Of a stretch of 57,200 bases of DNA, positions 1 to 57,200 are shown in pieces; within the stretch, counting starts at the first letter, position 1; every line of letters begins with the position of its first letter. Under the pieces are notes generated by a model. It had not been told where the DNA came from. It worked only from the letters and a program-made list of their open reading frames with translations, and did no database searches. The position numbers were made by a program, and so were the translations under genes. Source of the stretch: an uncultured Mycobacteriaceae bacterium (lineage in GTDB: Bacteria > Actinomycetota > Actinomycetes > Mycobacteriales > Mycobacteriaceae); the NCBI GenBank assembly GCA_902826815.1, contig CADEGF010000038.1, positions 1 to 57,200 on the forward strand, in the 5' to 3' direction.

Positions 1-221
1 GGCTGCTTGGCCAAAACGCGGTAGGTGAAGGTACCGAATGCGGTGACGGCGGCCGCGACGGTCGCGATGGTCAGCGAACTCACCGCCGCGACGGCGACGA
101 ACACGATGGTGGGCAGTGCCGTACACATCGTCGCCGACACCTTGCCGCGCCCGAACACACTCGCTTTGACGGCGTCTTTCCACGTCTGTGGTTGATCGGT
201 GATCGCCGCATTCCTTCTCAC
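1..221 (-). CDS. DUF3159-like membrane protein (N-terminal part only)
   Basis: Read leftward from a GTG at 221, this frame stays open to the window edge, giving the first 73 residues of a protein. After a short polar start (TWKDAVKAS) comes a stretch beginning near residue 28 (TMCTALPTIVFVAVAAV) and a second hydrophobic stretch up to residue 65, so at least two membrane segments are expected. The early PT-I-VF pattern recalls mycobacterial DUF3159 membrane proteins, but I recognise this only loosely. It is transcribed away from the FAD monooxygenase at 293, so the gap 222-292 holds both promoters. The GTG choice is supported by an AAGGA-like stretch on the minus strand only weakly; the C-terminus lies outside the window. 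Confidence 0.5.
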   Translation of the reverse strand, partial: MRRNAAITDQPQTWKDAVKASVFGRGKVSATMCTALPTIVFVAVAAVSSLTIATVAAAVTAFGTFTYRVLAKQ

Positions 222-237
222 GATGTCAGAACATATT

Positions 238-250
238 ATATGAGACGATC
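238..250. promoter_or_regulatory. Candidate MarR operator half, upstream of the FAD monooxygenase
   Basis: The 13-mer ATATGAGACGATC occurs here and, as its exact reverse complement, at 2145-2157 upstream of mmpS. The core ACGATCGT (245-252) is itself palindromic. Sharing a 13-bp motif between the two promoter regions that flank the marR gene suggests one regulator binds both. Binding is inferred, not shown. Confidence 0.45.
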
Positions 251-292
251 GTGTATGTTACGGCTTTACCTGTCACGGTACGAGAGGTTGAT

Positions 293-1561
293 ATGAAGGT
301 CGCCATCATCGGTGCCGGACTGGCCGGGCTGGCCTTGGCCCACGGTTTGCGGCAATCCGGTGTCGACGTGAGGGTTTTCGAGCGCAACGCCAACGCCGCC
401 GATCATCCGTCCAGTTACGGCATCCATCTCAACGCCGACGGACTGCGGGCGTTGCATGCGTGTCTGCCGTCGGCCAACTGGGCGTCGTTGGACGCTTCGG
501 CAGTCGTCGCACCCGACGTGGTGAGATTCCGTGATCGGCAATTACGGCTGCTGCTGACCGTTGACCTGGCCGCCACTGCTTGCGGTGATCCGATCACCCG
601 GCGCCGTGCGGTGGGCCGCGACGCCCTGCGCGAAGCGCTGCTGATGGGCCTCGACTGCTCGGTGCAGTGGGGCAGGGAGTTTGTCGGCTATGACCACCTC
701 GACGGAGGGGGCGTGCGGGTGCGGTTCGCCGACGGATCCCACGCGAATGCCGATGTGGTCGTGGGCGCTGACGGCGCGAACTCTCGCGTACGTGCCCAGC
801 GCCTTCCCGACTTGGGACGGATCGATCTGGGCATCCTGAACGTCGCCGGCCGTACGCCCCTGACCCGATCCTTGATCGACACCCTTCCGCAGGGCCTGGT
901 CGACGGGTCGGTCAACAACATCGTGCCTGCCGGTGCGGGCTGGATGTTCGTGTCCAGTTGGGCCACCAGTGAGTTCGGTCAAGCATCCGATGATTCCTCG
1001 CGGCTGTTGGTGTGGGCATGGGCGGCCGCTGCCAGCAGCTACCCGGTTGACGCCCGAGACTGGGACGGGGCCCGGTTGCGGCAGTGGGTCAGCACGCAAA
1101 TCGCCCAATGGGCTCCCGGGTTGCGGGCCATTGTCGATGCCAGCGATCCGGCATCGGTCGCACCCGTGGCGTTGAAGTCGATGCCCCAATTGCCTTCGTG
1201 GGCGCCGAGCGACGTGACACTGATCGGTGATGCCATACACAACATGACCCCGATGGCCGGAATCGGCGCCAACACAGCACTGCGCGACGCCGATCTGCTG
1301 CGCAGGTGTCTCACCGTGGCCGGCCCGGCCGCACCGGTCGCCCGCATCGGCGACTACGAGTCCGCGATGCGCGAATACGCCAATGCCGCCCTGGCGCGCT
1401 CAACACGCAACGCGCGCAACGCCACTACCGATCGGCGTGCCGAGCGATTGGTATTCCGCGGGCTGCTACGAACCGCGTCGGTACTCCCCAGGCTCACGCG
1501 CGCGATGTTCGGCGCTGAGGCGGTTGGCTCGAAGTACGCCACCGTCGGGGATGTGCGATAA
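293..1561 (+). CDS. FAD-dependent aromatic-ring-type monooxygenase
   Basis: A 422-residue class A flavoprotein monooxygenase. The N-terminus carries the FAD-binding dinucleotide fold (GAGLAGLALAHGL from about residue 7), an internal VVGADGANSRVR segment matches the DG motif that touches both FAD and NAD(P)H, and GDAIHNMTPMAGIGANTAL near residue 307 is the GD motif that closes over the FAD ribityl chain. Such enzymes hydroxylate or epoxidise an aromatic or polyketide-like substrate with NAD(P)H and oxygen in the cytoplasm. I chose ATG 293, which has GAGAGG just upstream, over an in-frame GTG at 251 that would add residues before the Rossmann motif. It precedes a MarR gene by 50 bp on the same strand and shares an operator-like motif with the mmpS promoter, so induction by a small aromatic ligand is plausible. 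The substrate is unknown. Confidence 0.85.
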   Translation: MKVAIIGAGLAGLALAHGLRQSGVDVRVFERNANAADHPSSYGIHLNADGLRALHACLPSANWASLDASAVVAPDVVRFRDRQLRLLLTVDLAATACGDPITRRRAVGRDALREALLMGLDCSVQWGREFVGYDHLDGGGVRVRFADGSHANADVVVGADGANSRVRAQRLPDLGRIDLGILNVAGRTPLTRSLIDTLPQGLVDGSVNNIVPAGAGWMFVSSWATSEFGQASDDSSRLLVWAWAAAASSYPVDARDWDGARLRQWVSTQIAQWAPGLRAIVDASDPASVAPVALKSMPQLPSWAPSDVTLIGDAIHNMTPMAGIGANTALRDADLLRRCLTVAGPAAPVARIGDYESAMREYANAALARSTRNARNATTDRRAERLVFRGLLRTASVLPRLTRAMFGAEAVGSKYATVGDVR

Positions 1562-1611
1562 AGATGCGTATGACACCGTATCGCCTGATCTGATCACGGT
1601 AGCCTGAGCAG

Positions 1612-2088
1612 ATGCCACGCGCGACGAAGTCACCGAAGGCGGCCAACCGCGCCACCGACCGTCCAGGCGACAGTTCACCGTTCGCAATGGGCCTGCTGCT
1701 CCGCAGAGCGCACAACCGCGCAACCACCGAACTGGTTGCGGCGATGCGGCCGTTCGGCCTGGAACTCCGGCACTTCGCCATGCTGATCATCTTGGTCAAC
1801 AAGGGGCCGACAATGCAGCGTGACTTCGTCGACGTCGCGGGGTTTGACAAGGCCGCCGTCGGCCGCGCGATCGACGATCTGGAGGACCAGGGCCTCGTGA
1901 CCCGCGAGGGTGTCGAGGGCGATCGCAGGGTGTGGATGGTGGCCATCACCAAGCGCGGGCTGGAGGTCTTCGACGAGGTGCACCGCGCCGCGCAACCCAT
2001 CGCCGAATCGCTGGTCGCTCACCTCAAACCCGGCGAGTCTGAGCAGTTGATGGATCTGCTGACGCGCTACACCTATCCCGAGATGTAG
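1612..2088 (+). CDS. MarR-family transcriptional regulator
   Basis: A 158-residue winged-helix protein of the usual MarR length. The sequence shows the dimerising N-terminal helix, a recognition helix around residues 65-90 (MQRDFVDVAGFDKAAVGRAIDDL), then the wing (LVTREGVEGDRRVWMVAIT) and a long C-terminal helix ending GESEQLMDLLTRYTYPEM. It sits between the FAD monooxygenase and the mmpS-mmpL operon, all on the plus strand. An inverted 13-bp motif occurs in the promoter regions of both neighbours, which fits a local ligand-responsive repressor of an efflux/modification locus, much as Rv0678 controls mmpS5-mmpL5. A degraded, clearly related MarR C-terminus lies inverted at 5936-6190. The ligand cannot be told from sequence. 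Confidence 0.9.
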   Translation: MPRATKSPKAANRATDRPGDSSPFAMGLLLRRAHNRATTELVAAMRPFGLELRHFAMLIILVNKGPTMQRDFVDVAGFDKAAVGRAIDDLEDQGLVTREGVEGDRRVWMVAITKRGLEVFDEVHRAAQPIAESLVAHLKPGESEQLMDLLTRYTYPEM

Positions 2089-2148
2089 CGGCCTAGGTCA
2101 GGACCGAGCCGGCTGATCGCCAGACATGTAGCCAGCTTGCCTATGATC

Positions 2149-2162
2149 GTCTCATATGCGAC
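2149..2162. promoter_or_regulatory. Palindromic operator candidate upstream of mmpS
   Basis: GTCTCATATGCGAC is a 14-bp dyad with a single mismatched pair, centred on CATATG. It overlaps the 2145-2157 copy of the motif found at 238-250. Its position about 75 bp before mmpS and directly downstream of marR makes it the best operator candidate for the MarR protein. Confidence 0.5.
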
Positions 2163-2172
2163 GGTATCACCC

Positions 2173-2235
2173 GTGAGAATCGCTGTTGCCCTTCTCGCCG
2201 GTGCCATCCGCGAGATCCGGGCGGTGTTCGCATGA
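2173..2235 (+). CDS. Possible 20-residue leader ORF coupled to mmpS
   Basis: A GTG at 2173 opens a 20-codon frame that encodes a mostly hydrophobic and basic peptide (begins VRIAVALLAG) and stops at TGA 2233-2235, overlapping the mmpS ATG by ATGA. Such an overlap is the arrangement seen between most coupled genes in this window, so ribosomes finishing the peptide could restart at mmpS. It is too short to judge by coding statistics and could be chance. No regulatory codon run (for example repeated Trp or Cys) is present, so classic attenuation is unlikely. Confidence 0.3.
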   Translation: MRIAVALLAGAIREIRAVFA

Positions 2236-2675
2236 TTCGGCGATCCCGCGCCATGTCCGCGCTGGCCCGGTTCTGGTTGCCGCTGGTCTGCGTCATTGCG
2301 GTTGGTGTGGGCGCATTGGGGATGTGGAAGGTGCATCAGATGTCGGCTCCTGGGCCTGTCCTCGCTGTGAATGGTCCACAGGCGCCGGAGCAGTTCACTC
2401 CCAAGCAGCTCACCTATGAGTTGGACGGTTCCCTCGGCGACGGCGGGATGTTGTCCTACGTCGACATCGACGGTCATCCGCACACGGTTCAGCTCACCGA
2501 GTTGCCGTGGTCGCACACCGAAACCACCACGTTCACCGTTGTTTCCGGCAGCATCTCCGCCCAGGTTCGCGGGGGAGAGGTTCACTGCCGGATGCTGGTG
2601 AACGGCGTCGTCCGCGACGAACAGTCAGCGACACGTCAAGACGCCGACGTCACATGCCGGGTGAAGTCCGCGTGA
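2232..2675 (+). CDS. mmpS: MmpS-family membrane accessory protein
   Basis: A 147-residue MmpS protein: a basic N-terminus, one transmembrane segment (about residues 12-32, ARFWLPLVCVIAVGVGALGM), then a periplasmic beta-sandwich domain. The typical phrases FTPKQLTYELDGS, SYVDIDGHPHTVQLTELPW and a late CRMLVNGVVRDEQ...DVTCRVK pair of cysteines match the family. MmpS proteins partner with MmpL in siderophore or lipid export and drug efflux. The gene overlaps mmpL by four bases (GTGA), so the two are almost certainly co-translated. ATG 2232 was chosen; ATG 2253 is an alternative that would shorten the N-terminus by seven residues. Regulation by the upstream MarR is inferred from the shared operator-like motif. 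Confidence 0.9.
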   Translation: MIRRSRAMSALARFWLPLVCVIAVGVGALGMWKVHQMSAPGPVLAVNGPQAPEQFTPKQLTYELDGSLGDGGMLSYVDIDGHPHTVQLTELPWSHTETTTFTVVSGSISAQVRGGEVHCRMLVNGVVRDEQSATRQDADVTCRVKSA

Positions 2676-5509
2676 GCGCACACCGCGCCAAGCGCCCGTT
2701 TGTCGCGAGGACGGTCCGGGTGCTTTCGATCCCGATCATCGTGTTCTGGGCGTTACTCGCCGTGTCGACAAACACCTTCGTACCGCAGGTGGAACGGGTC
2801 GCCGAAGAACTCGCGGGTCCGATGGTCCCGTCGTATGCACCGTCGCAGGTCGGGCTTCTGCGCATCGGCGAGAAGTTCCGCGAGTCCACGTCCACTAGCT
2901 TGGCCCAGGTCGTGTTGGAGGCCGACCGTCCGCTGGACGACAAAGATCATCAGTTTTACGACGATCTGATCCAGCGGCTCAGGCACGACACCGCGCACGT
3001 CCAGTACGCCATGGATCTGTGGGGTAAGCCGATCACCGCGGCCGGAGCCCAAAGTGTCGACGGCAAGGCCGCTTACGTCTTGTTGCGCATCGCAGGTGAC
3101 AGCGGCCAGATCGAGGCGAACCAGTCCGTGCAGGCCGTGCGTCACATCGTCGACTCGAACGCCCCACCGCAAGGTTTGAAGGTGTACGTCGGCGGCGCCG
3201 CGCCGCTGGCGTCGGACACCCTGACCATCGCCAACAACAGCCTCAACAACGTCACAATCGTCGTGATCTTCTTGATCATCGCGATGCTGCTGATCGTCTA
3301 CCGTTCTGTCTCGACGGTCTTCATGCCGCTGGCTACGGTGCTGATCGAGATGCTGGTCGCCAAGGGCGTCATCGCCACCCTCGGCCATCTCGGCTACATC
3401 GAACTCTCGTCGTTTGCGGTGAACATCGTCGTCGCGCTGTCGTTGGGGGCCGGGACCGACTACGGCATCTTTCTGATGGGTCGCTACCACGAGGCCCGCC
3501 AAGCGGGCGAAAGCCGTGAGGACGCGTACTACACCGCTTTCCAGGGTGTTTCGCCGATCATCATCGGCTCGGGTCTGACGATCGCGGGGGCGGGGTTCTG
3601 CTTGAGTTTCGCGCGGCTGAACTACTTCCACACCATGGGACCGGCGGTTGCCATCAGCATGGTGTTCACGATCGCCGCCGCGCTGACGCTGGGCCCAGCC
3701 ATCTTGACCGTCGGCAGCTTGTTCCGACTGTTCGATCCGAATCGCGTGGCGACAGCGCACCTGTACCGGCGCATCGGAGCCAGTGTGGTGCGCTGGCCGG
3801 TGCCGATCCTCGCGGCCAGTTGCGCGGTCGTCATGATCGGAGCCGTCTTCGTGCCGACCTACCGGGTCAGCTACGACGACCGCAGCTACCAGCCCGCCGA
3901 CGCCCCGGCCAACCAGGCTTTCGCCGCGGCGGATCGACACTTCCCGCAGAGCAAGCTGTTCACCGAGATGCTGATGGTGGAGACCGATCACGATATGCGT
4001 AACCCGGCGGACTTCATCTCGTTGGACCGAGTAGCCAAGGCGCTCATTCGTCTTCCCGGCATCGCGATGGTGCAGAGTGTCACCCGCCCGTTGGGCCGCC
4101 CCCTGGAACACGCCACCATTCCCTACCTCTTCACTACCCAAGGCAGTGGTGCCGGCCAGCAGCTGCCGTTTGCCGAGCAGCAGAACGCCAACACCGAGGA
4201 GCAGGCCAACATCCAGGAGGAGTCAGTGGACGCCTTGAACAAGACGATCGAGCTGACCCAACGACTCGCCGACGAACTCCATGCGACGGTGTTGACCATC
4301 GACGATCTCAAACAAGTCACCGACGACTTGAATTCGCAGATCGCCAACCTTGACGACTTCATCAGGCCACTCAAGAACTACTTCTATTGGGAGCCGCACT
4401 GTTTCGACATTCCGATCTGTTGGGCGTTCCGTTCCCTCTTCGATGCGCTGGACAATATCGACAAGCTCGACGCCGATATCGCCAACGCCGCGATGTCACT
4501 GGAAGCCGTCGATGCGCTGCTGCCGCAACTGATCGCGCAGCTGAAAATCACGGCGAACGATGCCCAGGCTCTGCAGGCGATCGTCGTGAACTCCTACGGA
4601 CCGGCGAACTTGCAGTCCACCCAGACCGAGCAGACGTTCGACGATCTGATCAACGTGGGCAACGACTTCGACAAGTCCCGTAGCGACGACTTCTTCTACG
4701 TCCCGAGGGAAGCCTTTGACAACGCAGACGTCAAAACCGACATACAGCTGATGATGTCGCCGGACGGCAAGGCCGCTCGCTTCATCGTCACTCACGAGGG
4801 CAACGCGCTTGGCCCCGAAGGCGTCGAACACGTCGAAGCGATTCCCGACGCGATCAAGATTGCGTTGAAGGAGACCTCGCTGGCCGGCGCCAGGATCTTC
4901 ATCGGCGGAGCGGCATCCAATGACAAGGACATCAAGACCTACGCCGCTTCGGATCTGCTCATCGTAGCGATCGCCGCGTTCATCCTGATCTTCCTCATCA
5001 TGTTGATACTGACCCGAAGTTTGATGGCCGCGTTCGTGATTCCCGGTACGGTCGCGTTCTCGTTCGCCGGCGCATTCGGGTTGTCCGTCCTGGTCTGGCA
5101 ACACTTGATCGGGTTGCACCTGCACTGGCTGGTCTTGCCGATCACGTTCATCATCCTGGTGGCGGTCGGATCGGACTACAACCTGTTGCTGATCGCCCGC
5201 GTGAAAGAAGAAATCGGAGCCGGGTTGAACACAGGCCTGATCCGTGCGCTCGGCAGCACTGGTCGCGTCGTGACCTCGGCGGGCCTGGTGTTCGCGTTCA
5301 CCATGCTTGCGATGCTCATCAGCGATCTGAGGACGATTGGACAGGTGGGGTCGACGGTCTGCATCGGACTGCTGTTGGACACGCTGATCGTGCGCTCGTT
5401 CGTGGTGCCGTGTCTGCTGCGGATCCTCGGGCCATGGTTCTGGTGGCCCGCGCTGGTGCGGTCGCGGCCGCTACGTGAACCGACGGACTTTCCGGGAGTG
5501 ACTCGATGA
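2672..5509 (+). CDS. mmpL: MmpL-family RND transporter
   Basis: A 945-residue RND transporter of the MmpL family, started at the GTG that overlaps the mmpS stop. The first transmembrane helix (about residues 13-33) is followed by a periplasmic porter domain, a five-helix bundle containing GTDYGIFLMGRYHEAR near residue 261, a second long periplasmic domain with a predicted coiled-coil hairpin and the MmpL hallmark WEPHCFDIPIC near residue 573 (two cysteines), and the C-terminal helices with GSDYNLLLIAR near residue 834. The two Asp-Tyr pairs are the proton-relay residues of MmpL proteins. It exports a lipid, siderophore or small molecule from the inner membrane. It is coupled upstream to mmpS and downstream, by ATGA, to a small membrane protein. 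The substrate is not evident; the nearby FAD monooxygenase may modify it. Confidence 0.92.
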   Translation: MSAHRAKRPFVARTVRVLSIPIIVFWALLAVSTNTFVPQVERVAEELAGPMVPSYAPSQVGLLRIGEKFRESTSTSLAQVVLEADRPLDDKDHQFYDDLIQRLRHDTAHVQYAMDLWGKPITAAGAQSVDGKAAYVLLRIAGDSGQIEANQSVQAVRHIVDSNAPPQGLKVYVGGAAPLASDTLTIANNSLNNVTIVVIFLIIAMLLIVYRSVSTVFMPLATVLIEMLVAKGVIATLGHLGYIELSSFAVNIVVALSLGAGTDYGIFLMGRYHEARQAGESREDAYYTAFQGVSPIIIGSGLTIAGAGFCLSFARLNYFHTMGPAVAISMVFTIAAALTLGPAILTVGSLFRLFDPNRVATAHLYRRIGASVVRWPVPILAASCAVVMIGAVFVPTYRVSYDDRSYQPADAPANQAFAAADRHFPQSKLFTEMLMVETDHDMRNPADFISLDRVAKALIRLPGIAMVQSVTRPLGRPLEHATIPYLFTTQGSGAGQQLPFAEQQNANTEEQANIQEESVDALNKTIELTQRLADELHATVLTIDDLKQVTDDLNSQIANLDDFIRPLKNYFYWEPHCFDIPICWAFRSLFDALDNIDKLDADIANAAMSLEAVDALLPQLIAQLKITANDAQALQAIVVNSYGPANLQSTQTEQTFDDLINVGNDFDKSRSDDFFYVPREAFDNADVKTDIQLMMSPDGKAARFIVTHEGNALGPEGVEHVEAIPDAIKIALKETSLAGARIFIGGAASNDKDIKTYAASDLLIVAIAAFILIFLIMLILTRSLMAAFVIPGTVAFSFAGAFGLSVLVWQHLIGLHLHWLVLPITFIILVAVGSDYNLLLIARVKEEIGAGLNTGLIRALGSTGRVVTSAGLVFAFTMLAMLISDLRTIGQVGSTVCIGLLLDTLIVRSFVVPCLLRILGPWFWWPALVRSRPLREPTDFPGVTR

Positions 5510-5934
5510 GTATCAGTACGGGCCTGTACGGCGTCCTGGCATTCGCATCGTTGGGGGCTGTCGTGGTGTTTTCCGCTGTCGCAATGGCTGGTGTGCAGCG
5601 CATGCTGCGTCGCGCGGCGTTGGTGGACGGTGATGACGTCGGCACAGCCGCAGCGGTGATGCGAAAGCTCCGCAAGCGTGAGCGACTCTCCGACGAGGAA
5701 GTCCCGCTGGCCAGGCAAGTCATCGCCGATCGCCGCTCCCCGTTGGCCTATGCCATCCCCGCCGCCCTGTTCAGCGTCGGCTGCTTCTTTGTGTTCGGCA
5801 GCCTCGAGCAATTGCACGGGGCCACCCCGTCGGAGCGGACCTTTCTCGGTGTCATTCCGATGTTCACCGCCGCCAACCTCACCGCCCAACTGCTGCGAAG
5901 CGCACGCTTGAAGAATCGCTTACCGGCGCGATGA
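5506..5934 (+). CDS. Small two-helix membrane protein linked to mmpL
   Basis: A 142-residue protein whose ATG overlaps the mmpL stop by four bases. It has an N-terminal hydrophobic helix (about residues 6-28), a charged cytoplasm-like middle containing MRKLRKRERLSDEEV, the segment RSPLAYAIPAALFSVGCFFVFGS as a second membrane helix, and a basic tail. I do not know a family name. A clear paralogue lies at 51043-51519, again at the 3' end of an mmpL gene; the shared pattern is LRKRE-x2-S-x-EEV and SPLAYAIPA. That recurrence suggests a role with the MmpL transporter, perhaps assembly or coupling, but this is inference from position alone. Confidence 0.8.
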   Translation: MSISTGLYGVLAFASLGAVVVFSAVAMAGVQRMLRRAALVDGDDVGTAAAVMRKLRKRERLSDEEVPLARQVIADRRSPLAYAIPAALFSVGCFFVFGSLEQLHGATPSERTFLGVIPMFTAANLTAQLLRSARLKNRLPAR

Positions 5935-5935
5935 A

Positions 5936-6190
5936 TTACACCGCGGCGTCGGGGTAGGCGTAGCGGGTCAACAGATCCAGGAGTTGTTCGGACTCCCCGG
6001 GAGCGAGGTGGCCAACCAGGCCCGCGTCGATGCCGAGGGCACTGACGTGAGCCTCTTCAAAGACTTCGATGCCGCGGGCGGTGATGTCGGGCAGCCAGAT
6101 CCGCCGATCGTGCGGGACGCCAACGCGTTTGACGAAGCCGGCATCTTCGAACTCCGGCAGCGAAGCGGCGGGAAAGAAGGCGCTCGATGA
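5936..6190 (-). pseudogene. Decayed MarR-family regulator (C-terminal remnant)
   Basis: On the minus strand a frame from about 6190 to the stop near 5936 encodes LPEFEDAGFVKRVGVPHDRR, then the end helix with GESEQLLDLLTRYAYPD. It matches the wing and C-terminal helix of the intact MarR at 1612-2088 (GESEQLMDLLTRYTYPE). No start codon or N-terminal helix-turn-helix precedes it in frame. A further minus-strand frame at roughly 6190-6256 reads RGLVKRETPDG, which may be a displaced wing from the same or another winged-helix gene. It lies inverted relative to the intact copy, on the other side of the mmpS-mmpL operon. Confidence 0.7.
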
Positions 6191-6556
6191 CTTGTCGTCC
6201 GGCCCTTCGCTGCGGTGGTTGGTCCATCCGGTGTTTCGCGCTTGACCAGGCCGCGTTTCCGGTGATTACGACGGCAGATTGGTCGCCGATGACGGGGGCG
6301 ACCGCGCGCTGCAGGCGCTCCGTCGGCCGCGAAACAAGAATTGCGTGCCGTCGAAAAACGAAACGAGTAGTCGACTACTCGATGTATGTCGGTACTCGGC
6401 GTGCATTAATTGATCACACCGCCGGTGCGATTGCACTGGGTGCACCGACGGTGGGGGATTGCTGACTGCGGGAAGGTCCGATCACGGATGGGACGCGCTG
6501 TTCTTGTCCGTCAGCTCCCAGTCGTGATGTGAGGTCGCTCCAATTGGGAGGTGTCC
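6191..6556. other. Gene-free stretch before the 10-kb island
   Basis: These 366 bases contain no convincing gene. They hold possible scraps of a winged-helix gene on the minus strand (up to about 6256), a perfect 18-bp palindrome at 6364-6381, and the promoter region and GGGAGG ribosome site (6546-6551) for the giant gene that begins at 6557. A minus-strand frame between about 6340 and 6190 has protein-like composition but no start and no family I recognise. Confidence 0.5.
6364..6381. promoter_or_regulatory. Perfect 18-bp palindrome (operator-like)
   Basis: CGAGTAGTCGACTACTCG equals its own reverse complement over all 18 bases, with an AT-rich flank on the left. It lies 176 bp before the 1667-aa gene and about 170 bp upstream of the MarR remnant on the other strand. 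The form suits a TetR- or MarR-type dimer. The original regulator may be the decayed gene beside it. Confidence 0.5.
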
Positions 6557-9500
6557 ATGAACGATGAGACTGCACACCATGCCTCAGGTGACCTGTCGGC
6601 CATCGCGAGTCGGCTGAGGCTGGAATCGACAGCCGAACATGCAGCGCTGGAAAGGATGAGCTCACTGCTGGACGACCCGACTCTCCAGGTCCTTGAACGA
6701 GACGTGCCGGTCGATGCCACTGCATTGCTGACAGCTGCTCCCGACTGGGGCCGTGGCGGCACCCTCGCCGCATCGATCGGGCCGTTCGCCGGTACCGATG
6801 GGCGGCGCTTGTGGTTCGACTTCGTGCAGCTGACGCGGCTCGTGCCCGTGTTCCTGGCCGGCGACACGAAACCGGCGGTGCTCTTCTCGATCCGCCAATG
6901 GCCGCTGCGGGTAGGCGACTCGGTTCCCGTGCTTGAAATCCTGCGCCTACTTCAGCAGCGGTACACACTCGGGCCGGGCAGCGTGTGGATCCGTGCCGAC
7001 CTCCTCGCCGTCGGGGCTCCGCCGGACTCGTATGTCGGGCTGCGGATTGCTGAAGGCCACGTGATCTTCACACCGCGACCGGTGTCCGCCGGCGGACGTC
7101 TGACCATGCCCGCGGGCGGTCGCTGTGCGCTGGAGCTGTCGTTCGACCCGCCGACGACGGCACCTAGCGCCCTCACTGCCGGCAAGGACGCCGCCGACGC
7201 CGTCCTACAGGTGCCTGCCACGGCGACATTCGTGCTCGGTGGACACCACGCCGACGAGACTCGCGTGGCCGACGCCCACTGGGAGCTCTTCGGTCAGACC
7301 ATCGACTTCCATTGGGACAGGGCAGCGGCCCGCTACGAGCCCGATCTAAACGCCGTACTGGTTCCGATGACGCCATCGGTGGCCCAGCTCGACCCTTCAT
7401 CCGTCGAATCCACGCTCGCCGGCATCACCGGCGCGGCACCGATCGACCGGGCCGGATGGCTGCTTCCTGCCGCGACCATCGACATCACCAAACCGCCTGT
7501 AGCCGGCGGCGCAGGCGGGCTCGCCGCGCTGGGCGGCGACGGACTCTTCATGACGTGGACGGGGCTGCAAGACGGTCCCGCGCGTCTGCCTTCGCCGTGG
7601 TTCGTCCTGCTGCCGGGTGTGGCCGGCGTGCTCGACCAGCACGCCGGCAACATCTACGCCCACCAACGATTCGAACTCTGGGCAGACGCGCAGTCGCAGT
7701 TCCGCAGCGAGCTGGAGTTGCGGTGGTCCGACTCGTTCCCGGTGACCTTTGTATCGGCGGCATCGGGTGCCGACGTCGTCATCACGACCGCCGCAGTCGA
7801 CGCCCGTCTCGACCGCCCCGTCGACGTGCGTGGCACGCCGCTGCCGATCCACACGCTCGGCTCGCGGCTGAACCTCGCCGTCACCGAAGTGCCCGGCGCC
7901 GAACCGTACCGCACCGTGGCCATCCGCGACGACGACGTGCTCAACGACGCACTCCAACTTGCCGCGACGTCGTCTGTCGAGGCCGGTGGCTCGACGTCGC
8001 TGGCAATTCGCAACGCGCTCTTCACCACAACGCCCGTTGCCACCTTCACCCTGTCCGGGCACCTGCTCGATCCCGAGGTCGCCGACCACGGCACGGTGAC
8101 GCTTGGCTTCGGGCTCTACGGCCTGCTGCCCACGCTGCCCGATCCGTACGCCGCCAATGTCGGCTGGTTGCTGGCGGGCCCGTATTCGCGCCGTGTCTCA
8201 AGCGTTGCCGAGCTGCTCCTGGCAGCCGTCAACTGGACGCGTGGCGTCGACGTCGACGCCGACGACGTGGCGACCGGCTTCTCCTTTGCGCCAGTAGGCA
8301 ATCTGGCCGACATGTTCCAGCGGTGGGGCCTGGCACGCGCACATCCCGTCGCCGGCCGACCGAGCCGGGACATGACGAGCTCGATCGCCGCGACGACGAG
8401 TGGAACAAACGACCCGGCCGACGTACGCGCAAGGGCGCTCATGACTGGGCGGCAGAGTGCCGAGGCGACGTGGAACGAGTACTTCGACGTATTCGAGCGA
8501 GAGCAGTTCGCACTGCTCGACGTGTCCAGCAACGCCGACCAGATGGGCGTGAGCTTCGCATTTCAGAGCCCGCGCGGGGCGGTCGACCGCTCGCGTGCGG
8601 CCCGCGAGTTCCTCACCGCCGATGCGGAAGCCGGCCCCGACGACTTCCCGCTGCAGGTGCGCGATCTCGATCTGTCGGCCAAGAGCCGTTTCGTGCGGGC
8701 CTTCACGGTGCCGCAGATCAGCTGGGAGCCACTGGCCAACCTGACGGCACCGGACACGTCTATCGACCCGCCCTTCGGTTTCTTGTTGTTTCCCGACGAC
8801 GGCGGACCGACTCGATTGTTCAACGACGCTGCCACCGTCGTTCCGATCGCGCCGATACCCGTGCTGGAGCACCTGGAGAGCGATTTCCACGAGCGTCCCG
8901 ACGGGTTCACCGGCGGGCTGTTCACGCTTCCGTTCGGTCTGCGGGCAGCCGCAGAGTTCAGCCGCACCAATCAATTGCCCGACCGTCCGGGCACTGGTGC
9001 GAAGTTGGCCTTCAACGCCGAACGGTTCTCCGACGGGACGCTGGTCGGCGGTCTGCAACTGCGCGTCGACGCTCCGGAGAACCTGCCGGAGAGTGCGATC
9101 TTCAAAGGCGCGACGGTGCAGTCGAGTAACCTGCTGACCCCGAGCGGCACGCCGACGGGAACCGGCGCGCTCGGCGACAGCGTCGGCCAGGTCTTCAACA
9201 ACGAGTTCTTCCTCGACCCGCCAACGGGGGTGCGCAACCGCGGCGTGCCGGTGACGCGCATCGACTTCTCCGGCTATGGGGCGAGCCTGTTCAGCCGCTG
9301 GGACAACCCGAACGCCGTCGTGGCCGCCACCAGCCAGGCCCACTTCGACGTGTTCGTCGGCCGCACCGCGCACGAGGTGATCCAGATCCGCAGCCTCCTC
9401 TACCCGTGGGGGGTTCACGTCGTTCGCACCATCACGATGTTTCGCGGCAGCAACGGCTACACCTTCCGCTACGACTCCGGCTGGCAGGCCGAGAGCCCCG

Positions 9501-11560
9501 GCGTTTTCGACTTTCGTTACAAGGCCTACGACGTCGGGTATCCGCGCCCGCAGCTCGATATGCCCAGTCCGTTCGTGTTCCACCCCGGCCTGGTGCACGG
9601 CGTGTTCAACGTGCGCAATATCCATGAGACGCAGGCGGTTCCCGACTTCACCGACACCTGGAACAAGAACAACGGGGACACCTACCTCGACGGCAACAGC
9701 GTGCTCCACGTCGTCGATGCCGGAACGCCGGCAACCGACCGGACGCGATCGGTACTCCTGCGACCGGTCTACTTCGACGCTGACGTCGAGATCGAAGGCG
9801 TCACATCGGGAGCTTCCGGCGGTCGGGTGCCGTCGAAGGGGATGCTCGGATACGTTCAACTGGCGCCCCGCGGAGAGCCGATCAACGCTGCACTGTTCAC
9901 CAAATTGCTTGTGTCGCAGTTCGGTTCGATCGGCGGCTCGGTCGACTGCGGAATCGACGTGGCCGCCAGCGGCCAGCCCATGCGAATCAGCCGCGTCGAC
10001 GTGAGTCCTTCGACGGACGGGTCCGGCGGCCCGATCTTCGTCGGATCGGCACGCGGCGCGGTGACGCTGCCCAAAGACGGTTCGTGGAGTGTCGTGCAGC
10101 ACGATCAGGGCTCGGGCGAAGTGACGCCGCTCGATCCCCAGGTGCCGGTGCCCGTCGTGCGTCGCGGTGTCCTCAACGTCGCGACGGGCACAACCGACAC
10201 GACTGCCGCCGACCTGGTGCGCCTTGCCAATCCCGTCGACCTGGTGGCCGCCCTCACGTCGACCTCGCGCAACTTCGGGCTGCTGCAGTCCACCGGTACG
10301 CAGAAGGCGCTGTTCCGCCTCCCCGCCTTCAGTCAGGGTGTCGACACATTGAAGAGCGTCGCGCCGGACTTCGCCGACGCCTACCGCATCGTCAACTCGA
10401 CGTCGGTGTTCCCGAACGTCGCCGACGCAGTTCCGTTGGCGCTTGGCGGCTTCGAGACCAAGATCATCAAGGAGGGTTACAGGCTCGTCGACGCAGTGGA
10501 TCCGGACAAGATCTTCGAGCAGGTCCTGCCACGTGGCCCGCTCTTCCTCATCAACGAGTCGTTCCTCAAGCTCTACGTCGAGTACGCGCCGACGGACAAG
10601 AACGGCACCTCGCTGGGCAATGGCACCGTGAAGTACGGCTTCGATTCGGCGGCGGCAGCGACGGCCGACAAGTGGCTGGCGAAGGTCAACGACATCGGCA
10701 TGGTCGTCGACCTCGGCCCGATGCAACGAATCATGACCATCCGGGGCAAGTTCGACGCCGCCAACGGAAGCCAGCCCGGCTTCATCGAACCCGAACTGGT
10801 CTTCAGCGATGCGCTGCAACCGGTGATCGACATCCTGCAGGTGCTGCTCTCGCTCTCGACCGGGGACTATGCCGACGCCATGAAGAAGGGCCTCGACATC
10901 GCCATGAGCAACGGCGCCGACAGTTGGAACTACGCGTTGCACGCCCGCCAGGAGATCCCGGTGGTCAAGTTCCCGCCGGAACCCCTCTACAGCACGTCGG
11001 CGGTCAACCCGTTCAAGCTGGAAGCCCACCTCGCCATCGGCGTGTACTTCAACGAGACGATGGAGATCCCCAGCAGCCCAAAGCAACTCGTGCCGTCGGC
11101 AGGAGCGTTCCTGCAGTTCGGCGGAAGCCTCTCGGTGATGTGCGTCAGCCTTGCCGCCGCCACCGTCTACGCCACCGGATCGGTCGACCTCATCACCGCA
11201 GCCGATATCAAGACCGGTCCGGCACTGCACATGAAGTTCGGATTCGGATGCGAGCTCGTCGTCGGACTCCCCGTGGTCGGCGGTGTGACGGTGACCTACA
11301 TGGTGGGTGTGCAGATCGACCTGGACACCGGCTCGATCACGGTCGGCGGATTCCTTCTCTTCAGGGGCCGCGCCGAACTCCTCGGCGGGCTCGTCTCGGC
11401 GCAGATCCAGATCGAGGCCAAGGGCAGCGTCAAGCGCGAATTCGGTTCGGACAGTACCGAAATGATCGCTCAGGTCACGTTCGGTCTCGACATCAGCATC
11501 TTCCTCGTCATCAACATCAGCTTCTCGCAGAGCTGGCAAGAGTCCCGTCAGATCGCTTGA
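6557..11560 (+). CDS. Giant uncharacterised protein (1667 aa)
   Basis: I do not recognise this family. The ATG at 6557 lies five bases after GGGAGG and is preferred over a GTG at 6551. No signal peptide and no convincing membrane helix is seen, so the protein should be soluble or exported by an unusual route. Composition is rich in Asp, Ala, Val and aromatic residues with few cysteines (about four), and long stretches alternate hydrophobic and polar residues, suggesting a largely beta-sheet, multidomain structure. The last 200 residues (from about 1470) show strongly alternating strands with glycine turns (GGFLLFRGRAELLGG, AQVTFGLDISIFLVINISFS), which could form a beta-barrel or beta-solenoid. 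That reading is speculative. The next gene starts 29 bp later with its own ribosome site, after a TGAGGC/GCCTCA hairpin over this gene's stop. Codon use is strongly GC-ending, as in the host. Confidence 0.85.
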   Translation: MNDETAHHASGDLSAIASRLRLESTAEHAALERMSSLLDDPTLQVLERDVPVDATALLTAAPDWGRGGTLAASIGPFAGTDGRRLWFDFVQLTRLVPVFLAGDTKPAVLFSIRQWPLRVGDSVPVLEILRLLQQRYTLGPGSVWIRADLLAVGAPPDSYVGLRIAEGHVIFTPRPVSAGGRLTMPAGGRCALELSFDPPTTAPSALTAGKDAADAVLQVPATATFVLGGHHADETRVADAHWELFGQTIDFHWDRAAARYEPDLNAVLVPMTPSVAQLDPSSVESTLAGITGAAPIDRAGWLLPAATIDITKPPVAGGAGGLAALGGDGLFMTWTGLQDGPARLPSPWFVLLPGVAGVLDQHAGNIYAHQRFELWADAQSQFRSELELRWSDSFPVTFVSAASGADVVITTAAVDARLDRPVDVRGTPLPIHTLGSRLNLAVTEVPGAEPYRTVAIRDDDVLNDALQLAATSSVEAGGSTSLAIRNALFTTTPVATFTLSGHLLDPEVADHGTVTLGFGLYGLLPTLPDPYAANVGWLLAGPYSRRVSSVAELLLAAVNWTRGVDVDADDVATGFSFAPVGNLADMFQRWGLARAHPVAGRPSRDMTSSIAATTSGTNDPADVRARALMTGRQSAEATWNEYFDVFEREQFALLDVSSNADQMGVSFAFQSPRGAVDRSRAAREFLTADAEAGPDDFPLQVRDLDLSAKSRFVRAFTVPQISWEPLANLTAPDTSIDPPFGFLLFPDDGGPTRLFNDAATVVPIAPIPVLEHLESDFHERPDGFTGGLFTLPFGLRAAAEFSRTNQLPDRPGTGAKLAFNAERFSDGTLVGGLQLRVDAPENLPESAIFKGATVQSSNLLTPSGTPTGTGALGDSVGQVFNNEFFLDPPTGVRNRGVPVTRIDFSGYGASLFSRWDNPNAVVAATSQAHFDVFVGRTAHEVIQIRSLLYPWGVHVVRTITMFRGSNGYTFRYDSGWQAESPGVFDFRYKAYDVGYPRPQLDMPSPFVFHPGLVHGVFNVRNIHETQAVPDFTDTWNKNNGDTYLDGNSVLHVVDAGTPATDRTRSVLLRPVYFDADVEIEGVTSGASGGRVPSKGMLGYVQLAPRGEPINAALFTKLLVSQFGSIGGSVDCGIDVAASGQPMRISRVDVSPSTDGSGGPIFVGSARGAVTLPKDGSWSVVQHDQGSGEVTPLDPQVPVPVVRRGVLNVATGTTDTTAADLVRLANPVDLVAALTSTSRNFGLLQSTGTQKALFRLPAFSQGVDTLKSVAPDFADAYRIVNSTSVFPNVADAVPLALGGFETKIIKEGYRLVDAVDPDKIFEQVLPRGPLFLINESFLKLYVEYAPTDKNGTSLGNGTVKYGFDSAAAATADKWLAKVNDIGMVVDLGPMQRIMTIRGKFDAANGSQPGFIEPELVFSDALQPVIDILQVLLSLSTGDYADAMKKGLDIAMSNGADSWNYALHARQEIPVVKFPPEPLYSTSAVNPFKLEAHLAIGVYFNETMEIPSSPKQLVPSAGAFLQFGGSLSVMCVSLAAATVYATGSVDLITAADIKTGPALHMKFGFGCELVVGLPVVGGVTVTYMVGVQIDLDTGSITVGGFLLFRGRAELLGGLVSAQIQIEAKGSVKREFGSDSTEMIAQVTFGLDISIFLVINISFSQSWQESRQIA

Positions 11561-11589
11561 GGCACAAGGCCTCAGGAAGAGGAACCGCC

Positions 11590-14500
11590 ATGTTGGATCC
11601 GCGATGCAGCATCTTGACCTTCCCGCAGCGCTTCGACGGCACGCACCTGCATCTGCGGGTGCTGATCGTGCCGAAGCTCGGACCGGCCTGGGACGGCAGT
11701 CCACTGCAGCCGTTCCTCGAGAACGTGCCCGCGGCGGGCGACACCGCCGTGGCCTTTGCCGACGCCGACCTTGCGCTGGAGGCGCGGGTGCTCGACGGGC
11801 TGGGCCGCTTTCCGGTGGACACGCCGGTCGACGCCACCGTCGCGCTGCCCGATGCCAGCGGCGTGGCCACCGATGCGCGCGGCCTCTTCGAAGCGCTCGT
11901 CGCCCCGGTCGCCGGCCGGTTCACCCTCGCGGCCACGCCGCCGCGCCTGGCCGAATCGGCCGCCGACGGGATCTCGCTGCGCAAGCACCTGCCGAGCAGC
12001 TACCGCGACTCGTTCCTGTTCACCGGGCCACGGCATCCCGGCGCCACCACCGACGACAGCTACTCGTGCGCCATCGCGAACGCCGCGCCGCCCAATCCGG
12101 CATTCGTCACGACACCAGACGGGGTGAGCTGGGGCCAGATCTACGCCTACTGCCTGCGCCACCCGCAGCTGGCCCGGCGCCTCGGCCTCATCCGCGAGGG
12201 TTCGTTCGAAGTCGACGGCCGGTTCGCCGACGGCGGGTTCGTCTACGTCGACCTGGCCCACGGGAGTGACTACGCACCACAGCAGGCAGCCGAACCGACT
12301 CTGCTCTCGCGCTACGCGGCCCGCATCCCTGCGCTGGAGGCGGGCACCGCGCGTCAGCTCTTCGCGGCGGTCCAGTTCCCCGTCCTGATCGACGACCCCG
12401 CCGTACCCGGCCCGCCGCCCCTGCTCGGCAACTACGACCAGGTGTTCATCGAGGCGTCCGAATACGACGACGGGTTCGCCAAGGTGGTCCACGCCGTGCA
12501 GCCGGTGAGCCAGAACCTGTTGGCCGAGGAGCCCGACGGCTTCTCGCCCCTGACCGACATCGGCATCCGCGCCGGCTGGGACGACGAGCAGATCCTCATC
12601 TGGCAGAGCAGGCAGGTCGCGGCCGACGCGACGGTGCCTGCCATCGGCGGCGTGGCGCAGCGGCTCGACGCGCCGCTCGGCGCATTCGCCTACCGCCTCG
12701 ACGCCCGCGAGCTCGGCGACCCGGCCTGGCACTCGCTGGTCGAGGTGCGCAGCCGGGCGCCGCTCGCCCTCGACGGCATCGCCATCGGCGACCCTCCGGA
12801 CGAGCCGTTCACCGGTGAGCTCGGTGTGGAGGTGCACCCACAGTCCTTCGACGGCGTACAGCCGGCCCGCAACCTGTGGCTGCCCGCCTACCTCGCGCAG
12901 TGGAACGGGCAGTCCGTCGTGCTGCCCGACGAGATCGCGGCCGACCTGTTCCACACCGAGGAGGCCGTTGGGACGACGGCGTCACTGGGCCGCATGTACG
13001 ACGGCGTCGGTCTCGACGAGGTACCCCTGCGCTACGGCCATACCTATCAACTGAGGGTGCGGCTGACCGACCCGACCGGTGGCGGGCCGCTGCCGTCCGA
13101 CGAGCCGATCAACGCAGGCCCGTCGACAACCACCAAGGTGGAATTCGTGCGCCACGTGGTGCCGGAACGGGTCTCGCTCGCGAACCTCCCGACGTTCCCC
13201 GAGCAGCCGTCGGGGAGTCTGTTCACCGACGACGTGTTGGAGCTCAGACGGCCCGTGCTCGGCTACCCGGCCGTCATGTTCACCGGCAAGTACGCCGACC
13301 CGGTGCCGCTGCTGCAGGCCGCCTCCGATGAGGCCGTCGGCAAGGGCAGCTTCGGCATACCCGACCCCGACGTGACTCGGGTTCAGATCGTCGTCGAAGT
13401 CCAGGCGCTGCGGATGGACAATCTGCTGTCGAGCAACAAGCGCGAGCCATACGCCGAGTTGTACCGCACCGAACGGGAATTCGATCCCGCAATGGACAGC
13501 ACGCTCGAGATTCCGTTGACGTTCGACGACGCCGCGGTGCTCCGCTTCGGTGTGCCGGGCGACCTCGGCGACTTGGGCGTCACGCAGGCCGAGATCGATG
13601 CCCGCAACGATCTTCCGCTGCCAACCGCCCGGTTGATCCGCCTCACGATCATCGCCCTCGCCGACGAGGACGCGACCTACTTCGCGGAGGGCGCAAACGT
13701 CGGCAAGCCACTTCAGATCCAGGTCCGTCGCGAATCCGTCGACGAGACAGCGATGTTCGCCGCCGCGACCCCGGCCTCGATGATCCGGGCGCTGTGGCTG
13801 CAGCCCGATCCGCCCCCGTCCAACGACGGGACAATCGGTTCGCTGTTCTTCCAGCGCGGCGCCGACGCCAGTCCCAGCATCGTGGCGCGGCTGGCCGCCG
13901 AGGTCGACGTCGACGCCAAGGGCCTCACCCTCGTGGGGCGCCGCGGCGAGCGCATCGTGTTCGGTGCGGCGCGCGGCATCCGCCACACGATGGCGCCGGA
14001 CAACTCGTCGCTCACGCTGGCGGCGAAGGACGACCTCGTCAACCAGTGGATCGTCGCGCTGACGCTGCAGCTCGACCGTGACTGGACCTGGGATGGGTTG
14101 CAGCCGATCGGTTTCGACGTATTCCGCACGAAGCGGTTCAAAGGCGGCGGAGACGTCGACGACAATGCCGGCAACCCGATAGGCCAGTGGGAGGTCGTCA
14201 CGACGGCATCGCAGCTGGCCATCGACCAGGCTGATCGCACACACACTCGCCTGGTCTTCCTCGACGCCGTCGAACCGAAGCCCGCGGATCCCAACGCCTT
14301 CCCCGATGTCATCGGGCTCGACTACCGAATCGAACCGCGGTTCGCGTCACCTCCCGACGACGCCGACCCGGCGCTGGAACTCGAGGTCGAGCTGCCGGTC
14401 ACCACAGCCCCGGCCCAGGTACCGCGGATCGTGTCCGCGGGGTTGGCGTTGTCCCCGTACAGCCGCAACGACACGTACTCGGAGACGGGCGCGCGCCGCC

Positions 14501-15510
14501 GCTTCCTCTGGCTCGAACTGTCCGAAGCGCCACTCGACCCGAACGACGAGATCTTCATCCGGATGCTCGGATATGCGCCCGACCCACTCCTTTCCGACCA
14601 CCGCTTCGAGACGTTCGTGCCTCCGGAGGAGTCGCCGCTGCCGATCGACCCCGAACTCGTCCGCGTCATCAGCCCTGGGATGGCCGACGACCACGCCGGC
14701 CTCGCCGCCATGACGCGTCTGGAGGCGTCCGATGACAGCCCGACGCACTACCTCGTGCCATTGCCGCCCGGTCTCACCGTCGACAGTCCCGAGCTGTTCG
14801 GACTCTTCACCTACGAGCTGCGGGTCGGTCACGCCGACATCTGGTCGACCGCGCACGGGCGCTTCGGCCGACCGTTGCGCAGCACCGGTGTACAGCATCC
14901 CGCGCCGACGCTGTTCTGCACGGTGCAGCGCACGCGCGACGAGCTGATCGTGGAGGCGCCGTACGCCAAAGCCGTGCTGAACGGCAAGAACATCACCGCC
15001 GATCCGCCTCGAACACAGCTGTGGGTGTTGCTCTATGCCCAGGTCCGCCAGGCCGACGGTGCAGACTGGCGCAACATCCTGCTCGACGATCGGCGCCTGC
15101 GCTTGCAGCGTCGGCTGCGGCCATCCGCGAGAGAGACGTTCTTGGCCACGGCGACGCTGCCCGGAGCGTTCCAGAACCAGGACGCACCGGCGCGGGGGGC
15201 GACGGCATGGCGTCAGGACGAAATTGAGAGGCTCCTGCTTGCGCTCGGTCTTCCCGCCGATGCACCGCTGAGCGTGTTGTGTGTCGAGATGATGCCGACG
15301 TCCGCGGCGCTGCGCCCGCAGCGCTCATCGTTGCGGGAGTCGACGGTTGACGCGACCGAGTTTGCGAGTGCGATGGTCGCGCAGCGGGGTGGGACGCGTC
15401 AGGCGGTCGACACCACCGCTGATGACGAGGGGCGGCCGCTGTCGGACGAGCTGGGCCACCACCGCATCCTGCGCACGTCGCCGTTAGTGGCGGCGCCGCC
15501 GATCTGCTGA
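11590..15510 (+). CDS. Large uncharacterised protein (1306 aa)
   Basis: This gene begins at ATG 11590 after AGGAAGAGG and encodes 1306 residues I cannot assign to a named family. There is no signal peptide and no transmembrane stretch. The protein looks like a chain of beta-sandwich modules: phrases such as YGHTYQLRVRLTDPTGGG near residue 487 resemble the last strands of fibronectin-III-like domains, and proline/aspartate-rich linkers recur. The C-terminal 80 residues are more polar and disordered, and the chain ends in a cysteine (PPIC). It forms a probable operon with the 1667-aa gene (29-bp gap) and with the trypsin-like protease (75-bp gap). A structural or secreted complex cleaved by the neighbouring protease is one possible reading; there is no direct evidence for it. 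Confidence 0.85.
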   Translation: MLDPRCSILTFPQRFDGTHLHLRVLIVPKLGPAWDGSPLQPFLENVPAAGDTAVAFADADLALEARVLDGLGRFPVDTPVDATVALPDASGVATDARGLFEALVAPVAGRFTLAATPPRLAESAADGISLRKHLPSSYRDSFLFTGPRHPGATTDDSYSCAIANAAPPNPAFVTTPDGVSWGQIYAYCLRHPQLARRLGLIREGSFEVDGRFADGGFVYVDLAHGSDYAPQQAAEPTLLSRYAARIPALEAGTARQLFAAVQFPVLIDDPAVPGPPPLLGNYDQVFIEASEYDDGFAKVVHAVQPVSQNLLAEEPDGFSPLTDIGIRAGWDDEQILIWQSRQVAADATVPAIGGVAQRLDAPLGAFAYRLDARELGDPAWHSLVEVRSRAPLALDGIAIGDPPDEPFTGELGVEVHPQSFDGVQPARNLWLPAYLAQWNGQSVVLPDEIAADLFHTEEAVGTTASLGRMYDGVGLDEVPLRYGHTYQLRVRLTDPTGGGPLPSDEPINAGPSTTTKVEFVRHVVPERVSLANLPTFPEQPSGSLFTDDVLELRRPVLGYPAVMFTGKYADPVPLLQAASDEAVGKGSFGIPDPDVTRVQIVVEVQALRMDNLLSSNKREPYAELYRTEREFDPAMDSTLEIPLTFDDAAVLRFGVPGDLGDLGVTQAEIDARNDLPLPTARLIRLTIIALADEDATYFAEGANVGKPLQIQVRRESVDETAMFAAATPASMIRALWLQPDPPPSNDGTIGSLFFQRGADASPSIVARLAAEVDVDAKGLTLVGRRGERIVFGAARGIRHTMAPDNSSLTLAAKDDLVNQWIVALTLQLDRDWTWDGLQPIGFDVFRTKRFKGGGDVDDNAGNPIGQWEVVTTASQLAIDQADRTHTRLVFLDAVEPKPADPNAFPDVIGLDYRIEPRFASPPDDADPALELEVELPVTTAPAQVPRIVSAGLALSPYSRNDTYSETGARRRFLWLELSEAPLDPNDEIFIRMLGYAPDPLLSDHRFETFVPPEESPLPIDPELVRVISPGMADDHAGLAAMTRLEASDDSPTHYLVPLPPGLTVDSPELFGLFTYELRVGHADIWSTAHGRFGRPLRSTGVQHPAPTLFCTVQRTRDELIVEAPYAKAVLNGKNITADPPRTQLWVLLYAQVRQADGADWRNILLDDRRLRLQRRLRPSARETFLATATLPGAFQNQDAPARGATAWRQDEIERLLLALGLPADAPLSVLCVEMMPTSAALRPQRSSLRESTVDATEFASAMVAQRGGTRQAVDTTADDEGRPLSDELGHHRILRTSPLVAAPPIC

Positions 15511-15544
15511 GGGTGCCGATGAATGTGCGCTGAGACCAGATGTC

Positions 15545-15574
15545 AATGTGGCAGAAGGGAATGTGGCAGAAGGG
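15545..15574. repeat. Tandem 15-bp direct repeat before the protease gene
   Basis: The 15-mer AATGTGGCAGAAGGG is present twice head to tail (15545-15559 and 15560-15574), directly before the ribosome site of the protease gene at 15586. Each copy brings an AGAAGGG purine run. The duplication may have arisen by replication slippage and could alter translation or spacing from the upstream gene. Confidence 0.85.
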
Positions 15575-15585
15575 AAAGGCCGGAG

Positions 15586-16527
15586 ATGTTGCCAGAAAGA
15601 CCGATACCGGTTCCACAGGATGCTATCGACGCCGTAGTTTCGTTGCGTGATCGGTTGAACGCAGAATATGCCGGCAAGTACACGGTTGGCGTTGGGCTGA
15701 AGCAGATAGGTACGGAGTACACCGATCAGATCGCCATCTGCGTCCAGGTTCAACATAAGAAGCCTGTTGACGACGTCGCGCGAGACGAGCTCGTTCCACC
15801 CGAGTTTGGTTCGTATGTCACGGATGTCGTCGAGTTGCGGCCGGTTCTCGCCGATGACAACGCGCCCTACGATCCGCTGCGCGGCGGCATCCAGATTTCT
15901 AGAAATTCTGATGACGGTGTGATCGCTCCGCCGTCAGGCACATTGGGAGCGATAGTCAACAATCGCGGCACCGGGAAAGCACAAGCGCTGACGAATGCCC
16001 ATGTCGTGAAACAGTCCGGCAGGACGGTCTTTCAACCGGGACAGGCGCAGCCGACTGCGTCTGTTATCGGCACAGTGGGTGCATTGCAGTGGACGCCCAA
16101 TTATCCCTATCCGTACTATCTCGACTGCGCAGTCGTCGACCTCGATGATTCCCTCAACCCCCCAGAAACTTCTGTGCAAGACATCGGCCCTGTGCAGGGG
16201 GTAGCCACACAATTGCCCATGCTGGGTGAAGTGGTGAAAAAGCGCGGCATGCGGACCTCACGGACCGACGGCTTCGTGGTGGCAATCATGAACACCGGCA
16301 CCGCGCCGGTCTACGACCAGTTTCTGATCAGCGGTGCCGTTCCCTTTGTCTCAGTGTGGGCAGGGAAGGGCGATTCGGGATCGGTCGTGCTCAATGCCAG
16401 CGATGAGGTAATCGGCCTCCTTTTCGCGATTCATGATCCTGATCTCGGTGTTGACATCGGAAGTCGCGGTATGGCGATGCCGATCTACGCTGTGCAGGAG
16501 GCGCTTCAGGTCGACATCGCGACTTAG
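15586..16527 (+). CDS. Trypsin-like serine protease without signal peptide
   Basis: A 313-residue protein with a chymotrypsin-fold protease pattern: TNAHVV with His139, LDCAVVDL with Asp180 and GKGDSGSVV with Ser264 form the expected triad in order. The first 60 residues carry an alpha/beta lead (IDAVVSLRDRLNAEYAGKYTVGVGLK) of the sort found before protease domains of NAL1-like and other non-secreted trypsin relatives. No signal peptide or transmembrane segment is visible, so it is not a typical HtrA/PepD. ATG 15586 follows a GGAAAGG ribosome site and tandem 15-bp repeats; an upstream in-frame start at 15523 would translate those repeats into a Cys/Arg-rich tail and is rejected. Third codon positions are visibly richer in A and T than in the two large genes before it. 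Its position as third gene suggests it processes one of those proteins. Confidence 0.85.
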   Translation: MLPERPIPVPQDAIDAVVSLRDRLNAEYAGKYTVGVGLKQIGTEYTDQIAICVQVQHKKPVDDVARDELVPPEFGSYVTDVVELRPVLADDNAPYDPLRGGIQISRNSDDGVIAPPSGTLGAIVNNRGTGKAQALTNAHVVKQSGRTVFQPGQAQPTASVIGTVGALQWTPNYPYPYYLDCAVVDLDDSLNPPETSVQDIGPVQGVATQLPMLGEVVKKRGMRTSRTDGFVVAIMNTGTAPVYDQFLISGAVPFVSVWAGKGDSGSVVLNASDEVIGLLFAIHDPDLGVDIGSRGMAMPIYAVQEALQVDIAT

Positions 16528-16564
16528 AGGCCCCGTCTGGTTGTCCCCCAATAGCCGCGCCTGG

Positions 16565-18058
16565 TTACTTCTCCCAACCTAATGCGATCCAGGTGGTCTT
16601 GAGGCCGGTGTACTTGTCGAGGGCATGTAACGACAGGTCGCGTCCGAACCCGGATTGCTTGAAGCCTCCGAACGGCGTCTGCGCACTGAGCGCGTCGACG
16701 GTGTTGACCGACACCGTGCCCGCGCGCAGCGCGGCCGCAACACGATGCGCCCGGGAGAGGTCTGTGGTCCACACAGAAGCAGCCAGGCCGTAGACAGTGT
16801 CGTTGGCCATCCGGATGGCCTCGGGCTCGTCGTCGAACGTCTGCACCGCGAGAACTGGACCGAACACCTCCTCGGTGACCAGCTCGGCGGTGGGCGCCAG
16901 ATCGGTGACGATCGTCGGAGCGATGAAGCAGCCTCTTCCGTCGACCGTCTCCCTCTGCCCGCCCATCACGATCCGCCCTTGCGAGCCGGCGCGGTCAATG
17001 AAGCCGAGCACGCGTTGGGTGTGCTCCTCGTCGACGATCGCACCAAGTACCGACGCCGGGTCCAACGGATTTCCCGGCGTCATCGCCGTGGCCTGCTCGA
17101 TGAGCCGGCTCAGGAATTCTTCCGCGATCGGCGCGTGCAGGAGGAGTCGGGAATTCGACGAGCACACCGCGCCCTGGTTGTAGAACGCGCCGAAGATCGC
17201 CTTCTCGACCGCCGCGTCAAGGTCGGCATCGTCGAAGACGACATTCGGGCTCTTGCCGCCGCACTCCAGCCAAACCTGCTTGGCATTGGAGTCCGCCGCG
17301 TAGCGCAGGAAGCGCTTTCCGGTCTCCGTCGACCCGGTGAAGGCGATGACGTCGACGTCGCAGTGGCGCCCCAACGCCTCGCCCGCATTCGGTCCAAGGC
17401 CGGGCACCACGTTCAGCACGCCGTCCGGAACGCCGGCCTCGACGGCCAATTCGGCCAGCCTGATCGACGAGAGGGGTGCCTGCTCAGCGGGTTTGAGGAC
17501 GACACTGTTGCCCGCGGCGAGCGCAGGCGCCACCTTCCAGACTGCAAGGTCCAGTGGGAAGTTCCACGGTGTCACGGCACCGATGACGCCAAGCGGCTCC
17601 CTGGTCACCAAGGCGAGGTTGCCGGGTTCGGTCGGCGCGATCTCGCCGCTCTGCTTGTCGATCGCCTCGCCGTAGAACGCGAAAAGGTCAGCGGCCGAGG
17701 GCACGTCGACGTTGTGCGCCTCTTCGACGAGCTTGCCCATGTCCATCGAGTCCAGCACCGCCAGTTCGTGGCTGTGCTCGGTGATGAGCTCGGCCAGTCG
17801 TTGCAGCACCTTCTTGCGGCGGCTGGCCGAGGTCTGCGACCACGAGCCGGCTTCGAACGCCGCACGCGCGGAAGCGACGGCGGCGTCCACGTCGGCTGCC
17901 TCGCCCGACGACACCGGGGCGATCACTTCACCGGTGGCGGGGTTCACCGAGTCGAAGGTCGCGCCGGACGTCGCAGCGCGGAAGCCGCCGTCAATGAAAA
18001 TCTCTGTACGAGGCTTGATCTCGTCAGCGATCCGGGTCCAGTCGTCAAGCGTGGTCAT
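16565..18058 (-). CDS. NAD(P)-dependent aldehyde dehydrogenase
   Basis: A 497-residue aldehyde dehydrogenase of standard length. It shows the proline-rich loop around TPWNFPLDLAVWK, the Rossmann segment FTGSTETGKRF, the general base motif LECGGKSPNVVFDDADLD and the catalytic Cys near residue 299 in NQGAVCSSNSR. These enzymes oxidise an aldehyde to the carboxylate with NAD or NADP. Its ATG overlaps the stop of the flavoprotein at 18055-20190 by ATGA, so the two are co-translated. The pair suggests that an amine is oxidised to an aldehyde, which this enzyme then removes. Sequence style recalls the betaine-aldehyde and gamma-aminobutyraldehyde dehydrogenase branch, but the substrate cannot be fixed from sequence alone. 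Confidence 0.9.
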   Translation of the reverse strand: MTTLDDWTRIADEIKPRTEIFIDGGFRAATSGATFDSVNPATGEVIAPVSSGEAADVDAAVASARAAFEAGSWSQTSASRRKKVLQRLAELITEHSHELAVLDSMDMGKLVEEAHNVDVPSAADLFAFYGEAIDKQSGEIAPTEPGNLALVTREPLGVIGAVTPWNFPLDLAVWKVAPALAAGNSVVLKPAEQAPLSSIRLAELAVEAGVPDGVLNVVPGLGPNAGEALGRHCDVDVIAFTGSTETGKRFLRYAADSNAKQVWLECGGKSPNVVFDDADLDAAVEKAIFGAFYNQGAVCSSNSRLLLHAPIAEEFLSRLIEQATAMTPGNPLDPASVLGAIVDEEHTQRVLGFIDRAGSQGRIVMGGQRETVDGRGCFIAPTIVTDLAPTAELVTEEVFGPVLAVQTFDDEPEAIRMANDTVYGLAASVWTTDLSRAHRVAAALRAGTVSVNTVDALSAQTPFGGFKQSGFGRDLSLHALDKYTGLKTTWIALGWEK

Positions 18059-20190
18059 CCAGTCACCTCGGGGATCATGCGGGCCGGTTCGACCGGCGTG
18101 ATGGGCAGGTACATGACAGGCTCACTCGCCAGCTCGGCGACCTCGCGGAGATACGGCACCGGCCCGACCGGTTGTGGCTCGTCGAGTTCCTCGGCAAAGC
18201 GGTGGCCGGCCCAGACCGCGGCGGCGATCGTCGACGGCGCCCATGCGTCGCCGACGGCCTTCACACTCGCCAGACCAGCCTGCTCCCACTCGGATTGACG
18301 CGCGTTCAGCTCGTCGAACAAGCGGTTCTCCGGCAACCTGGCCGTCACCAACACCACCGAGTCCACCTGTATCTGATCTGCGTCGCCGGTGAACATGCAT
18401 GCCGTCGAGACGCCATCGGCGGTGATGGCGGTGACGGCCGTGTTCGCGCGCACGTCGACGCCTGCGCGGATGAGCCGTTTGCCGATCCGCATCACCTCCA
18501 TGGTGTTGACCGTCCACTGTGACGCGTACGCCGCAGGGGTGACCAGCACGACGTCGAGCCCCTCTTTGGCCAGCAGTTCTGAGACCACGCCACCCAAGTA
18601 GTAGTGGTCGTCGTCGAACACCACGACCCGACGGCCGCGGGGCCGGACGCCGGCCATGATGTCATCGGGAGTCAAGACGCCGGCGTTCTCGGCGATGTCG
18701 ATCGGGTGAGTGTGGAATCGCCCGACTCCGTCTCTGCGCCAATGGGATCCGGTGGCGATCAACACGTGGTTGAAGTCGTTCTCGATGATGTCGTCGGCGG
18801 TCATTTCGCTCTGCATGAAGACGTCGATGTTGTCGAGCCTGCGGATCTGTTGGGCGCGATAGTCCACCACCCGGATCCATGCTGACAGCCCAGGTAGCTT
18901 GGACTCGCGCTCGACGCGGCCGCCGAGCACCCGGGTTGCTTCGGCCAGGCTGACGGTATAGCCCCGGTTACCAAGTGAGCGCGCGGCTTCCAAGCCTGCA
19001 GGACCTGCGCCGACCACCAGGACGTGCGAGTCGGATGCCTTCGGGCGAATACGCTCGGGATGCCAGCCCCGCCGGAATTCCTCTCCCATGGTGGGATTCT
19101 GCGTGCATCGGATCGGCGACATGGTGAAGTCACCGGAGACGCAGATGTTGCACCCGATGCATTCCCGGATGTCCTCGAGATCCCCGGTCTCGATCTTGCG
19201 GGGTAGGAAGGGGTCGGCGATCGATGGGCGCGCTGCGCCGATCATGTCGAGCACGCCGCTCTTGATCTGGTGCACCATCATGTCCGGTGAGGTGAACCGG
19301 CCAACGCCAACAACAGGTTTGGTGGTCAGGTCCTTCAAGCCGCGCACGTAGGGTTCCTGTTCGCCCTCTGGTCCGAAGCGTGAGGTCACCGAATCGTCTT
19401 CCCAGCTGCCCAGAACGAAATCCCATAGATCGGGGTGCTCGCCGAGCATGCCGATGACTTCCTCGATGTCGGCACGGTTGATGCCTTCGTCGCCGAGGAG
19501 TTCGTCGATAGTGATGCGGCAGGCGATGGCGGCCCTTCCGTCGGCCTCTTCGCGGGCGTCCTCGAGGACTTCGCGCAGGAACCGCGCGCGGTTGGCGATG
19601 CTCCCGCCGTATTCGTCGGTGCGGTTGTTGTACCGGCGCGAAAGAAAGTGGTGCAGCCCGCCGAGTGCGTGCCCGGCGTAGACGTAGACGATGTCGTAGC
19701 CGGCCTGGATGGACCGGCGTACCGCGGCCCGGTGCCAACGCCGAACGTCGGCGATATCCGCCTTGGTCATCGCCCGGGCCTGGACCGGATCGTTGGAGAA
19801 CGTGGCGACCGGCAGATGTTGCGGACTCAGCGGGGTCTCCCGGCTGATCAGGTTCGGACTGTTGAGCCCGTTGTGTGCCAACTCGATGCCTGCCAGCGCA
19901 CCGCCGTCGTGAATCTTGTCCGCGATGCGCGCGACCGCCGGGAGATCTTGGTCGTCCCAGAGGCGGAGTTCGATGAAGGGGCCGATGTCCGATGTCGGGT
20001 GGATCTCGACCTGTTCGGTGCAGACCACGGCCCAGCCGCCCTCGGCCTTGACCTGCCGCATGTACGCCTCACCCGACGGATCGCGGTATCCCATGCCGTT
20101 GCAGTGCGGCACCTGGTAGAAGCGGTTGCGCGCGGTGACCGGCCCGATCTGCACGGGTTCGAAGAGGATGTCGTATCGAGGGTCGCGCAT
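18055..20190 (-). CDS. Trimethylamine-dehydrogenase-like iron-sulfur flavoprotein
   Basis: A 711-residue three-domain enzyme: an old-yellow-enzyme TIM barrel (about 1-335), a 4Fe-4S site (Cys344, 347, 350, 362) and two dinucleotide-binding domains starting near VLVVGAGPAGLEAARSL. It aligns closely by eye with trimethylamine and dimethylamine dehydrogenases. Cys30 in NRFYQVPHC corresponds to the cysteine that covalently holds FMN in TMADH, and Tyr171 and His174 plus an Asp near 266 match its active-site triad. The substrate bowl differs: TMADH Tyr60 is Gln60 here (as I recall for DMADH), Trp264 is kept as Trp263, and Trp355 is lost. A substrate other than trimethylamine is therefore likely, for example a secondary or N-methylated amine. 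It is coupled to an aldehyde dehydrogenase and divergent from a LysR gene. Confidence 0.88.
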   Translation of the reverse strand: MRDPRYDILFEPVQIGPVTARNRFYQVPHCNGMGYRDPSGEAYMRQVKAEGGWAVVCTEQVEIHPTSDIGPFIELRLWDDQDLPAVARIADKIHDGGALAGIELAHNGLNSPNLISRETPLSPQHLPVATFSNDPVQARAMTKADIADVRRWHRAAVRRSIQAGYDIVYVYAGHALGGLHHFLSRRYNNRTDEYGGSIANRARFLREVLEDAREEADGRAAIACRITIDELLGDEGINRADIEEVIGMLGEHPDLWDFVLGSWEDDSVTSRFGPEGEQEPYVRGLKDLTTKPVVGVGRFTSPDMMVHQIKSGVLDMIGAARPSIADPFLPRKIETGDLEDIRECIGCNICVSGDFTMSPIRCTQNPTMGEEFRRGWHPERIRPKASDSHVLVVGAGPAGLEAARSLGNRGYTVSLAEATRVLGGRVERESKLPGLSAWIRVVDYRAQQIRRLDNIDVFMQSEMTADDIIENDFNHVLIATGSHWRRDGVGRFHTHPIDIAENAGVLTPDDIMAGVRPRGRRVVVFDDDHYYLGGVVSELLAKEGLDVVLVTPAAYASQWTVNTMEVMRIGKRLIRAGVDVRANTAVTAITADGVSTACMFTGDADQIQVDSVVLVTARLPENRLFDELNARQSEWEQAGLASVKAVGDAWAPSTIAAAVWAGHRFAEELDEPQPVGPVPYLREVAELASEPVMYLPITPVEPARMIPEVTG

Positions 20191-20274
20191 GGGGTCGCTC
20201 CTGCATTCGTCGGGCCACTAGTAATCGTCGTGTCATCTCTAACCTGGGTCAACCAGTGGTTTCAGCGGTTTTGC

Positions 20275-20289
20275 ATCTGTTTTGACGAT
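20275..20289. promoter_or_regulatory. LysR-type box ATC-N9-GAT, site A
   Basis: ATC (20275-20277) and GAT (20287-20289) are separated by nine bases within the divergent gap between the TMADH-like gene and lysR. This matches the classical LysR-type box. Two further gaps in the cluster (24884-24898 and 27889-27903) carry the same arrangement, and all three have C and often TG just before ATC. Confidence 0.5.
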
Positions 20290-20332
20290 GGGTAAGCAAT
20301 GCTGGTGGTTCCCGAGTCGGGAGGAGACCAGC

Positions 20333-21277
20333 ATGCGCCGACGTCCCGACGTCACACTCACCCAGCTCCGGTACTTCGTGAAGGCCGCGACGCACTCCTC
20401 GATGACCAAAGCGGCCGACGAGTTGCACATCGCGCAGTCGGCGGTCTCGGCCGCCGTCAGCCAACTCGAACAGCAGATCGGAACGCAGTTGTTCATCCGG
20501 CACCGCGCTCGCGGCTTGGCTCTGACCGCAGCCGGTGAGGAGATGTTGCGTGACACCCTGGCCCTGTTGGCGCATCTCGACGAGGTGCTCGACGGCGCGA
20601 GCGGCCGCGTCGACCAGGTGCGCGGGACGGTGAGGTTGGCGTGCTTCACCACGCTGACGCCGTTTGTGCTGCCTCGGCTGCTTTCCGATCTCGCGGTTCG
20701 CCATCCCGATCTCGAGGTCGAGGTCATCGAGACATCGGCCGACGAGGTACGCACGGTGCTGCGCAACGCGACGGCCGAACTGGCCATCACCTACGACCTG
20801 GCGCTCGGAACCGGTGTCGAAGCCGAGCATCTCGGTGTCGCGGCTCCCTACATCGTCCTACCGCCAGAACATCGGTTGGCCAAACGCAAATCCATTCGGT
20901 TGACAGACCTCGCCGATGAACCGATGGTGCTGCTCGACCTTCCCGACAGCCGGGACTACTTCGAATCGATGCTTGCCAAAGCCGGTGTGACACCCAATGT
21001 CCGACACCGCACGGCCAACTACGAAACGGTTCGCGGGCTGGTCGCACGGGGACACGGGTTCTCGATCCTCAACCAGGTGCCTGCGCACCGCGATACCTAC
21101 GATGGGGGCACCGTGGCCGCCGTCGCCATCCGAGACGACCTCCCCGGGCTGCCGATCGTCCTTGCCCGACTGCAGTCGATGCGTACTACAGCGCGAGCGC
21201 GTGCTGTCGCTGCAGCCGCCCGTTCTATCTTCGCGGATCAGGATCGTGGGACGTCTGTCGGCGTCATCAGTCGCTGA
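20333..21277 (+). CDS. LysR-family transcriptional regulator
   Basis: A 314-residue LysR-type regulator. The N-terminal winged helix is clear (TLTQLRYFVKAATHSSMTKAADELHIAQSAVSAAVSQLEQQIG, here described as residues 8-50), followed by the linker helix and a two-lobed effector-binding domain beginning GTVRLACFTTL. ATG 20333 lies behind GGGAGGAG and is preferred over upstream starts that lack homology. It is divergent from the TMADH-like/aldehyde dehydrogenase operon and its 3' end overlaps the convergent M20 gene by 40 bp. ATC-N9-GAT boxes in its own promoter gap and before the FMO and permease genes suggest it governs the whole 16.5-27.8 kb cluster. The inducer is unknown; amine or amide intermediates are candidates. 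Confidence 0.92.
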   Translation: MRRRPDVTLTQLRYFVKAATHSSMTKAADELHIAQSAVSAAVSQLEQQIGTQLFIRHRARGLALTAAGEEMLRDTLALLAHLDEVLDGASGRVDQVRGTVRLACFTTLTPFVLPRLLSDLAVRHPDLEVEVIETSADEVRTVLRNATAELAITYDLALGTGVEAEHLGVAAPYIVLPPEHRLAKRKSIRLTDLADEPMVLLDLPDSRDYFESMLAKAGVTPNVRHRTANYETVRGLVARGHGFSILNQVPAHRDTYDGGTVAAVAIRDDLPGLPIVLARLQSMRTTARARAVAAAARSIFADQDRGTSVGVISR

Positions 21278-22410
21278 CGGATCGCGATCTGAGTGGCGGC
21301 GTCGACGGCCGTGCCCGCAAGAGCGAGCGCGCCTTGCGCGATAGCTACCTCGGCTGCGGAAGTAATTGTCGCTGCGGCGAATTCGGGCTGATGGTTGACG
21401 GCAGGCAGGGAGTCGATGCCGATATATGGATGTATCGCGGGCAGTACCTGGGAGACGTTGCCCATATCGGTGGATGCCCGCGCCATCATCGTGTCGGGTC
21501 CTGAGCTGAACCGCCGACCCGCCGCAGTCGCCCTTCGCTCGTAGCAGGCGAGAAGTTCTTCGTCGGTCCGAAACTCCGCGTACGGTTTGGATTCAGGCGT
21601 GACCTCGAGTTCAGCACCAGAAGCCAGCGCACCCGCTTCGAAGCAGCGCATCACACGCGGTTCGACATCGGCCAGTTCGGCAAGGGTCTCGGCGCGCACG
21701 TACCAGCGTCCCTCGGTGCGTTCGGCGATCGCGTTCGGAGCCTCTCCGCCACGGGTGACCATCCCGTGTACCCGGACCGACGACGGCAGCTGCTGACGCA
21801 GCAGTCCGATCGCGACCTGGGCGATCGTGAACGCGTCCGCCGCGTTGATGCCGCGCTCCGGATAGGCCGCGGCGTGCGCGGACTTTCCCCGGTATTCGAT
21901 GTGGCTGTGCGACACGGCGAATGGCCGTGCCCGGACCACGTCGACCGGCCCGGGGTGGATCATCGCGGCTGCGTGCTGTCCTTCGAAACCGCCGCGTTCG
22001 AGCAACTCGATCTTGCCGCCGCCACCTTCTTCTGCCGGGGTGCCGATCACCGTCAGTGTCAGGCCAACGTCGTCGACGACGGGCACAAGTGCAAGGGCGG
22101 CGCCGACGGTGATCGCCGAGATGAGGTTGTGACCGCAGGCATGCCCGAGGCCGGGAAGTGCGTCATATTCGGCACACAGCGCGACGTGCAGGTCCCCACT
22201 GCCGATATGCGCAGCGAACGCGGTCTCGAGCCCGCAGTACCGGTCGGTGACGCTGAATCCGTTGTCCGACAACTCGCCTGCGACCCTCCGCGCGGAACGG
22301 AACTCCTCCCAAGCGGTTTCCGGGTGGTCGTACAGATCCCGCGACAGCGTCACCAGAGAGGGGTGAGCCGCGGTGACACGTTCGGCGATCACGTTGTCGA
22401 CACTCGTCAT
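21238..22410 (-). CDS. M20 family amidohydrolase
   Basis: A 390-residue M20D-type metal-dependent amidohydrolase. Metal and catalytic motifs are visible: CAEYDALPGLGHACGHN (about residues 75-92), the TPAEEGGGGK segment bearing the general-base Glu pair, a dimerisation domain in the middle and a late NHQPEFA that supplies a His ligand. Family members hydrolyse N-acyl amino acids, aminobenzoyl-glutamate or related amides. ATG 22410 overlaps the DUF1028 stop (ATGA), which decides the start against an upstream ATG. It is the last gene of the FMO-RidA-DUF1028-M20 operon and its end overlaps the convergent lysR gene by 40 bp. In this setting it may release an amine from an N-acylated intermediate. 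Confidence 0.88.
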   Translation of the reverse strand: MTSVDNVIAERVTAAHPSLVTLSRDLYDHPETAWEEFRSARRVAGELSDNGFSVTDRYCGLETAFAAHIGSGDLHVALCAEYDALPGLGHACGHNLISAITVGAALALVPVVDDVGLTLTVIGTPAEEGGGGKIELLERGGFEGQHAAAMIHPGPVDVVRARPFAVSHSHIEYRGKSAHAAAYPERGINAADAFTIAQVAIGLLRQQLPSSVRVHGMVTRGGEAPNAIAERTEGRWYVRAETLAELADVEPRVMRCFEAGALASGAELEVTPESKPYAEFRTDEELLACYERRATAAGRRFSSGPDTMMARASTDMGNVSQVLPAIHPYIGIDSLPAVNHQPEFAAATITSAAEVAIAQGALALAGTAVDAATQIAIRQRLMTPTDVPRS

Positions 22411-23081
22411 TGGTCGCCAGGCACCCCATAGGACGGCGCGCGGGTCGGGTCGATGCCGCGCACCCGATAGTCGTCCTTCTGCGGCTTCCACAGCTGCCAG
22501 AGGTCGATCAGATCGTTCACCGGATCGTCGGCCCAGTCGACACGCAGGTCGCTCACCGGCCACGGGACGTCTTCGACCACAACAAGACCCGCGGAGTGCA
22601 CAGGACCTTCCTCGCCGCCCGCGGCCAGTGCCGCGCGGAAACCGTCGAGCAGGCGTTCTTCGAAGGCTGCGGAGTCGCTCTCTGCGTAGCCGGTCAGCAG
22701 TTCGGCGATCACCCGTTCGTCTTTGAGCATGTTTCCGGCCGCCACTGCTTGGTCGCCTTCCGCGTGGGTGTGCAGTCCCAGACTGTGCGCCCCGGAGTGC
22801 ACAGCGGTGTTTCCGTGGCTGTCGACGACAGTCAGCTGCCGGTAGCCGGGGAACTCTTCGTGCGCCAGAGCGGCTTTGAGCGCACCCTCGGCGTCCGCGC
22901 CGCCGGCCAGTGAGTCGAGGGCGAGCGGCCCGAGCGCCGGATTGGTGACGTTCTGTGAGGCGACGACACCGACATTGGCCCGCGTGTGCGCACAGCGCGA
23001 CGCGACCGCAGGGCTGGACGAACAGATGACGATGCCGAATGCGCCCGTGGCGGGATCTCGCGCAACGAGAGAGAACGTCAT
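22407..23081 (-). CDS. DUF1028 family Ntn-hydrolase-like protein
   Basis: A 224-residue DUF1028 protein. The N-terminal MTFSLVARDPATGAFGIVICSSSPAVASRC and the mid-protein segment AAGNMLKDERVIAEL are typical of this family, which is assigned to the Ntn-hydrolase superfamily. Its activity is not established. It commonly sits next to RidA proteins and amidohydrolases, as it does here: ATG 23081 overlaps the ridA-like stop and its own stop overlaps the M20 start, both by ATGA. The tight coupling of three genes implies they act in one pathway, probably hydrolysing C-N bonds of a catabolite. If the family's N-terminal nucleophile rule holds, processing after Met1 would expose Thr2. Confidence 0.85.
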   Translation of the reverse strand: MTFSLVARDPATGAFGIVICSSSPAVASRCAHTRANVGVVASQNVTNPALGPLALDSLAGGADAEGALKAALAHEEFPGYRQLTVVDSHGNTAVHSGAHSLGLHTHAEGDQAVAAGNMLKDERVIAELLTGYAESDSAAFEERLLDGFRAALAAGGEEGPVHSAGLVVVEDVPWPVSDLRVDWADDPVNDLIDLWQLWKPQKDDYRVRGIDPTRAPSYGVPGDQ

Positions 23082-23518
23082 CGGTCGGTTCCGTTCAGCT
23101 CGCTGATGACTGCGGTGGCGTCGATCTCCACCAGCCACTCGGGACGGGCAAGCGCCTCGACGACCAAACCCGTCGAAACCGGGTAGACGCCCTTGAGCCA
23201 GCGCCCCATGACCCTGTACACCGTTTCGCGGTAGCGAATGTCGGTGAGATAAACGGTGACCTTGACGATGTCACGCAACGAGCTGCCCGCCTCGTCGAGG
23301 AGCATTGAGATATTGCTCATCGCCTTCTCGGCCTGAGCCTCGACATCGCCGATGCCGACCGATTCTCGGGTGTCGAGATCCTGGCCGATCTGCCCACGCA
23401 GATACACCACTCCACCGGCGACGACAGCCTGACAGAGGTCATTGTCGAGGTTCTGTTCGGGGTAGGTGTCCTTGGTGTTGAAGGGCCGGATCCGCGTGTG
23501 GGTCACTCCTGGGGTCAT
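23078..23518 (-). CDS. RidA/YjgF family protein
   Basis: A 146-residue Rid-family protein, slightly longer than E. coli RidA because of an N-terminal extension. The core is clear: VVAGGVVYLRGQIGQD, the trimer-interface helix with KAMSNISMLLDEAG, VKVTVYLTD and the end segment EALARPEWLVEIDATAV. The Arg in ALARPEW aligns with the catalytic Arg of RidA that binds the carboxylate of imine/enamine substrates, so deaminase activity on 2-imino acids is plausible. Rid proteins near flavin-dependent amine oxidases are thought to hydrolyse or detoxify the imines those enzymes produce. Here it follows the FMO gene by 27 bp and overlaps the DUF1028 gene by ATGA. Confidence 0.9.
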   Translation of the reverse strand: MTPGVTHTRIRPFNTKDTYPEQNLDNDLCQAVVAGGVVYLRGQIGQDLDTRESVGIGDVEAQAEKAMSNISMLLDEAGSSLRDIVKVTVYLTDIRYRETVYRVMGRWLKGVYPVSTGLVVEALARPEWLVEIDATAVISELNGTDR

Positions 23519-23545
23519 CGGTGGTCTCCCGGTCGTATGTTCACG

Positions 23546-24790
23546 TCAGGCCTTGTAGGCGAGGTAGCTTCGCTGGATTGCAATCTGGTCGGCGAGATAT
23601 TTGGCGTCGTGCCATACGCCCCAGATGAAGCTCGATCCACGCCGTGACAGCCAGGGTAGGCCGAGGAAATACAGTCCGGGCTCGGACGAAACACCGCGCT
23701 GGTGCATGGGCTTGCCGTTGTCGTCGAACGCATCGACCTGCAGCCACCCATAGTCGAACGCAAAGCCGACCGCCCAGATGATCGAGGTGACTCCGGCTGC
23801 GCCGAGGTCGAGCTCTCCGACGGGGTCGGTCACACAGGCCGGATCGGGGCCGAACACGCGGGCTTCCGGCTCCTCTGGCAGGTCGATGCCGGTGCGGGCG
23901 ATGTAGGCGTCGGCCTCGTCGAGCATGGTCAGATAGTTGGCGTCGCCGTTCTCGATGTTGGTGGCAAGGTCTCCGGCGAAGCGCATCACGCCGTTGTCGA
24001 ACGGGCCGGCCATTCCCAGCAAGGTGACGCCGCTCGAAGCCAGGTCACGGAAGTCGACGGTGTTTCCGCCGTTCGCGCCGCTGACCGCGATCGTCACGTG
24101 CTCGGCGCCGCGCGGAGGCGCCGAGGCATCCCATTTGCCCAATACCCCCAGCCACCAACAGAAGTCGCGGCCGCGATAGCTTCGCGGCGGCCGGTCATGC
24201 GGCCCGACCGCCAGATAGACCTGGCGACCTGCCTGTTGGAGTTCGTCGGCGATCTGCACGCCCGACGAACCTGCGCCGACAACGAGGACGGCACCTTCGG
24301 GTAGTTGTTGCGGGTTGCGATACCCGCTCGAGTGAATCTGGTGAATCCCCGCGCTGTCGGGAACGACTGTCGGAATGATCGGCCGCTGAAACGGTCCCGT
24401 TGCGGCGACGACGAAGCGTGCATCGATCGGTCCGTCGGACGTTTGCACACAGAAGCCCGCGCGACCGTTTTTCCTCCGTACCGAGGTCACCTCGACGCCC
24501 GTACGAATCGGTGCGTCTATTTTCTCGGCGTATGCGACGAAGTAATCCGCGACCTGTTCCTTCGTGGCGAAACCGTCCGCGTCGATGTTGAATTCTTGGC
24601 CCGGAAATCTGTCGTGCCAGGCGGGGCCGTTGGCGACGAGGGAGTCCCATCGCCATGAGCGCCACCGTTCGGCGACGCGGTCGCGCTCGACAACGATGTG
24701 CGGCACGCCGAGCAGTCCCAGATGTTCGCTCATTGCGATCCCGGCTTGGCCCGCACCGACGACGAGAACCTCGGTTTCTTGGCTCGGCAT
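23546..24790 (-). CDS. Flavin-containing monooxygenase (CzcO-like)
   Basis: A 414-residue flavoprotein. It has an N-terminal FAD motif (VLVVGAGQAGIAMSEHLGLLG), a second nucleotide-binding motif for NADPH (VLVVGAGSSGVQIADEL) and a PDSAGIHQIHSSGYR segment in the place of the class B monooxygenase fingerprint, which is degenerate here. A late WAVGFAFDY corresponds to the ATG-type motif. Relatives oxidise nitrogen or sulfur centres or carry out Baeyer-Villiger reactions with NADPH and oxygen. ATG 24790 lies behind GGAGG on the minus strand and is chosen over a longer start at 24862, which lies in the regulatory gap. It opens the operon FMO-RidA-DUF1028-M20. An N-oxygenation step is plausible but unproven. 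Confidence 0.85.
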   Translation of the reverse strand: MPSQETEVLVVGAGQAGIAMSEHLGLLGVPHIVVERDRVAERWRSWRWDSLVANGPAWHDRFPGQEFNIDADGFATKEQVADYFVAYAEKIDAPIRTGVEVTSVRRKNGRAGFCVQTSDGPIDARFVVAATGPFQRPIIPTVVPDSAGIHQIHSSGYRNPQQLPEGAVLVVGAGSSGVQIADELQQAGRQVYLAVGPHDRPPRSYRGRDFCWWLGVLGKWDASAPPRGAEHVTIAVSGANGGNTVDFRDLASSGVTLLGMAGPFDNGVMRFAGDLATNIENGDANYLTMLDEADAYIARTGIDLPEEPEARVFGPDPACVTDPVGELDLGAAGVTSIIWAVGFAFDYGWLQVDAFDDNGKPMHQRGVSSEPGLYFLGLPWLSRRGSSFIWGVWHDAKYLADQIAIQRSYLAYKA

Positions 24791-24852
24791 CTCAACCTCC
24801 GGATACGTCGGGCGAACTCGTTTGTTGGTTCCATGATTCAGGCGAAAACTGC

Positions 24853-24898
24853 ATCTGTACAACTCATAAATTCGATCTAGTACATCGGCAAAAGCGAT
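24853..24898. promoter_or_regulatory. LysR-type boxes before the FMO operon, site B
   Basis: ATC at 24884-24886 and GAT at 24896-24898 are nine bases apart. A second, one-base-off box (ATC-N9-CAT) lies at 24853-24867, preceded by TGC as in the other sites. Both stand 60-110 bp upstream of the FMO start, a usual place for LysR activator binding. Confidence 0.45.
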
Positions 24899-24923
24899 TC
24901 ACTTCGGAGGGTTCACCCATCGC

Positions 24924-24980
24924 CGAAACGACATTCCGGTACCGAAAGTGCGAGTAAAGGGGTGCTGGAATGTCGTTTCG
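24924..24980. terminator. 14-bp inverted repeat after the P450 gene
   Basis: CGAAACGACATTCC (24924-24937) and GGAATGTCGTTTCG (24967-24980) are perfect reverse complements separated by 29 bases. The element begins 13 bases past the P450 stop on the minus strand. It could end the permease-P450 transcript before the FMO promoter or serve as a processing hairpin. The large loop and lack of a T-run are unusual for an intrinsic terminator, so the label is tentative. Confidence 0.4.
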
Positions 24981-24992
24981 CGAAGGCATCTT

Positions 24993-26219
24993 TCAGACGT
25001 CCCAGACGATCGGCAGTGATTTCGCCGCCCGGGTGAGCCAACCGTGCACTAACGGCGGGCGGTTCGGGTCCAGCCGGAGGTTGGGGAGCTTCCGGAACAT
25101 TTCTTCGAGCACCACTTCGCCGATCGCACGAGTGACGATGTGACCGATGCAGAAATGAGAGCCGAAGCCGAACGACAGATTGCCCTGATCGGGGCGGTCG
25201 ATGTCGAAGAGCTCCGGGTCGGCGAATCGTTTGGGATCCCGGTTCGCAGAGCCGATCACGAGGGCGATCTCGGTGTGCGCGGGGATGGGAACGCCACCGA
25301 GAATGACATCTTCGGTCGTTAGCTTCTCGGTGAATCCGAATGGGGGAAGCCAGCGCAGTCCCTCTTCCACGGCCGCTCGGGCCCAGGTTGCAGGATCCGA
25401 CGCGACCCGCCGGGCTTGGTCCGGCCGGCCGAACAAGCCGAGCAACGTGTTGGAGATGAGGTGCGCCGGCTCTTGGAACCCGCCGACGATCAGCACGCCG
25501 ACTGTGGGGGCGATGTCGGCGATGGCGCGCAGTTCGCCCGGCGGCATTCCCTGGCGGAGAAGATGATCCAGGCCGCTTTGACCCGGATGCTCGACGAGGT
25601 GGGGGATACGCGCTTCGAGGTAGTCCCATACCTCGGCCTTGATGTCCTTGACGCGTTCGGCGACCTGGTGGTCTCGGCCGTAGTCGACCAGATAGTCGGC
25701 GTAGACGTGGAACCACCGACTCAGCGTGGCGTCGTCGACGTCGGTGAAACCGAGTACGTCGCCGATGACGCGCTGGCTGATGGGTTCGAAGATCTCGAGG
25801 GTGGCATCGGCCGCTCCTTTCGGCCGGATCGCGTCGATGTAGCGCACTACGGTCTCGCGGATTCCGTTCTCGTAATACCCCTTAACGGCTTTGGGTTGTA
25901 CGGGCACCCTGGAAGCATTTCGCAATGCCCGATGCTCATCACCGGTCATGCTCATCACATTAGGGCGCCCGTAAACGGTTTCGTGTGCCTCCTTGGTGGG
26001 GCCGAAGACGGTGTCGTTGGCGCCCGCCTCCTTGCACAGGTCCCAGGTGGTGACGAGTACACGTCCGGTCTCGGGTACGTAGACGATCGGCGCCTCGGCT
26101 CGCATCCAGCCATAGAACTGATACGGGTCGTCTTCAAGAGCCCGTAACGATACGTCTGCGACGATATCGAAAGCAGATCTGACCGGATCGGCCTGTCTGA
26201 CTAAGGATTTCGCTGGCAT
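24993..26219 (-). CDS. Cytochrome P450 with atypical I-helix
   Basis: A 408-residue soluble bacterial P450. The heme-binding loop FGFGSHFCIG places the thiolate at Cys357, and EEGLRW supplies the ExxR motif. The I-helix is unusual: where most P450s have A/G-G-x-D/E-T, this one reads GGFQEPAH (residues 246-253), replacing the acid-alcohol pair with Gln249-Glu250-Pro251. Such changes alter proton delivery to heme-bound oxygen and are seen in some P450s with non-standard chemistry. No ferredoxin gene lies next to it. It follows the permease by 18 bp and so is likely expressed with it. N-dealkylation or C-hydroxylation of the imported amine is a reasonable guess given the pathway setting. Confidence 0.9.
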   Translation of the reverse strand: MPAKSLVRQADPVRSAFDIVADVSLRALEDDPYQFYGWMRAEAPIVYVPETGRVLVTTWDLCKEAGANDTVFGPTKEAHETVYGRPNVMSMTGDEHRALRNASRVPVQPKAVKGYYENGIRETVVRYIDAIRPKGAADATLEIFEPISQRVIGDVLGFTDVDDATLSRWFHVYADYLVDYGRDHQVAERVKDIKAEVWDYLEARIPHLVEHPGQSGLDHLLRQGMPPGELRAIADIAPTVGVLIVGGFQEPAHLISNTLLGLFGRPDQARRVASDPATWARAAVEEGLRWLPPFGFTEKLTTEDVILGGVPIPAHTEIALVIGSANRDPKRFADPELFDIDRPDQGNLSFGFGSHFCIGHIVTRAIGEVVLEEMFRKLPNLRLDPNRPPLVHGWLTRAAKSLPIVWDV

Positions 26220-26237
26220 GTGCGGGCTCCGGGCGGT

Positions 26238-27767
26238 TCAGATGCCGCGGTCAGCAGATGGTGCGCGGGATGCGGCCTCGCGGACGCCGCGCCCTCGCCA
26301 GTATCCGATCACCGCGATCAGGATCACCACGATCAGAGTGCCGATGGTGAACGCTTCGAAGTTCAATTGCGAAACACCCCACACGTCTTGGAACGAGTAC
26401 TCCAGGCCGAAGAGGCTCTCGATGGTGCCAGGGAAGACCGCGACCCACGAACCCAGAACGATGAAGCCAAGCACCACGCCGGCAAGGACGTAGAAGCCGG
26501 TAGCGCCGCCGGGAACGCTGTAGGGGCGGTGCACATCGGGAAAGTCCCTGCGCAGCTTCATGACTGCGGGAACGATGAGCAGGTAGCTGATCAGCAGTGT
26601 GGACACCGCCACGGTCAGGACGACGACGAAGACCGATGCGGTGGTGCCCTCGACGAGCGTCGAAGCGGCGATGGCGAACACGGTGGACACCACGCCCGAC
26701 AAGATGTTCATCCGGACCGGGGTCCCCAGCCTTTCGTGGAATTCGCCGAAGAATCCGCCGAAGAAGGAGCCGTCGGCGGCGGCCATCGCCTGCATCCGGT
26801 CGGTGGCCATCATCCACGCGCTGCCCTGAGTGAGCAGAGCGAATACGAACAGCAACGAGGTCAACACCGTCAGGAACCCCGCTGCGGGTCCGTAGACGGA
26901 GTAGGCGCGCTCCAGGGCTGCCATCACGCCTGCGTCGGCGATCTCGTCTGCCGGTGTGGCCCAGATGATTGCCAGGACCGGAAGGACATAGGCCAGCATG
27001 GTGATGACGCTGCCTCGCCGGATGGCTGCCGGCACGTCCTTCTGCGGGTCGTGCATCTCTCCTGCCGCGGAGTTCGGCGCTTCGAATCCCAGGTACGCAA
27101 AGAGTGCGATCGGCACGATCGCGAGAAATCCCCCCGTGGTCGGGGTCAGCGACGACAAGGTGATGGGCTCGAAACCCTCGCTGAAGCCGTAGATAACGGC
27201 AGTCGCCACCAGGCTGATCAGTACCAGGAGTTTGGCGATCGCGCCCGCGCTGATGACGTTCTTGCCCTTCTGCAGGCTCACGATGGCCAGCGTGATCGCC
27301 ACCCAGATGAAGATCAGCTTGAACAGGTAGTCGCCCGCACTGCCGGGCTCGATGCCGAAGACATATTCATTCCAGACTTCAGAGGCGATGAAGACCAGGG
27401 AGCCGCCGAGCCAGATCGGATTGGTGATCCAGTACAGCACCACGGCGATCGCGGCCCAACTGCGCCCGAACGCGTACTTGACCCATTGATAGGGCCCGCC
27501 CTCCTGAGTGAATGCACCACCCGTTTCGGAGAAGATCATTGCTGACGGGACAAGGAACGCACCCGCGAGGAACACCGCCCACAGCAGACCCTCGGGCCCT
27601 CCCGAGGCCATGACGCCGATCGTGTCGACGCTGATGACCGCCGCCACGATGAACAGGACGATGTCGCCGCGGCGCAGCGTCTTGATCAATCGGGATTCCT
27701 GCTCGGCGGCCAGTTCGGTCGATGCGGTGACGCCGCCGGGTCGAACGCGATCGGGTGTTTCCGTCAT
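26238..27767 (-). CDS. APC-family amino acid/amine permease
   Basis: A 509-residue transporter with about 12 hydrophobic helices and the APC-superfamily signature near its start (RRGDIVLFIVAAVISVDTIGVMASGGPEGLLW). The helix-1 break and the long FAYLGFEAPNSAAGEMHDPQKDVP loop between helices 6 and 8 are characteristic. It probably imports an amino acid, polyamine or related cation by proton or sodium coupling. It is the first gene of the minus-strand series, followed 18 bp later by the P450 gene, and a strong LysR-type dyad lies about 120 bp upstream of its ATG. It most likely brings in the substrate for the downstream oxidative steps. Confidence 0.9.
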   Translation of the reverse strand: MTETPDRVRPGGVTASTELAAEQESRLIKTLRRGDIVLFIVAAVISVDTIGVMASGGPEGLLWAVFLAGAFLVPSAMIFSETGGAFTQEGGPYQWVKYAFGRSWAAIAVVLYWITNPIWLGGSLVFIASEVWNEYVFGIEPGSAGDYLFKLIFIWVAITLAIVSLQKGKNVISAGAIAKLLVLISLVATAVIYGFSEGFEPITLSSLTPTTGGFLAIVPIALFAYLGFEAPNSAAGEMHDPQKDVPAAIRRGSVITMLAYVLPVLAIIWATPADEIADAGVMAALERAYSVYGPAAGFLTVLTSLLFVFALLTQGSAWMMATDRMQAMAAADGSFFGGFFGEFHERLGTPVRMNILSGVVSTVFAIAASTLVEGTTASVFVVVLTVAVSTLLISYLLIVPAVMKLRRDFPDVHRPYSVPGGATGFYVLAGVVLGFIVLGSWVAVFPGTIESLFGLEYSFQDVWGVSQLNFEAFTIGTLIVVILIAVIGYWRGRGVREAASRAPSADRGI

Positions 27768-27885
27768 GACAATCTCCGTTGTGTGGGACGACCTGGCACG
27801 ATCACCGCGACCACGCCGTGGTCATGTGACGCAAACCACTATGCGCCTCAGAAGATCAGCTGTAAAACACAAGAAACTGACTTAT

Positions 27886-27906
27886 TGCATCGCCAAATCC
27901 GATGCA
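27886..27906. promoter_or_regulatory. LysR-type dyad before the permease gene, site C
   Basis: TGCATCG (27886-27892) and CGATGCA (27900-27906) are perfect inverted arms around a 7-base spacer, and contain an ATC-N9-GAT box at 27889-27903. It is the strongest of the three candidate LysR sites. It stands about 120 bp before the permease ATG on the minus strand. Confidence 0.55.
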
Positions 27907-27918
27907 GTGGTACCACCC

Positions 27919-28878
27919 TCAGAGTGCCCGTAGGCCGGCGAGCGTCCTTTGCAGCAGTTCACGTCGTTCGTCGATTGTCATCGAGTCACCCAGGGGTGCG
28001 CGCACCCGCAGATAACCCTGTGTCACCAGGTCGTCGACCAGGTACCGCGTCGCGCCGAGCGGCAAGGACAGACCAGCGGCGATCTCTGCGACCGTGGTGC
28101 TGTGCACGCACCACTTCAGGATCTGGCCCCGCACGTCATTTCTCGGCCAGCGCGGCGGCTTCGCTGCGGTGTCAAGCGTTTCGACCGGAGCCTCGAGTGG
28201 CGCCAGCGCGTACGGCCGGGCCAATTTCGGCGCTGGGGTCTCCGGTTCTCTGAACCAGTCGTCGATCGGTTCGTCCTTGGTCTCCGACTGCTGAGGCGCG
28301 CCGGTGTGCTTTCCCCGGGCATGGGGCGAAGTGCGCAGCGCCTTGTAGTTCTCCAGGAACCACAAGGCCTGGTCGGCGTGCACCGAAGCACGCAGCTCGT
28401 TGGAGACGACCTTGAGTACGGTGCGGTCGGTGTCGATGACGAAGGTGGCCCGTCTGACCGGCATCAGCCGGCCCAGCAGGCCACGACGCCGAGCGTGCCG
28501 ACCACGCCGGGCCGCCTCCCGCGCCGCGACGGATCTACGCAGCTTGGCGAGCCTGCCCCGGCGCACCCCGAATAGCTCGGACACCACACCGTCGGCGTCG
28601 GAGAGCAGCGGATAGTCGAACGAGCGCTGTTGAGCGAAGTGGGCCTGCCTGTCGACGGTGTCGGTGCTGATGCCAACTCTCTGCGCGCCCACCGTAGAGA
28701 ATTCGCTGCTCAGATCCCGAAAATGACAAGCCTGCATGGTACAGATCGGTGAGGACGCGATGGGGAAGAAGAACAGCACAACCGGCCCGCTGGAAAGGAG
28801 CGCCGACAATGTCCGAGGCCGACCGGTGTGGTCGTACAGCGTGAAGTCAGGCGCCTTGTCGCCCGCGATCATCGGCAA
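27919..28878 (-). CDS. Peroxiredoxin (PrxQ-type) fused to DUF742 domain
   Basis: A 319-residue two-domain protein. Residues 1-180 are a thioredoxin-fold peroxiredoxin: GDKAPDFTLYDHTG, then SSPICTMQACHFRD with Cys46 and Cys51 spaced as in PrxQ/Bcp, and later TFVIDTDRTV and HADQAL. An insertion of about 30 residues, very rich in arginine (from RRGRLAKLRR), interrupts the fold near residue 107. After a linker, residues 213-319 form a DUF742 domain: ARPYALAPLE, a winged-helix-like TVAEIAAGLSLPLGATRYLVDDL and the usual end LLQRTLAGLRAL. DUF742 proteins normally stand alone in Roadblock/DUF742/GTPase (conservon) operons. No frameshift is needed; the frame is continuous. It may be a redox-responsive version of the DUF742 module, but function is inferred only. 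Confidence 0.85.
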   Translation of the reverse strand: MPMIAGDKAPDFTLYDHTGRPRTLSALLSSGPVVLFFFPIASSPICTMQACHFRDLSSEFSTVGAQRVGISTDTVDRQAHFAQQRSFDYPLLSDADGVVSELFGVRRGRLAKLRRSVAAREAARRGRHARRRGLLGRLMPVRRATFVIDTDRTVLKVVSNELRASVHADQALWFLENYKALRTSPHARGKHTGAPQQSETKDEPIDDWFREPETPAPKLARPYALAPLEAPVETLDTAAKPPRWPRNDVRGQILKWCVHSTTVAEIAAGLSLPLGATRYLVDDLVTQGYLRVRAPLGDSMTIDERRELLQRTLAGLRAL

Positions 28879-28956
28879 AGACTAACGCGGGAAGCATCTG
28901 CGCGACGCGCCACTCCAATAATCCGGTCCTTCTCGTCGAGGGTTGACGAGGTCAAA

Positions 28957-28972
28957 CGGCGGTATTCCGCCG
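28957..28972. other. Short GC-rich hairpin in divergent gap
   Basis: CGGCGG and CCGCCG flank the loop TATT. The hairpin lies in the 140-bp gap between the divergent peroxiredoxin-DUF742 and phosphatase genes, about 45-60 bp before the latter. It could be an operator or a 5' leader hairpin; it may also be chance in GC-rich DNA. Confidence 0.3.
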
Positions 28973-29018
28973 CAACGGCGACGGCGTCGATAGCCTCGTG
29001 CAGGTGTCTTGGCCCCGC

Positions 29019-31178
29019 ATGACGCCGAGCGAGTCGAGTCGCAGCACACGCACGACCCGCCGGTCGGCGAGTGCGCTCTTCGCAATTGTGGCGCTGGCCT
29101 ACTCCGTAGGTGCAGTGGTGTCCTGGCAATCGTTCGGTGCTCAGATAACCCCGGCGTTCTTTCCCGCTGCCGGCGTGACAGCGGCAGCGATGCTGCTGAC
29201 ACCACGCTCACGATGGTTGGTCATCGTCGCTGCGATCGTTGTCGCCGAGCTTGCCGTCGATCTCTATTACGGTGCCGGCGTACGCACCGCGTTGGGATAT
29301 GCGTTCGCCAACTCGGTGGAGCCTGTCGTCGGGGCGTCGTTGGTGTTGGCCTGGTGCAAAGGCGTGCCCGACCTTCGGAAGCGTCGCGATCTGGCGAAGT
29401 TTCTGGCCGGGGCATGTGTGGCGGGGCCGTTCGTGGGTGGGTTGATCGGCGGCGCGGTGAGCGCCGTCTCGAACAACATCGCCTTGGCCACGGCCGTTGC
29501 GCACTGGTGGGCGGGCGACGGTATCGGCGCTCTTGTGGTCGGTGCTCCAATTCTTTTATGGCCCAGGCAAGCTCACAAACTGCGGACTCGTCTCCCCGAG
29601 ACCGCCGCTGTGCTCGGCGTCACCGCGCTGCTGTCGTTCGCGGCGCTCTGGTGGCATGCGCCAGTGACATTACCGTTGCTGCCGGTGATGCTGTGGGCGG
29701 CGCTTCGGCTCGACGTGATCGGCACCGCACTGGCCGGGGCGGTGGTGGCGTTCACCGTCAACTACATGACGGGCACCGGGCATGGTGCATTCGGAGAACT
29801 CGACGTCGCGCAGCCGGTTCGGCTGGCGGTGACACAGGTGTTCATCGCGGTGATGGTGCTGGTCGCCATGCTGATCGCGCAAGAAGCCGCCGGCCGCGTC
29901 GCGGCGGTCAGAGCAGGAGAAACCGAACGCCGAGAGCGTGATCGGCTGCAAATACTGGCACAACTGGCACAGCGCCTTTCGGCCGCGCTCACGCCGAGCC
30001 AAATCGGCGACGCGGTCGTCAAGCGGCTGTTCAACGATGCAGGGGCACAAGCAGTGGCGCTTGGCCTGGTAACGGCTGATGGACTCCGGCTGGAGTGGGT
30101 GAAGACGGCCGGCTACCCGCAGCTCGTGCACGACAAATTTGGAGGTGGAGTCCCGCTCGATGACCTCACGGCTGCGACCGAAGCAGTGCGTACTGGCCTC
30201 CCGGTCGTGATGGGCAACTCGGTGGAATACCAACGGCGGTACTCCGAGAACGCGGACCTGATGGCGTTGACGGGCGCAGAGGCGTTGGTGAACTGGCCGC
30301 TGACCTCCGGCGCCAAGCCGATCGGCGTGCTGAGCATGATGTGGACGCGGCCCCAAACCTTGGATGCTGCACAGTTGGCGTACATCTCTGCCGTCGCAAC
30401 AATGGTCGGGCAGAGCCTGGTGCGCGCGCAGGTTTATGCCGACGAGCATGCGCGGGCCGCGGTGCTGCAGGCCGCGGTGCTGCCCACCGAACCGGCGGAT
30501 GTCGCCGACCTTGACGTGGCAGTCAGCTACCAACCGGCAGACGGTGAGCACGGGCTCGGTGGCGACTGGTATGACGTGATGGCTTTGCCGAAGCAGCGGG
30601 CGTACCTGACGGTGGGTGACGTTGTGGGGCATGGCCTTCCGGCCGTCGAGGACATGGCGCAATTGCGCAGCGCGGGACGGGCCATGGCCTTACAAGGACT
30701 ACCGCCCGCCCAACTGTTGGCAGAGCTCAACAACTTCACTGCCCACGCCAGCCACGGAAGGTTCGCCACCATGGCCGTGGCCGTGTTCGATCCGCAGGCC
30801 GGTGCGCTGACGTACGCTCTGGCCGGTCATCCGCCTGCGTTGTTGCGTCGCTCGCGCGACGGGAGAGTCATCCGACTTAGCGACGCCCACGGCCCAGTGC
30901 TTGGGCCGATCCGCGATGCCGCATACACCGAAGGTCAGGTGCGACTCGAACCGGGCGACATTCTGGTCATGTACACCGACGGCCTGATCGAGGGGGGCGG
31001 CTGGGATATCGAGACTGGTATCTCGAAGGCGCAGCAGCTGATCGAAGGCTGGGGGACGAAGGTTGAGTTGAACGAGGGGTGCAGGCAACTCACCGAAACG
31101 CTTGCCGCGCCCCCTCGCCGAGATGACGTCTGTGTTGTCATCGTGCGCCTGCGGGCCGAGTTCGAAGTTTCCAGTTGA
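29019..31178 (+). CDS. MASE1-GAF-PP2C membrane phosphatase (RsbU-like)
   Basis: A 719-residue multidomain signalling protein. About eight hydrophobic segments in residues 15-290 form a MASE1-type sensor (ITPAFFPAAGVTAAAMLL, WWAGDGIGALVVGAPILLW). A short coiled segment leads to a GAF domain (about 315-450), then a PP2C/SpoIIE phosphatase domain from about 475 with LGGDWYDVMAL, VGDVVGHGLPAVEDMAQLR and ILVMYTDGLIEG, whose Asp residues bind Mn or Mg. Such proteins dephosphorylate anti-anti-sigma factors to release sigma factors under stress. ATG 29019 is chosen, with GTG 28998 or 29004 as alternatives. The DUF2252 gene follows after one base. The partner anti-anti-sigma factor is not in this window. 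Confidence 0.85.
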   Translation: MTPSESSRSTRTTRRSASALFAIVALAYSVGAVVSWQSFGAQITPAFFPAAGVTAAAMLLTPRSRWLVIVAAIVVAELAVDLYYGAGVRTALGYAFANSVEPVVGASLVLAWCKGVPDLRKRRDLAKFLAGACVAGPFVGGLIGGAVSAVSNNIALATAVAHWWAGDGIGALVVGAPILLWPRQAHKLRTRLPETAAVLGVTALLSFAALWWHAPVTLPLLPVMLWAALRLDVIGTALAGAVVAFTVNYMTGTGHGAFGELDVAQPVRLAVTQVFIAVMVLVAMLIAQEAAGRVAAVRAGETERRERDRLQILAQLAQRLSAALTPSQIGDAVVKRLFNDAGAQAVALGLVTADGLRLEWVKTAGYPQLVHDKFGGGVPLDDLTAATEAVRTGLPVVMGNSVEYQRRYSENADLMALTGAEALVNWPLTSGAKPIGVLSMMWTRPQTLDAAQLAYISAVATMVGQSLVRAQVYADEHARAAVLQAAVLPTEPADVADLDVAVSYQPADGEHGLGGDWYDVMALPKQRAYLTVGDVVGHGLPAVEDMAQLRSAGRAMALQGLPPAQLLAELNNFTAHASHGRFATMAVAVFDPQAGALTYALAGHPPALLRRSRDGRVIRLSDAHGPVLGPIRDAAYTEGQVRLEPGDILVMYTDGLIEGGGWDIETGISKAQQLIEGWGTKVELNEGCRQLTETLAAPPRRDDVCVVIVRLRAEFEVSS

Positions 31179-31179
31179 T

Positions 31180-32601
31180 ATGGATGGCATCGCCGCTGCC
31201 AGCGGACACACGGTTCTCGCTGAGGCCGACGGAACGGCGTATCGGTCGTTGCGGCAACGACCCGTAACGAGGGCAGAGCGTTACGCCCTCGGCAAGAGCC
31301 TGCGTAAGCGGGTGCCACGCAAGTCGCTAGCCGACTGGACAGCGCCTTCTGACCGTCCAAACCCTGTCGACCTCATCAATGTCAGTCACCGGGGCAGGGT
31401 TGACCGGCTGATCCCGATCCGGGTCGGTCGCATGGTCGAATCGCCGTACGGATTCCTGCGCGGAACCGCGGTCGTGATGGCCGAGGATGTCGCGAATCTG
31501 CCCGCAACGGGAATCACGCCGGTGGTGTGCGGTGACTCCCACTTCGGCAACTTCGGCTTTTACGCATCTCCCGAGCTGGATCTGGTGATCGACCTCAACG
31601 ATTTCGACGAGGCGCACCCTGGCGGTTGGGAGTGGGACCTGCGTCGGTTGGCCGCGAGTATCTGGGTCGCCGGACGTCACAACGGGACGTCGGAAGACCA
31701 CTGCGGCGACGCGGTGCGGTCCTGTGTGGCCTCGTATCGTCACGAACTGCGGCGACTCGCCGATCTGCCTTTGTTCACAAGGTCTTTCGTTCGGCTTGAT
31801 GTCGACAGGCTGGCCGCCGAGACGGCGGGTCCGCTCAACGAAGAGGTGATGCGGTCGGCGAAAAGAGCGCGCCACCGCACAGGTGACCGTGCGCTGCCCC
31901 GCTTCACCCACGAGGTCGATGGTGAGCGCAAGATCGTCGAGGAACCACCCCTGATCACGCGGCTGCCCGAGCGAGAAGCGGAATTATTTGCCGAGGCACT
32001 CGACGCATATCTCGAAACGCTGCCCTCGTACTGGCGACGTGTTCTGGGTGGCTACACGTTGGTCGACGTTGCGCACAAGGTCGTCGGGGTGGGCAGCGTC
32101 GGCCTTCGCGCCTATGTGGCGCTGCTGGAAGGTTCATCGGAAGAAGACGTTGTTTTCCTACAGCTCAAGCAAGCTCGCCGATCGGTGCTCGGGCGCTACG
32201 TGCACGGCGAATCGGCATGGCACGCGCACCAGGGACAGCGGGTCGTGGAATACCAACAGTCACTGCAGACGGTTAGCGATCCGTTACTGGGCTGGACCAC
32301 GATGGATGGTCTGCAGTACTACGTCCGGCAGTTTCGGAACATGAAGGGGCGCATACCTTTAGATGCGATCGATGCGGCCGCGCTGGCCGACTATGCCGGT
32401 GTGGTCGGCCAGCTCCTGGCCAAGGGCCACGCAAGGACCAGCGGCGCCTCGATGATCGCCGGGTATATGGGGAGCTCCGATCGGGTCGATACGGCACTGT
32501 GCAAGTTCGCGCGGCGCTACGCCGACCAGACCGAAGCCGACCACGCCGCTCTGGTCAGCGCCGTCGACCGCGGACTTCTGCCCGTCGAGCGCGGGGTTTA
32601 G
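31180..32601 (+). CDS. DUF2252 family protein
   Basis: A 473-residue DUF2252 protein. Family phrases are plain: RMVESPYGFLRGTAVVMAEDVANLP, VVCGDSHFGNFGFY, DLNDFDEAHPGGWEWDLRRLAAS and the later KQARRSVLGRYV. The HGDxHxxNF-like and DFDE motifs resemble those of aminoglycoside-phosphotransferase/kinase-fold proteins, so ATP-dependent phosphotransfer is possible, but no substrate is known. ATG 31180 begins one base after the phosphatase stop, so the two are co-transcribed. The frame extends upstream to 31102 inside the phosphatase gene and is rejected as start. A stress-response role would agree with the neighbour, though this is inference. Confidence 0.88.
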   Translation: MDGIAAASGHTVLAEADGTAYRSLRQRPVTRAERYALGKSLRKRVPRKSLADWTAPSDRPNPVDLINVSHRGRVDRLIPIRVGRMVESPYGFLRGTAVVMAEDVANLPATGITPVVCGDSHFGNFGFYASPELDLVIDLNDFDEAHPGGWEWDLRRLAASIWVAGRHNGTSEDHCGDAVRSCVASYRHELRRLADLPLFTRSFVRLDVDRLAAETAGPLNEEVMRSAKRARHRTGDRALPRFTHEVDGERKIVEEPPLITRLPEREAELFAEALDAYLETLPSYWRRVLGGYTLVDVAHKVVGVGSVGLRAYVALLEGSSEEDVVFLQLKQARRSVLGRYVHGESAWHAHQGQRVVEYQQSLQTVSDPLLGWTTMDGLQYYVRQFRNMKGRIPLDAIDAAALADYAGVVGQLLAKGHARTSGASMIAGYMGSSDRVDTALCKFARRYADQTEADHAALVSAVDRGLLPVERGV

Positions 32602-32760
32602 TCAGCAGCGTTCGCGCCGGTCGCGGCCGGCACGGCTCCCGACCTGCGCAATGCGGGCGCCGCAGTCGTCGATCAGGTGGTCTGCGTCGGCGGGAACCTG
32701 ATCACCAGTCGATCACCGAAGGACCTGGACGCCTTTGCCAAACAATTACGGACCATTTGG
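32602..32760 (+). pseudogene. PfpI/DJ-1 family C-terminal remnant
   Basis: Directly after the DUF2252 stop, and in the same frame, the sequence reads APDLRNAGAAVVDQ and VCVGGNLITSRSPKDLDAFAKQL. This matches the C-terminus of PfpI-type DJ-1 proteins (a DGNLITSRTPDDL-like pattern). No start codon, N-terminus or nucleophile elbow is present. The rest of the gene has been lost, so it is a relic. Confidence 0.7.
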
Positions 32761-32779
32761 CCAACACACCGGCTCACCG

Positions 32780-32929
32780 CTAATCGGAGCCGTCGGCGTG
32801 ATTCTGGTAGCCATCAGGTGGGTCTTTGGGTGGAGGTTTGTCCAGCCAAGCGCGAAGGCGGACAAGCTGACTCAGTACCAGGCCGGCTCCGAGCACCAGC
32901 GCTATCGCGATGACGATGATGGCGGTCAA
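32780..32929 (-). CDS. Small single-pass membrane protein (49 aa)
   Basis: A TTG at 32929 is preceded six bases upstream by a perfect AGGAGG on the minus strand. The frame codes for 49 residues: a hydrophobic helix (TAIIVIAIALVLGAGLVL), then a basic turn (VRLRAWLDKPPPK) and a polar, proline- and aspartate-rich tail ending at TAG. A stop codon lies two codons before the TTG, so no longer form exists. I recognise no family. It sits between the PfpI relic and the HdeA-like lipoprotein gene on the same strand as the latter, 23 bp after that gene's stop, so it may be its operon partner. Confidence 0.65.
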   Translation of the reverse strand: MTAIIVIAIALVLGAGLVLSQLVRLRAWLDKPPPKDPPDGYQNHADGSD

Positions 32930-32952
32930 CAGTCACCTCCTCGGTGAGCCGC

Positions 32953-33237
32953 TCAGCCGTGCGGCGCCTCTGAGATCTTCGTGTCTTCCTTGCCGAGCGT
33001 TTGGCAATAGATTACGGCCGAGGCCTTTGTAGCGGTGATTTCCAGATTCGTCGGATCCTGGCCGCTGCTGTCCTTCAGCATTTTGCTGACTTCGTCGTTC
33101 TGTTTCTTCTCGTCCTGGGTGAGGAAGTCCTTGCACTTCGTGTCGCCGCCGGTATTGACGATCTCGGATGCCGAACATCCGCTCATGGCCGCTGCTACCG
33201 CTGATGCAGCCAGGACGGAGTAGACGATGCGATTCAC
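32953..33237 (-). CDS. HdeA-like lipoprotein
   Basis: A 94-residue secreted lipoprotein. The start is the GTG at 33237 behind AGAGAGG; upstream in-frame codons give no signal sequence. A signal peptide of about 20 residues ends in the lipobox MSGC, so lipidation of that Cys is expected. The mature part contains GDTKCKDFLTQDEKKQN and, near the end, VIYCQTLGK, giving two further cysteines positioned as in HdeA acid-stress chaperones, where they form a disulfide. Mycobacterial HdeA-like lipoproteins of this size are common but poorly studied. Function as a periplasmic acid-stress chaperone is inferred from that resemblance. Confidence 0.75.
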   Translation of the reverse strand: MNRIVYSVLAASAVAAAMSGCSASEIVNTGGDTKCKDFLTQDEKKQNDEVSKMLKDSSGQDPTNLEITATKASAVIYCQTLGKEDTKISEAPHG

Positions 33238-33446
33238 TGAAGACCTCTCTCGCGCGGGTATGGCAGGGGCTAGATACACAGAATTCGCTGAGTTGAAACC
33301 TCGTCGCCCTGTTTTGCTGGCCAGCCTGGTCCGACCGACTTCCAGACCTTCTACCCGCGCCATGGATACACCGAGGCGGCACGCGGCACGCAGGACGGAT
33401 ACGATCGCGTCTTCTACGCCAAGCAGATTTCAGCGCGGAGGTGTAC

Positions 33447-34307
33447 GTGAGCGAACACAAAACCATCGATATCCACGGTGAGCAGCTTGCCTACTACGAC
33501 GAAGGTCAGGGCGAAGCTCTTCTGCTGATTCACGGGATGGCGGGCAGTTCTCAGACGTGGCGCGAGGTCCTGCCGCGACTCGCCAAGAAATACCGGGTAA
33601 TCGCGCCCGACCTGCTCGGGCACGGACAGTCCGCCAAGCCGCGGACCGACTACTCGCTTGGGGCGTTCGCGGTCGGGTTACGCGACCTGCTCGACGAACT
33701 CGACGTCGACTCTGCGACCGTAGTCGGCCACTCGCTCGGCGGCGGAATCGCGATGCAGTTCCTCTACCAGCACCCTGACTACTGTCGGCGGCTCATCCTC
33801 ATCAGCAGCGGGGGCTTGGGTAAGGATGTCGGTTGGATCCTGCGCCTGCTTTCGGCTCCCGGGGCTGAACTGGTCATGCCGATGATCGCACCGGGATTTG
33901 TTCTGCGTGCCGGTGATTCCGTCAAGTCGTGGCTGTCGTCCATGGGGCTGCGGTCACCCCGCGGGGCCGAGATCTGGAATGCGTATTCGTCGTTCTCCGA
34001 TGCTCAGACCCGCGAATCGTTCCTGCGCACCCTTCGCTCGGTCATCGATTACCGCGGACAGTCGGTCAGCGCCCTGAACCGGTTGCGACTCAGGGCCGAC
34101 TTACCCGCGCTGGCCATCTGGGGCGAGGACGACGCCATCATCCCGGTCGATCACGCGTATGCCGCGTTGGAGATGCGCCCGGACTGCCGCCTCGAGGTCC
34201 TGCCGGGCGTGGGTCACTTCGCGCAGGTCGAAGCCCCCTCGCAGGTCGTCGACCTCATCGACGATTTCATCACCTCGACCAGTTCGGCGGTTGCGCACGA
34301 CGCATGA
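33447..34307 (+). CDS. Alpha/beta-hydrolase
   Basis: A 286-residue alpha/beta-hydrolase. The oxyanion-hole segment LLIHGMAGSSQTW is followed by the nucleophile elbow GHSLGGG, the acid in AIWGEDDAIIP and the catalytic His in GVGHFAQVE. A lid insertion lies between residues about 125 and 190. The GTG at 33447 is five bases after GGAGG and is preferred over the GTG at 33441, which overlaps that site. It is divergent from the lipoprotein gene and convergent with the HTH/C45 operon. It resembles mycobacterial carboxylesterase or lipase-type hydrolases; the substrate is unknown. Confidence 0.9.
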   Translation: MSEHKTIDIHGEQLAYYDEGQGEALLLIHGMAGSSQTWREVLPRLAKKYRVIAPDLLGHGQSAKPRTDYSLGAFAVGLRDLLDELDVDSATVVGHSLGGGIAMQFLYQHPDYCRRLILISSGGLGKDVGWILRLLSAPGAELVMPMIAPGFVLRAGDSVKSWLSSMGLRSPRGAEIWNAYSSFSDAQTRESFLRTLRSVIDYRGQSVSALNRLRLRADLPALAIWGEDDAIIPVDHAYAALEMRPDCRLEVLPGVGHFAQVEAPSQVVDLIDDFITSTSSAVAHDA

Positions 34308-34346
34308 CTTGCCGTGGCCCGCGCCATGCGCGGCACCGGCCAACTC

Positions 34347-34574
34347 TTATCGGTGCCACCTCGACCATGCCGCCTGCTTCGTGGTACCCGCGACACCGGC
34401 GACGTCACCCCACGATTGGGATTCGGCCAGGGTTCGGGCCGACAGTCCCAAGCATTCACCGAGATACTGGCTGAGGCCGAGTAGCGCTTGGAAGGCCGCC
34501 GGGTCGCTGCTGGAGGTGAGCGCACCGAGCAGTGTGCGCACCTCGGCCTCGATATCGCTCGGGTTGCGGTTCAT
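34347..34574 (-). CDS. Small HTH DNA-binding protein
   Basis: A 75-residue protein with one helix-rich N-terminal half and a helix-turn-helix at its end (TLAESQSWGDVAGVAGTTKQAAWSRW), similar to the SW-x-D/E-V/I-x2-A-x-G-x-S/T-x-QAA pattern of small actinobacterial regulators. The ATG overlaps the stop of the C45 gene by ATGA, so it is made together with that enzyme. It may autoregulate the operon through the two 21-bp dyads in front of it; that is inference. No ligand-binding domain is present. Confidence 0.75.
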   Translation of the reverse strand: MNRNPSDIEAEVRTLLGALTSSSDPAAFQALLGLSQYLGECLGLSARTLAESQSWGDVAGVAGTTKQAAWSRWHR

Positions 34575-35653
34575 GCCAGCCGAACCTCGCGGATGTCATC
34601 CGGGTCGTCGAAGCCCCGCGTCCACGACACTTCAGGCCAGTGCCACGTCGCTGTCCCGACCGCGGGCTGATATTCGACCGTATACAGCGTGCCGAAACCG
34701 GCCTCGAACTGATCGTTACGCATCGGGGGTGCCAACATCGCCGCGACCAATTGACTGCTTGTTGTTGTGTCGGTGAGCAATTCGTCGAGTCGCGACAGTC
34801 GTCCGGCACTGTTGAATCGGGCGGCGTGGGCGGAGCGCTCGACGTGGTCGAGGCGGTGGTTGGTCGTCGCGCGCAGCGCGCTAACCTCGGCGGGTTGTCC
34901 CGGTGCAACGAAAACGGTCGCGTGACCGCCTGCGCTGTCGACCAACGCGATGTTGTAGGACTGCGAAACGGGGATCCGCCGCAGCGCGTCCACCGCCTGC
35001 TGGACAGTCGTGCAGGTTTCCAGGATGTAGCGCAAAACCATTGGAATTCCGAAGCCGTCGCCGACATCGGCGCGGCCACCGAACGTCAGCGAGACAGCCA
35101 ATCCGTCTTCGTTCATTCCGTCGAGCAGTCCCCAGAGCATGTCGCTGGTGCCGAGCACACGGCGTCGCCCTGAGTAGTCAGTGGACGCGATCACGGCTTC
35201 GAAAAGCGCTTGGTCGTAGTCGTAATTGCGCACCAGCGCGGGCTGGTCGCCCGGCAGCACTGCTTGCGAGCAGCCGACGGCGAACGCGGGCAGGCGCCAC
35301 ATCGACAGCATCCGTGCGGCGACGGAGTCGTTGCCGCTGAGGTCGCACAGTCGCTCCCATGTTGGAACCAGTTCGGGCATGTAACGGGTGAGGGCATCGC
35401 GACACTCGCGTAATGATGGACGTGCGGTCAATCCCTCGCTGGTGTACCAGCGGCGGTACGCCGGCCACGTCGCGTCGTACAACGCCTGCCAACGAGGCCC
35501 TGGTTCGCCCTCTCGGTAGGCGTGCACCGTCATAACACGGCCAGCGACCGGCGCGTGTGCTGCGCAGCTCAACCCGTAGGTGACCCACTCTCGCCAGTGA
35601 GCGTCGGGAGCGGGAAATGGGACGGGTGTGGTGACCTCGAGTACTGCGTTCAT
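34571..35653 (-). CDS. C45-family acyltransferase-like autoproteolytic hydrolase
   Basis: A 360-residue protein of the acyl-CoA:6-aminopenicillanate acyltransferase (peptidase C45) type. The segment FAVGCSQAVL carries the expected nucleophile Cys128 after Gly, which in this family is exposed by self-cleavage between Gly and Cys. It is followed by the conserved VRNYDYD and a later GLLDGMNEDGLAVSLTF. The reaction class is amide hydrolysis or acyl transfer; the natural substrate is not clear. The ATG at 35653 touches the first of two 21-bp dyads, and a possible leaderless promoter places transcription start at or near this codon. The small HTH gene follows with an ATGA overlap. Confidence 0.8.
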   Translation of the reverse strand: MNAVLEVTTPVPFPAPDAHWREWVTYGLSCAAHAPVAGRVMTVHAYREGEPGPRWQALYDATWPAYRRWYTSEGLTARPSLRECRDALTRYMPELVPTWERLCDLSGNDSVAARMLSMWRLPAFAVGCSQAVLPGDQPALVRNYDYDQALFEAVIASTDYSGRRRVLGTSDMLWGLLDGMNEDGLAVSLTFGGRADVGDGFGIPMVLRYILETCTTVQQAVDALRRIPVSQSYNIALVDSAGGHATVFVAPGQPAEVSALRATTNHRLDHVERSAHAARFNSAGRLSRLDELLTDTTTSSQLVAAMLAPPMRNDQFEAGFGTLYTVEYQPAVGTATWHWPEVSWTRGFDDPDDIREVRLA

Positions 35654-35703
35654 GCGTCAAGGTTTACTTGACGCTAGACCTCGCGTCAAGTTTTCCTTGA
35701 CGC
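35654..35703. promoter_or_regulatory. Two tandem 21-bp dyads before the C45 operon
   Basis: GCGTCAAG and CTTGACGC form perfect 8-bp arms with a 5-base spacer at 35654-35674, and the same arms with a different spacer recur at 35683-35703; the centres are 29 bp apart. On the minus strand, TTGACG of the distal copy can serve as a -35 box, with TAAACC 17 bases on as a -10, which would start the transcript near the ATG at 35653. A dimeric repressor bound here would cover the whole promoter. Confidence 0.65.
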
Positions 35704-35798
35704 TGTTTCCGGCCGCGTCGCCGGGGTACTTGACCGCCGTTCACCTATGAGACGGGCGAGCGATGCCGCTTGGCAATGAATATCTGAAGGGCGTTTCG

Positions 35799-36980
35799 AT
35801 GAAGGCAGTTACCTGGCACGGCAAGCGGGACGTACGGGTGGATACAGTCCCGGATCCGAAGGTGGAAGAGCCGACGGACGCCGTCATCGAGGTGACGTCG
35901 ACCAATATCTGCGGGTCCGACCTGCATCTTTACGAGATTCTCGGTGCGTTCATGAATCCGGGGGACATCCTCGGCCACGAACCCATGGGGATTGTGGCCG
36001 AGGTCGGGTCGGAAGTCACGAATCTGGCACCGGGCGACCGGGTGGTGATTCCGTTCCAAATCTCCTGCGGCAGCTGTTTCATGTGCGATCAGCAGCTTTT
36101 CACTCAGTGTGAGACGACACAGGTCCGCGATCAGGGGATGGGTGCTGCGCTGTTCGGCTATTCCGAACTTTATGGCCAGATACCCGGTGGTCAAGCCGAG
36201 CTGCTTCGCGTGCCGCAGGCTCAGTTCACCCACATCAAAGTCCCCGACGGGCCGCCGGATTCACGGTTCGTCTACCTCTCCGACGTCCTGCCGACGGCGT
36301 GGCAGGCGGTCGCCTATGCCGAGATTCCCGCCGGTGGCTCGGTGACGGTACTGGGACTCGGGCCGATCGGCGATATGGCGGCCCGCATCGCCGCGCATCT
36401 GGGCTATCAGGTCATTGCCGTTGACAGGGTGCCTGAGCGTATCGCGCGGGCCCAGGCCCGCGGCATCCCCACAATCGACCTCAATGAGCACACCAATGAC
36501 CTCGGTGACGTCATCCGCGGCATGACCTCAGGTCGTGGCACCGATTCGGTGATCGACGCTGTCGGGATGGAGGCACACGGTTCACCAGTCGCCAAGTTCG
36601 CTCAACAGGTCACCGGACTCCTGCCGGACGCGCTCGCCAAGCCGATGATGCAGAAGGCTGGCGTTGACCGCCTCGATGCCGTCTACTCCGCCATCGACAT
36701 CGTCCGCCGCGGTGGCACCATCTCGCTCATCGGCGTGTATGGCGGTATGGCCGACCCATTGCCGATGCTGACCCTCTTCGACAAACAGATCCAGCTGCGG
36801 ATGGGGCAGGCCAACGTGAAGAAGTGGGTCGACGACATCATGCCGCTGCTGACAGACGACGACCCGCTGGGCGTCGACTCCTTCGCCACGCACACTTTGC
36901 CGCTCGACCAGGCGCCGCACGCCTACGACATCTTCCAGAAGAAGCAGGACGGTGCGGTCAAGATCATTCTCAAGCCATAG
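35799..36980 (+). CDS. Zinc-dependent alcohol/formaldehyde dehydrogenase
   Basis: A 393-residue medium-chain dehydrogenase. Catalytic zinc ligands are seen in NICGSDLHLYE and GHEPMGIVAEVG, the structural zinc cysteines lie in ISCGSCFMCDQQLFTQC, and VTVLGLGPIGDMAARIAAHLG is the NAD-binding fold. An insertion relative to short ADHs and the long spacing after the structural zinc suit the glutathione-independent formaldehyde-dehydrogenase or threonine-dehydrogenase-like branch. ATG 35799 after GAAGGG is chosen over an upstream ATG at 35763. It stands next to the SDR pseudogene on the same strand. The specific substrate is unknown. Confidence 0.88.
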   Translation: MKAVTWHGKRDVRVDTVPDPKVEEPTDAVIEVTSTNICGSDLHLYEILGAFMNPGDILGHEPMGIVAEVGSEVTNLAPGDRVVIPFQISCGSCFMCDQQLFTQCETTQVRDQGMGAALFGYSELYGQIPGGQAELLRVPQAQFTHIKVPDGPPDSRFVYLSDVLPTAWQAVAYAEIPAGGSVTVLGLGPIGDMAARIAAHLGYQVIAVDRVPERIARAQARGIPTIDLNEHTNDLGDVIRGMTSGRGTDSVIDAVGMEAHGSPVAKFAQQVTGLLPDALAKPMMQKAGVDRLDAVYSAIDIVRRGGTISLIGVYGGMADPLPMLTLFDKQIQLRMGQANVKKWVDDIMPLLTDDDPLGVDSFATHTLPLDQAPHAYDIFQKKQDGAVKIILKP

Positions 36981-37006
36981 CGCCGGCAATCGACGAAAGG
37001 TAGGGT

Positions 37007-37535
37007 CGGGGCGGCTGACGGGTAAGCGTGCGGTGATCACGGGAGGCGACAGCGGTATCGGTCGCGCGGTGGCCATCGCGTTCGCACGGCAAGGCGCTGA
37101 CGTCTTGATCTCGTACCACAATGAAGATGACGACGCCGCCGAGGTGGCGCGGCTGGTCGAGGACGCGGGCCGCACATGGGTCCTGGTTCGTCGGTGATCG
37201 GAAGTTCGTCGGTGAACTCCGACATGCCATCACCGACGCTGGCGCCCTACGCCGCGACGAAGGCCGCGATCGCCAACTTTTCCGCCAGCCTGGCTCAGTT
37301 GTTGGGGGAGCAGGGCATTCGAGTAAACAGCGTTGCTCCGGGGCCGATATGGACTCCGCTGATCCCGGCCACAATGCCTAACGAGAAAGTCGCCAACTTC
37401 GGTGACGACACCCCGCTTGGGCGGGCGGCGCAGCCCGCTGAACTTGCTCCGGTTTACGTGATGTTGGCTTCCGACGAAGGCAGTTACGTCTCCGGTGCGC
37501 GGGTTGCGGTCACCGGCGGCCGGCCTGTCCTCTAG
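37007..37535 (+). pseudogene. Internally deleted SDR oxidoreductase
   Basis: Two pieces of a YhxC-like short-chain dehydrogenase are present in different frames. The first (about 37007-37197) reads GRLTGKRAVITGGDSGIGRAV and stops after GRTWVLVRR; the second (from about 37176) reads GSSVIGSSSVNSDMPSPTL through YAATKAAI to AVTGGRPVL. About 95 central residues, including the NNAG region, and the N-terminal extension are missing, and the join is out of frame. The second piece retains the catalytic Tyr-Lys. It cannot make an active enzyme. Confidence 0.85.
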
Positions 37536-40417
37536 GCCTGCTGCGGGACGCTCGGCCATTTCGCCGGAACAGGCCGAGGTCGCACGAGCCGCGGCCACCA
37601 GAACCATCGGCCGAGGAGCGCGGCGATCGACGGTGTCATGAACGCGCGGATCACCAAGGTGTCGAACAACAGACCCATCCCGATCGTGGTGCCCATCTGG
37701 GCGACCACGACCATGGCGCTCACCGACATCGACATCATGGTGAACGCGAACACCAGGCCTGCCGCGGTCACGACCGACCCGCTGCCGCCCATGGCGCGAA
37801 TGATTCCGGTGTTGATCCCGGCCGGGATCTCCTCCTTCATCCGCGCCACCAATAGCAGGTTGTAGTCCGCGCCGACCGCCAACAGGATGATGACCGCCAT
37901 CGCCATCACCATGAACTCGAGATCCAAGCCAATGATGTGCTGCCAGAACAGAACCGACAGCCCGAATGACGCGCCGAGCGACAGCACCACGGTGCCGACG
38001 ATGACGGCTGCCGCGACGACGCTGCGCGTGATGAGCAGCATGATGATGAAGATCAATATGAGCGCGGCGACGCCCGCGATCAGCAGGTCGGTCGCGTTGC
38101 CGTCGCGCATGTCCTTGAAGGTGGATGCGGTGCCGCCGAGGTAGACCCTCGACCCCTCCAACGGCGTGCCTTTGATGGCGTCGAAGGCGGCGTTCTTGAT
38201 TTCGTCGATGCGCTCGATACCGTCAGCGCCGAGCGGGTCGTTTTCGTGGGAGATGATGAAGCGGACCGCGTGGCCGTTCGGCGAGATGAAGTTCTTCATC
38301 CCGCGCTTGAAGTCTGCGTTGTCGAAGATCTCCGGTGGCAGGTAGAAGGTGTCGTCGTTGTGGGAGTCGTTGAACGCGTTACCCATCGCGGACTGGTTCT
38401 CGTTCATTGCGTACTGCTGATCCTGCTGGCTCGACTGAGTCGAGTGCATCGTCAGCATCATGTCCCGCATCCTCTTCATCGACTCGATCTGCGGCGGCAA
38501 CATCGTCTGCAGCTGCGGCATCAGCGTGTCGAGCCGCTCCAGATCCGGAAGTAGCGCCTGGATGTCGTCGGTCAGGGTGTCGACGCCGTCGAGCGTGTCG
38601 AAGATGGCCCGCAATGAGTGGCACACCGGGATGTCATAGCAGTGCGGCTCCCAGTACAGATAGCTGCGAACAGGGCGGAAGAAGTCGTCGAAATCGGCTA
38701 TGTGATCGCGCAATTCGGCAGTGTGAATCGTCGTGTCCCGGATTCTTTGCACCATGGAATGCGTGACGGCGGTCATCTCACCCATCAGCGCGCTCATCTT
38801 CGTCATCGCATCGATGGTCGTCTGCATCTCGTTGGCCTGCGTCAGCATGTCGTCCATGCTTCTGTCCGAGTACGAACGATTCAGCTCCTGGAGGGTGCCG
38901 CTCATGCTCATTTGGGCCGGAATCGTGCTGAACTTCAGGGGTTTACCTTCGGGACGGGTGATCGATTGCACCCTCCCGATCCCGGGCACCTTCGTGATGG
39001 CCTTGGTGATCCGCTCGATCACCAGGAAGTCGGCCGAGTTGCGAAGGTCCTTATCTGTTTCGACGAGAAGCATTTCGGGGTTCATCCGCGAGACCGGGAA
39101 ATGCCGCTCGGCCGCCGCGAATCCCTGTTGTGAAGGCAGATCGTCGGGTAGATACAGCCGGTCGTTGTAGCTGGGCCGGTAGCCCGGCAGGGTGAGCAGA
39201 CCGATCAGGGCGAGAAGGACGGTCATGGTCAGGATCCAGCCCGGCCACCGGACGACGGCAGCGCCGAGGCGCCGCCAAAACCGAATCCGCATGGCGCGCT
39301 TGGGCTCCAACAGTCCGAAGCGGCCCGCGACGGTGATCAACGATGGCCCGAGAGTCAGCGCGACGAGCACCGCGACCACCATCCCGACGAAGAGCGGGAC
39401 GCCAAGCGTTTGGAAGTACGGCAATCGGGTGAACGAAAGGCAGAAGGTGGCGCCTGCGATCGTCATCCCCGAGCCGAGGACGACGTGGGCGGTACCGTGA
39501 AACATCGTGTAGTACGCGGACTCCCGGTCCTCCCCGACCGAGCGGGCCTCCTGGTAGCGCCCGATCAGGAAGATCGCGTAGTCGGTTGTCGCGGCGATCG
39601 CGAGGGTCACCAAAAACTGGGTCGCGAACGTCGAAAGCCCGATGAAATTGTTGTAGCCGAGGAACGCCACCACACCACGGGTCGCCGAAAGGCTCAATAT
39701 CAGGATCGTCAACACGAACAGCACGGTGACGATCGAGCGGTAGAAGAACAGCAGCATGGAAACGATGACGACGACCGTCACGATTTCGATGGTCCTGACG
39801 CTCGCGTTGCCCGCGTTCTCCTGGTCGGCCTGTAGTGCGGGCCCGCCGGTGACGTACACCTTGACACCTGGCGGGGGAGTCAGTCCCGCGACGAGTTTCT
39901 GAGCCGCGATGACCGATTCGTTGCCGAGTGCTTCACCCATGTTCCCGGCGAGATACACCTGCACGTAGGCGGCCTTGCCGTCTTCGCTCTGCGCTCCGAC
40001 GCGTGTCAGCGGGTCGCCCCAGAAGTCCTGAATGTGCTGGACGTGCTTGGTGTCGGCGCGGAGCTTGGCGATCATGTCGTCGTAGAACCGGTGGGCGTCC
40101 TCACCGAGGGGTTGGTCGCCCTCCAGCACGATCATCGCTGAGCTGTCCGAGTCGAACTCCTCGAAGACCTTGCCGATGCGCATCATGGCCTGGACCGACG
40201 GTGCGTCCTTGGGGGACATCGAGACCGCCTGCATCTTGCCGACCTCTTCGAGCTGCGGCACCGAGACGTTCAGCGCCGCGATGAGCGCGATCCAGCCGAT
40301 GATGATGGGGACGGCCAGCCGCCGGATCCACTTGGCGATGCCGCTTCGCCGCGGCTGTTCAGCGCGGGTGTCGGTGTCGAGCGTCGGGGCGCTCACCAGT
40401 CCATCATTCGCATTCAA
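37532..40417 (-). CDS. mmpL: MmpL-family RND transporter (second copy)
   Basis: A 961-residue MmpL protein with the same plan as the one at 2672-5509: a first helix near residues 32-50, a porter domain, [16 protein letters not shown], a long second periplasmic domain with coiled-coil character and the two-cysteine hallmark [11 protein letters not shown] near residue 590, and a final bundle with [15 protein letters not shown]. The coiled-coil part is rich in Met and Gln. No mmpS gene lies beside it. The start is uncertain: TTG 40417 is used, GTG 40396 is an alternative, and neither has a clear ribosome site. It is divergent from a crotonase gene across a 72-bp gap and its 3' end abuts the SDR pseudogene. 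Its export substrate is unknown. Confidence 0.88.
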
Positions 40418-40489
40418 TAGACAGTCTTATCAGATCTGACCTCCGGCCGACGAAGGCTTAAGGCCGACATCGCGAGTAGATTGCCGCGC

Positions 40490-41308
40490 GTGAGCGAAGA
40501 CAGAGTTCGTGTTCAGGTCGGTGCCGGCGGCATCGCAACGGTGACGATGGTGCGCGGCGACAAGCACAACGCACTTGACCAGGCGATGTTCGACGGTCTG
40601 ATGAATGCCGCCGAACAGCTGGCAGGTGACGCGTCGGTTCGTGCGGTCGTACTGCACGGCGAGGGCAAGAGCTTCTGCTCCGGGTTGGACGTCGCCAGCT
40701 TCATGGGCGGCCGCGGCGGCACGGGCGTCCTGCTGACCCGCGAGGACGATCGGCTGGCCAACTTCGCTCAGCGGGTTACCTACGACTGGTCGTTGGTGCC
40801 TGCGCCGGTGATCGCCGCGATTCACGGCAATTGCTTCGGCGGCGGTCTGCAGATCGCGCTGGGCGCCGACATCCGGATCGCAGCGCCCGATGCGAAGCTG
40901 TCGGTCATGGAGATCAAGTGGGGTCTCGTCCCCGACATGGGCATCACGCAGACGCTTCCGCGACTGGTGCCTGTCGACGTCGCGAAGGAGTTGACGTTCA
41001 CCGGGCGCGTTGTTTCCGGCAGCGACGCTTCGGCGCTCGGGCTGGTCACCAGCACCGCCGACGACCCGCTCGCGTCCGCGCTGGCACTCGCGGAAGAGAT
41101 CGCGCAGAAATCTCCTGACGCCGTTCAGGCCGCCAAGCGCCTCTACAACGAGACCTGGGTGAGCAACGATGCCGCCGCCGCCCTGGTGCTCGAGTCCGAG
41201 CTTCAGGCCGGGCTGATCGGCAAGCCGAATCAGCTCGCCGCTGTGATGGCGGGGATGTCGGGGGAGCAGCCAGTCTTCGCCGACCCGGGCACCGAGACGG
41301 CGGGCTGA
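40490..41308 (+). CDS. Enoyl-CoA hydratase/isomerase-family protein
   Basis: A 272-residue crotonase-fold protein. The oxyanion-hole segments GKSFCSGLDV and HGNCFGGGLQIALGADIRIA are clear, and the Glu in VMEIKWGLVPDMG occupies the place of one catalytic residue. Crotonases act on acyl-CoA thioesters in fatty-acid or sterol breakdown; the exact reaction cannot be read off. The GTG at 40490 is chosen over the TTG at 40481; TAGATT about eight bases before it could be a -10 box of a leaderless transcript. The mycofactocin-type SDR gene follows after four bases, so the two form an operon. Confidence 0.88.
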   Translation: MSEDRVRVQVGAGGIATVTMVRGDKHNALDQAMFDGLMNAAEQLAGDASVRAVVLHGEGKSFCSGLDVASFMGGRGGTGVLLTREDDRLANFAQRVTYDWSLVPAPVIAAIHGNCFGGGLQIALGADIRIAAPDAKLSVMEIKWGLVPDMGITQTLPRLVPVDVAKELTFTGRVVSGSDASALGLVTSTADDPLASALALAEEIAQKSPDAVQAAKRLYNETWVSNDAAAALVLESELQAGLIGKPNQLAAVMAGMSGEQPVFADPGTETAG

Positions 41309-41312
41309 CCGC

Positions 41313-42113
41313 GTGGGAGCGCTGGACGGCCGGGTCGCGTTCATCACCGGAGGGGCACGCGGGCAAGGGCGCGCGCATGCCCTGGCGCTAGCGGCAGAAG
41401 GCGCGAACGTCGTCATCGCCGACGCACCCCGTCCGATGGATCTGACGTACCCGCTCGGCACCGAGGACGATCTTCGGGTCACCGGCAAGCATGTCGAGGA
41501 GCTCGGCTCGCTGTGCATCCCGATCGCGATGGACGTGCGCGACCCCGCTGCGGTGGCCGCCGCGATCGAGGAAACCGTGAGCAGCTTGGGAAGTCTCGAC
41601 ATCGTGGTGGCCAATGCCGGGATCGTGAGCACAGGTCCGCTGGACGAGGTGACCGACGAGATCTGGCGTCAGCTGATGGACACCAATCTGACGGGCGTGT
41701 TTCACACCCTGCGGGCAGCCGTCCCGGTGATGCGACGACAGCGTTTCGGCCGGATCGTCGTCACCTCCTCGATGGGCGGCCGGATGGGCATCCCAGACCT
41801 GGCGGCATATAACGCCACCAAATGGGGGGTCATCGGGCTCGCGAAATCCTTGGCCTTGGAGGTCGCCAAGGACGGCATCACCGTCAACGTCATCTGCCCG
41901 ACCACGGTCCACACGCCGATGGTTCAGCCCGAGGGTGACGACGGTGTTCCCGACGAATTGGTCCGGCGAATGATGAAGGCGAATCCGATTCCTGCGCCGT
42001 GGATTGAACCCGAGGACGTCAGCCGCGGGCTGCTGTATCTGGTCACAGATCCGGGCGTCGTCACCGGAAGCGTCCTGGAGATCGGCCTCGGCGGCAGCGC
42101 CCGAATTCACTGA
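41313..42113 (+). CDS. Mycofactocin-coupled-type SDR
   Basis: A 266-residue short-chain dehydrogenase starting at GTG 41313. It has GGARGQGRAHALALA as cofactor motif, VANAGIV, and YNATKWG with the catalytic Tyr and Lys, preceded by SSMGG. The stretch ADAPRPMDLTYPLGTEDDLRVT, inserted after the second strand, is characteristic of mycofactocin-coupled SDRs, which hold NAD tightly and pass electrons to mycofactocin. It is four bases downstream of the crotonase gene. A role in oxidising a hydroxyl group during acyl-CoA or alcohol catabolism is likely. Confidence 0.88.
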   Translation: MGALDGRVAFITGGARGQGRAHALALAAEGANVVIADAPRPMDLTYPLGTEDDLRVTGKHVEELGSLCIPIAMDVRDPAAVAAAIEETVSSLGSLDIVVANAGIVSTGPLDEVTDEIWRQLMDTNLTGVFHTLRAAVPVMRRQRFGRIVVTSSMGGRMGIPDLAAYNATKWGVIGLAKSLALEVAKDGITVNVICPTTVHTPMVQPEGDDGVPDELVRRMMKANPIPAPWIEPEDVSRGLLYLVTDPGVVTGSVLEIGLGGSARIH

Positions 42114-42119
42114 CCCGGG

Positions 42120-42359
42120 CTACGTCATACGGACTCCTGTGAGCTCTTCCGACACCGACCACATACGCACCGCATTCGCGTTGTCGCGCAGCGGTTTCCA
42201 GAGCTTCTGTGCCCCGGGAGGTCCGCCGACGTTCCCGAGCCACTGGGGTCCGTAGAACGCGCCGTCCTTGGCCTCGGGCGAGGTAGCGGCCATCAGGGCC
42301 CGGCGCTTGGCGTTGTCGACGGTCCCCACGATGGGCAGCGCCGCCGGGCGAAAGGGTTG
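42120..42359 (-). pseudogene. SDR C-terminal remnant
   Basis: On the minus strand the frame encodes the last 75 residues of a protochlorophyllide-reductase-like mycobacterial SDR: ENAK-like DNAKRRALMAATSP, DGAFYGPQWLG and ending MWSVSEELTGV. No Rossmann region or active site precedes it; the frame loses similarity near 42359, where the regulator remnant begins on the other strand. The gene was truncated at its 5' end. Confidence 0.75.
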
Positions 42360-42647
42360 CCTCGATCGCGCAGGGCTTCATCTTTCCCGCGACGAACGCG
42401 ATCACCTCTTCCGCCCTCGCAGAGCGAGGAGTTCCGACTGCTCTGGAAGGAGCACGAGGTCGGCATCAGGCCGCGCGACATCAAGCGATACCAGCATCCC
42501 GACGTGGGGTTCCTTGAGCTCAACTGCCAGATCCTGTTGGACCCCGAGACGTCACACTCGCTACTCGTCTACACCGCGGTGCCGGGCAGTGAAAGCTACG
42601 AGAAGCTTGCGCTGCTGTCGGTGATCGGCGCGCCTTCACTGAAGTGA
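42360..42647 (+). pseudogene. XRE/MmyB-type regulator remnant
   Basis: Two pieces of an MmyB-like regulator remain. About 42360-42413 reads LDRAGLHLSRDERDHLFRP, the end of the helix-turn-helix part, in one frame. From 42417 another frame reads SEEFRLLWKEHEV, then KRYQHPDVGFLELNCQ and LLVYTAVPGSESYEKLALL, the ligand-binding C-terminus. The N-terminus and about 130 internal residues are gone. Such regulators usually stand divergent from an SDR gene, which is exactly the relic on its left. Confidence 0.75.
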
Positions 42648-43892
42648 GCTCAACAGAGTCTCGACGGTCTGCTTCTCCGTCGCGAGGTCCGGCTTCTTGG
42701 CGCGCAACGCGGTAAGGGTGCTGTCGATCTGCCCGTCGAGGACAGTCCAACCGATACCGTCCAACGGCTCGAGGTTCGATTGGTCGTCGTCCCAAGCGGT
42801 TTCGAGGTCCTTGATCCGTCCGGTCGCAGCGCCTTGGTCGCTGGCTTGAAGCTTCGTGAGCGTGTCGGCGACGATGACCCGAAACTTCGCCACCTCCGCG
42901 GGTGGGAAGTTCGCAGTCGCCGATTGTCCCGGTGCGAGTGTCACAGTGACGGCGGGTCCGGACTCGCTCTCGCTCGCCGCGGCGGTGGAGTGCGGCTGTC
43001 CGGCGGCCCACACGAGCACCGCACCGGTAATACAGGCAATGGCAGCGTAATACCCGTGCATCACCTTTTCGCGGCGCTTGTTCACGGTAGGGGCGGTCGG
43101 TTGGTCGATAGGCTGCGCGATGACGTCGGCGCGGGTGATCGACAGGTAGACCACCGTGGCGAGGATTGCGCTCAAGAAGATCACGCTGGTGACCGCGACG
43201 CCCAAACCGAGGCCTTGCTGATCCGTCGGGAATCCCAGCCAGTCACCGAGATTGGCGCCAAGTGGTCGCGTCAGGATGTAGGCCAGCCAGAAGGACAGCA
43301 CAGCGTTGGCGCCCAACCACCAGCCGACAACGATCGCGGCAATGAGTCCGATCGGTAGCAGCACCGACGTACCGGGGCCCCAGCCGGTGAGTTCCAGGAT
43401 CCAGTCACCCGCCGCGGTGCCAAGGGCGAAGGTGACCAGAATCGCAAGCCAGTAGAACAACTCTCGCGGGGTCGTCGTGATGCTGTGGATCGACAGAGTC
43501 CGTTCGCGCACAAACCACACACCGAAGACCAATGCCAGGACCGCAGCGAACACGCTTGTACTGAGTGCGAGCGGAACTCCCAGATTGTCGGTGAGGATGT
43601 CGGTGTAGAGAGTGCCGGTCACGCTCACCACCACAACGGTCAGCCAGTACACGAACGCCACGTAGCCGTCCAAGCGCAATTGCCATCCCAGAACGGCGAT
43701 CAACACGACCGTGAAAATCAATGCGGTCGGCACGAGTCCGACGCCAAGGGTCATGTTGATCCAGTCGGCGAAACTTTCTCCCACGGTGGTGCACAGGATC
43801 TTGATGACCCAGAACCACACCGTTACTTCGGGGACCTTGCTGAGCATTTGGCGCGGGGATCTGACGACTTGCCGTCTCGTTGTCTCAGTCAC
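42636..43892 (-). CDS. COG4705-type multi-pass membrane protein
   Basis: A 418-residue membrane protein. Four similar units of roughly 60 residues appear in the first 270 residues, starting with KVPEVTVWFWVIKILCTTVGESFADWIN and later WLAILVTFALGTAAGDWI, with about nine or ten hydrophobic helices. This repeat is typical of COG4705 proteins, whose function is unknown. A further single helix near 290-310 is followed by an extracellular tail of about 100 residues (VTVTLAPGQSATANFPPAEV), not usual in the family and possibly a separate periplasmic domain. It is divergent from the secreted protein and two-component genes at 44024-46386. Its 3' end overlaps the regulator relic. Confidence 0.8.
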   Translation of the reverse strand: MTETTRRQVVRSPRQMLSKVPEVTVWFWVIKILCTTVGESFADWINMTLGVGLVPTALIFTVVLIAVLGWQLRLDGYVAFVYWLTVVVVSVTGTLYTDILTDNLGVPLALSTSVFAAVLALVFGVWFVRERTLSIHSITTTPRELFYWLAILVTFALGTAAGDWILELTGWGPGTSVLLPIGLIAAIVVGWWLGANAVLSFWLAYILTRPLGANLGDWLGFPTDQQGLGLGVAVTSVIFLSAILATVVYLSITRADVIAQPIDQPTAPTVNKRREKVMHGYYAAIACITGAVLVWAAGQPHSTAAASESESGPAVTVTLAPGQSATANFPPAEVAKFRVIVADTLTKLQASDQGAATGRIKDLETAWDDDQSNLEPLDGIGWTVLDGQIDSTLTALRAKKPDLATEKQTVETLLSSLQ

Positions 43893-44023
43893 AACGCCCG
43901 ACCGTAGAGAGGGGTAGCTGAAGCCCGGCTGAAAGCGTATGAGGCGCTTCTTCTTCAGCCCCTACACAGGTTCACTTTCGCACTGTGGACGCACAGCCAG
44001 GTTGGCTGAAGAAAGGAAAGATC

Positions 44024-44290
44024 ATGGCTTACAACAGAAAAAGAGCTGTAGCTGCGGCCTCGGCGATTCTGGCGGCCGGTGCGATCGGCGTGGGCGCCGC
44101 CGTCTCCAATGCGCAGCCTGCCCCGCCACCCCCTCCGCCACCGACGCCGGTCCTCGACATGCCGGACGTGCCCGGCGTCGTGGATACCCCCGAACCCGGA
44201 GATACGCCCGACGTGCCCGGTGAAGTGGATCTTCCGGAGCCTGGAGACACACCGGATATCACCCCGCCGCAATCGGCGCCTGGGCAATAG
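44024..44290 (+). CDS. Small proline-rich secreted protein
   Basis: An 88-residue protein starting at ATG 44024 behind GAAAGGAAAG. A signal peptide (AYNRKRAVAAASAILAAG) with cleavage expected after AVSNA gives a mature chain of about 55 residues made of prolines, aspartates and the repeated phrase EPGDTPD(V/I) (two or three copies). It is acidic and probably unstructured. It faces away from the COG4705 gene and precedes the histidine kinase gene, from which it is separated by a hairpin. No family is recognised; a cell-wall spacer or ligand for the kinase sensor is possible. Confidence 0.75.
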   Translation: MAYNRKRAVAAASAILAAGAIGVGAAVSNAQPAPPPPPPPTPVLDMPDVPGVVDTPEPGDTPDVPGEVDLPEPGDTPDITPPQSAPGQ

Positions 44291-44298
44291 AAAGGGTC

Positions 44299-44327
44299 GG
44301 GGGCGTGCGAACGTGGTGCACGCCCCC
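44299..44327 (+). terminator. Hairpin terminator after the secreted-protein gene
   Basis: GGGGGCGTGC (44299-44308) and GCACGCCCCC (44318-44327) are perfect 10-bp arms around a 9-base loop, starting nine bases after the stop of the secreted-protein gene. No T-run follows, which is common for terminators in mycobacteria. It also argues against a kinase start inside it. Confidence 0.6.
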
Positions 44328-44355
44328 GCAGTCGGGCCACACTGGTGAGGTGAGG

Positions 44356-45780
44356 ATGGCCAGAGCGGTGCTTGCGATGCCATCGCGATGGACCGTCAGG
44401 TTGCGGACGTCGGTCGCCGCGACACTGGTCGTGACGCTGTGTCTGGTGCTCGCCGGTGCGGCACTGCTCTTCGTCCTGTTCAGGTCCCTGGAGGGTTCCG
44501 CACGCTCGACCGCAGACGCCCGCGCCCATCAGGTCGCCGACCAGCTGTTGACCGAGCCCCCCGCCGATCTGGACCGGTCGATGCTGGCGACTGACAGCCA
44601 GGTCGGCGTGGTTCAGGTGGTAGATCCGAGTGGACGGCTGGTCGCCCAGTCGGTGGGCAGTCCGGCCACTCCGCTATCCGGCCGGAGATTCGACGCAGGC
44701 GCATCGGAGTTCCTCGGGCGGGTGCAGATCGCCGAGGACGATCTGTGGGTCTCCGGCATCGGTGCCGACACTCCCGCGGGTCCCGTGACGGTATTGGTCG
44801 GCGCTGATCGCGAGCCGGTGGAGAACGTAGTCACAACCGTCGGTGTATTGCTCGCGGTGGCGGTTCCAATCGTGGTCGCACTGGTGGCGTTTGGTACGTA
44901 CCGGCTCGTCGGCTCGGCGCTGCAGCCGGTCGAACGCATTCGGGCGCGAGTGGCGTCGCTGACCACAGACGAACTGGCCGAACGGATTCCGGTTCCGCCT
45001 GCCGACGACGAGGTGGCGCGGCTGGCCGTCACCATGAACGACTTGCTTGACAGGATCGCGGTCGGGCAAGCTGCCCAACGGCGATTCGTCAGCGACGCAT
45101 CACACGAATTGCGCAGCCCTCTCGCAACCATCACCGCAGCACTCGATCTTGCGCAGGTGCGTCCCGACGAATTGGACCGTGCGCTGATCGAGGACTCGCT
45201 GCTGCCCGAGACTCGGCGGATGGCTCAGCTTGTCGACGATTTGCTGCTGCTTGCGCACGCAGACGAGCGCACGCAGAAACTAAAGCAGGTCGATGTCGAT
45301 TTGGACGACATCATCTATGCCGAAGCGGAGCGGATTCGAACTGTAACCAAACTGCTGGTGAAGGTCTCCGTCAAGGCGGTGAGGGTTACCGGTGACCCAC
45401 AGGCGCTTTCGCGTCTGGTGCGGAACCTGGTGGACAACGCCGTCAGGCACGCGCACGGTGACATTCGCCTCGAATGCGGGCCGGTAAACGGTCATGCGCG
45501 AATCACCGTCGCCGACGACGGGCCGGGCATAGCCGCGGCAGAACGGCTCAGGGTCTTCGATCGCTTCGTCCGTCTCGATTCTCCGCGTACCCGTGAAAGC
45601 GGCGGAGCCGGCCTTGGTCTGTCGATCGTGGCGGAGACGGTCGGCGCACACGGCGGACGTGTCAGGGTCGAGGAGTCATCCAACGGCGGAGCCTGCTTCG
45701 TCGTCGAGCTTCCACTAAGCGTCAATGAGCCGGTATCCGACGCCGCGAACGGTCTCGATGCGCTGCCCGGAGACCGGTAG
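44356..45780 (+). CDS. Sensor histidine kinase
   Basis: A 474-residue membrane histidine kinase: helix 1 (about residues 12-38), a periplasmic sensor of about 115 residues, helix 2 (about 160-182), a HAMP linker, then the HisKA domain with RRFVSDASHELRSPLATI (His250) and the HATPase domain with VRNLVDNAVRHA, VADDGPGIA and GGAGLGLSIVAETV. It should phosphorylate the response regulator encoded on the opposite strand at 45715-46386, with which its 3' end overlaps by 66 bp. ATG 44356 is used because the earlier in-frame start lies in a terminator hairpin; ATG 44377 is another option. The signal is unknown. Confidence 0.88.
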   Translation: MARAVLAMPSRWTVRLRTSVAATLVVTLCLVLAGAALLFVLFRSLEGSARSTADARAHQVADQLLTEPPADLDRSMLATDSQVGVVQVVDPSGRLVAQSVGSPATPLSGRRFDAGASEFLGRVQIAEDDLWVSGIGADTPAGPVTVLVGADREPVENVVTTVGVLLAVAVPIVVALVAFGTYRLVGSALQPVERIRARVASLTTDELAERIPVPPADDEVARLAVTMNDLLDRIAVGQAAQRRFVSDASHELRSPLATITAALDLAQVRPDELDRALIEDSLLPETRRMAQLVDDLLLLAHADERTQKLKQVDVDLDDIIYAEAERIRTVTKLLVKVSVKAVRVTGDPQALSRLVRNLVDNAVRHAHGDIRLECGPVNGHARITVADDGPGIAAAERLRVFDRFVRLDSPRTRESGGAGLGLSIVAETVGAHGGRVRVEESSNGGACFVVELPLSVNEPVSDAANGLDALPGDR

Positions 45781-46386
45781 GTCGAGCTTTCGGCGTAGAT
45801 AGCCGATGTACACCTCGACGATGTTGTCATCGCCTTCGTAGTGCGTGTCCCAGACCGATTGCATGATCTCCGTCTTGCTGACAACCGTGCCGCTGTGCCG
45901 CATCAGGAATTCGAGAACGCTGAATTCCCTGGGAGTCAACGTCAATTCGACACCGCCCAGGGCGACGCGGCGTCGTGCGGGATCGAGCTCGAGGTCACCT
46001 GTGGTCAACACCGCCGGACGCTCGGGTGCGCCGCGACGCAGCAGCGCGCGAAGCCTGGCGAAGAGCACCACGAACGAAAACGGCTTGACGAGGTAGTCGT
46101 CGGCGCCAAGGTCGAAGGCATCGGCGAGATCGTATTCGCCGTCCTTGGCGGAGAGCATCAAGATCGGTGTCCACACTCCGCGCGCGCGTAGCCCGCGGAC
46201 GATCTCATAGCCGCTCATCCCTGGCAGCATGATGTCGAGGACGATCGCATCGAAATGGTCCGTGGTCGCCGTTTCGAAGCCATCGTCGCCGCGGTGCTTG
46301 ACCTCGACGGAGAAGCGCTCTGAGACAAGCCCGCGACGGATGGTCTCTGCCAGGCGGACCTCGTCTTCAATCACCAGTACGCGCAA
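45715..46386 (-). CDS. OmpR-family response regulator
   Basis: A 223-residue regulator. The receiver domain has the acidic pair in VLVIEDE, phosphoacceptor Asp51 in DAIVLDIMLPG, the Thr/Ser position at LSAKD and Lys in VKPF. A winged-helix OmpR/PhoB domain follows (LTPREFSVLEFLMRHSGTVVSKTEI ... RGVGYRLID). The TTG at 46386, preceded by GGGACAG, gives the standard receiver start; the longer ATG start at 46446 adds an unrelated 20 residues. The gene is tail to tail with the histidine kinase and overlaps its last 66 bases, instead of the usual co-directional operon. Confidence 0.85.
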   Translation of the reverse strand: MRVLVIEDEVRLAETIRRGLVSERFSVEVKHRGDDGFETATTDHFDAIVLDIMLPGMSGYEIVRGLRARGVWTPILMLSAKDGEYDLADAFDLGADDYLVKPFSFVVLFARLRALLRRGAPERPAVLTTGDLELDPARRRVALGGVELTLTPREFSVLEFLMRHSGTVVSKTEIMQSVWDTHYEGDDNIVEVYIGYLRRKLDLPVSGQRIETVRGVGYRLIDA

Positions 46387-46490
46387 TGCTCTGTCCCGTC
46401 GTATCGGTACTTGCCCAGTACAGCAGAGGTGCGTTGGCAACCGCACTGCTCTTCAGCGTTACTTCAGGTTGAGGCTGGGACCGTGGTGCG

Positions 46491-46781
46491 ATGACAAGGC
46501 CTGCAGCCGTCCGCGCGTTTGTGGTGCTGACTGCCCTCGCCGCAATCGGGATAGCTGTGACGGACACAAGTCAGAATGACGAACCCTCTTACCGCGCGGG
46601 GTACGTGGCGGCGTCGAATCCGAGGTTCGTGCGCTCCGCGTTGTCTGACCGGGGGTTGAGTTCCACCTCGTTCTGCGCGGAGCTTCTGACACGCGAGATC
46701 ACCGGCTCGCAGCAGACCGGCATCCGTGGCAGCGAATTCCGCCGCGGGTGCGAACACGCAGTCCACGACGCCATGGAGTAG
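46491..46781 (+). CDS. Small secreted protein (hypothetical)
   Basis: A 96-residue protein with a signal-like N-terminus (AAVRAFVVLTALAAIGIAV) and a polar mature part containing EPSYRAGYVAASNPRFVRSA and two cysteines (SFCAEL, RGCEHA) that could pair. It has the look of many mycobacterial small exported proteins of unknown role. It is divergent from the response regulator gene, and its last bases come close to the MFS gene. The coding frame is supported by protein-like composition rather than homology. Confidence 0.65.
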   Translation: MTRPAAVRAFVVLTALAAIGIAVTDTSQNDEPSYRAGYVAASNPRFVRSALSDRGLSSTSFCAELLTREITGSQQTGIRGSEFRRGCEHAVHDAME

Positions 46782-46867
46782 GTGGGCTGATCGCGGCATG
46801 CGGAAAGGAGGTTTGTGGCCACGCGGTGACGGGAAAGCCGGTTGTGCTGTTCCGCGAGGAGGCGACC

Positions 46868-48379
46868 ATGGCGACAACCGCTGACACCCAGAGTGTGATC
46901 CGCAGTCTCATACCCGCCCGAATCGACCGATTGCCGTGGTCGTCGTTCCACACCCGGATGGTGGTCGCGCTGGGTGTGGCCTGGATCCTCGATGGTCTCG
47001 AGATCACTATCGCTAGCTCGGTGGCCGAGACGCTGACCCAGCCCGAGACGCTGGGCCTGTCCTCCGCGGCGGTCGGGCTCCTTGCCACCGTGTACCTGGC
47101 AGGCGAGGTGGTCGGCGCACTGTTCTTCGGGCGTCTGTCCGACAGGCTCGGCCGACGGAACCTGTTCCTGATCACGCTGGGTGTGTATCTCGTTGGCAGC
47201 GGTCTCACCGCGTTCACATTGGGCAACAGCGGAGGCTGGATCGCCTTCCTCTACCTCACCCGGTTCATCGCAGGCATGGGCATCGGCGGGGAATACGCTG
47301 CCATCAATTCGGCGATCGACGAACTGATCCCGGCGCGATACCGGGGCCGGGTCGATATCGCGGTCAACGGCACGTACTGGGCCGGCGCGATCCTCGGCAC
47401 GCTCGGCACGTTCATCTTCCTCAAGCAGATGGACCTGAGCCTGGGCTGGCGGCTCGCGTTCCTGATCGGCCCGGTGCTCGGCCTGGTCATTCTGGTGGTC
47501 CGGCGGAATCTGCCGGAAAGCCCGCGCTGGCAGGTCATGAACGGACGGGTGGACGAAGCCGAGAGCTCGATCTCGCGAATCGAACACGAGGTGGAAGCCA
47601 CCGGCGTCGCGCTGCCCGCCGTCGACGAGAGCAAGGCCATCGAGCTGAAGCCGACCGAAAAGATCGGCTATCTGGCGCTGACCCGGGTGCTGTTCCGCGA
47701 GTACCCGAGCCGATCGATCCTTGGCGCAACGCTGATGATCAGCCAGTCGTTCCTCTACAACGCGATCTTCTTCACCTACACGCTGGTGCTCGGCAAGTTC
47801 TACGGCGTGGCTTCCGAGGCGACACCGCTCTACCTGATTGCATTCGCCGTTGGAAACCTCTTGGGGCCGTTGACCATCGGGCACTTCTTCGACACCATCG
47901 GCCGCAGGAAGATGATCGCGGGCACCTACCTGCTTTCGGGTGTGTTGCTGGCCGTCAGCGCGGTCCTGTTCAACGCCGGGGTGCTCAACGCGATCACCCA
48001 GACGATTGCCTGGTGCATCATCTTCTATTTCGCATCGGCCGGTGCCAGCGCTGCCTACCTGACCGTCAGCGAGATCTTCCCGCTCGAGGTTCGAGCCAAG
48101 GCGATCGCGGTGTTCTTCGCCATCGCGCAGTGCTTCGGGGCCCTCGGACCGGTCATCTACGGCGCGCTCATCGGCGACGGCTCCAAACCGTTCCTGCTGT
48201 TCCTCGGCTATTTGCTCGGGGCGGCGGTGATGATGGCCGGCGGACTGGTGGCCTGGTTCCTCGCGGTCGATGCCGAAGGCAAGTCGCTGGAGGACGTCGC
48301 GACCCCGCTGGCAGTCGCAGGCGCCCGCCGCACGGGTTCGATCCGCGCGGAGGGGGCCGTCCGGCCTCGCTCACCCTGA
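46868..48379 (+). CDS. MFS transporter (metabolite:proton symporter type)
   Basis: A 503-residue major facilitator with about 12 helices. The signature between helices 2 and 3, GRLSDRLGRRN, is present, as is RFIAGMGIGGEYAAINSAIDELIPARYRGR, typical of the sugar/metabolite-proton symporter branch, and a second DTIGRRK signature in the C-terminal half. ATG 46868 follows GAGGAGG and is preferred over an upstream start. The TetR gene follows 37 bp later on the same strand, so it may regulate it. The substrate is likely an organic acid, sugar or aromatic acid. Confidence 0.9.
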   Translation: MATTADTQSVIRSLIPARIDRLPWSSFHTRMVVALGVAWILDGLEITIASSVAETLTQPETLGLSSAAVGLLATVYLAGEVVGALFFGRLSDRLGRRNLFLITLGVYLVGSGLTAFTLGNSGGWIAFLYLTRFIAGMGIGGEYAAINSAIDELIPARYRGRVDIAVNGTYWAGAILGTLGTFIFLKQMDLSLGWRLAFLIGPVLGLVILVVRRNLPESPRWQVMNGRVDEAESSISRIEHEVEATGVALPAVDESKAIELKPTEKIGYLALTRVLFREYPSRSILGATLMISQSFLYNAIFFTYTLVLGKFYGVASEATPLYLIAFAVGNLLGPLTIGHFFDTIGRRKMIAGTYLLSGVLLAVSAVLFNAGVLNAITQTIAWCIIFYFASAGASAAYLTVSEIFPLEVRAKAIAVFFAIAQCFGALGPVIYGALIGDGSKPFLLFLGYLLGAAVMMAGGLVAWFLAVDAEGKSLEDVATPLAVAGARRTGSIRAEGAVRPRSP

Positions 48380-48416
48380 GCCGTCGAGACGCCGCGGTTG
48401 AGGTTGAATTGCGCAT

Positions 48417-49013
48417 GTGGTGGACGCTAAGTCGGCGGGACGGCCCAGGGACGCCTCGATCGATACCCGGGTGCTCGCGGTGACCCGCGAGTTACTGATC
48501 GACTCCGGTTGGGACGAACTCAGCATGCGGTCGATCGCCGCCCGCTCCGGCGTCAGCCGGTCGAGCCTGAACCGCCGTTGGTCATCGAAGGCCGAGTTGG
48601 TTCTGCATGCAATCCTCGGCGCGACGCCGGACCTGGCGCCGTTCGCCGACACCGATCGGCTCGGCTGGGTGCAGTGGGTGGTGCAAGGCAGCCGTCAGTT
48701 GTTCACCCGCCCGGAGGTGATCGCCGCGGTGCCAGGGCTCCTGCTCGCGATGGCCGAGAGCGACGAGATGCGCGCCCGGTTATGGGCTGACTTCAGCGGG
48801 CCTGCGGTGGCGCTGTTCGCCGGCGCCGACGCCGACGCCGACGAGGCGGCTGAGCACGACGCCCGCGCCGTCCTCGCGATGGCAGCAGGCGCGGCGCTGT
48901 TTCTCACCACGGTCGCCGTCGAGGATGGCACCGATGCGCTATATGCCCGGATCGCTGCCATCCTCGGGCAGGTCGTGACCGGGGAAGGACGCGACGATCG
49001 CGTCGATGGGTGA
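48417..49013 (+). CDS. TetR-family regulator
   Basis: A 198-residue TetR protein started at GTG 48417 (or GTG 48420). The helix-turn-helix is DELSMRSIAARSGVSRSSLNRRWSSKAELV; the first helix lies at TRVLAVTRELLIDSGW. The C-terminal half is a helical ligand domain with an Asp/Ala-rich loop (ADADADEAAEHDA). It follows the MFS gene and overlaps, tail to tail by 75 bp, the epimerase pseudogene. A near-palindrome at 49743-49759 before the frameshifted flavin oxidoreductase could be its operator. Confidence 0.85.
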   Translation: MVDAKSAGRPRDASIDTRVLAVTRELLIDSGWDELSMRSIAARSGVSRSSLNRRWSSKAELVLHAILGATPDLAPFADTDRLGWVQWVVQGSRQLFTRPEVIAAVPGLLLAMAESDEMRARLWADFSGPAVALFAGADADADEAAEHDARAVLAMAAGAALFLTTVAVEDGTDALYARIAAILGQVVTGEGRDDRVDG

Positions 49014-49689
49014 GCGCCACGCGATGCCCAGATCGTTGAGAGTGGCCGAGTCGTCGGTCGGTGTCGCCGCGGTGAGCAGAAGCGCCGCCTCATAGCTGAG
49101 GCCGTCGCCCATCGCGACGACGTTGGACAGCACATCACCGACGCGGCTCAATCCGCGGAACATGCGTTGGCTCACTGGGACTCGGGTGAATCGCCGCCCG
49201 GCCCCGAATTCGAGTGCACTGATCATGTCGTCGAAGGCGACGAGATTGCCGCCGCACAGGTAGCGCCGTGGGCCGCGGCCGGGAGTCAGCACCGCGGCAT
49301 GGACTCTGGCGATGTCGCGAACGTCGACCATCTGCATACCGCCGCGGACACCACGGGATCGAGGCCGGCTTTCACAGCGCGCGTGAGCACCGACTCCGTG
49401 GCGTAGGCGTTGACCTCCCACATCAGCGTGCGGCGACGGTTGTCCGTGCCGACGACTCCTGCGCCGTGGATCAGCGCGTCGCAGCCGTCGAGCAATTGGT
49501 CGATGACCGCCGTGTCGCGGACGTCGCCCGCCAACACCTCGATCTCGCCGGACTCGGCGAACCGGCTCAACACCGGTGCGCCCACGACGTCGGGTGCGAC
49601 GAGCAGGCGCACTCGGTGACCCTCCGCGAGAGGAGGCGGACACAGTGTGCACCGATGTAGCCGGTCCCTCCGGTGACGCCGATCAGCAT
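48939..49689 (-). pseudogene. Frameshifted, deleted NAD-dependent epimerase
   Basis: From ATG 49689 the frame begins MLIGVTGGTGYIGAH, a normal extended-SDR start, but shifts near 49630, where the next frame continues EGHRVRLLVAPDVV to DALIHGAGVV. A second shift near 49345 leads to GGMQMVDVRDIARVHAAV and the end of the protein. The stretch between the second and third pieces, normally about 60-100 residues with the catalytic YxxxK, is missing. Two frameshifts plus a deletion mark it as decayed. Its end overlaps the TetR gene. Confidence 0.8.
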
Positions 49690-49742
49690 GGTTCTCCTCG
49701 TCTGCGGTCGCTACGGGCGCTGCGAACTCGCGTGCTATATTA

Positions 49743-49759
49743 CGATGCCAATGGTATCG
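49743..49759. promoter_or_regulatory. 17-bp near-palindrome (TetR operator candidate)
   Basis: CGATGCCAATGGTATCG is an imperfect dyad with matching CGAT/ATCG ends and CC/GG inner pairs, set in an AT-rich gap 7 bp before the probable GTG start of the flavin oxidoreductase. It is a plausible binding site for the TetR protein encoded at 48417-49013. Confidence 0.45.
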
Positions 49760-49765
49760 AAATTA

Positions 49766-50978
49766 GTGTCTGATCCTAAAGCCGAGCATTCGGCGGCATC
49801 CTCGCAGCCTTCACGCCCATGGCGCTCGGGCCGTTGACGCTGAAGAACCGGTTCATCAAGGCCGCCACCTTCGAGGGCCGGATGCCGCGCGGCGAGGTGA
49901 CCGACGCGCTCATCGACTTCCACACCGAGGTCGCAGACGGTGGCGCGGCGATGACCACCGTTGCCTACTGCGCGGTCTCACCCGGCGGACGGGTGCACCG
50001 CGACACGATGGTGCTCGATCGGCGGCGGGCCACTGCGTTGCGGCGATTGACCGACGCGGTGCACGCCCGCGACACTCTGGTGTGCGCACAGATCGGCCAT
50101 GCGGGGCTCGTCGCCAATACCCGGTCCAACCGGATGCCCACACTCGCGCCGTCAACGCGATTCAGCGCGCCCGCAATGGGATTGGTTCGGCGAGCCACCG
50201 TCCCGCAACTCAACGAAGCGATCAATGAATTCGGAGCGACGGCACGAAACGCCGTCGAGGCGGGTTTCGACGCCATCGAGATCCACCTCGGCCACGGATA
50301 TCTGCTCAGCTCGTTCTTCAGCCCCAACCTCAACAAGCGCAAGGACGGCTTCGGCGGTGACACGATCCGACGCGCCGAACTCGCGCGCCGGATCATCGAA
50401 CGGGTCCGCGCGGAAGCCGGTGACACCGTTGCGGTCACCGCGAAGTTCAACATGGACGACGGCGTCCGCGGCGGATTCTGGTTGACCGACAGCCTGCCGA
50501 CGGCACGTCTGCTCGAATCCGACGGCCACCTCGATGCACTCGAGCTGACGGGCGGCAGCTCGTTGCTCAATCCGATGTACTACTTCCGGGGTGAGGTGCC
50601 GATGGCCGAGTTCATCGCTTCCCAGCCCGCCTTCGTCGGACTCGGACTTCGCCTCATCGGAGGGCGGATGTTCCGCACCTACCCGTTCGAGGAGGCCTTC
50701 TTCCTACCGCTGGCCCGGCAATTCCGCGACGCGCTCACGATGCCGCTGATCCTCCTCGGCGGGTGAACACGATGGACACCGTCACCGACGTCCTGTCCGA
50801 GGGTTTCGAGTTCGTCGCCATGGCGCGCGCCCTGCTGCGCGATCCGGACCTCATCAACAAGTTCAAGGCCGACAGCGCGCGCGAGGGATTGTGTGTGCAC
50901 TGCACGAAATGCATGGCCACCATCTACGACGGCACGCGGTGCGTGCTGCGGCCGGAACCGTCGCACCCGGTCAGCTGA
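49766..50978 (+). pseudogene. NADH:flavin oxidoreductase (OYE) with two frameshifts
   Basis: An old-yellow-enzyme-type gene in three frames. GTG 49766 begins VSDPKAEHSAA; near 49795 the frame changes to the FTPMALGPLTLKNRFIKAATFEG start of the barrel and runs as a continuous 316-codon ORF (from 49819) with IEIHLGHGYLLSSFFSP and RKDGFGGD. At about 50760 a TGA follows LILLGG, while the next frame continues NTMDTVTDVLSEGFEFVAMARALLRDP to the end, including the CVHCTKCM cysteines. The second break would be mended by one added G in a GGG run. It is a pseudogene unless these are sequencing errors. Confidence 0.8.
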
Positions 50979-51042
50979 TCGTCGTCTTTATAGCGCGCAC
51001 CTGTTTTCGTCGCTCCCAGGGTGTCGGGGTAGCGTCGAACGG

Positions 51043-51519
51043 GTGAATCTCGGTCCGTGGGGTGATCTCACGATATTTGCCGCAGTGATGGAAATAGTCT
51101 TCGTCACTTGCGTATTCGTATACATCGGCCGACTGGAGAGACGGACGTCCCACCCGCTAGGCGAAGTGGTGGGCGCTCATAAGGCGGTGCTCGCCAAACT
51201 TCGCAAGCGCGAGCCGATGTCGCAAGAAGAAGTGGACTATGCGACCGAACTGGTTGACGATGCCCGGTCGCCACTTGCCTACGCGATACCCGCCGGCCTC
51301 TTCACCATCGGATTCTTCTACGTCGTCGGGTGCCTCTTCATGCTCCACCTCGACGGCGGCAACCCGTCGTTTCGCACGTTCGTCGGCGGCATCCCGATGC
51401 TGACCTCCTTGAACATCGCCAATCAGCTGCGCAGGGTCGCGCATTTGAAAGGTCGACTGGCCGACGTGCCTCTAGCCCCCGTCGTCCCAGAGGGAGAGTT
51501 GGCGGGCCGGCCGGCGTGA
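51043..51519 (+). CDS. Small two-helix membrane protein (paralogue of 5506-5934)
   Basis: A 158-residue protein from GTG 51043, with a hydrophobic helix (about residues 9-29, TIFAAVMEIVFVTCVFVYIG), a charged middle with LAKLRKREPMSQEEV and a second helix in RSPLAYAIPAGLFTIGFFYVVG, then a polar tail. The order and motifs match the protein at 5506-5934. The gene ends inside the last 48 bp of the mmpL at 51472-54366, on the opposite strand. In both places it sits at the 3' end of an mmpL gene. No function is known to me. Confidence 0.75.
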   Translation: MNLGPWGDLTIFAAVMEIVFVTCVFVYIGRLERRTSHPLGEVVGAHKAVLAKLRKREPMSQEEVDYATELVDDARSPLAYAIPAGLFTIGFFYVVGCLFMLHLDGGNPSFRTFVGGIPMLTSLNIANQLRRVAHLKGRLADVPLAPVVPEGELAGRPA

Positions 51520-54366
51520 CTCGGACGGCTGGGCAGATTGCCTTGCCGGGCGTTGACGCACGTTCAGCGGCCACCAGAACCATCGACCCAGCAACGCGGC
51601 GATGGACGGTGTCATGAACGACCGCACGATGAGCGTGTCGAACAGCAGCCCGAGTGCGATCGTCGTTCCGATCTGACCGAGGATCCGGAGGTCGGCGAAT
51701 ACGAACGACGCCATGGTCGCCGCGAACACCAGCCCGGCCGCGGTCACCACCGAGCCGGAGCCTGCCATCGACCGGATGATGCCTGTGTTGATGCCTGCGT
51801 GGATCTCCTCCTTGAACCGTGAGATCAACAACAGGTTGTAGTCCGATCCCACCGCCAACAGCAGGATGACGGCCAGCGCCAGCACAATCCAGTACAACGG
51901 GATACCGAAGAGGTCCTCCCAAATCAGCACGGAAAGCCCGAATGAGGCACCCAACGACAACGCGACGGTGCCGACGATGACGATCGCGGCGACGATGCTT
52001 CTGGTGATGAACATCATCACGAGCAGAATCAGGCAGAGCGCGGCGATCCCGGCGATCATCAGGTCGTACTTGGCCCCGTCCTGGATGTCTTTGTAGGTCG
52101 CCGCGGTGCCCGTGATGTAGATTTTGGATCCGGCCAGCGGCGTTCCCTTGACGGCCTCCTGCGCTGCATGCCGGATCGGGTCGATATGCGAAATGCCTTC
52201 TGGTGTAGCGGGAATGCCGTCATGGGTGATGATCATGCGTGCGGCTTTCCCGTCCGGTGACAGGAAAAGCTTCAGCCCGCGCAGGAACTCGGGGTTAGTG
52301 AACGCCTCGGGGGGTAGGTAGAACGAGTCGTCGGTCTTCGACGCGTCGTACGCCTGGCCCAACGTGGTGGCGTTCTGCAGTGCCGCTTCAGTCTGGTCGT
52401 TGATGCCAGAGGTGGTGGCGTAGTTCGTCAGGGTCAGGTCGCGGTTGGTCTCCTGGGTGTCGATCTGTGGCGGAATCAGCGCGACCAGCTTTGGCTGCAG
52501 TTCGTCCAGCTTGGCGATGCTCCCCGACACGTCACTCAGTTGCGCGGTCAGCGCGTCGATCCCGTCGAGCGAGTCGAAGAGTGACCGCAGCGCGGCGCAG
52601 GCCGGAATGTCGAAACAGTGTGGCTCCCAGTAGAAGTAGTTGCGCATGGGCCGGAAGAAGTCGTCGAAGTTGGCGATCTTGTCACGCAGGTCGTTCGCCG
52701 TGGCGACAGTCTGTTTGAACGCTTCGCTCTGCTCGTGGGTGATGTCGCCGGATTGTTGTTGCAGCGCAAACTGTTGCCGCAAAACGTCAATCGAGTTGTT
52801 GATGGTGTCGACCTGCTTGAGCAGATCCGCACCGCGGGCCTGTTGGAAGGGCAGATTGTTGATCTGAGACGCGCTGCCCGCGCTGATCTGGAAAGGAATC
52901 GACGTATGGTCCAACGGCGTGCCAAGCGGTCGGGTGATCGACTGCACCTGAGCGATTCCGTCGGTGTGGAAGACAGCCTTGGCGACGCGCTCCAGCAGGA
53001 TCATGTCGGTGGAATTACGCAGATCGTGGTCGGCTTCGACCATCAACAGTTCCGGATTCAGCCGCGCCTCCGAAAAGTGGCGTTCAGCGGCCGCGTAACC
53101 GACATTCGCGGGCGCGCTGGCGGGCATGAAGGGACGGGCGTCGTAACTCGTCTTGTATCCCAGCAGGGAGAGCAAGCCGATCGCGGCGATGGCGACCGTG
53201 GCCAACAGGATGGGGGCCGGCCAACGGACGATGGCCGTGCCGATCCGCCGCCAACCCCGCGTACGCATGGGGCGACTGGGTTCGAATAGACCGAAATGGC
53301 GGCCGATGACCAGCAGGGCGGGCGCCAGGGTCAACGCGGCCACCACGGCGACGAGGATGCCGATGCCTGCGGGTACGCCCAGGCTGTTGAAGTACGGGAG
53401 CCGGGTGAAGCTCAGACAGAGCACCGCACCGGCGATCGTCAGGCCCGAACCCAAGATGACGTGCGCGGTGCCGTCGTACATCCAGTTGAACGCCGACACC
53501 CGATCCTGCCCACCTAGGCGCGCTTCATGGAAGCGGCCGAGGATGAAGATCGCGTAGTCCGTTCCTGCGGCGATCACGAGCAGCGTCAGCAGGTTGGTCG
53601 AATACGTCGACAGCTCGATGATGCCTGCGTTGGCGAGGACAGCGACGACGCCTCGGGACGCGGTCAACTCGATCATCACCGTGAAGATCACGAGGAACAC
53701 CGTGGTGAGACGACGGTAGAGCACGAACAGCATCATCATGATCACCCCGAGGGTGATCAGGGTGGTTTTCAGGGTGCCGTGGCGGCCGACCTCGAACTGA
53801 TCGGTGACCAGGGGGGCGGCACCGGTGACATAGGCCTTGATGCCAGGCGGCGGGGGCGTGTCGTTGCCGATGGCGCGCACCGAGTCGCCCGACTCATTGG
53901 CCAGCGACTCGCCCTGGTTACCGGCGAGGTACAGCTGCACCAGCGCCGCCTTGCCGTCGGCGCTCTGCGAGCCCGCCGCCGTCAGCGGATCGCCCCAGAA
54001 GTCCTGAATGTGCTGGACGTGCTTGGTGTCCTTGGAAAGCTTTTGGATCAAGCCGTCGTAGTAGTGGTGGGCCTCGGCGCCGAGCGGCTGGTCACCCTCG
54101 AGGACGATCATCGCCGAACTGTCGGAATCGAATTCGTCGAACACCTTGCCGATGCGTTTGGCGGCCTGCAGCGACGGCGCATCCTGGGGACTCAGCGATA
54201 CGTTGTGTGATTCGGCGACGGTCTCCAACTGCGGCACAAAGACATTCGTCAGCACCGCAAGGGCAAGCCAGAAGACGGCGATCAGCACAGAGAACCGCCG
54301 GATCGTGCTCGCGATCCGGTAGGGCGTCGTCGGGCGTTCTGCCGCGTCGGTTAGGTGATGGCTCAT
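51472..54366 (-). CDS. mmpL: MmpL-family RND transporter (third copy)
   Basis: A 964-residue MmpL protein with the family layout: helix 1 (about 25-45), porter domain, GTDYAIFILGRFHEAR in the first bundle, a second long periplasmic part with coiled-coil segment and WEPHCFDIPAC near residue 580, and GSDYNLLLISRFKEE in the second bundle. The ATG overlaps the stop of the shortened mmpS gene by ATGA, so translation still begins by coupling. Its 3' end overlaps the small membrane protein gene by 48 bp on the opposite strand. It belongs to the same subfamily as the other two MmpL proteins here, judged by the two-cysteine motif. The substrate is unknown. Confidence 0.9.
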   Translation of the reverse strand: MSHHLTDAAERPTTPYRIASTIRRFSVLIAVFWLALAVLTNVFVPQLETVAESHNVSLSPQDAPSLQAAKRIGKVFDEFDSDSSAMIVLEGDQPLGAEAHHYYDGLIQKLSKDTKHVQHIQDFWGDPLTAAGSQSADGKAALVQLYLAGNQGESLANESGDSVRAIGNDTPPPPGIKAYVTGAAPLVTDQFEVGRHGTLKTTLITLGVIMMMLFVLYRRLTTVFLVIFTVMIELTASRGVVAVLANAGIIELSTYSTNLLTLLVIAAGTDYAIFILGRFHEARLGGQDRVSAFNWMYDGTAHVILGSGLTIAGAVLCLSFTRLPYFNSLGVPAGIGILVAVVAALTLAPALLVIGRHFGLFEPSRPMRTRGWRRIGTAIVRWPAPILLATVAIAAIGLLSLLGYKTSYDARPFMPASAPANVGYAAAERHFSEARLNPELLMVEADHDLRNSTDMILLERVAKAVFHTDGIAQVQSITRPLGTPLDHTSIPFQISAGSASQINNLPFQQARGADLLKQVDTINNSIDVLRQQFALQQQSGDITHEQSEAFKQTVATANDLRDKIANFDDFFRPMRNYFYWEPHCFDIPACAALRSLFDSLDGIDALTAQLSDVSGSIAKLDELQPKLVALIPPQIDTQETNRDLTLTNYATTSGINDQTEAALQNATTLGQAYDASKTDDSFYLPPEAFTNPEFLRGLKLFLSPDGKAARMIITHDGIPATPEGISHIDPIRHAAQEAVKGTPLAGSKIYITGTAATYKDIQDGAKYDLMIAGIAALCLILLVMMFITRSIVAAIVIVGTVALSLGASFGLSVLIWEDLFGIPLYWIVLALAVILLLAVGSDYNLLLISRFKEEIHAGINTGIIRSMAGSGSVVTAAGLVFAATMASFVFADLRILGQIGTTIALGLLFDTLIVRSFMTPSIAALLGRWFWWPLNVRQRPARQSAQPSESRRPARQLSLWDDGG

Positions 54367-54572
54367 CCGGACTTGTCCAGGCAGTAGGTGACGTGCTTGG
54401 GGTCAAACGGAACGATCTCATTCGCGCTGCCACTCGCGGTCGACGTCACGTCCTGTGATCCGAAGATGGCATTCAGGCGATACACAGAAAACCCAGCGAT
54501 CGCGGCGACCAGCACCGCCACCAGCAGCATCCACCGTCGCATCAGTCGGCTTCGGATCGAAAACCGCTGCAT
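54363..54572 (-). pseudogene. mmpS: Internally deleted mmpS
   Basis: A 69-residue frame from ATG 54572. The N-terminus is normal for MmpS: basic start, one membrane helix (MLLVAVLVAAIAGFSVYRL) and the entry to the periplasmic domain, VPFDPKHVTY. It then passes directly to CLDKSG, a typical MmpS C-terminal end (CLVK-like). About 75-80 residues of the beta-sandwich are missing, in frame. The stop still overlaps the mmpL start by ATGA. A membrane anchor is retained but the fold is not, so it is treated as a pseudogene; it may still be translated to allow mmpL coupling. Confidence 0.75.
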
Positions 54573-54661
54573 CCGTGACCCTTTCGACGGACGGTTAGAT
54601 CAACTAGGTTGACAGTACGGTACGCCATCGGACACCAGAACGAATCCCCGGCCCAGCGGCT

Positions 54662-55816
54662 TTAGATGATGTTGAGTTCGGTGCGACGGTACTCGCCTGC
54701 GAAGCGAGTGGCGTCGAAGGCGGTGACGTCGACGGCGGGCTCGGAACCCAGATAGAGGTCGCGGACCGCTTCCCCCACCGCGGGCCCCTGCAGGAACCCG
54801 TGCCCGGAGAAACCGGCCGCATACAGGAAGCGGAATCCGCTGGTATCAGCCTCTCCGATGAGGGCGTTGCAGTCCGGCGTCATCTCGTAGAGCCCGGCCC
54901 AACCGGAGGCGAACTCCACGCCGGCCAACGGCGGCGCGAACTGTGCCAGCGCTGCGCGCAGCTGGTCATGCCAGTCGGTGGTCACCGACGTGTCGAAGCC
55001 GACCTCCTGCCCCTGGTCGGCGATCCCGATCAGGAGCCCGGAGCCGTCGTCGTTGCAGTGAAAGTAGGCGGTGGTGCTGTAGTCGATCGTGAACGGTACC
55101 GGCGGTGGCCGCGGGTGAAGCGTTGTGGTGAAGGCGATCTGGCGACGGAGGGGTTCGATCGGAAGATCCACGCCGACCATCGCGCCGATCTGCTTGGACC
55201 AGGCGCCACACGTGCAGATGACTGTTGGAGTAGCGAAGACACGCCCGTCTCGGGTGTGCACGGCGACCCGCTCGCCATCGGACTGTTCGATTGCGACGAC
55301 GGGGGATGCTGTGCAGATCTCGGCGCCGAGTGCGGCGGCGGCATCAGCGTAGGCACTGACCACCGCACTCGGCCGTGCGAAGCCGTCGGTGGGTGACCAC
55401 GCCGCGGCGACAACCGCGTCGTCGTCGACATAGGGCGAGAGCTCAGCGGCTGCGGCCGCGGTGATCATCCGGCTGTCGACGCCGAGCGAGTTCTGCAGCT
55501 CGATGCTCGCCTGGTAGCGAGCGACGTCGGCGTCGTCGCGGATCAGGAAAAGGTAGCCGACCTGCTGGTAGCCGATGTCCACGCCGAAGTCGTCGTTGAA
55601 GCGATGGAACGCGGTCAGGCTGCGGGCACCGAGCTCGATGTTGGCCGGGTCGGAGAATTGCGCCCGCACACCGCCAAGGGGTTTACCGGACGAACCTGAC
55701 GCGAGCTCGTTGGCCTCCAGCAGCACGATGTCGCGCACGCCCGCCAGGGCGAGCTGGTACGCGGTGCTGGCGCCCATCACCCCGCCGCCGATGACGACTA
55801 CCGTCGCGTCCGTCAT
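54662..55816 (-). CDS. FAD-dependent amine/amino-acid oxidoreductase (DAO family)
   Basis: A 384-residue DAO-fold flavoprotein. VVVIGGGVMGASTAYQLALAGV is the FAD motif, GSSGKPLGGVR follows as in sarcosine oxidase beta and dimethylglycine oxidase relatives, and the end has GWAGLYEMTPDCNALIG and AAGFSGHGFLQGPAVGEAV, conserved around the flavin. No covalent-FAD His is obvious. Such enzymes oxidise N-methylated glycines, D-amino acids or other secondary amines. The ATG overlaps the stop of the TetR gene by ATGA. The operon is divergent from the membrane protein at 56490. Confidence 0.88.
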   Translation of the reverse strand: MTDATVVVIGGGVMGASTAYQLALAGVRDIVLLEANELASGSSGKPLGGVRAQFSDPANIELGARSLTAFHRFNDDFGVDIGYQQVGYLFLIRDDADVARYQASIELQNSLGVDSRMITAAAAAELSPYVDDDAVVAAAWSPTDGFARPSAVVSAYADAAAALGAEICTASPVVAIEQSDGERVAVHTRDGRVFATPTVICTCGAWSKQIGAMVGVDLPIEPLRRQIAFTTTLHPRPPPVPFTIDYSTTAYFHCNDDGSGLLIGIADQGQEVGFDTSVTTDWHDQLRAALAQFAPPLAGVEFASGWAGLYEMTPDCNALIGEADTSGFRFLYAAGFSGHGFLQGPAVGEAVRDLYLGSEPAVDVTAFDATRFAGEYRRTELNII

Positions 55817-56391
55817 ATGTCGAGCATCCGCCGCATCATCTGGTTGAGCTGCGCGCGCAACACCGGACCGTCGACGTCGGCGAGCAGCGGATGCATGACG
55901 GAGACGCTGATCGCGCTTGACAGCATCGCCGCGTGGAACCGCGCCTCCACGCCTGCTTCCGTGCCGAGCAGTGCGGCGTACAGGCGTTCGATGAACCGTT
56001 GAAAAGGCTCGTATTCCGCTTGAAGGCGGAGTATCACGGGATCGAACATCGGGACGCTGAAATCGCCGCGGCGATCGATGGCCTGTTCGATCATCCGGTC
56101 GAGAAGGATCTCCCGCGCGCGCGGAGGGTGTCCTTCTGCCTCTGCGGCGTCGAGCGCATCCTCGAGCTTGCTCATCTCCCGCTCGGTGATCGCGATGACG
56201 ATTTCTTCCTTGGTCTTGAACTGCCGGTAGACGGCGGCCTTCGTCACGCCCACCTCGTCGGCGATCATCTGCAGTGACGTCCCGCTGACGCCACGTTCGG
56301 CGATGAGTTTCAGTGCCGCGTCCATCACCCGGGTCTGGGCGGCGGAACGGGTGATCGCGCTGAAGATGCGGTCCTCCTGTGTGGACGTCAC
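55813..56391 (-). CDS. TetR-family regulator
   Basis: A 192-residue TetR protein. The DNA-binding part is TRVMDAALKLIAERGVSGTSLQMIADEVGVTKAAVYRQFKTKEEIV (residues about 20-65), a near-consensus helix-turn-helix, followed by a helical ligand domain. It heads an operon with the DAO gene (ATGA overlap) and is divergent from the membrane protein gene at 56490. The 98-bp gap holds two copies of GTTGCCGATCGGC, one a perfect 16-bp palindrome, which most likely are its own operators controlling both directions. Confidence 0.9.
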   Translation of the reverse strand: MTSTQEDRIFSAITRSAAQTRVMDAALKLIAERGVSGTSLQMIADEVGVTKAAVYRQFKTKEEIVIAITEREMSKLEDALDAAEAEGHPPRAREILLDRMIEQAIDRRGDFSVPMFDPVILRLQAEYEPFQRFIERLYAALLGTEAGVEARFHAAMLSSAISVSVMHPLLADVDGPVLRAQLNQMMRRMLDI

Positions 56392-56422
56392 GCGTCGAGG
56401 TTAGCCGAGGATTGACCGTCCG

Positions 56423-56461
56423 GTTGCCGATCGGCTACCGTCCGAGTTGCCGATCGGCAAC
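56423..56461. promoter_or_regulatory. Tandem palindromic operators in the TetR divergent gap
   Basis: GTTGCCGATCGGCAAC at 56446-56461 is a perfect 16-bp palindrome; GTTGCCGATCGGCTAC at 56423-56438 differs in one half by a single base. The centres are 23 bp apart and each copy is preceded by ACCGTCCG, so the region is a tandem repeat of about 23 bp. The sites lie between the divergent tetR and membrane protein genes. Confidence 0.7.
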
Positions 56462-56489
56462 TGACGACATGCGGGGAGAGAACTCAACG

Positions 56490-57197
56490 ATGAGACGACC
56501 TGACGGTGAGCTGATCCTCTTCTGGACGTTGCCCGCGGTGGCGATCATCTGGATCTCCGCGTTCTTCCTGTTCCCCGGCTTTGTGCACCCGATGTCGCCG
56601 ACCATGTCCGCCGAGGAGGTCGCCAGCTTCTATCAGGACGAAACTGCGCGGATCCGCTACAGCATGATCCTGTTCAACTGGTTCGGTGTCGGACTGATCC
56701 CCATCGTGATCCTGCTGGCGATGCAGATTCGCCGGATGGCGCACCGGACGCCGATCCTGTCCTACTGTCTGATCGCCTGCGCGGGCGGCCCACCCACGAT
56801 CTTCCTCATCGCCAACATGTTCTGGCTCCTCGGTTCGTTCCGCCCGGACCGTGCGCCCGAACTCACCCAGTTGCTCAATGACCTCGCGTGGATCACCTTC
56901 ACCGTCCTCGTTCCCTACTTGATCGCGCAGTGCCTGCTGCTCGCGCTGGCGATCTTCTGGGACCATCAGGACCGACCGGTTTTCAAACCGTGGGTCGCAC
57001 TCTTCAACGTGGCGATAGCGGTTGCGCTTGCGCCTGCGGCCTTCACCGCGCTGGCGTTCACCGGACCGTTCGCCTGGGATGGCGTGTTGTCGTTCTGGGG
57101 CAAGAACATTGCGATCGCTGTCTGGATCCTCGTCATGGGAGTCGTTCTCGGCCAGAACATCCGGGCGCAGCGAGCGCAGGAGCAGGTGGCCGCATGA
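56490..57197 (+). CDS. Multi-pass membrane protein
   Basis: A 235-residue protein with about six hydrophobic helices, starting at ATG 56490 behind GGGGAGAG. The first helix is LILFWTLPAVAIIWISAFFLFPG; a loop SPTMSAEEVASFYQDETARIRYSM precedes the second. The pattern is typical of a mycobacterial and rhodococcal membrane protein family of unknown role, which I know only as hypothetical. It is divergent from the tetR-DAO operon and likely controlled by the same operators. Its stop overlaps the ATG of a next gene that runs out of the window. Confidence 0.8.
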   Translation: MRRPDGELILFWTLPAVAIIWISAFFLFPGFVHPMSPTMSAEEVASFYQDETARIRYSMILFNWFGVGLIPIVILLAMQIRRMAHRTPILSYCLIACAGGPPTIFLIANMFWLLGSFRPDRAPELTQLLNDLAWITFTVLVPYLIAQCLLLALAIFWDHQDRPVFKPWVALFNVAIAVALAPAAFTALAFTGPFAWDGVLSFWGKNIAIAVWILVMGVVLGQNIRAQRAQEQVAA

Positions 57198-57200
57198 GTG
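57194..57200 (+). CDS. Start of a downstream gene (cut by window edge)
   Basis: ATGAGTG at 57194 overlaps the stop of the membrane protein gene by ATGA, the usual coupling form in this window. Only two codons are visible, so nothing can be said of the product. Confidence 0.35.

Follow-up and report, generated by a model that had tools for sequence, protein, structure and literature searches.

Two adjacent giant genes in an uncultured Mycobacteriaceae bacterium belong to a widespread family of paired genes

Introduction

Hitchhiker export of partners that carry no signal of their own is known for PaoABC, and Tat substrates measure 20–70 Å, according to PMC4273604. HybOC and PaoABC, the Tat hitchhiker complexes treated there, are among the described systems closest to the locus analyzed here; the others are the FN3/Ig arrays with the alpha-2-macroglobulin-like proteins, the single-chain beta-barrels (OmpG, the autotransporter beta-domains and LptD) and the trypsin-like S1 proteases.

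The locus lies in the window, a stretch of 57,200 nucleotides of an uncultured Mycobacteriaceae bacterium, and comprises two giant genes, A and B, and a protease gene, C. As in the hitchhiker complexes, part of the A–B superfamily carries a Tat-like signal on one subunit, and the adjacently encoded partner carries none; A and B are, however, far larger than HybOC and PaoABC; no cofactor domain is recognised in them, and the signal is entirely missing from the window's group. B shares local FN3-like matches of its model with the FN3/Ig arrays and alpha-2-macroglobulin-like proteins, but has neither a Pfam match nor a global fold match, and a signal peptide was not found. The predicted tail of A is a long antiparallel amphipathic meander, as in the single-chain barrels, whereas A also occurs in monoderm lineages, has no sequence match to them and lacks an export signal in the window's group. 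C has the triad of the trypsin-like proteases and exceeds the Trypsin_2 and Trypsin cut-offs; it differs from them by ∼140 N-terminal residues outside the Pfam matches and by the absence of any signal peptide seen. A search of the open-licence literature found no paper by accession or locus tag and, by description, none on the pair among the titles listed, although a description may exist.

Results

The locus and its protease gene

The following features were located in the window:

5936–6151 (about), minus strand: remnant of a MarR-like regulator, C-terminal part only, without start and DNA-binding half; family named by eye
6364–6381, no strand: perfect palindrome of 18 bp ahead of A, which may be an operator or a terminator for the minus strand
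6557–11560, plus strand: gene A, 1667 aa, upstream member of the conserved pair of giants (ORF; aligned with 70 relatives)
11590–15510, plus strand: gene B, 1306 aa, downstream member of that pair, with predicted FN3/Ig-like beta-sandwich domains (ORF, AlphaFold2, Foldseek; aligned with 80 relatives)
15586–16527, plus strand: gene C, a serine protease of trypsin fold whose His-Asp-Ser triad is intact (Pfam, motif positions); a local neighbour outside the conserved unit

All three genes are on the plus strand, with 29 bp between A and B and 75 bp between B and C when C is started at 15586. The frame of C is open from 15523, and the start at 15586 follows a purine-rich stretch. Numbered from this start, the triad is H139, D180 and S264. 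C scored 28.3 bits for Trypsin_2 (cut-off 27.6) and 22.7 bits for Trypsin (cut-off 20.6), and is placed among the S1 trypsins by Pfam score and triad alike. The lengths, strand, gaps, intact triad and flanking decayed regulator and palindrome are thus as the original prediction had described them.

A and B, but not C, form the conserved unit

Among the 85 loci found via B, A preceded B on the same strand in 82; of the three loci without A, two lay at contig edges and the third had a fragment of B. The spacing was ≤120 bp in 71 of the 82 and wider in ten, the gap of the remaining locus (L073) being unmeasured. The A+B loci were spread over eight phyla, often on plasmids. The distance matrices of A and B were correlated with r = 0.95 over 70 loci, a value reached in 0 of 1000 permutations. 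Given this fixed pairing and the co-varying distances, there is good reason to regard A and B as the two parts of a single large assembly. The window's pair clustered with Acidobacteriota and was therefore probably transferred horizontally.

C-like genes were found in none of the 84 other A+B loci (E 1e-3; 73 of the 84 extend 1.5 kb or more beyond the end of B) and in none of the distant loci described below (E 0.01, ORFs ≥150 aa). The conserved unit is therefore A+B, two genes and not three. The three-gene island that had been proposed as a unit, with co-occurrence in other genomes as its check, was rejected on the distribution of C, and of the proposed large assembly with a dedicated protease, the assembly part is supported by the A/B pairing, while activation by C is not.

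A conserved third partner was likewise rejected: neighbours shared among the flanking-ORF clusters were mostly within Algoriphagus. The broadest cluster comprised 18 loci, on both sides and both strands of the pair, with one member annotated as a histidine kinase. In a Pfam tally of 79 neighbours among the 121 nearest listed, no family exceeded five members (cNMP_binding; 25 of 94 families shown). A catalase gene adjoins the pair in two loci (L002 and L003); catalase is absent from the 25 families shown, and neither gene entered the tally.

Library searches and predicted structures

No family of Pfam or NCBIfam was matched by A or B at E 5, and the PDB profile search gave no match for either, in agreement with the earlier reading, which recognised no family in either. 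Among 27 A and 28 B members, there was no Pfam family that matched more than one of them, and FN3, Ig and A2M matches were absent from the 28 B proteins (E 0.5 in both cases). An anti-phage defence system was rejected on the PADLOC search, which was negative (best E 0.043 for A and 0.012 for C; none for B).

Three stretches of A and B were distinguished:

9245–9502, plus strand: A residues 897–982, one of the best-conserved parts of A (alignment of relatives)
11012–11551, plus strand: A residues 1486–1665, predicted long amphipathic antiparallel beta-meander, C-terminal (AlphaFold2 strands, face analysis)
12547–13161, plus strand: B residues 320–524, from the GWDDEQ motif to LRYG..Y..RVRL.D..GGGP, connecting B with distant groups (hhalign, whole-genome profile search)

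The AlphaFold2 models obtained for the single proteins covered A 468–1667 (mean pLDDT 81.4), with a predicted beta-rich tail, and B 112–1306 (mean pLDDT 85.8), predicted to be sandwich-like, in line with the original prediction of a beta-rich end of A and sandwich-like repeats in B. Foldseek returned no global match for either model (TMq ≤0.14 among the 50 matches listed for each). The local matches of the A model included OmpG (probability 1.00, TMt 0.45, E 0.018) and BrkA (probability 0.97, TMt 0.37, E 0.035); SlpA, LptD and ushers reached E 1e-5 to 1e-3, yet with TMq ∼0.08 and rmsd >20. In the B model, FN3-like local matches were found to IL-10R2 (probability 1.00, TMt 0.42) and contactin-4 (probability 1.00, TMt 0.31), and alpha-2-macroglobulins were also among its matches. 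As regards a tandem array of seven-strand sandwiches, these local matches are of high probability but low TM-score, and Pfam FN3 matches are none; the model suggests that B carries FN3/Ig-like domains.

In the tail of A, seven of eight strands had a face difference of ≥3.3, compared with 2 of 17 earlier A strands and 5 of 12 B strands; the last strand, 1652–1665 (face difference 2.25), was in neither strand set of this comparison. The model thus suggests a strongly amphipathic beta-meander at the end of A. As regards a transmembrane beta-barrel, the meander and the strong alternation are present in the model, and a closed sheet is not visible. Since strong amphipathicity also occurs in 5 of the 12 long strands of B and the last A strand is uncounted, the A tail may instead be a buried sheet of the ordinary kind. 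The meander overlaps A 1547–1667, the part that connects A with the distant groups (hhalign to group II A).

Distant groups and Tat-like N-termini

The profiles reached two remoter sets of tandem giant genes, one of the Streptomyces/Cupriavidus type and one, of ∼3000 aa, on rhizobial and Ruegeria plasmids. An A-like gene was present in 24 distant loci, 23 of which also had a B-like gene. Homology between the window-type and group II proteins was detected by hhalign with a probability of 97.2 for B and 82.6 for the A tail (crossed controls 0.1–0.2), the link between the A groups being 114 columns at 82.6%. The group II B profile recovered the window's B as its only match (E 1.2e-4; 2 of 22 candidates scored) and, with all candidates scored, had a window-type B as its single hit in six of six other such genomes. 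Some whole-genome profile searches scored at most two candidates per genome, and their counts are lower bounds, since one search missed a match in genome G631 that all-candidate scoring shows. Ten distant proteins (six A, four B) gave nothing above the Pfam cut-off; two distant A proteins had sub-threshold hits to the vitellogenin beta-sheet shell (E 0.19) and to apolipoprotein (E 0.067).

Tat-like N-termini were found on A in 6 of the 24 distant loci by one rule and in 5 by a second, the union being 8 of 24. The background of the second rule was 8 of 494 flanking ORFs of window-type loci (Fisher 1.4e-4). On B, a Tat-like N-terminus was found in 1 of 23, located within a conserved strand; with B as the control for A, p was 0.10 and 0.055 with each rule taken alone and 0.013 with the two combined. 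In S. meliloti a tatA gene comes after the pair. Within the window's group, a hydrophobic N-terminus or Tat signal was present in 0 of 71 A and 0 of 81 B proteins, which bears out the earlier reading of A and B as lacking signal peptides and means that Tat export is not common to the whole superfamily.

Discussion

The reading preferred here, with a probability of roughly 0.4 for the whole, is that A and B assemble as partner subunits into a single large complex rich in beta-structure, encoded by a horizontally moving two-gene operon, and that C lies next to them without being needed for activation. B would be a row of FN3/Ig-like domains, as its model suggests, and A a bigger beta-rich body whose amphipathic meander, as an open sheet or a barrel, would touch membrane or lipid. 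The Tat-like signal on part of the distant A proteins and its absence from B would point to export of folded A, perhaps with B bound, so that in the distant groups the complex may act outside the cytoplasm. Lacking a signal, the complex of the window's group would remain in the cell or be freed by lysis. At an estimated ∼320–570 kDa, an A–B complex would exceed the Tat substrate size unless elongated.

Several other roles were weighed against these data. An antagonism complex, secreted or released by lysis, in which the A meander forms a beta-pore in a target membrane, B serves as targeting or scaffold arm and nearby hydrolases are optional, would fit the patchy distribution with plasmids, some of them conjugative, and the Tat-like signal that some A proteins of the superfamily carry. 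Hydrolase genes do stand near the pair in single loci: the trypsin of the window, a patatin-like phospholipase (L099) and a Zn-phospholipase C (L104), besides an S8 peptidase in L105, close to the A-like piece of that locus, in which a B match was not found. These are common genes seen in single cases only, however, and an adjoining hydrolase as exchangeable effector was rejected on that ground; with no conserved third gene found and known pore formers unmatched in Pfam and, by profile, in the PDB, antagonism is considered unlikely. A lipid carrier, intracellular or periplasmic, with lipid held by the hydrophobic beta-sheet of A as in ApoB/vitellogenin and B closing or scaffolding it, is rather improbable: the tail of A is hydrophobic on one side, ApoB100 and LptD are among the weak Foldseek hits, and the vitellogenin and apolipoprotein hits point the same way, but the latter are far under the cut-off, TM-scores are ∼0.1, and no constant lipid-metabolism neighbour was seen among the clusters and families.

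Cleavage of A or B by C as the trigger of assembly would agree with the closeness, shared strand and intact triad of C, and with relatives of C in four plasmid records, two of which (Paenibacillus, Gemmatirosa) have it beside other giant genes or frames. For seven of these giants and frames, hhalign with reversed controls detected no homology with A or B, and C-like genes are missing from the other pair loci, near and distant, which leaves a three-gene effector with very little probability. Hardly any is left to an origin from a phage tail or a contractile injection system, whether as a remnant or as a component: the proteins are large and beta-rich and some tail-fibre names occur among the weak viral Foldseek hits, but no relative of B was found in 50,697 phage records, the 23 pattern matches in IMG/VR included no relative, a distant A protein had no relatives in phages, no phage family was prominent among the neighbour families shown, and the BFVD hits listed had TMq ≤0.12. 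A phage or viral origin was rejected on these absences and weak matches, and the phage-tail reading is largely refuted.

It is a tentative further possibility, and a somewhat doubtful one, that A–B is the first example of a new kind of giant machine, made of two subunits and acting in the envelope or outside the cell. The gene pair, ∼2,200–5,200 residues in all, would have spread on plasmids; a Tat-exported A with a membrane-active beta tail would carry a giant Ig-like partner, the signal having been lost or never gained in the window's branch. If relatives truly use Tat for such proteins, they would put the upper size bound of Tat transport to the test. Members of the superfamily can be studied in common laboratory organisms, namely Cupriavidus metallidurans CH34, Sinorhizobium meliloti, Streptomyces, Algoriphagus and Chitinophaga. 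A and B represent a widespread family of paired genes, for which no family library used here has a name, and they resemble the two halves of a single machine; a gene pair this large, present in eight phyla and on plasmids and with A and B co-evolving, should repay its cost to the host.

Locus organization

Two tandem giant genes, A and B, are followed in the window by C, a gene for a trypsin-fold protease. The gaps of 29 bp (A–B) and 75 bp (B–C) and the H139, D180 and S264 triad of C agreed with the original prediction. The MMPL transporter gene in the left flank suggests an actinomycete host.

Features of the island and its flanks
Left of the island, MMPL transporter gene (TIGR00833, 883 bits against a cut-off of 875)
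Left of the island, truncated regulator remnant (MarR assigned by eye)
6364-6381, left of the island, 18-bp palindrome
6557-11560, + strand, gene A, 1667 aa
11590-15510, + strand, gene B, 1306 aa
Frame open from 15523, most plausible start 15586, end 16527, + strand, gene C
Right of the island, convergent, aldehyde-dehydrogenase-like gene (best NCBIfam match below cut-off)
18055-20190, right of the island, convergent, OYE-like gene (best NCBIfam match below cut-off)

The contig carries a second copy of the OYE-like gene, 63% identical, at C38:59092-61152, ∼39 kb from the first, and the other OYE-like matches listed were at most 34% identical; the right flank may therefore be accessory DNA too.

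Conservation and spread of the A–B pair

One genome per species (84,980) was scanned with two peptide patterns, yielding 301 stretches, 148 of which encoded B relatives; the best 80 of these 148 were kept, and plasmid records added four further loci. With the window counted, both genes were present in 82 of 85 loci, in the order A then B on one strand. The other three were two loci at contig edges (L036, L037) and a Microvirga sp. VF16 plasmid with a B fragment alone (L005:16191-17225). The A–B gap was within 120 bp in 71 loci and wider in 10, in one of them (L003) owing to a broken A; the gap of L073 was left out of this count. On a Tistrella (L003:11288-15987) and a Rhizobium (L099:10583-14906) plasmid, A is split over two frames. 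B was present in one of 198 sampled genomes of the host's genus and A in one of 119 relatives, in both cases the host itself. The pair is rare and patchy.

The B tree (81 proteins) carried labels from eight phyla, 58 of them Bacteroidota; those of the window and plasmid proteins were set by us, and many loci are metagenome bins whose individual labels may be wrong. These labels required 15 changes on the tree against a possible minimum of 7. Window B clustered with two Acidobacteriota rows with full SH-like support in a FastTree run that gave long-branch and composition warnings, the window's row being among those flagged. Pairwise distances of A and B were correlated (r 0.95 over 70 loci; none of 1000 permutations as high). 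Taken together, the pairing, the tree and the distance co-variation indicate that A and B spread and evolve together as a unit, with probable horizontal transfer of the window copy.

In Algoriphagus (L035 and 11 other loci), Crp-type, UspA-like and TauE-like genes adjoin the pair, accompanied in some loci by a sulfide-quinone-reductase-like gene (gene names assigned by eye); this neighborhood is stable and local to the genus. In one Sphingobacteriales locus (L056:15051-15977), the next gene downstream is type 2A encapsulin shell-like (family by tally, locus by reading).

Relation of the protease to the pair

Pfam placed C among the trypsin-like proteases. A C-like gene was found in none of the 84 other pair loci (in 73 of them the sequence extends 1.5 kb or more beyond B), nor in the distant loci (groups II and III, below), and among 61 relatives C was found in the host only. 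The original prediction had joined the three closely spaced genes into one protease-activated unit; that unit did not hold up, and C is not part of the conserved A–B unit. A protease-activated trio, for which the spacing and the intact triad in the window might speak, is judged very improbable.

Four plasmid records with C relatives were considered. On Paenibacillus sp. 37 plasmid pART37 (L164:2401-16083), the C relative directly precedes three giant genes without a family, and in Gemmatirosa (L163:11747-27175) three C-like frames lie near giant frames; seven giants and frames of the two gave no match to the A and B profiles above reversed-sequence controls. In the annotation listed for the two rhizobial records, no giant pair was found beside C. 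The placement of C next to giant genes elsewhere is a lead only.

A wider superfamily

Across 396 genomes of the actinomycete phylum, the B profile recovered the window, one true relative (G335) and two weak matches, which sit in frames of 1354 and 1303 aa, each with a second giant gene upstream. Searching with the upstream giant turned up further tandem pairs of this kind on Streptomyces, Cupriavidus, Rhizobium and Diaphorobacter plasmids (group II, six of eight matching records examined; window-type pairs are group I). Group III comprises pairs of ∼3,040-3,300 and 1,770-1,900 aa on Sinorhizobium, Ruegeria and Rhizobium plasmids, with a further pair in Agrobacterium vitis whose B is annotated in two pieces; five of 15 further records were examined, including L105 (R. 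leguminosarum), where an A-like piece was present and a B match was not found. A B-like gene was also present in 23 of the 24 distant loci holding an A-like gene, and where both occurred the A-like gene came first, on the same strand. Single distant loci carry near the A-like gene a patatin-like phospholipase (L099:20418-22931), a zinc-dependent phospholipase C (L104:4813-6615) or an S8 peptidase (L105:3692-5464).

When groups I and II were compared by hhalign, B gave a probability of 97.2% and the A tail one of 82.6% over 114 columns, against 0.1 and 0.2 for crossed A–B controls. With the distant-B profile, window B was the only match in the host genome (E 1.2e-4; 2 of 22 candidates scored), and in each of 6 further genomes, where every candidate was scored, the window-type B was the single match (E 1e-6 to 1e-12). 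At the level of sequence profiles, homology of groups I and II is supported, and profile matches to both genes connect group III with group II. The group II profile matched at least 13 of 396 genomes from the phylum of the host (two window-type ones and G048 among them), at least 2 of 239 in the class of a Caballeronia genome (one window-type) and at least 2 of 250 in the class of a Bradyrhizobium genome (one window-type). Since one genome of the host's own genus (G048, locus L135) carries a group II pair, with frames of 1305 and 1422 aa, two branches of the superfamily occur within one genus. No relatives were found among phages and in IMG/VR, and a phage-tail remnant, which giant beta-rich proteins might bring to mind, is the least probable origin considered.

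Predicted structure of A and B

Pfam and NCBIfam searches at E 5 gave no matches for A (P0001) and B (P0002), Pfam scans of 27 A and 28 B relatives (one protein each) gave stray single matches only, and the PDB held no credible match to either profile. AlphaFold2 models reached a mean pLDDT of 81.4 and pTM of 0.70 for A residues 468-1667, and 85.8 and 0.61 for B residues 112-1306. Foldseek found no global match in the PDB for either (TMq at most 0.14 among the rows listed). Local matches of B were to FN3/Ig arrays and alpha-2-macroglobulins. For A, the lowest E values (1e-5) were those of SlpA and LptD, at TMq ∼0.08; the best local matches were OmpG (prob 1.00, TMt 0.45, E 0.018) and BrkA (0.97, 0.37, E 0.035), and ApoB100 was also among those listed.

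Near its end (residues 1486-1648), A forms eight long, strongly alternating strands in the model. A face difference of at least 3.3 (Kyte-Doolittle scale averaged over the family) was found in 7 of 8 tail strands, against 2 of 17 earlier A strands and 5 of 12 B strands (Mann-Whitney p 0.007 for the A tail, a comparison picked after seeing the data); the last strand of A (1652-1665, difference 2.25) was excluded from both strand sets. By the model, the tail may be a barrel, an open sheet or a sandwich.

Export signals and possible roles

A twin-arginine (Tat) type N-terminus was scored on distant-group A at 6 of 24 loci by a first rule, 5 of 24 by a second and 8 in their union, which includes A of all four group III pairs; a further Tat-like N-terminus was recognized by eye at L139. 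Among the 23 loci with a distant B, one B scored positive (L094), and there the match falls within a conserved strand (A versus B: p 0.055 by the first rule, 0.10 by the second, 0.013 for the union). By the second rule, A was positive more often than 494 flanking frames of window-type loci (Fisher 1.4e-4), whose 8 positives included at least three DUF1501-type Tat proteins (by eye). No Tat signal was found in 71 A and 81 B proteins of the window's group.

On a Sinorhizobium meliloti conjugative plasmid (L102:8173-22864), type IV secretion genes are located upstream of a pair of 3052 and 1766 aa, which is followed by a small gene annotated tatA. In three Bacteroidota loci (L012:2639-4261, L014:3157-4776, L085:3111-4844), the pair is preceded on its own strand by a Tat-signal gene, classed as DUF1501-type by tally and reading, and before that gene lies one that is DUF1800-like (by eye).

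The reading we favor, at a probability of roughly 0.4, is that A and B would be subunits of one beta-rich complex, the A tail facing membrane or lipid, exported in some distant-group members and, in the window's group, either not at all or not by Tat. Binding of A to B is proposed only, as a step within this reading. In PaoABC, the Tat-bearing partner carries the signal-less one (PMC4273604); the same paper gives a span of 20-70 Å for Tat substrates, a range that an A–B complex of this size would strain. A released antagonistic pore is unlikely, and a lipid carrier, which the LptD and ApoB100 matches recall at low TMq, is slightly more doubtful still.

Literature searches by accession and locus tag retrieved no paper on the pair, and descriptive searches no title on it among the matches listed (subscription papers and AlphaFold DB lay outside the scope of both); the family was named in none of the libraries used. 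A and B fall outside every known family testable here. We regard the A–B pair as a new gene-pair family, whose function may yet turn out to be of a type already described.
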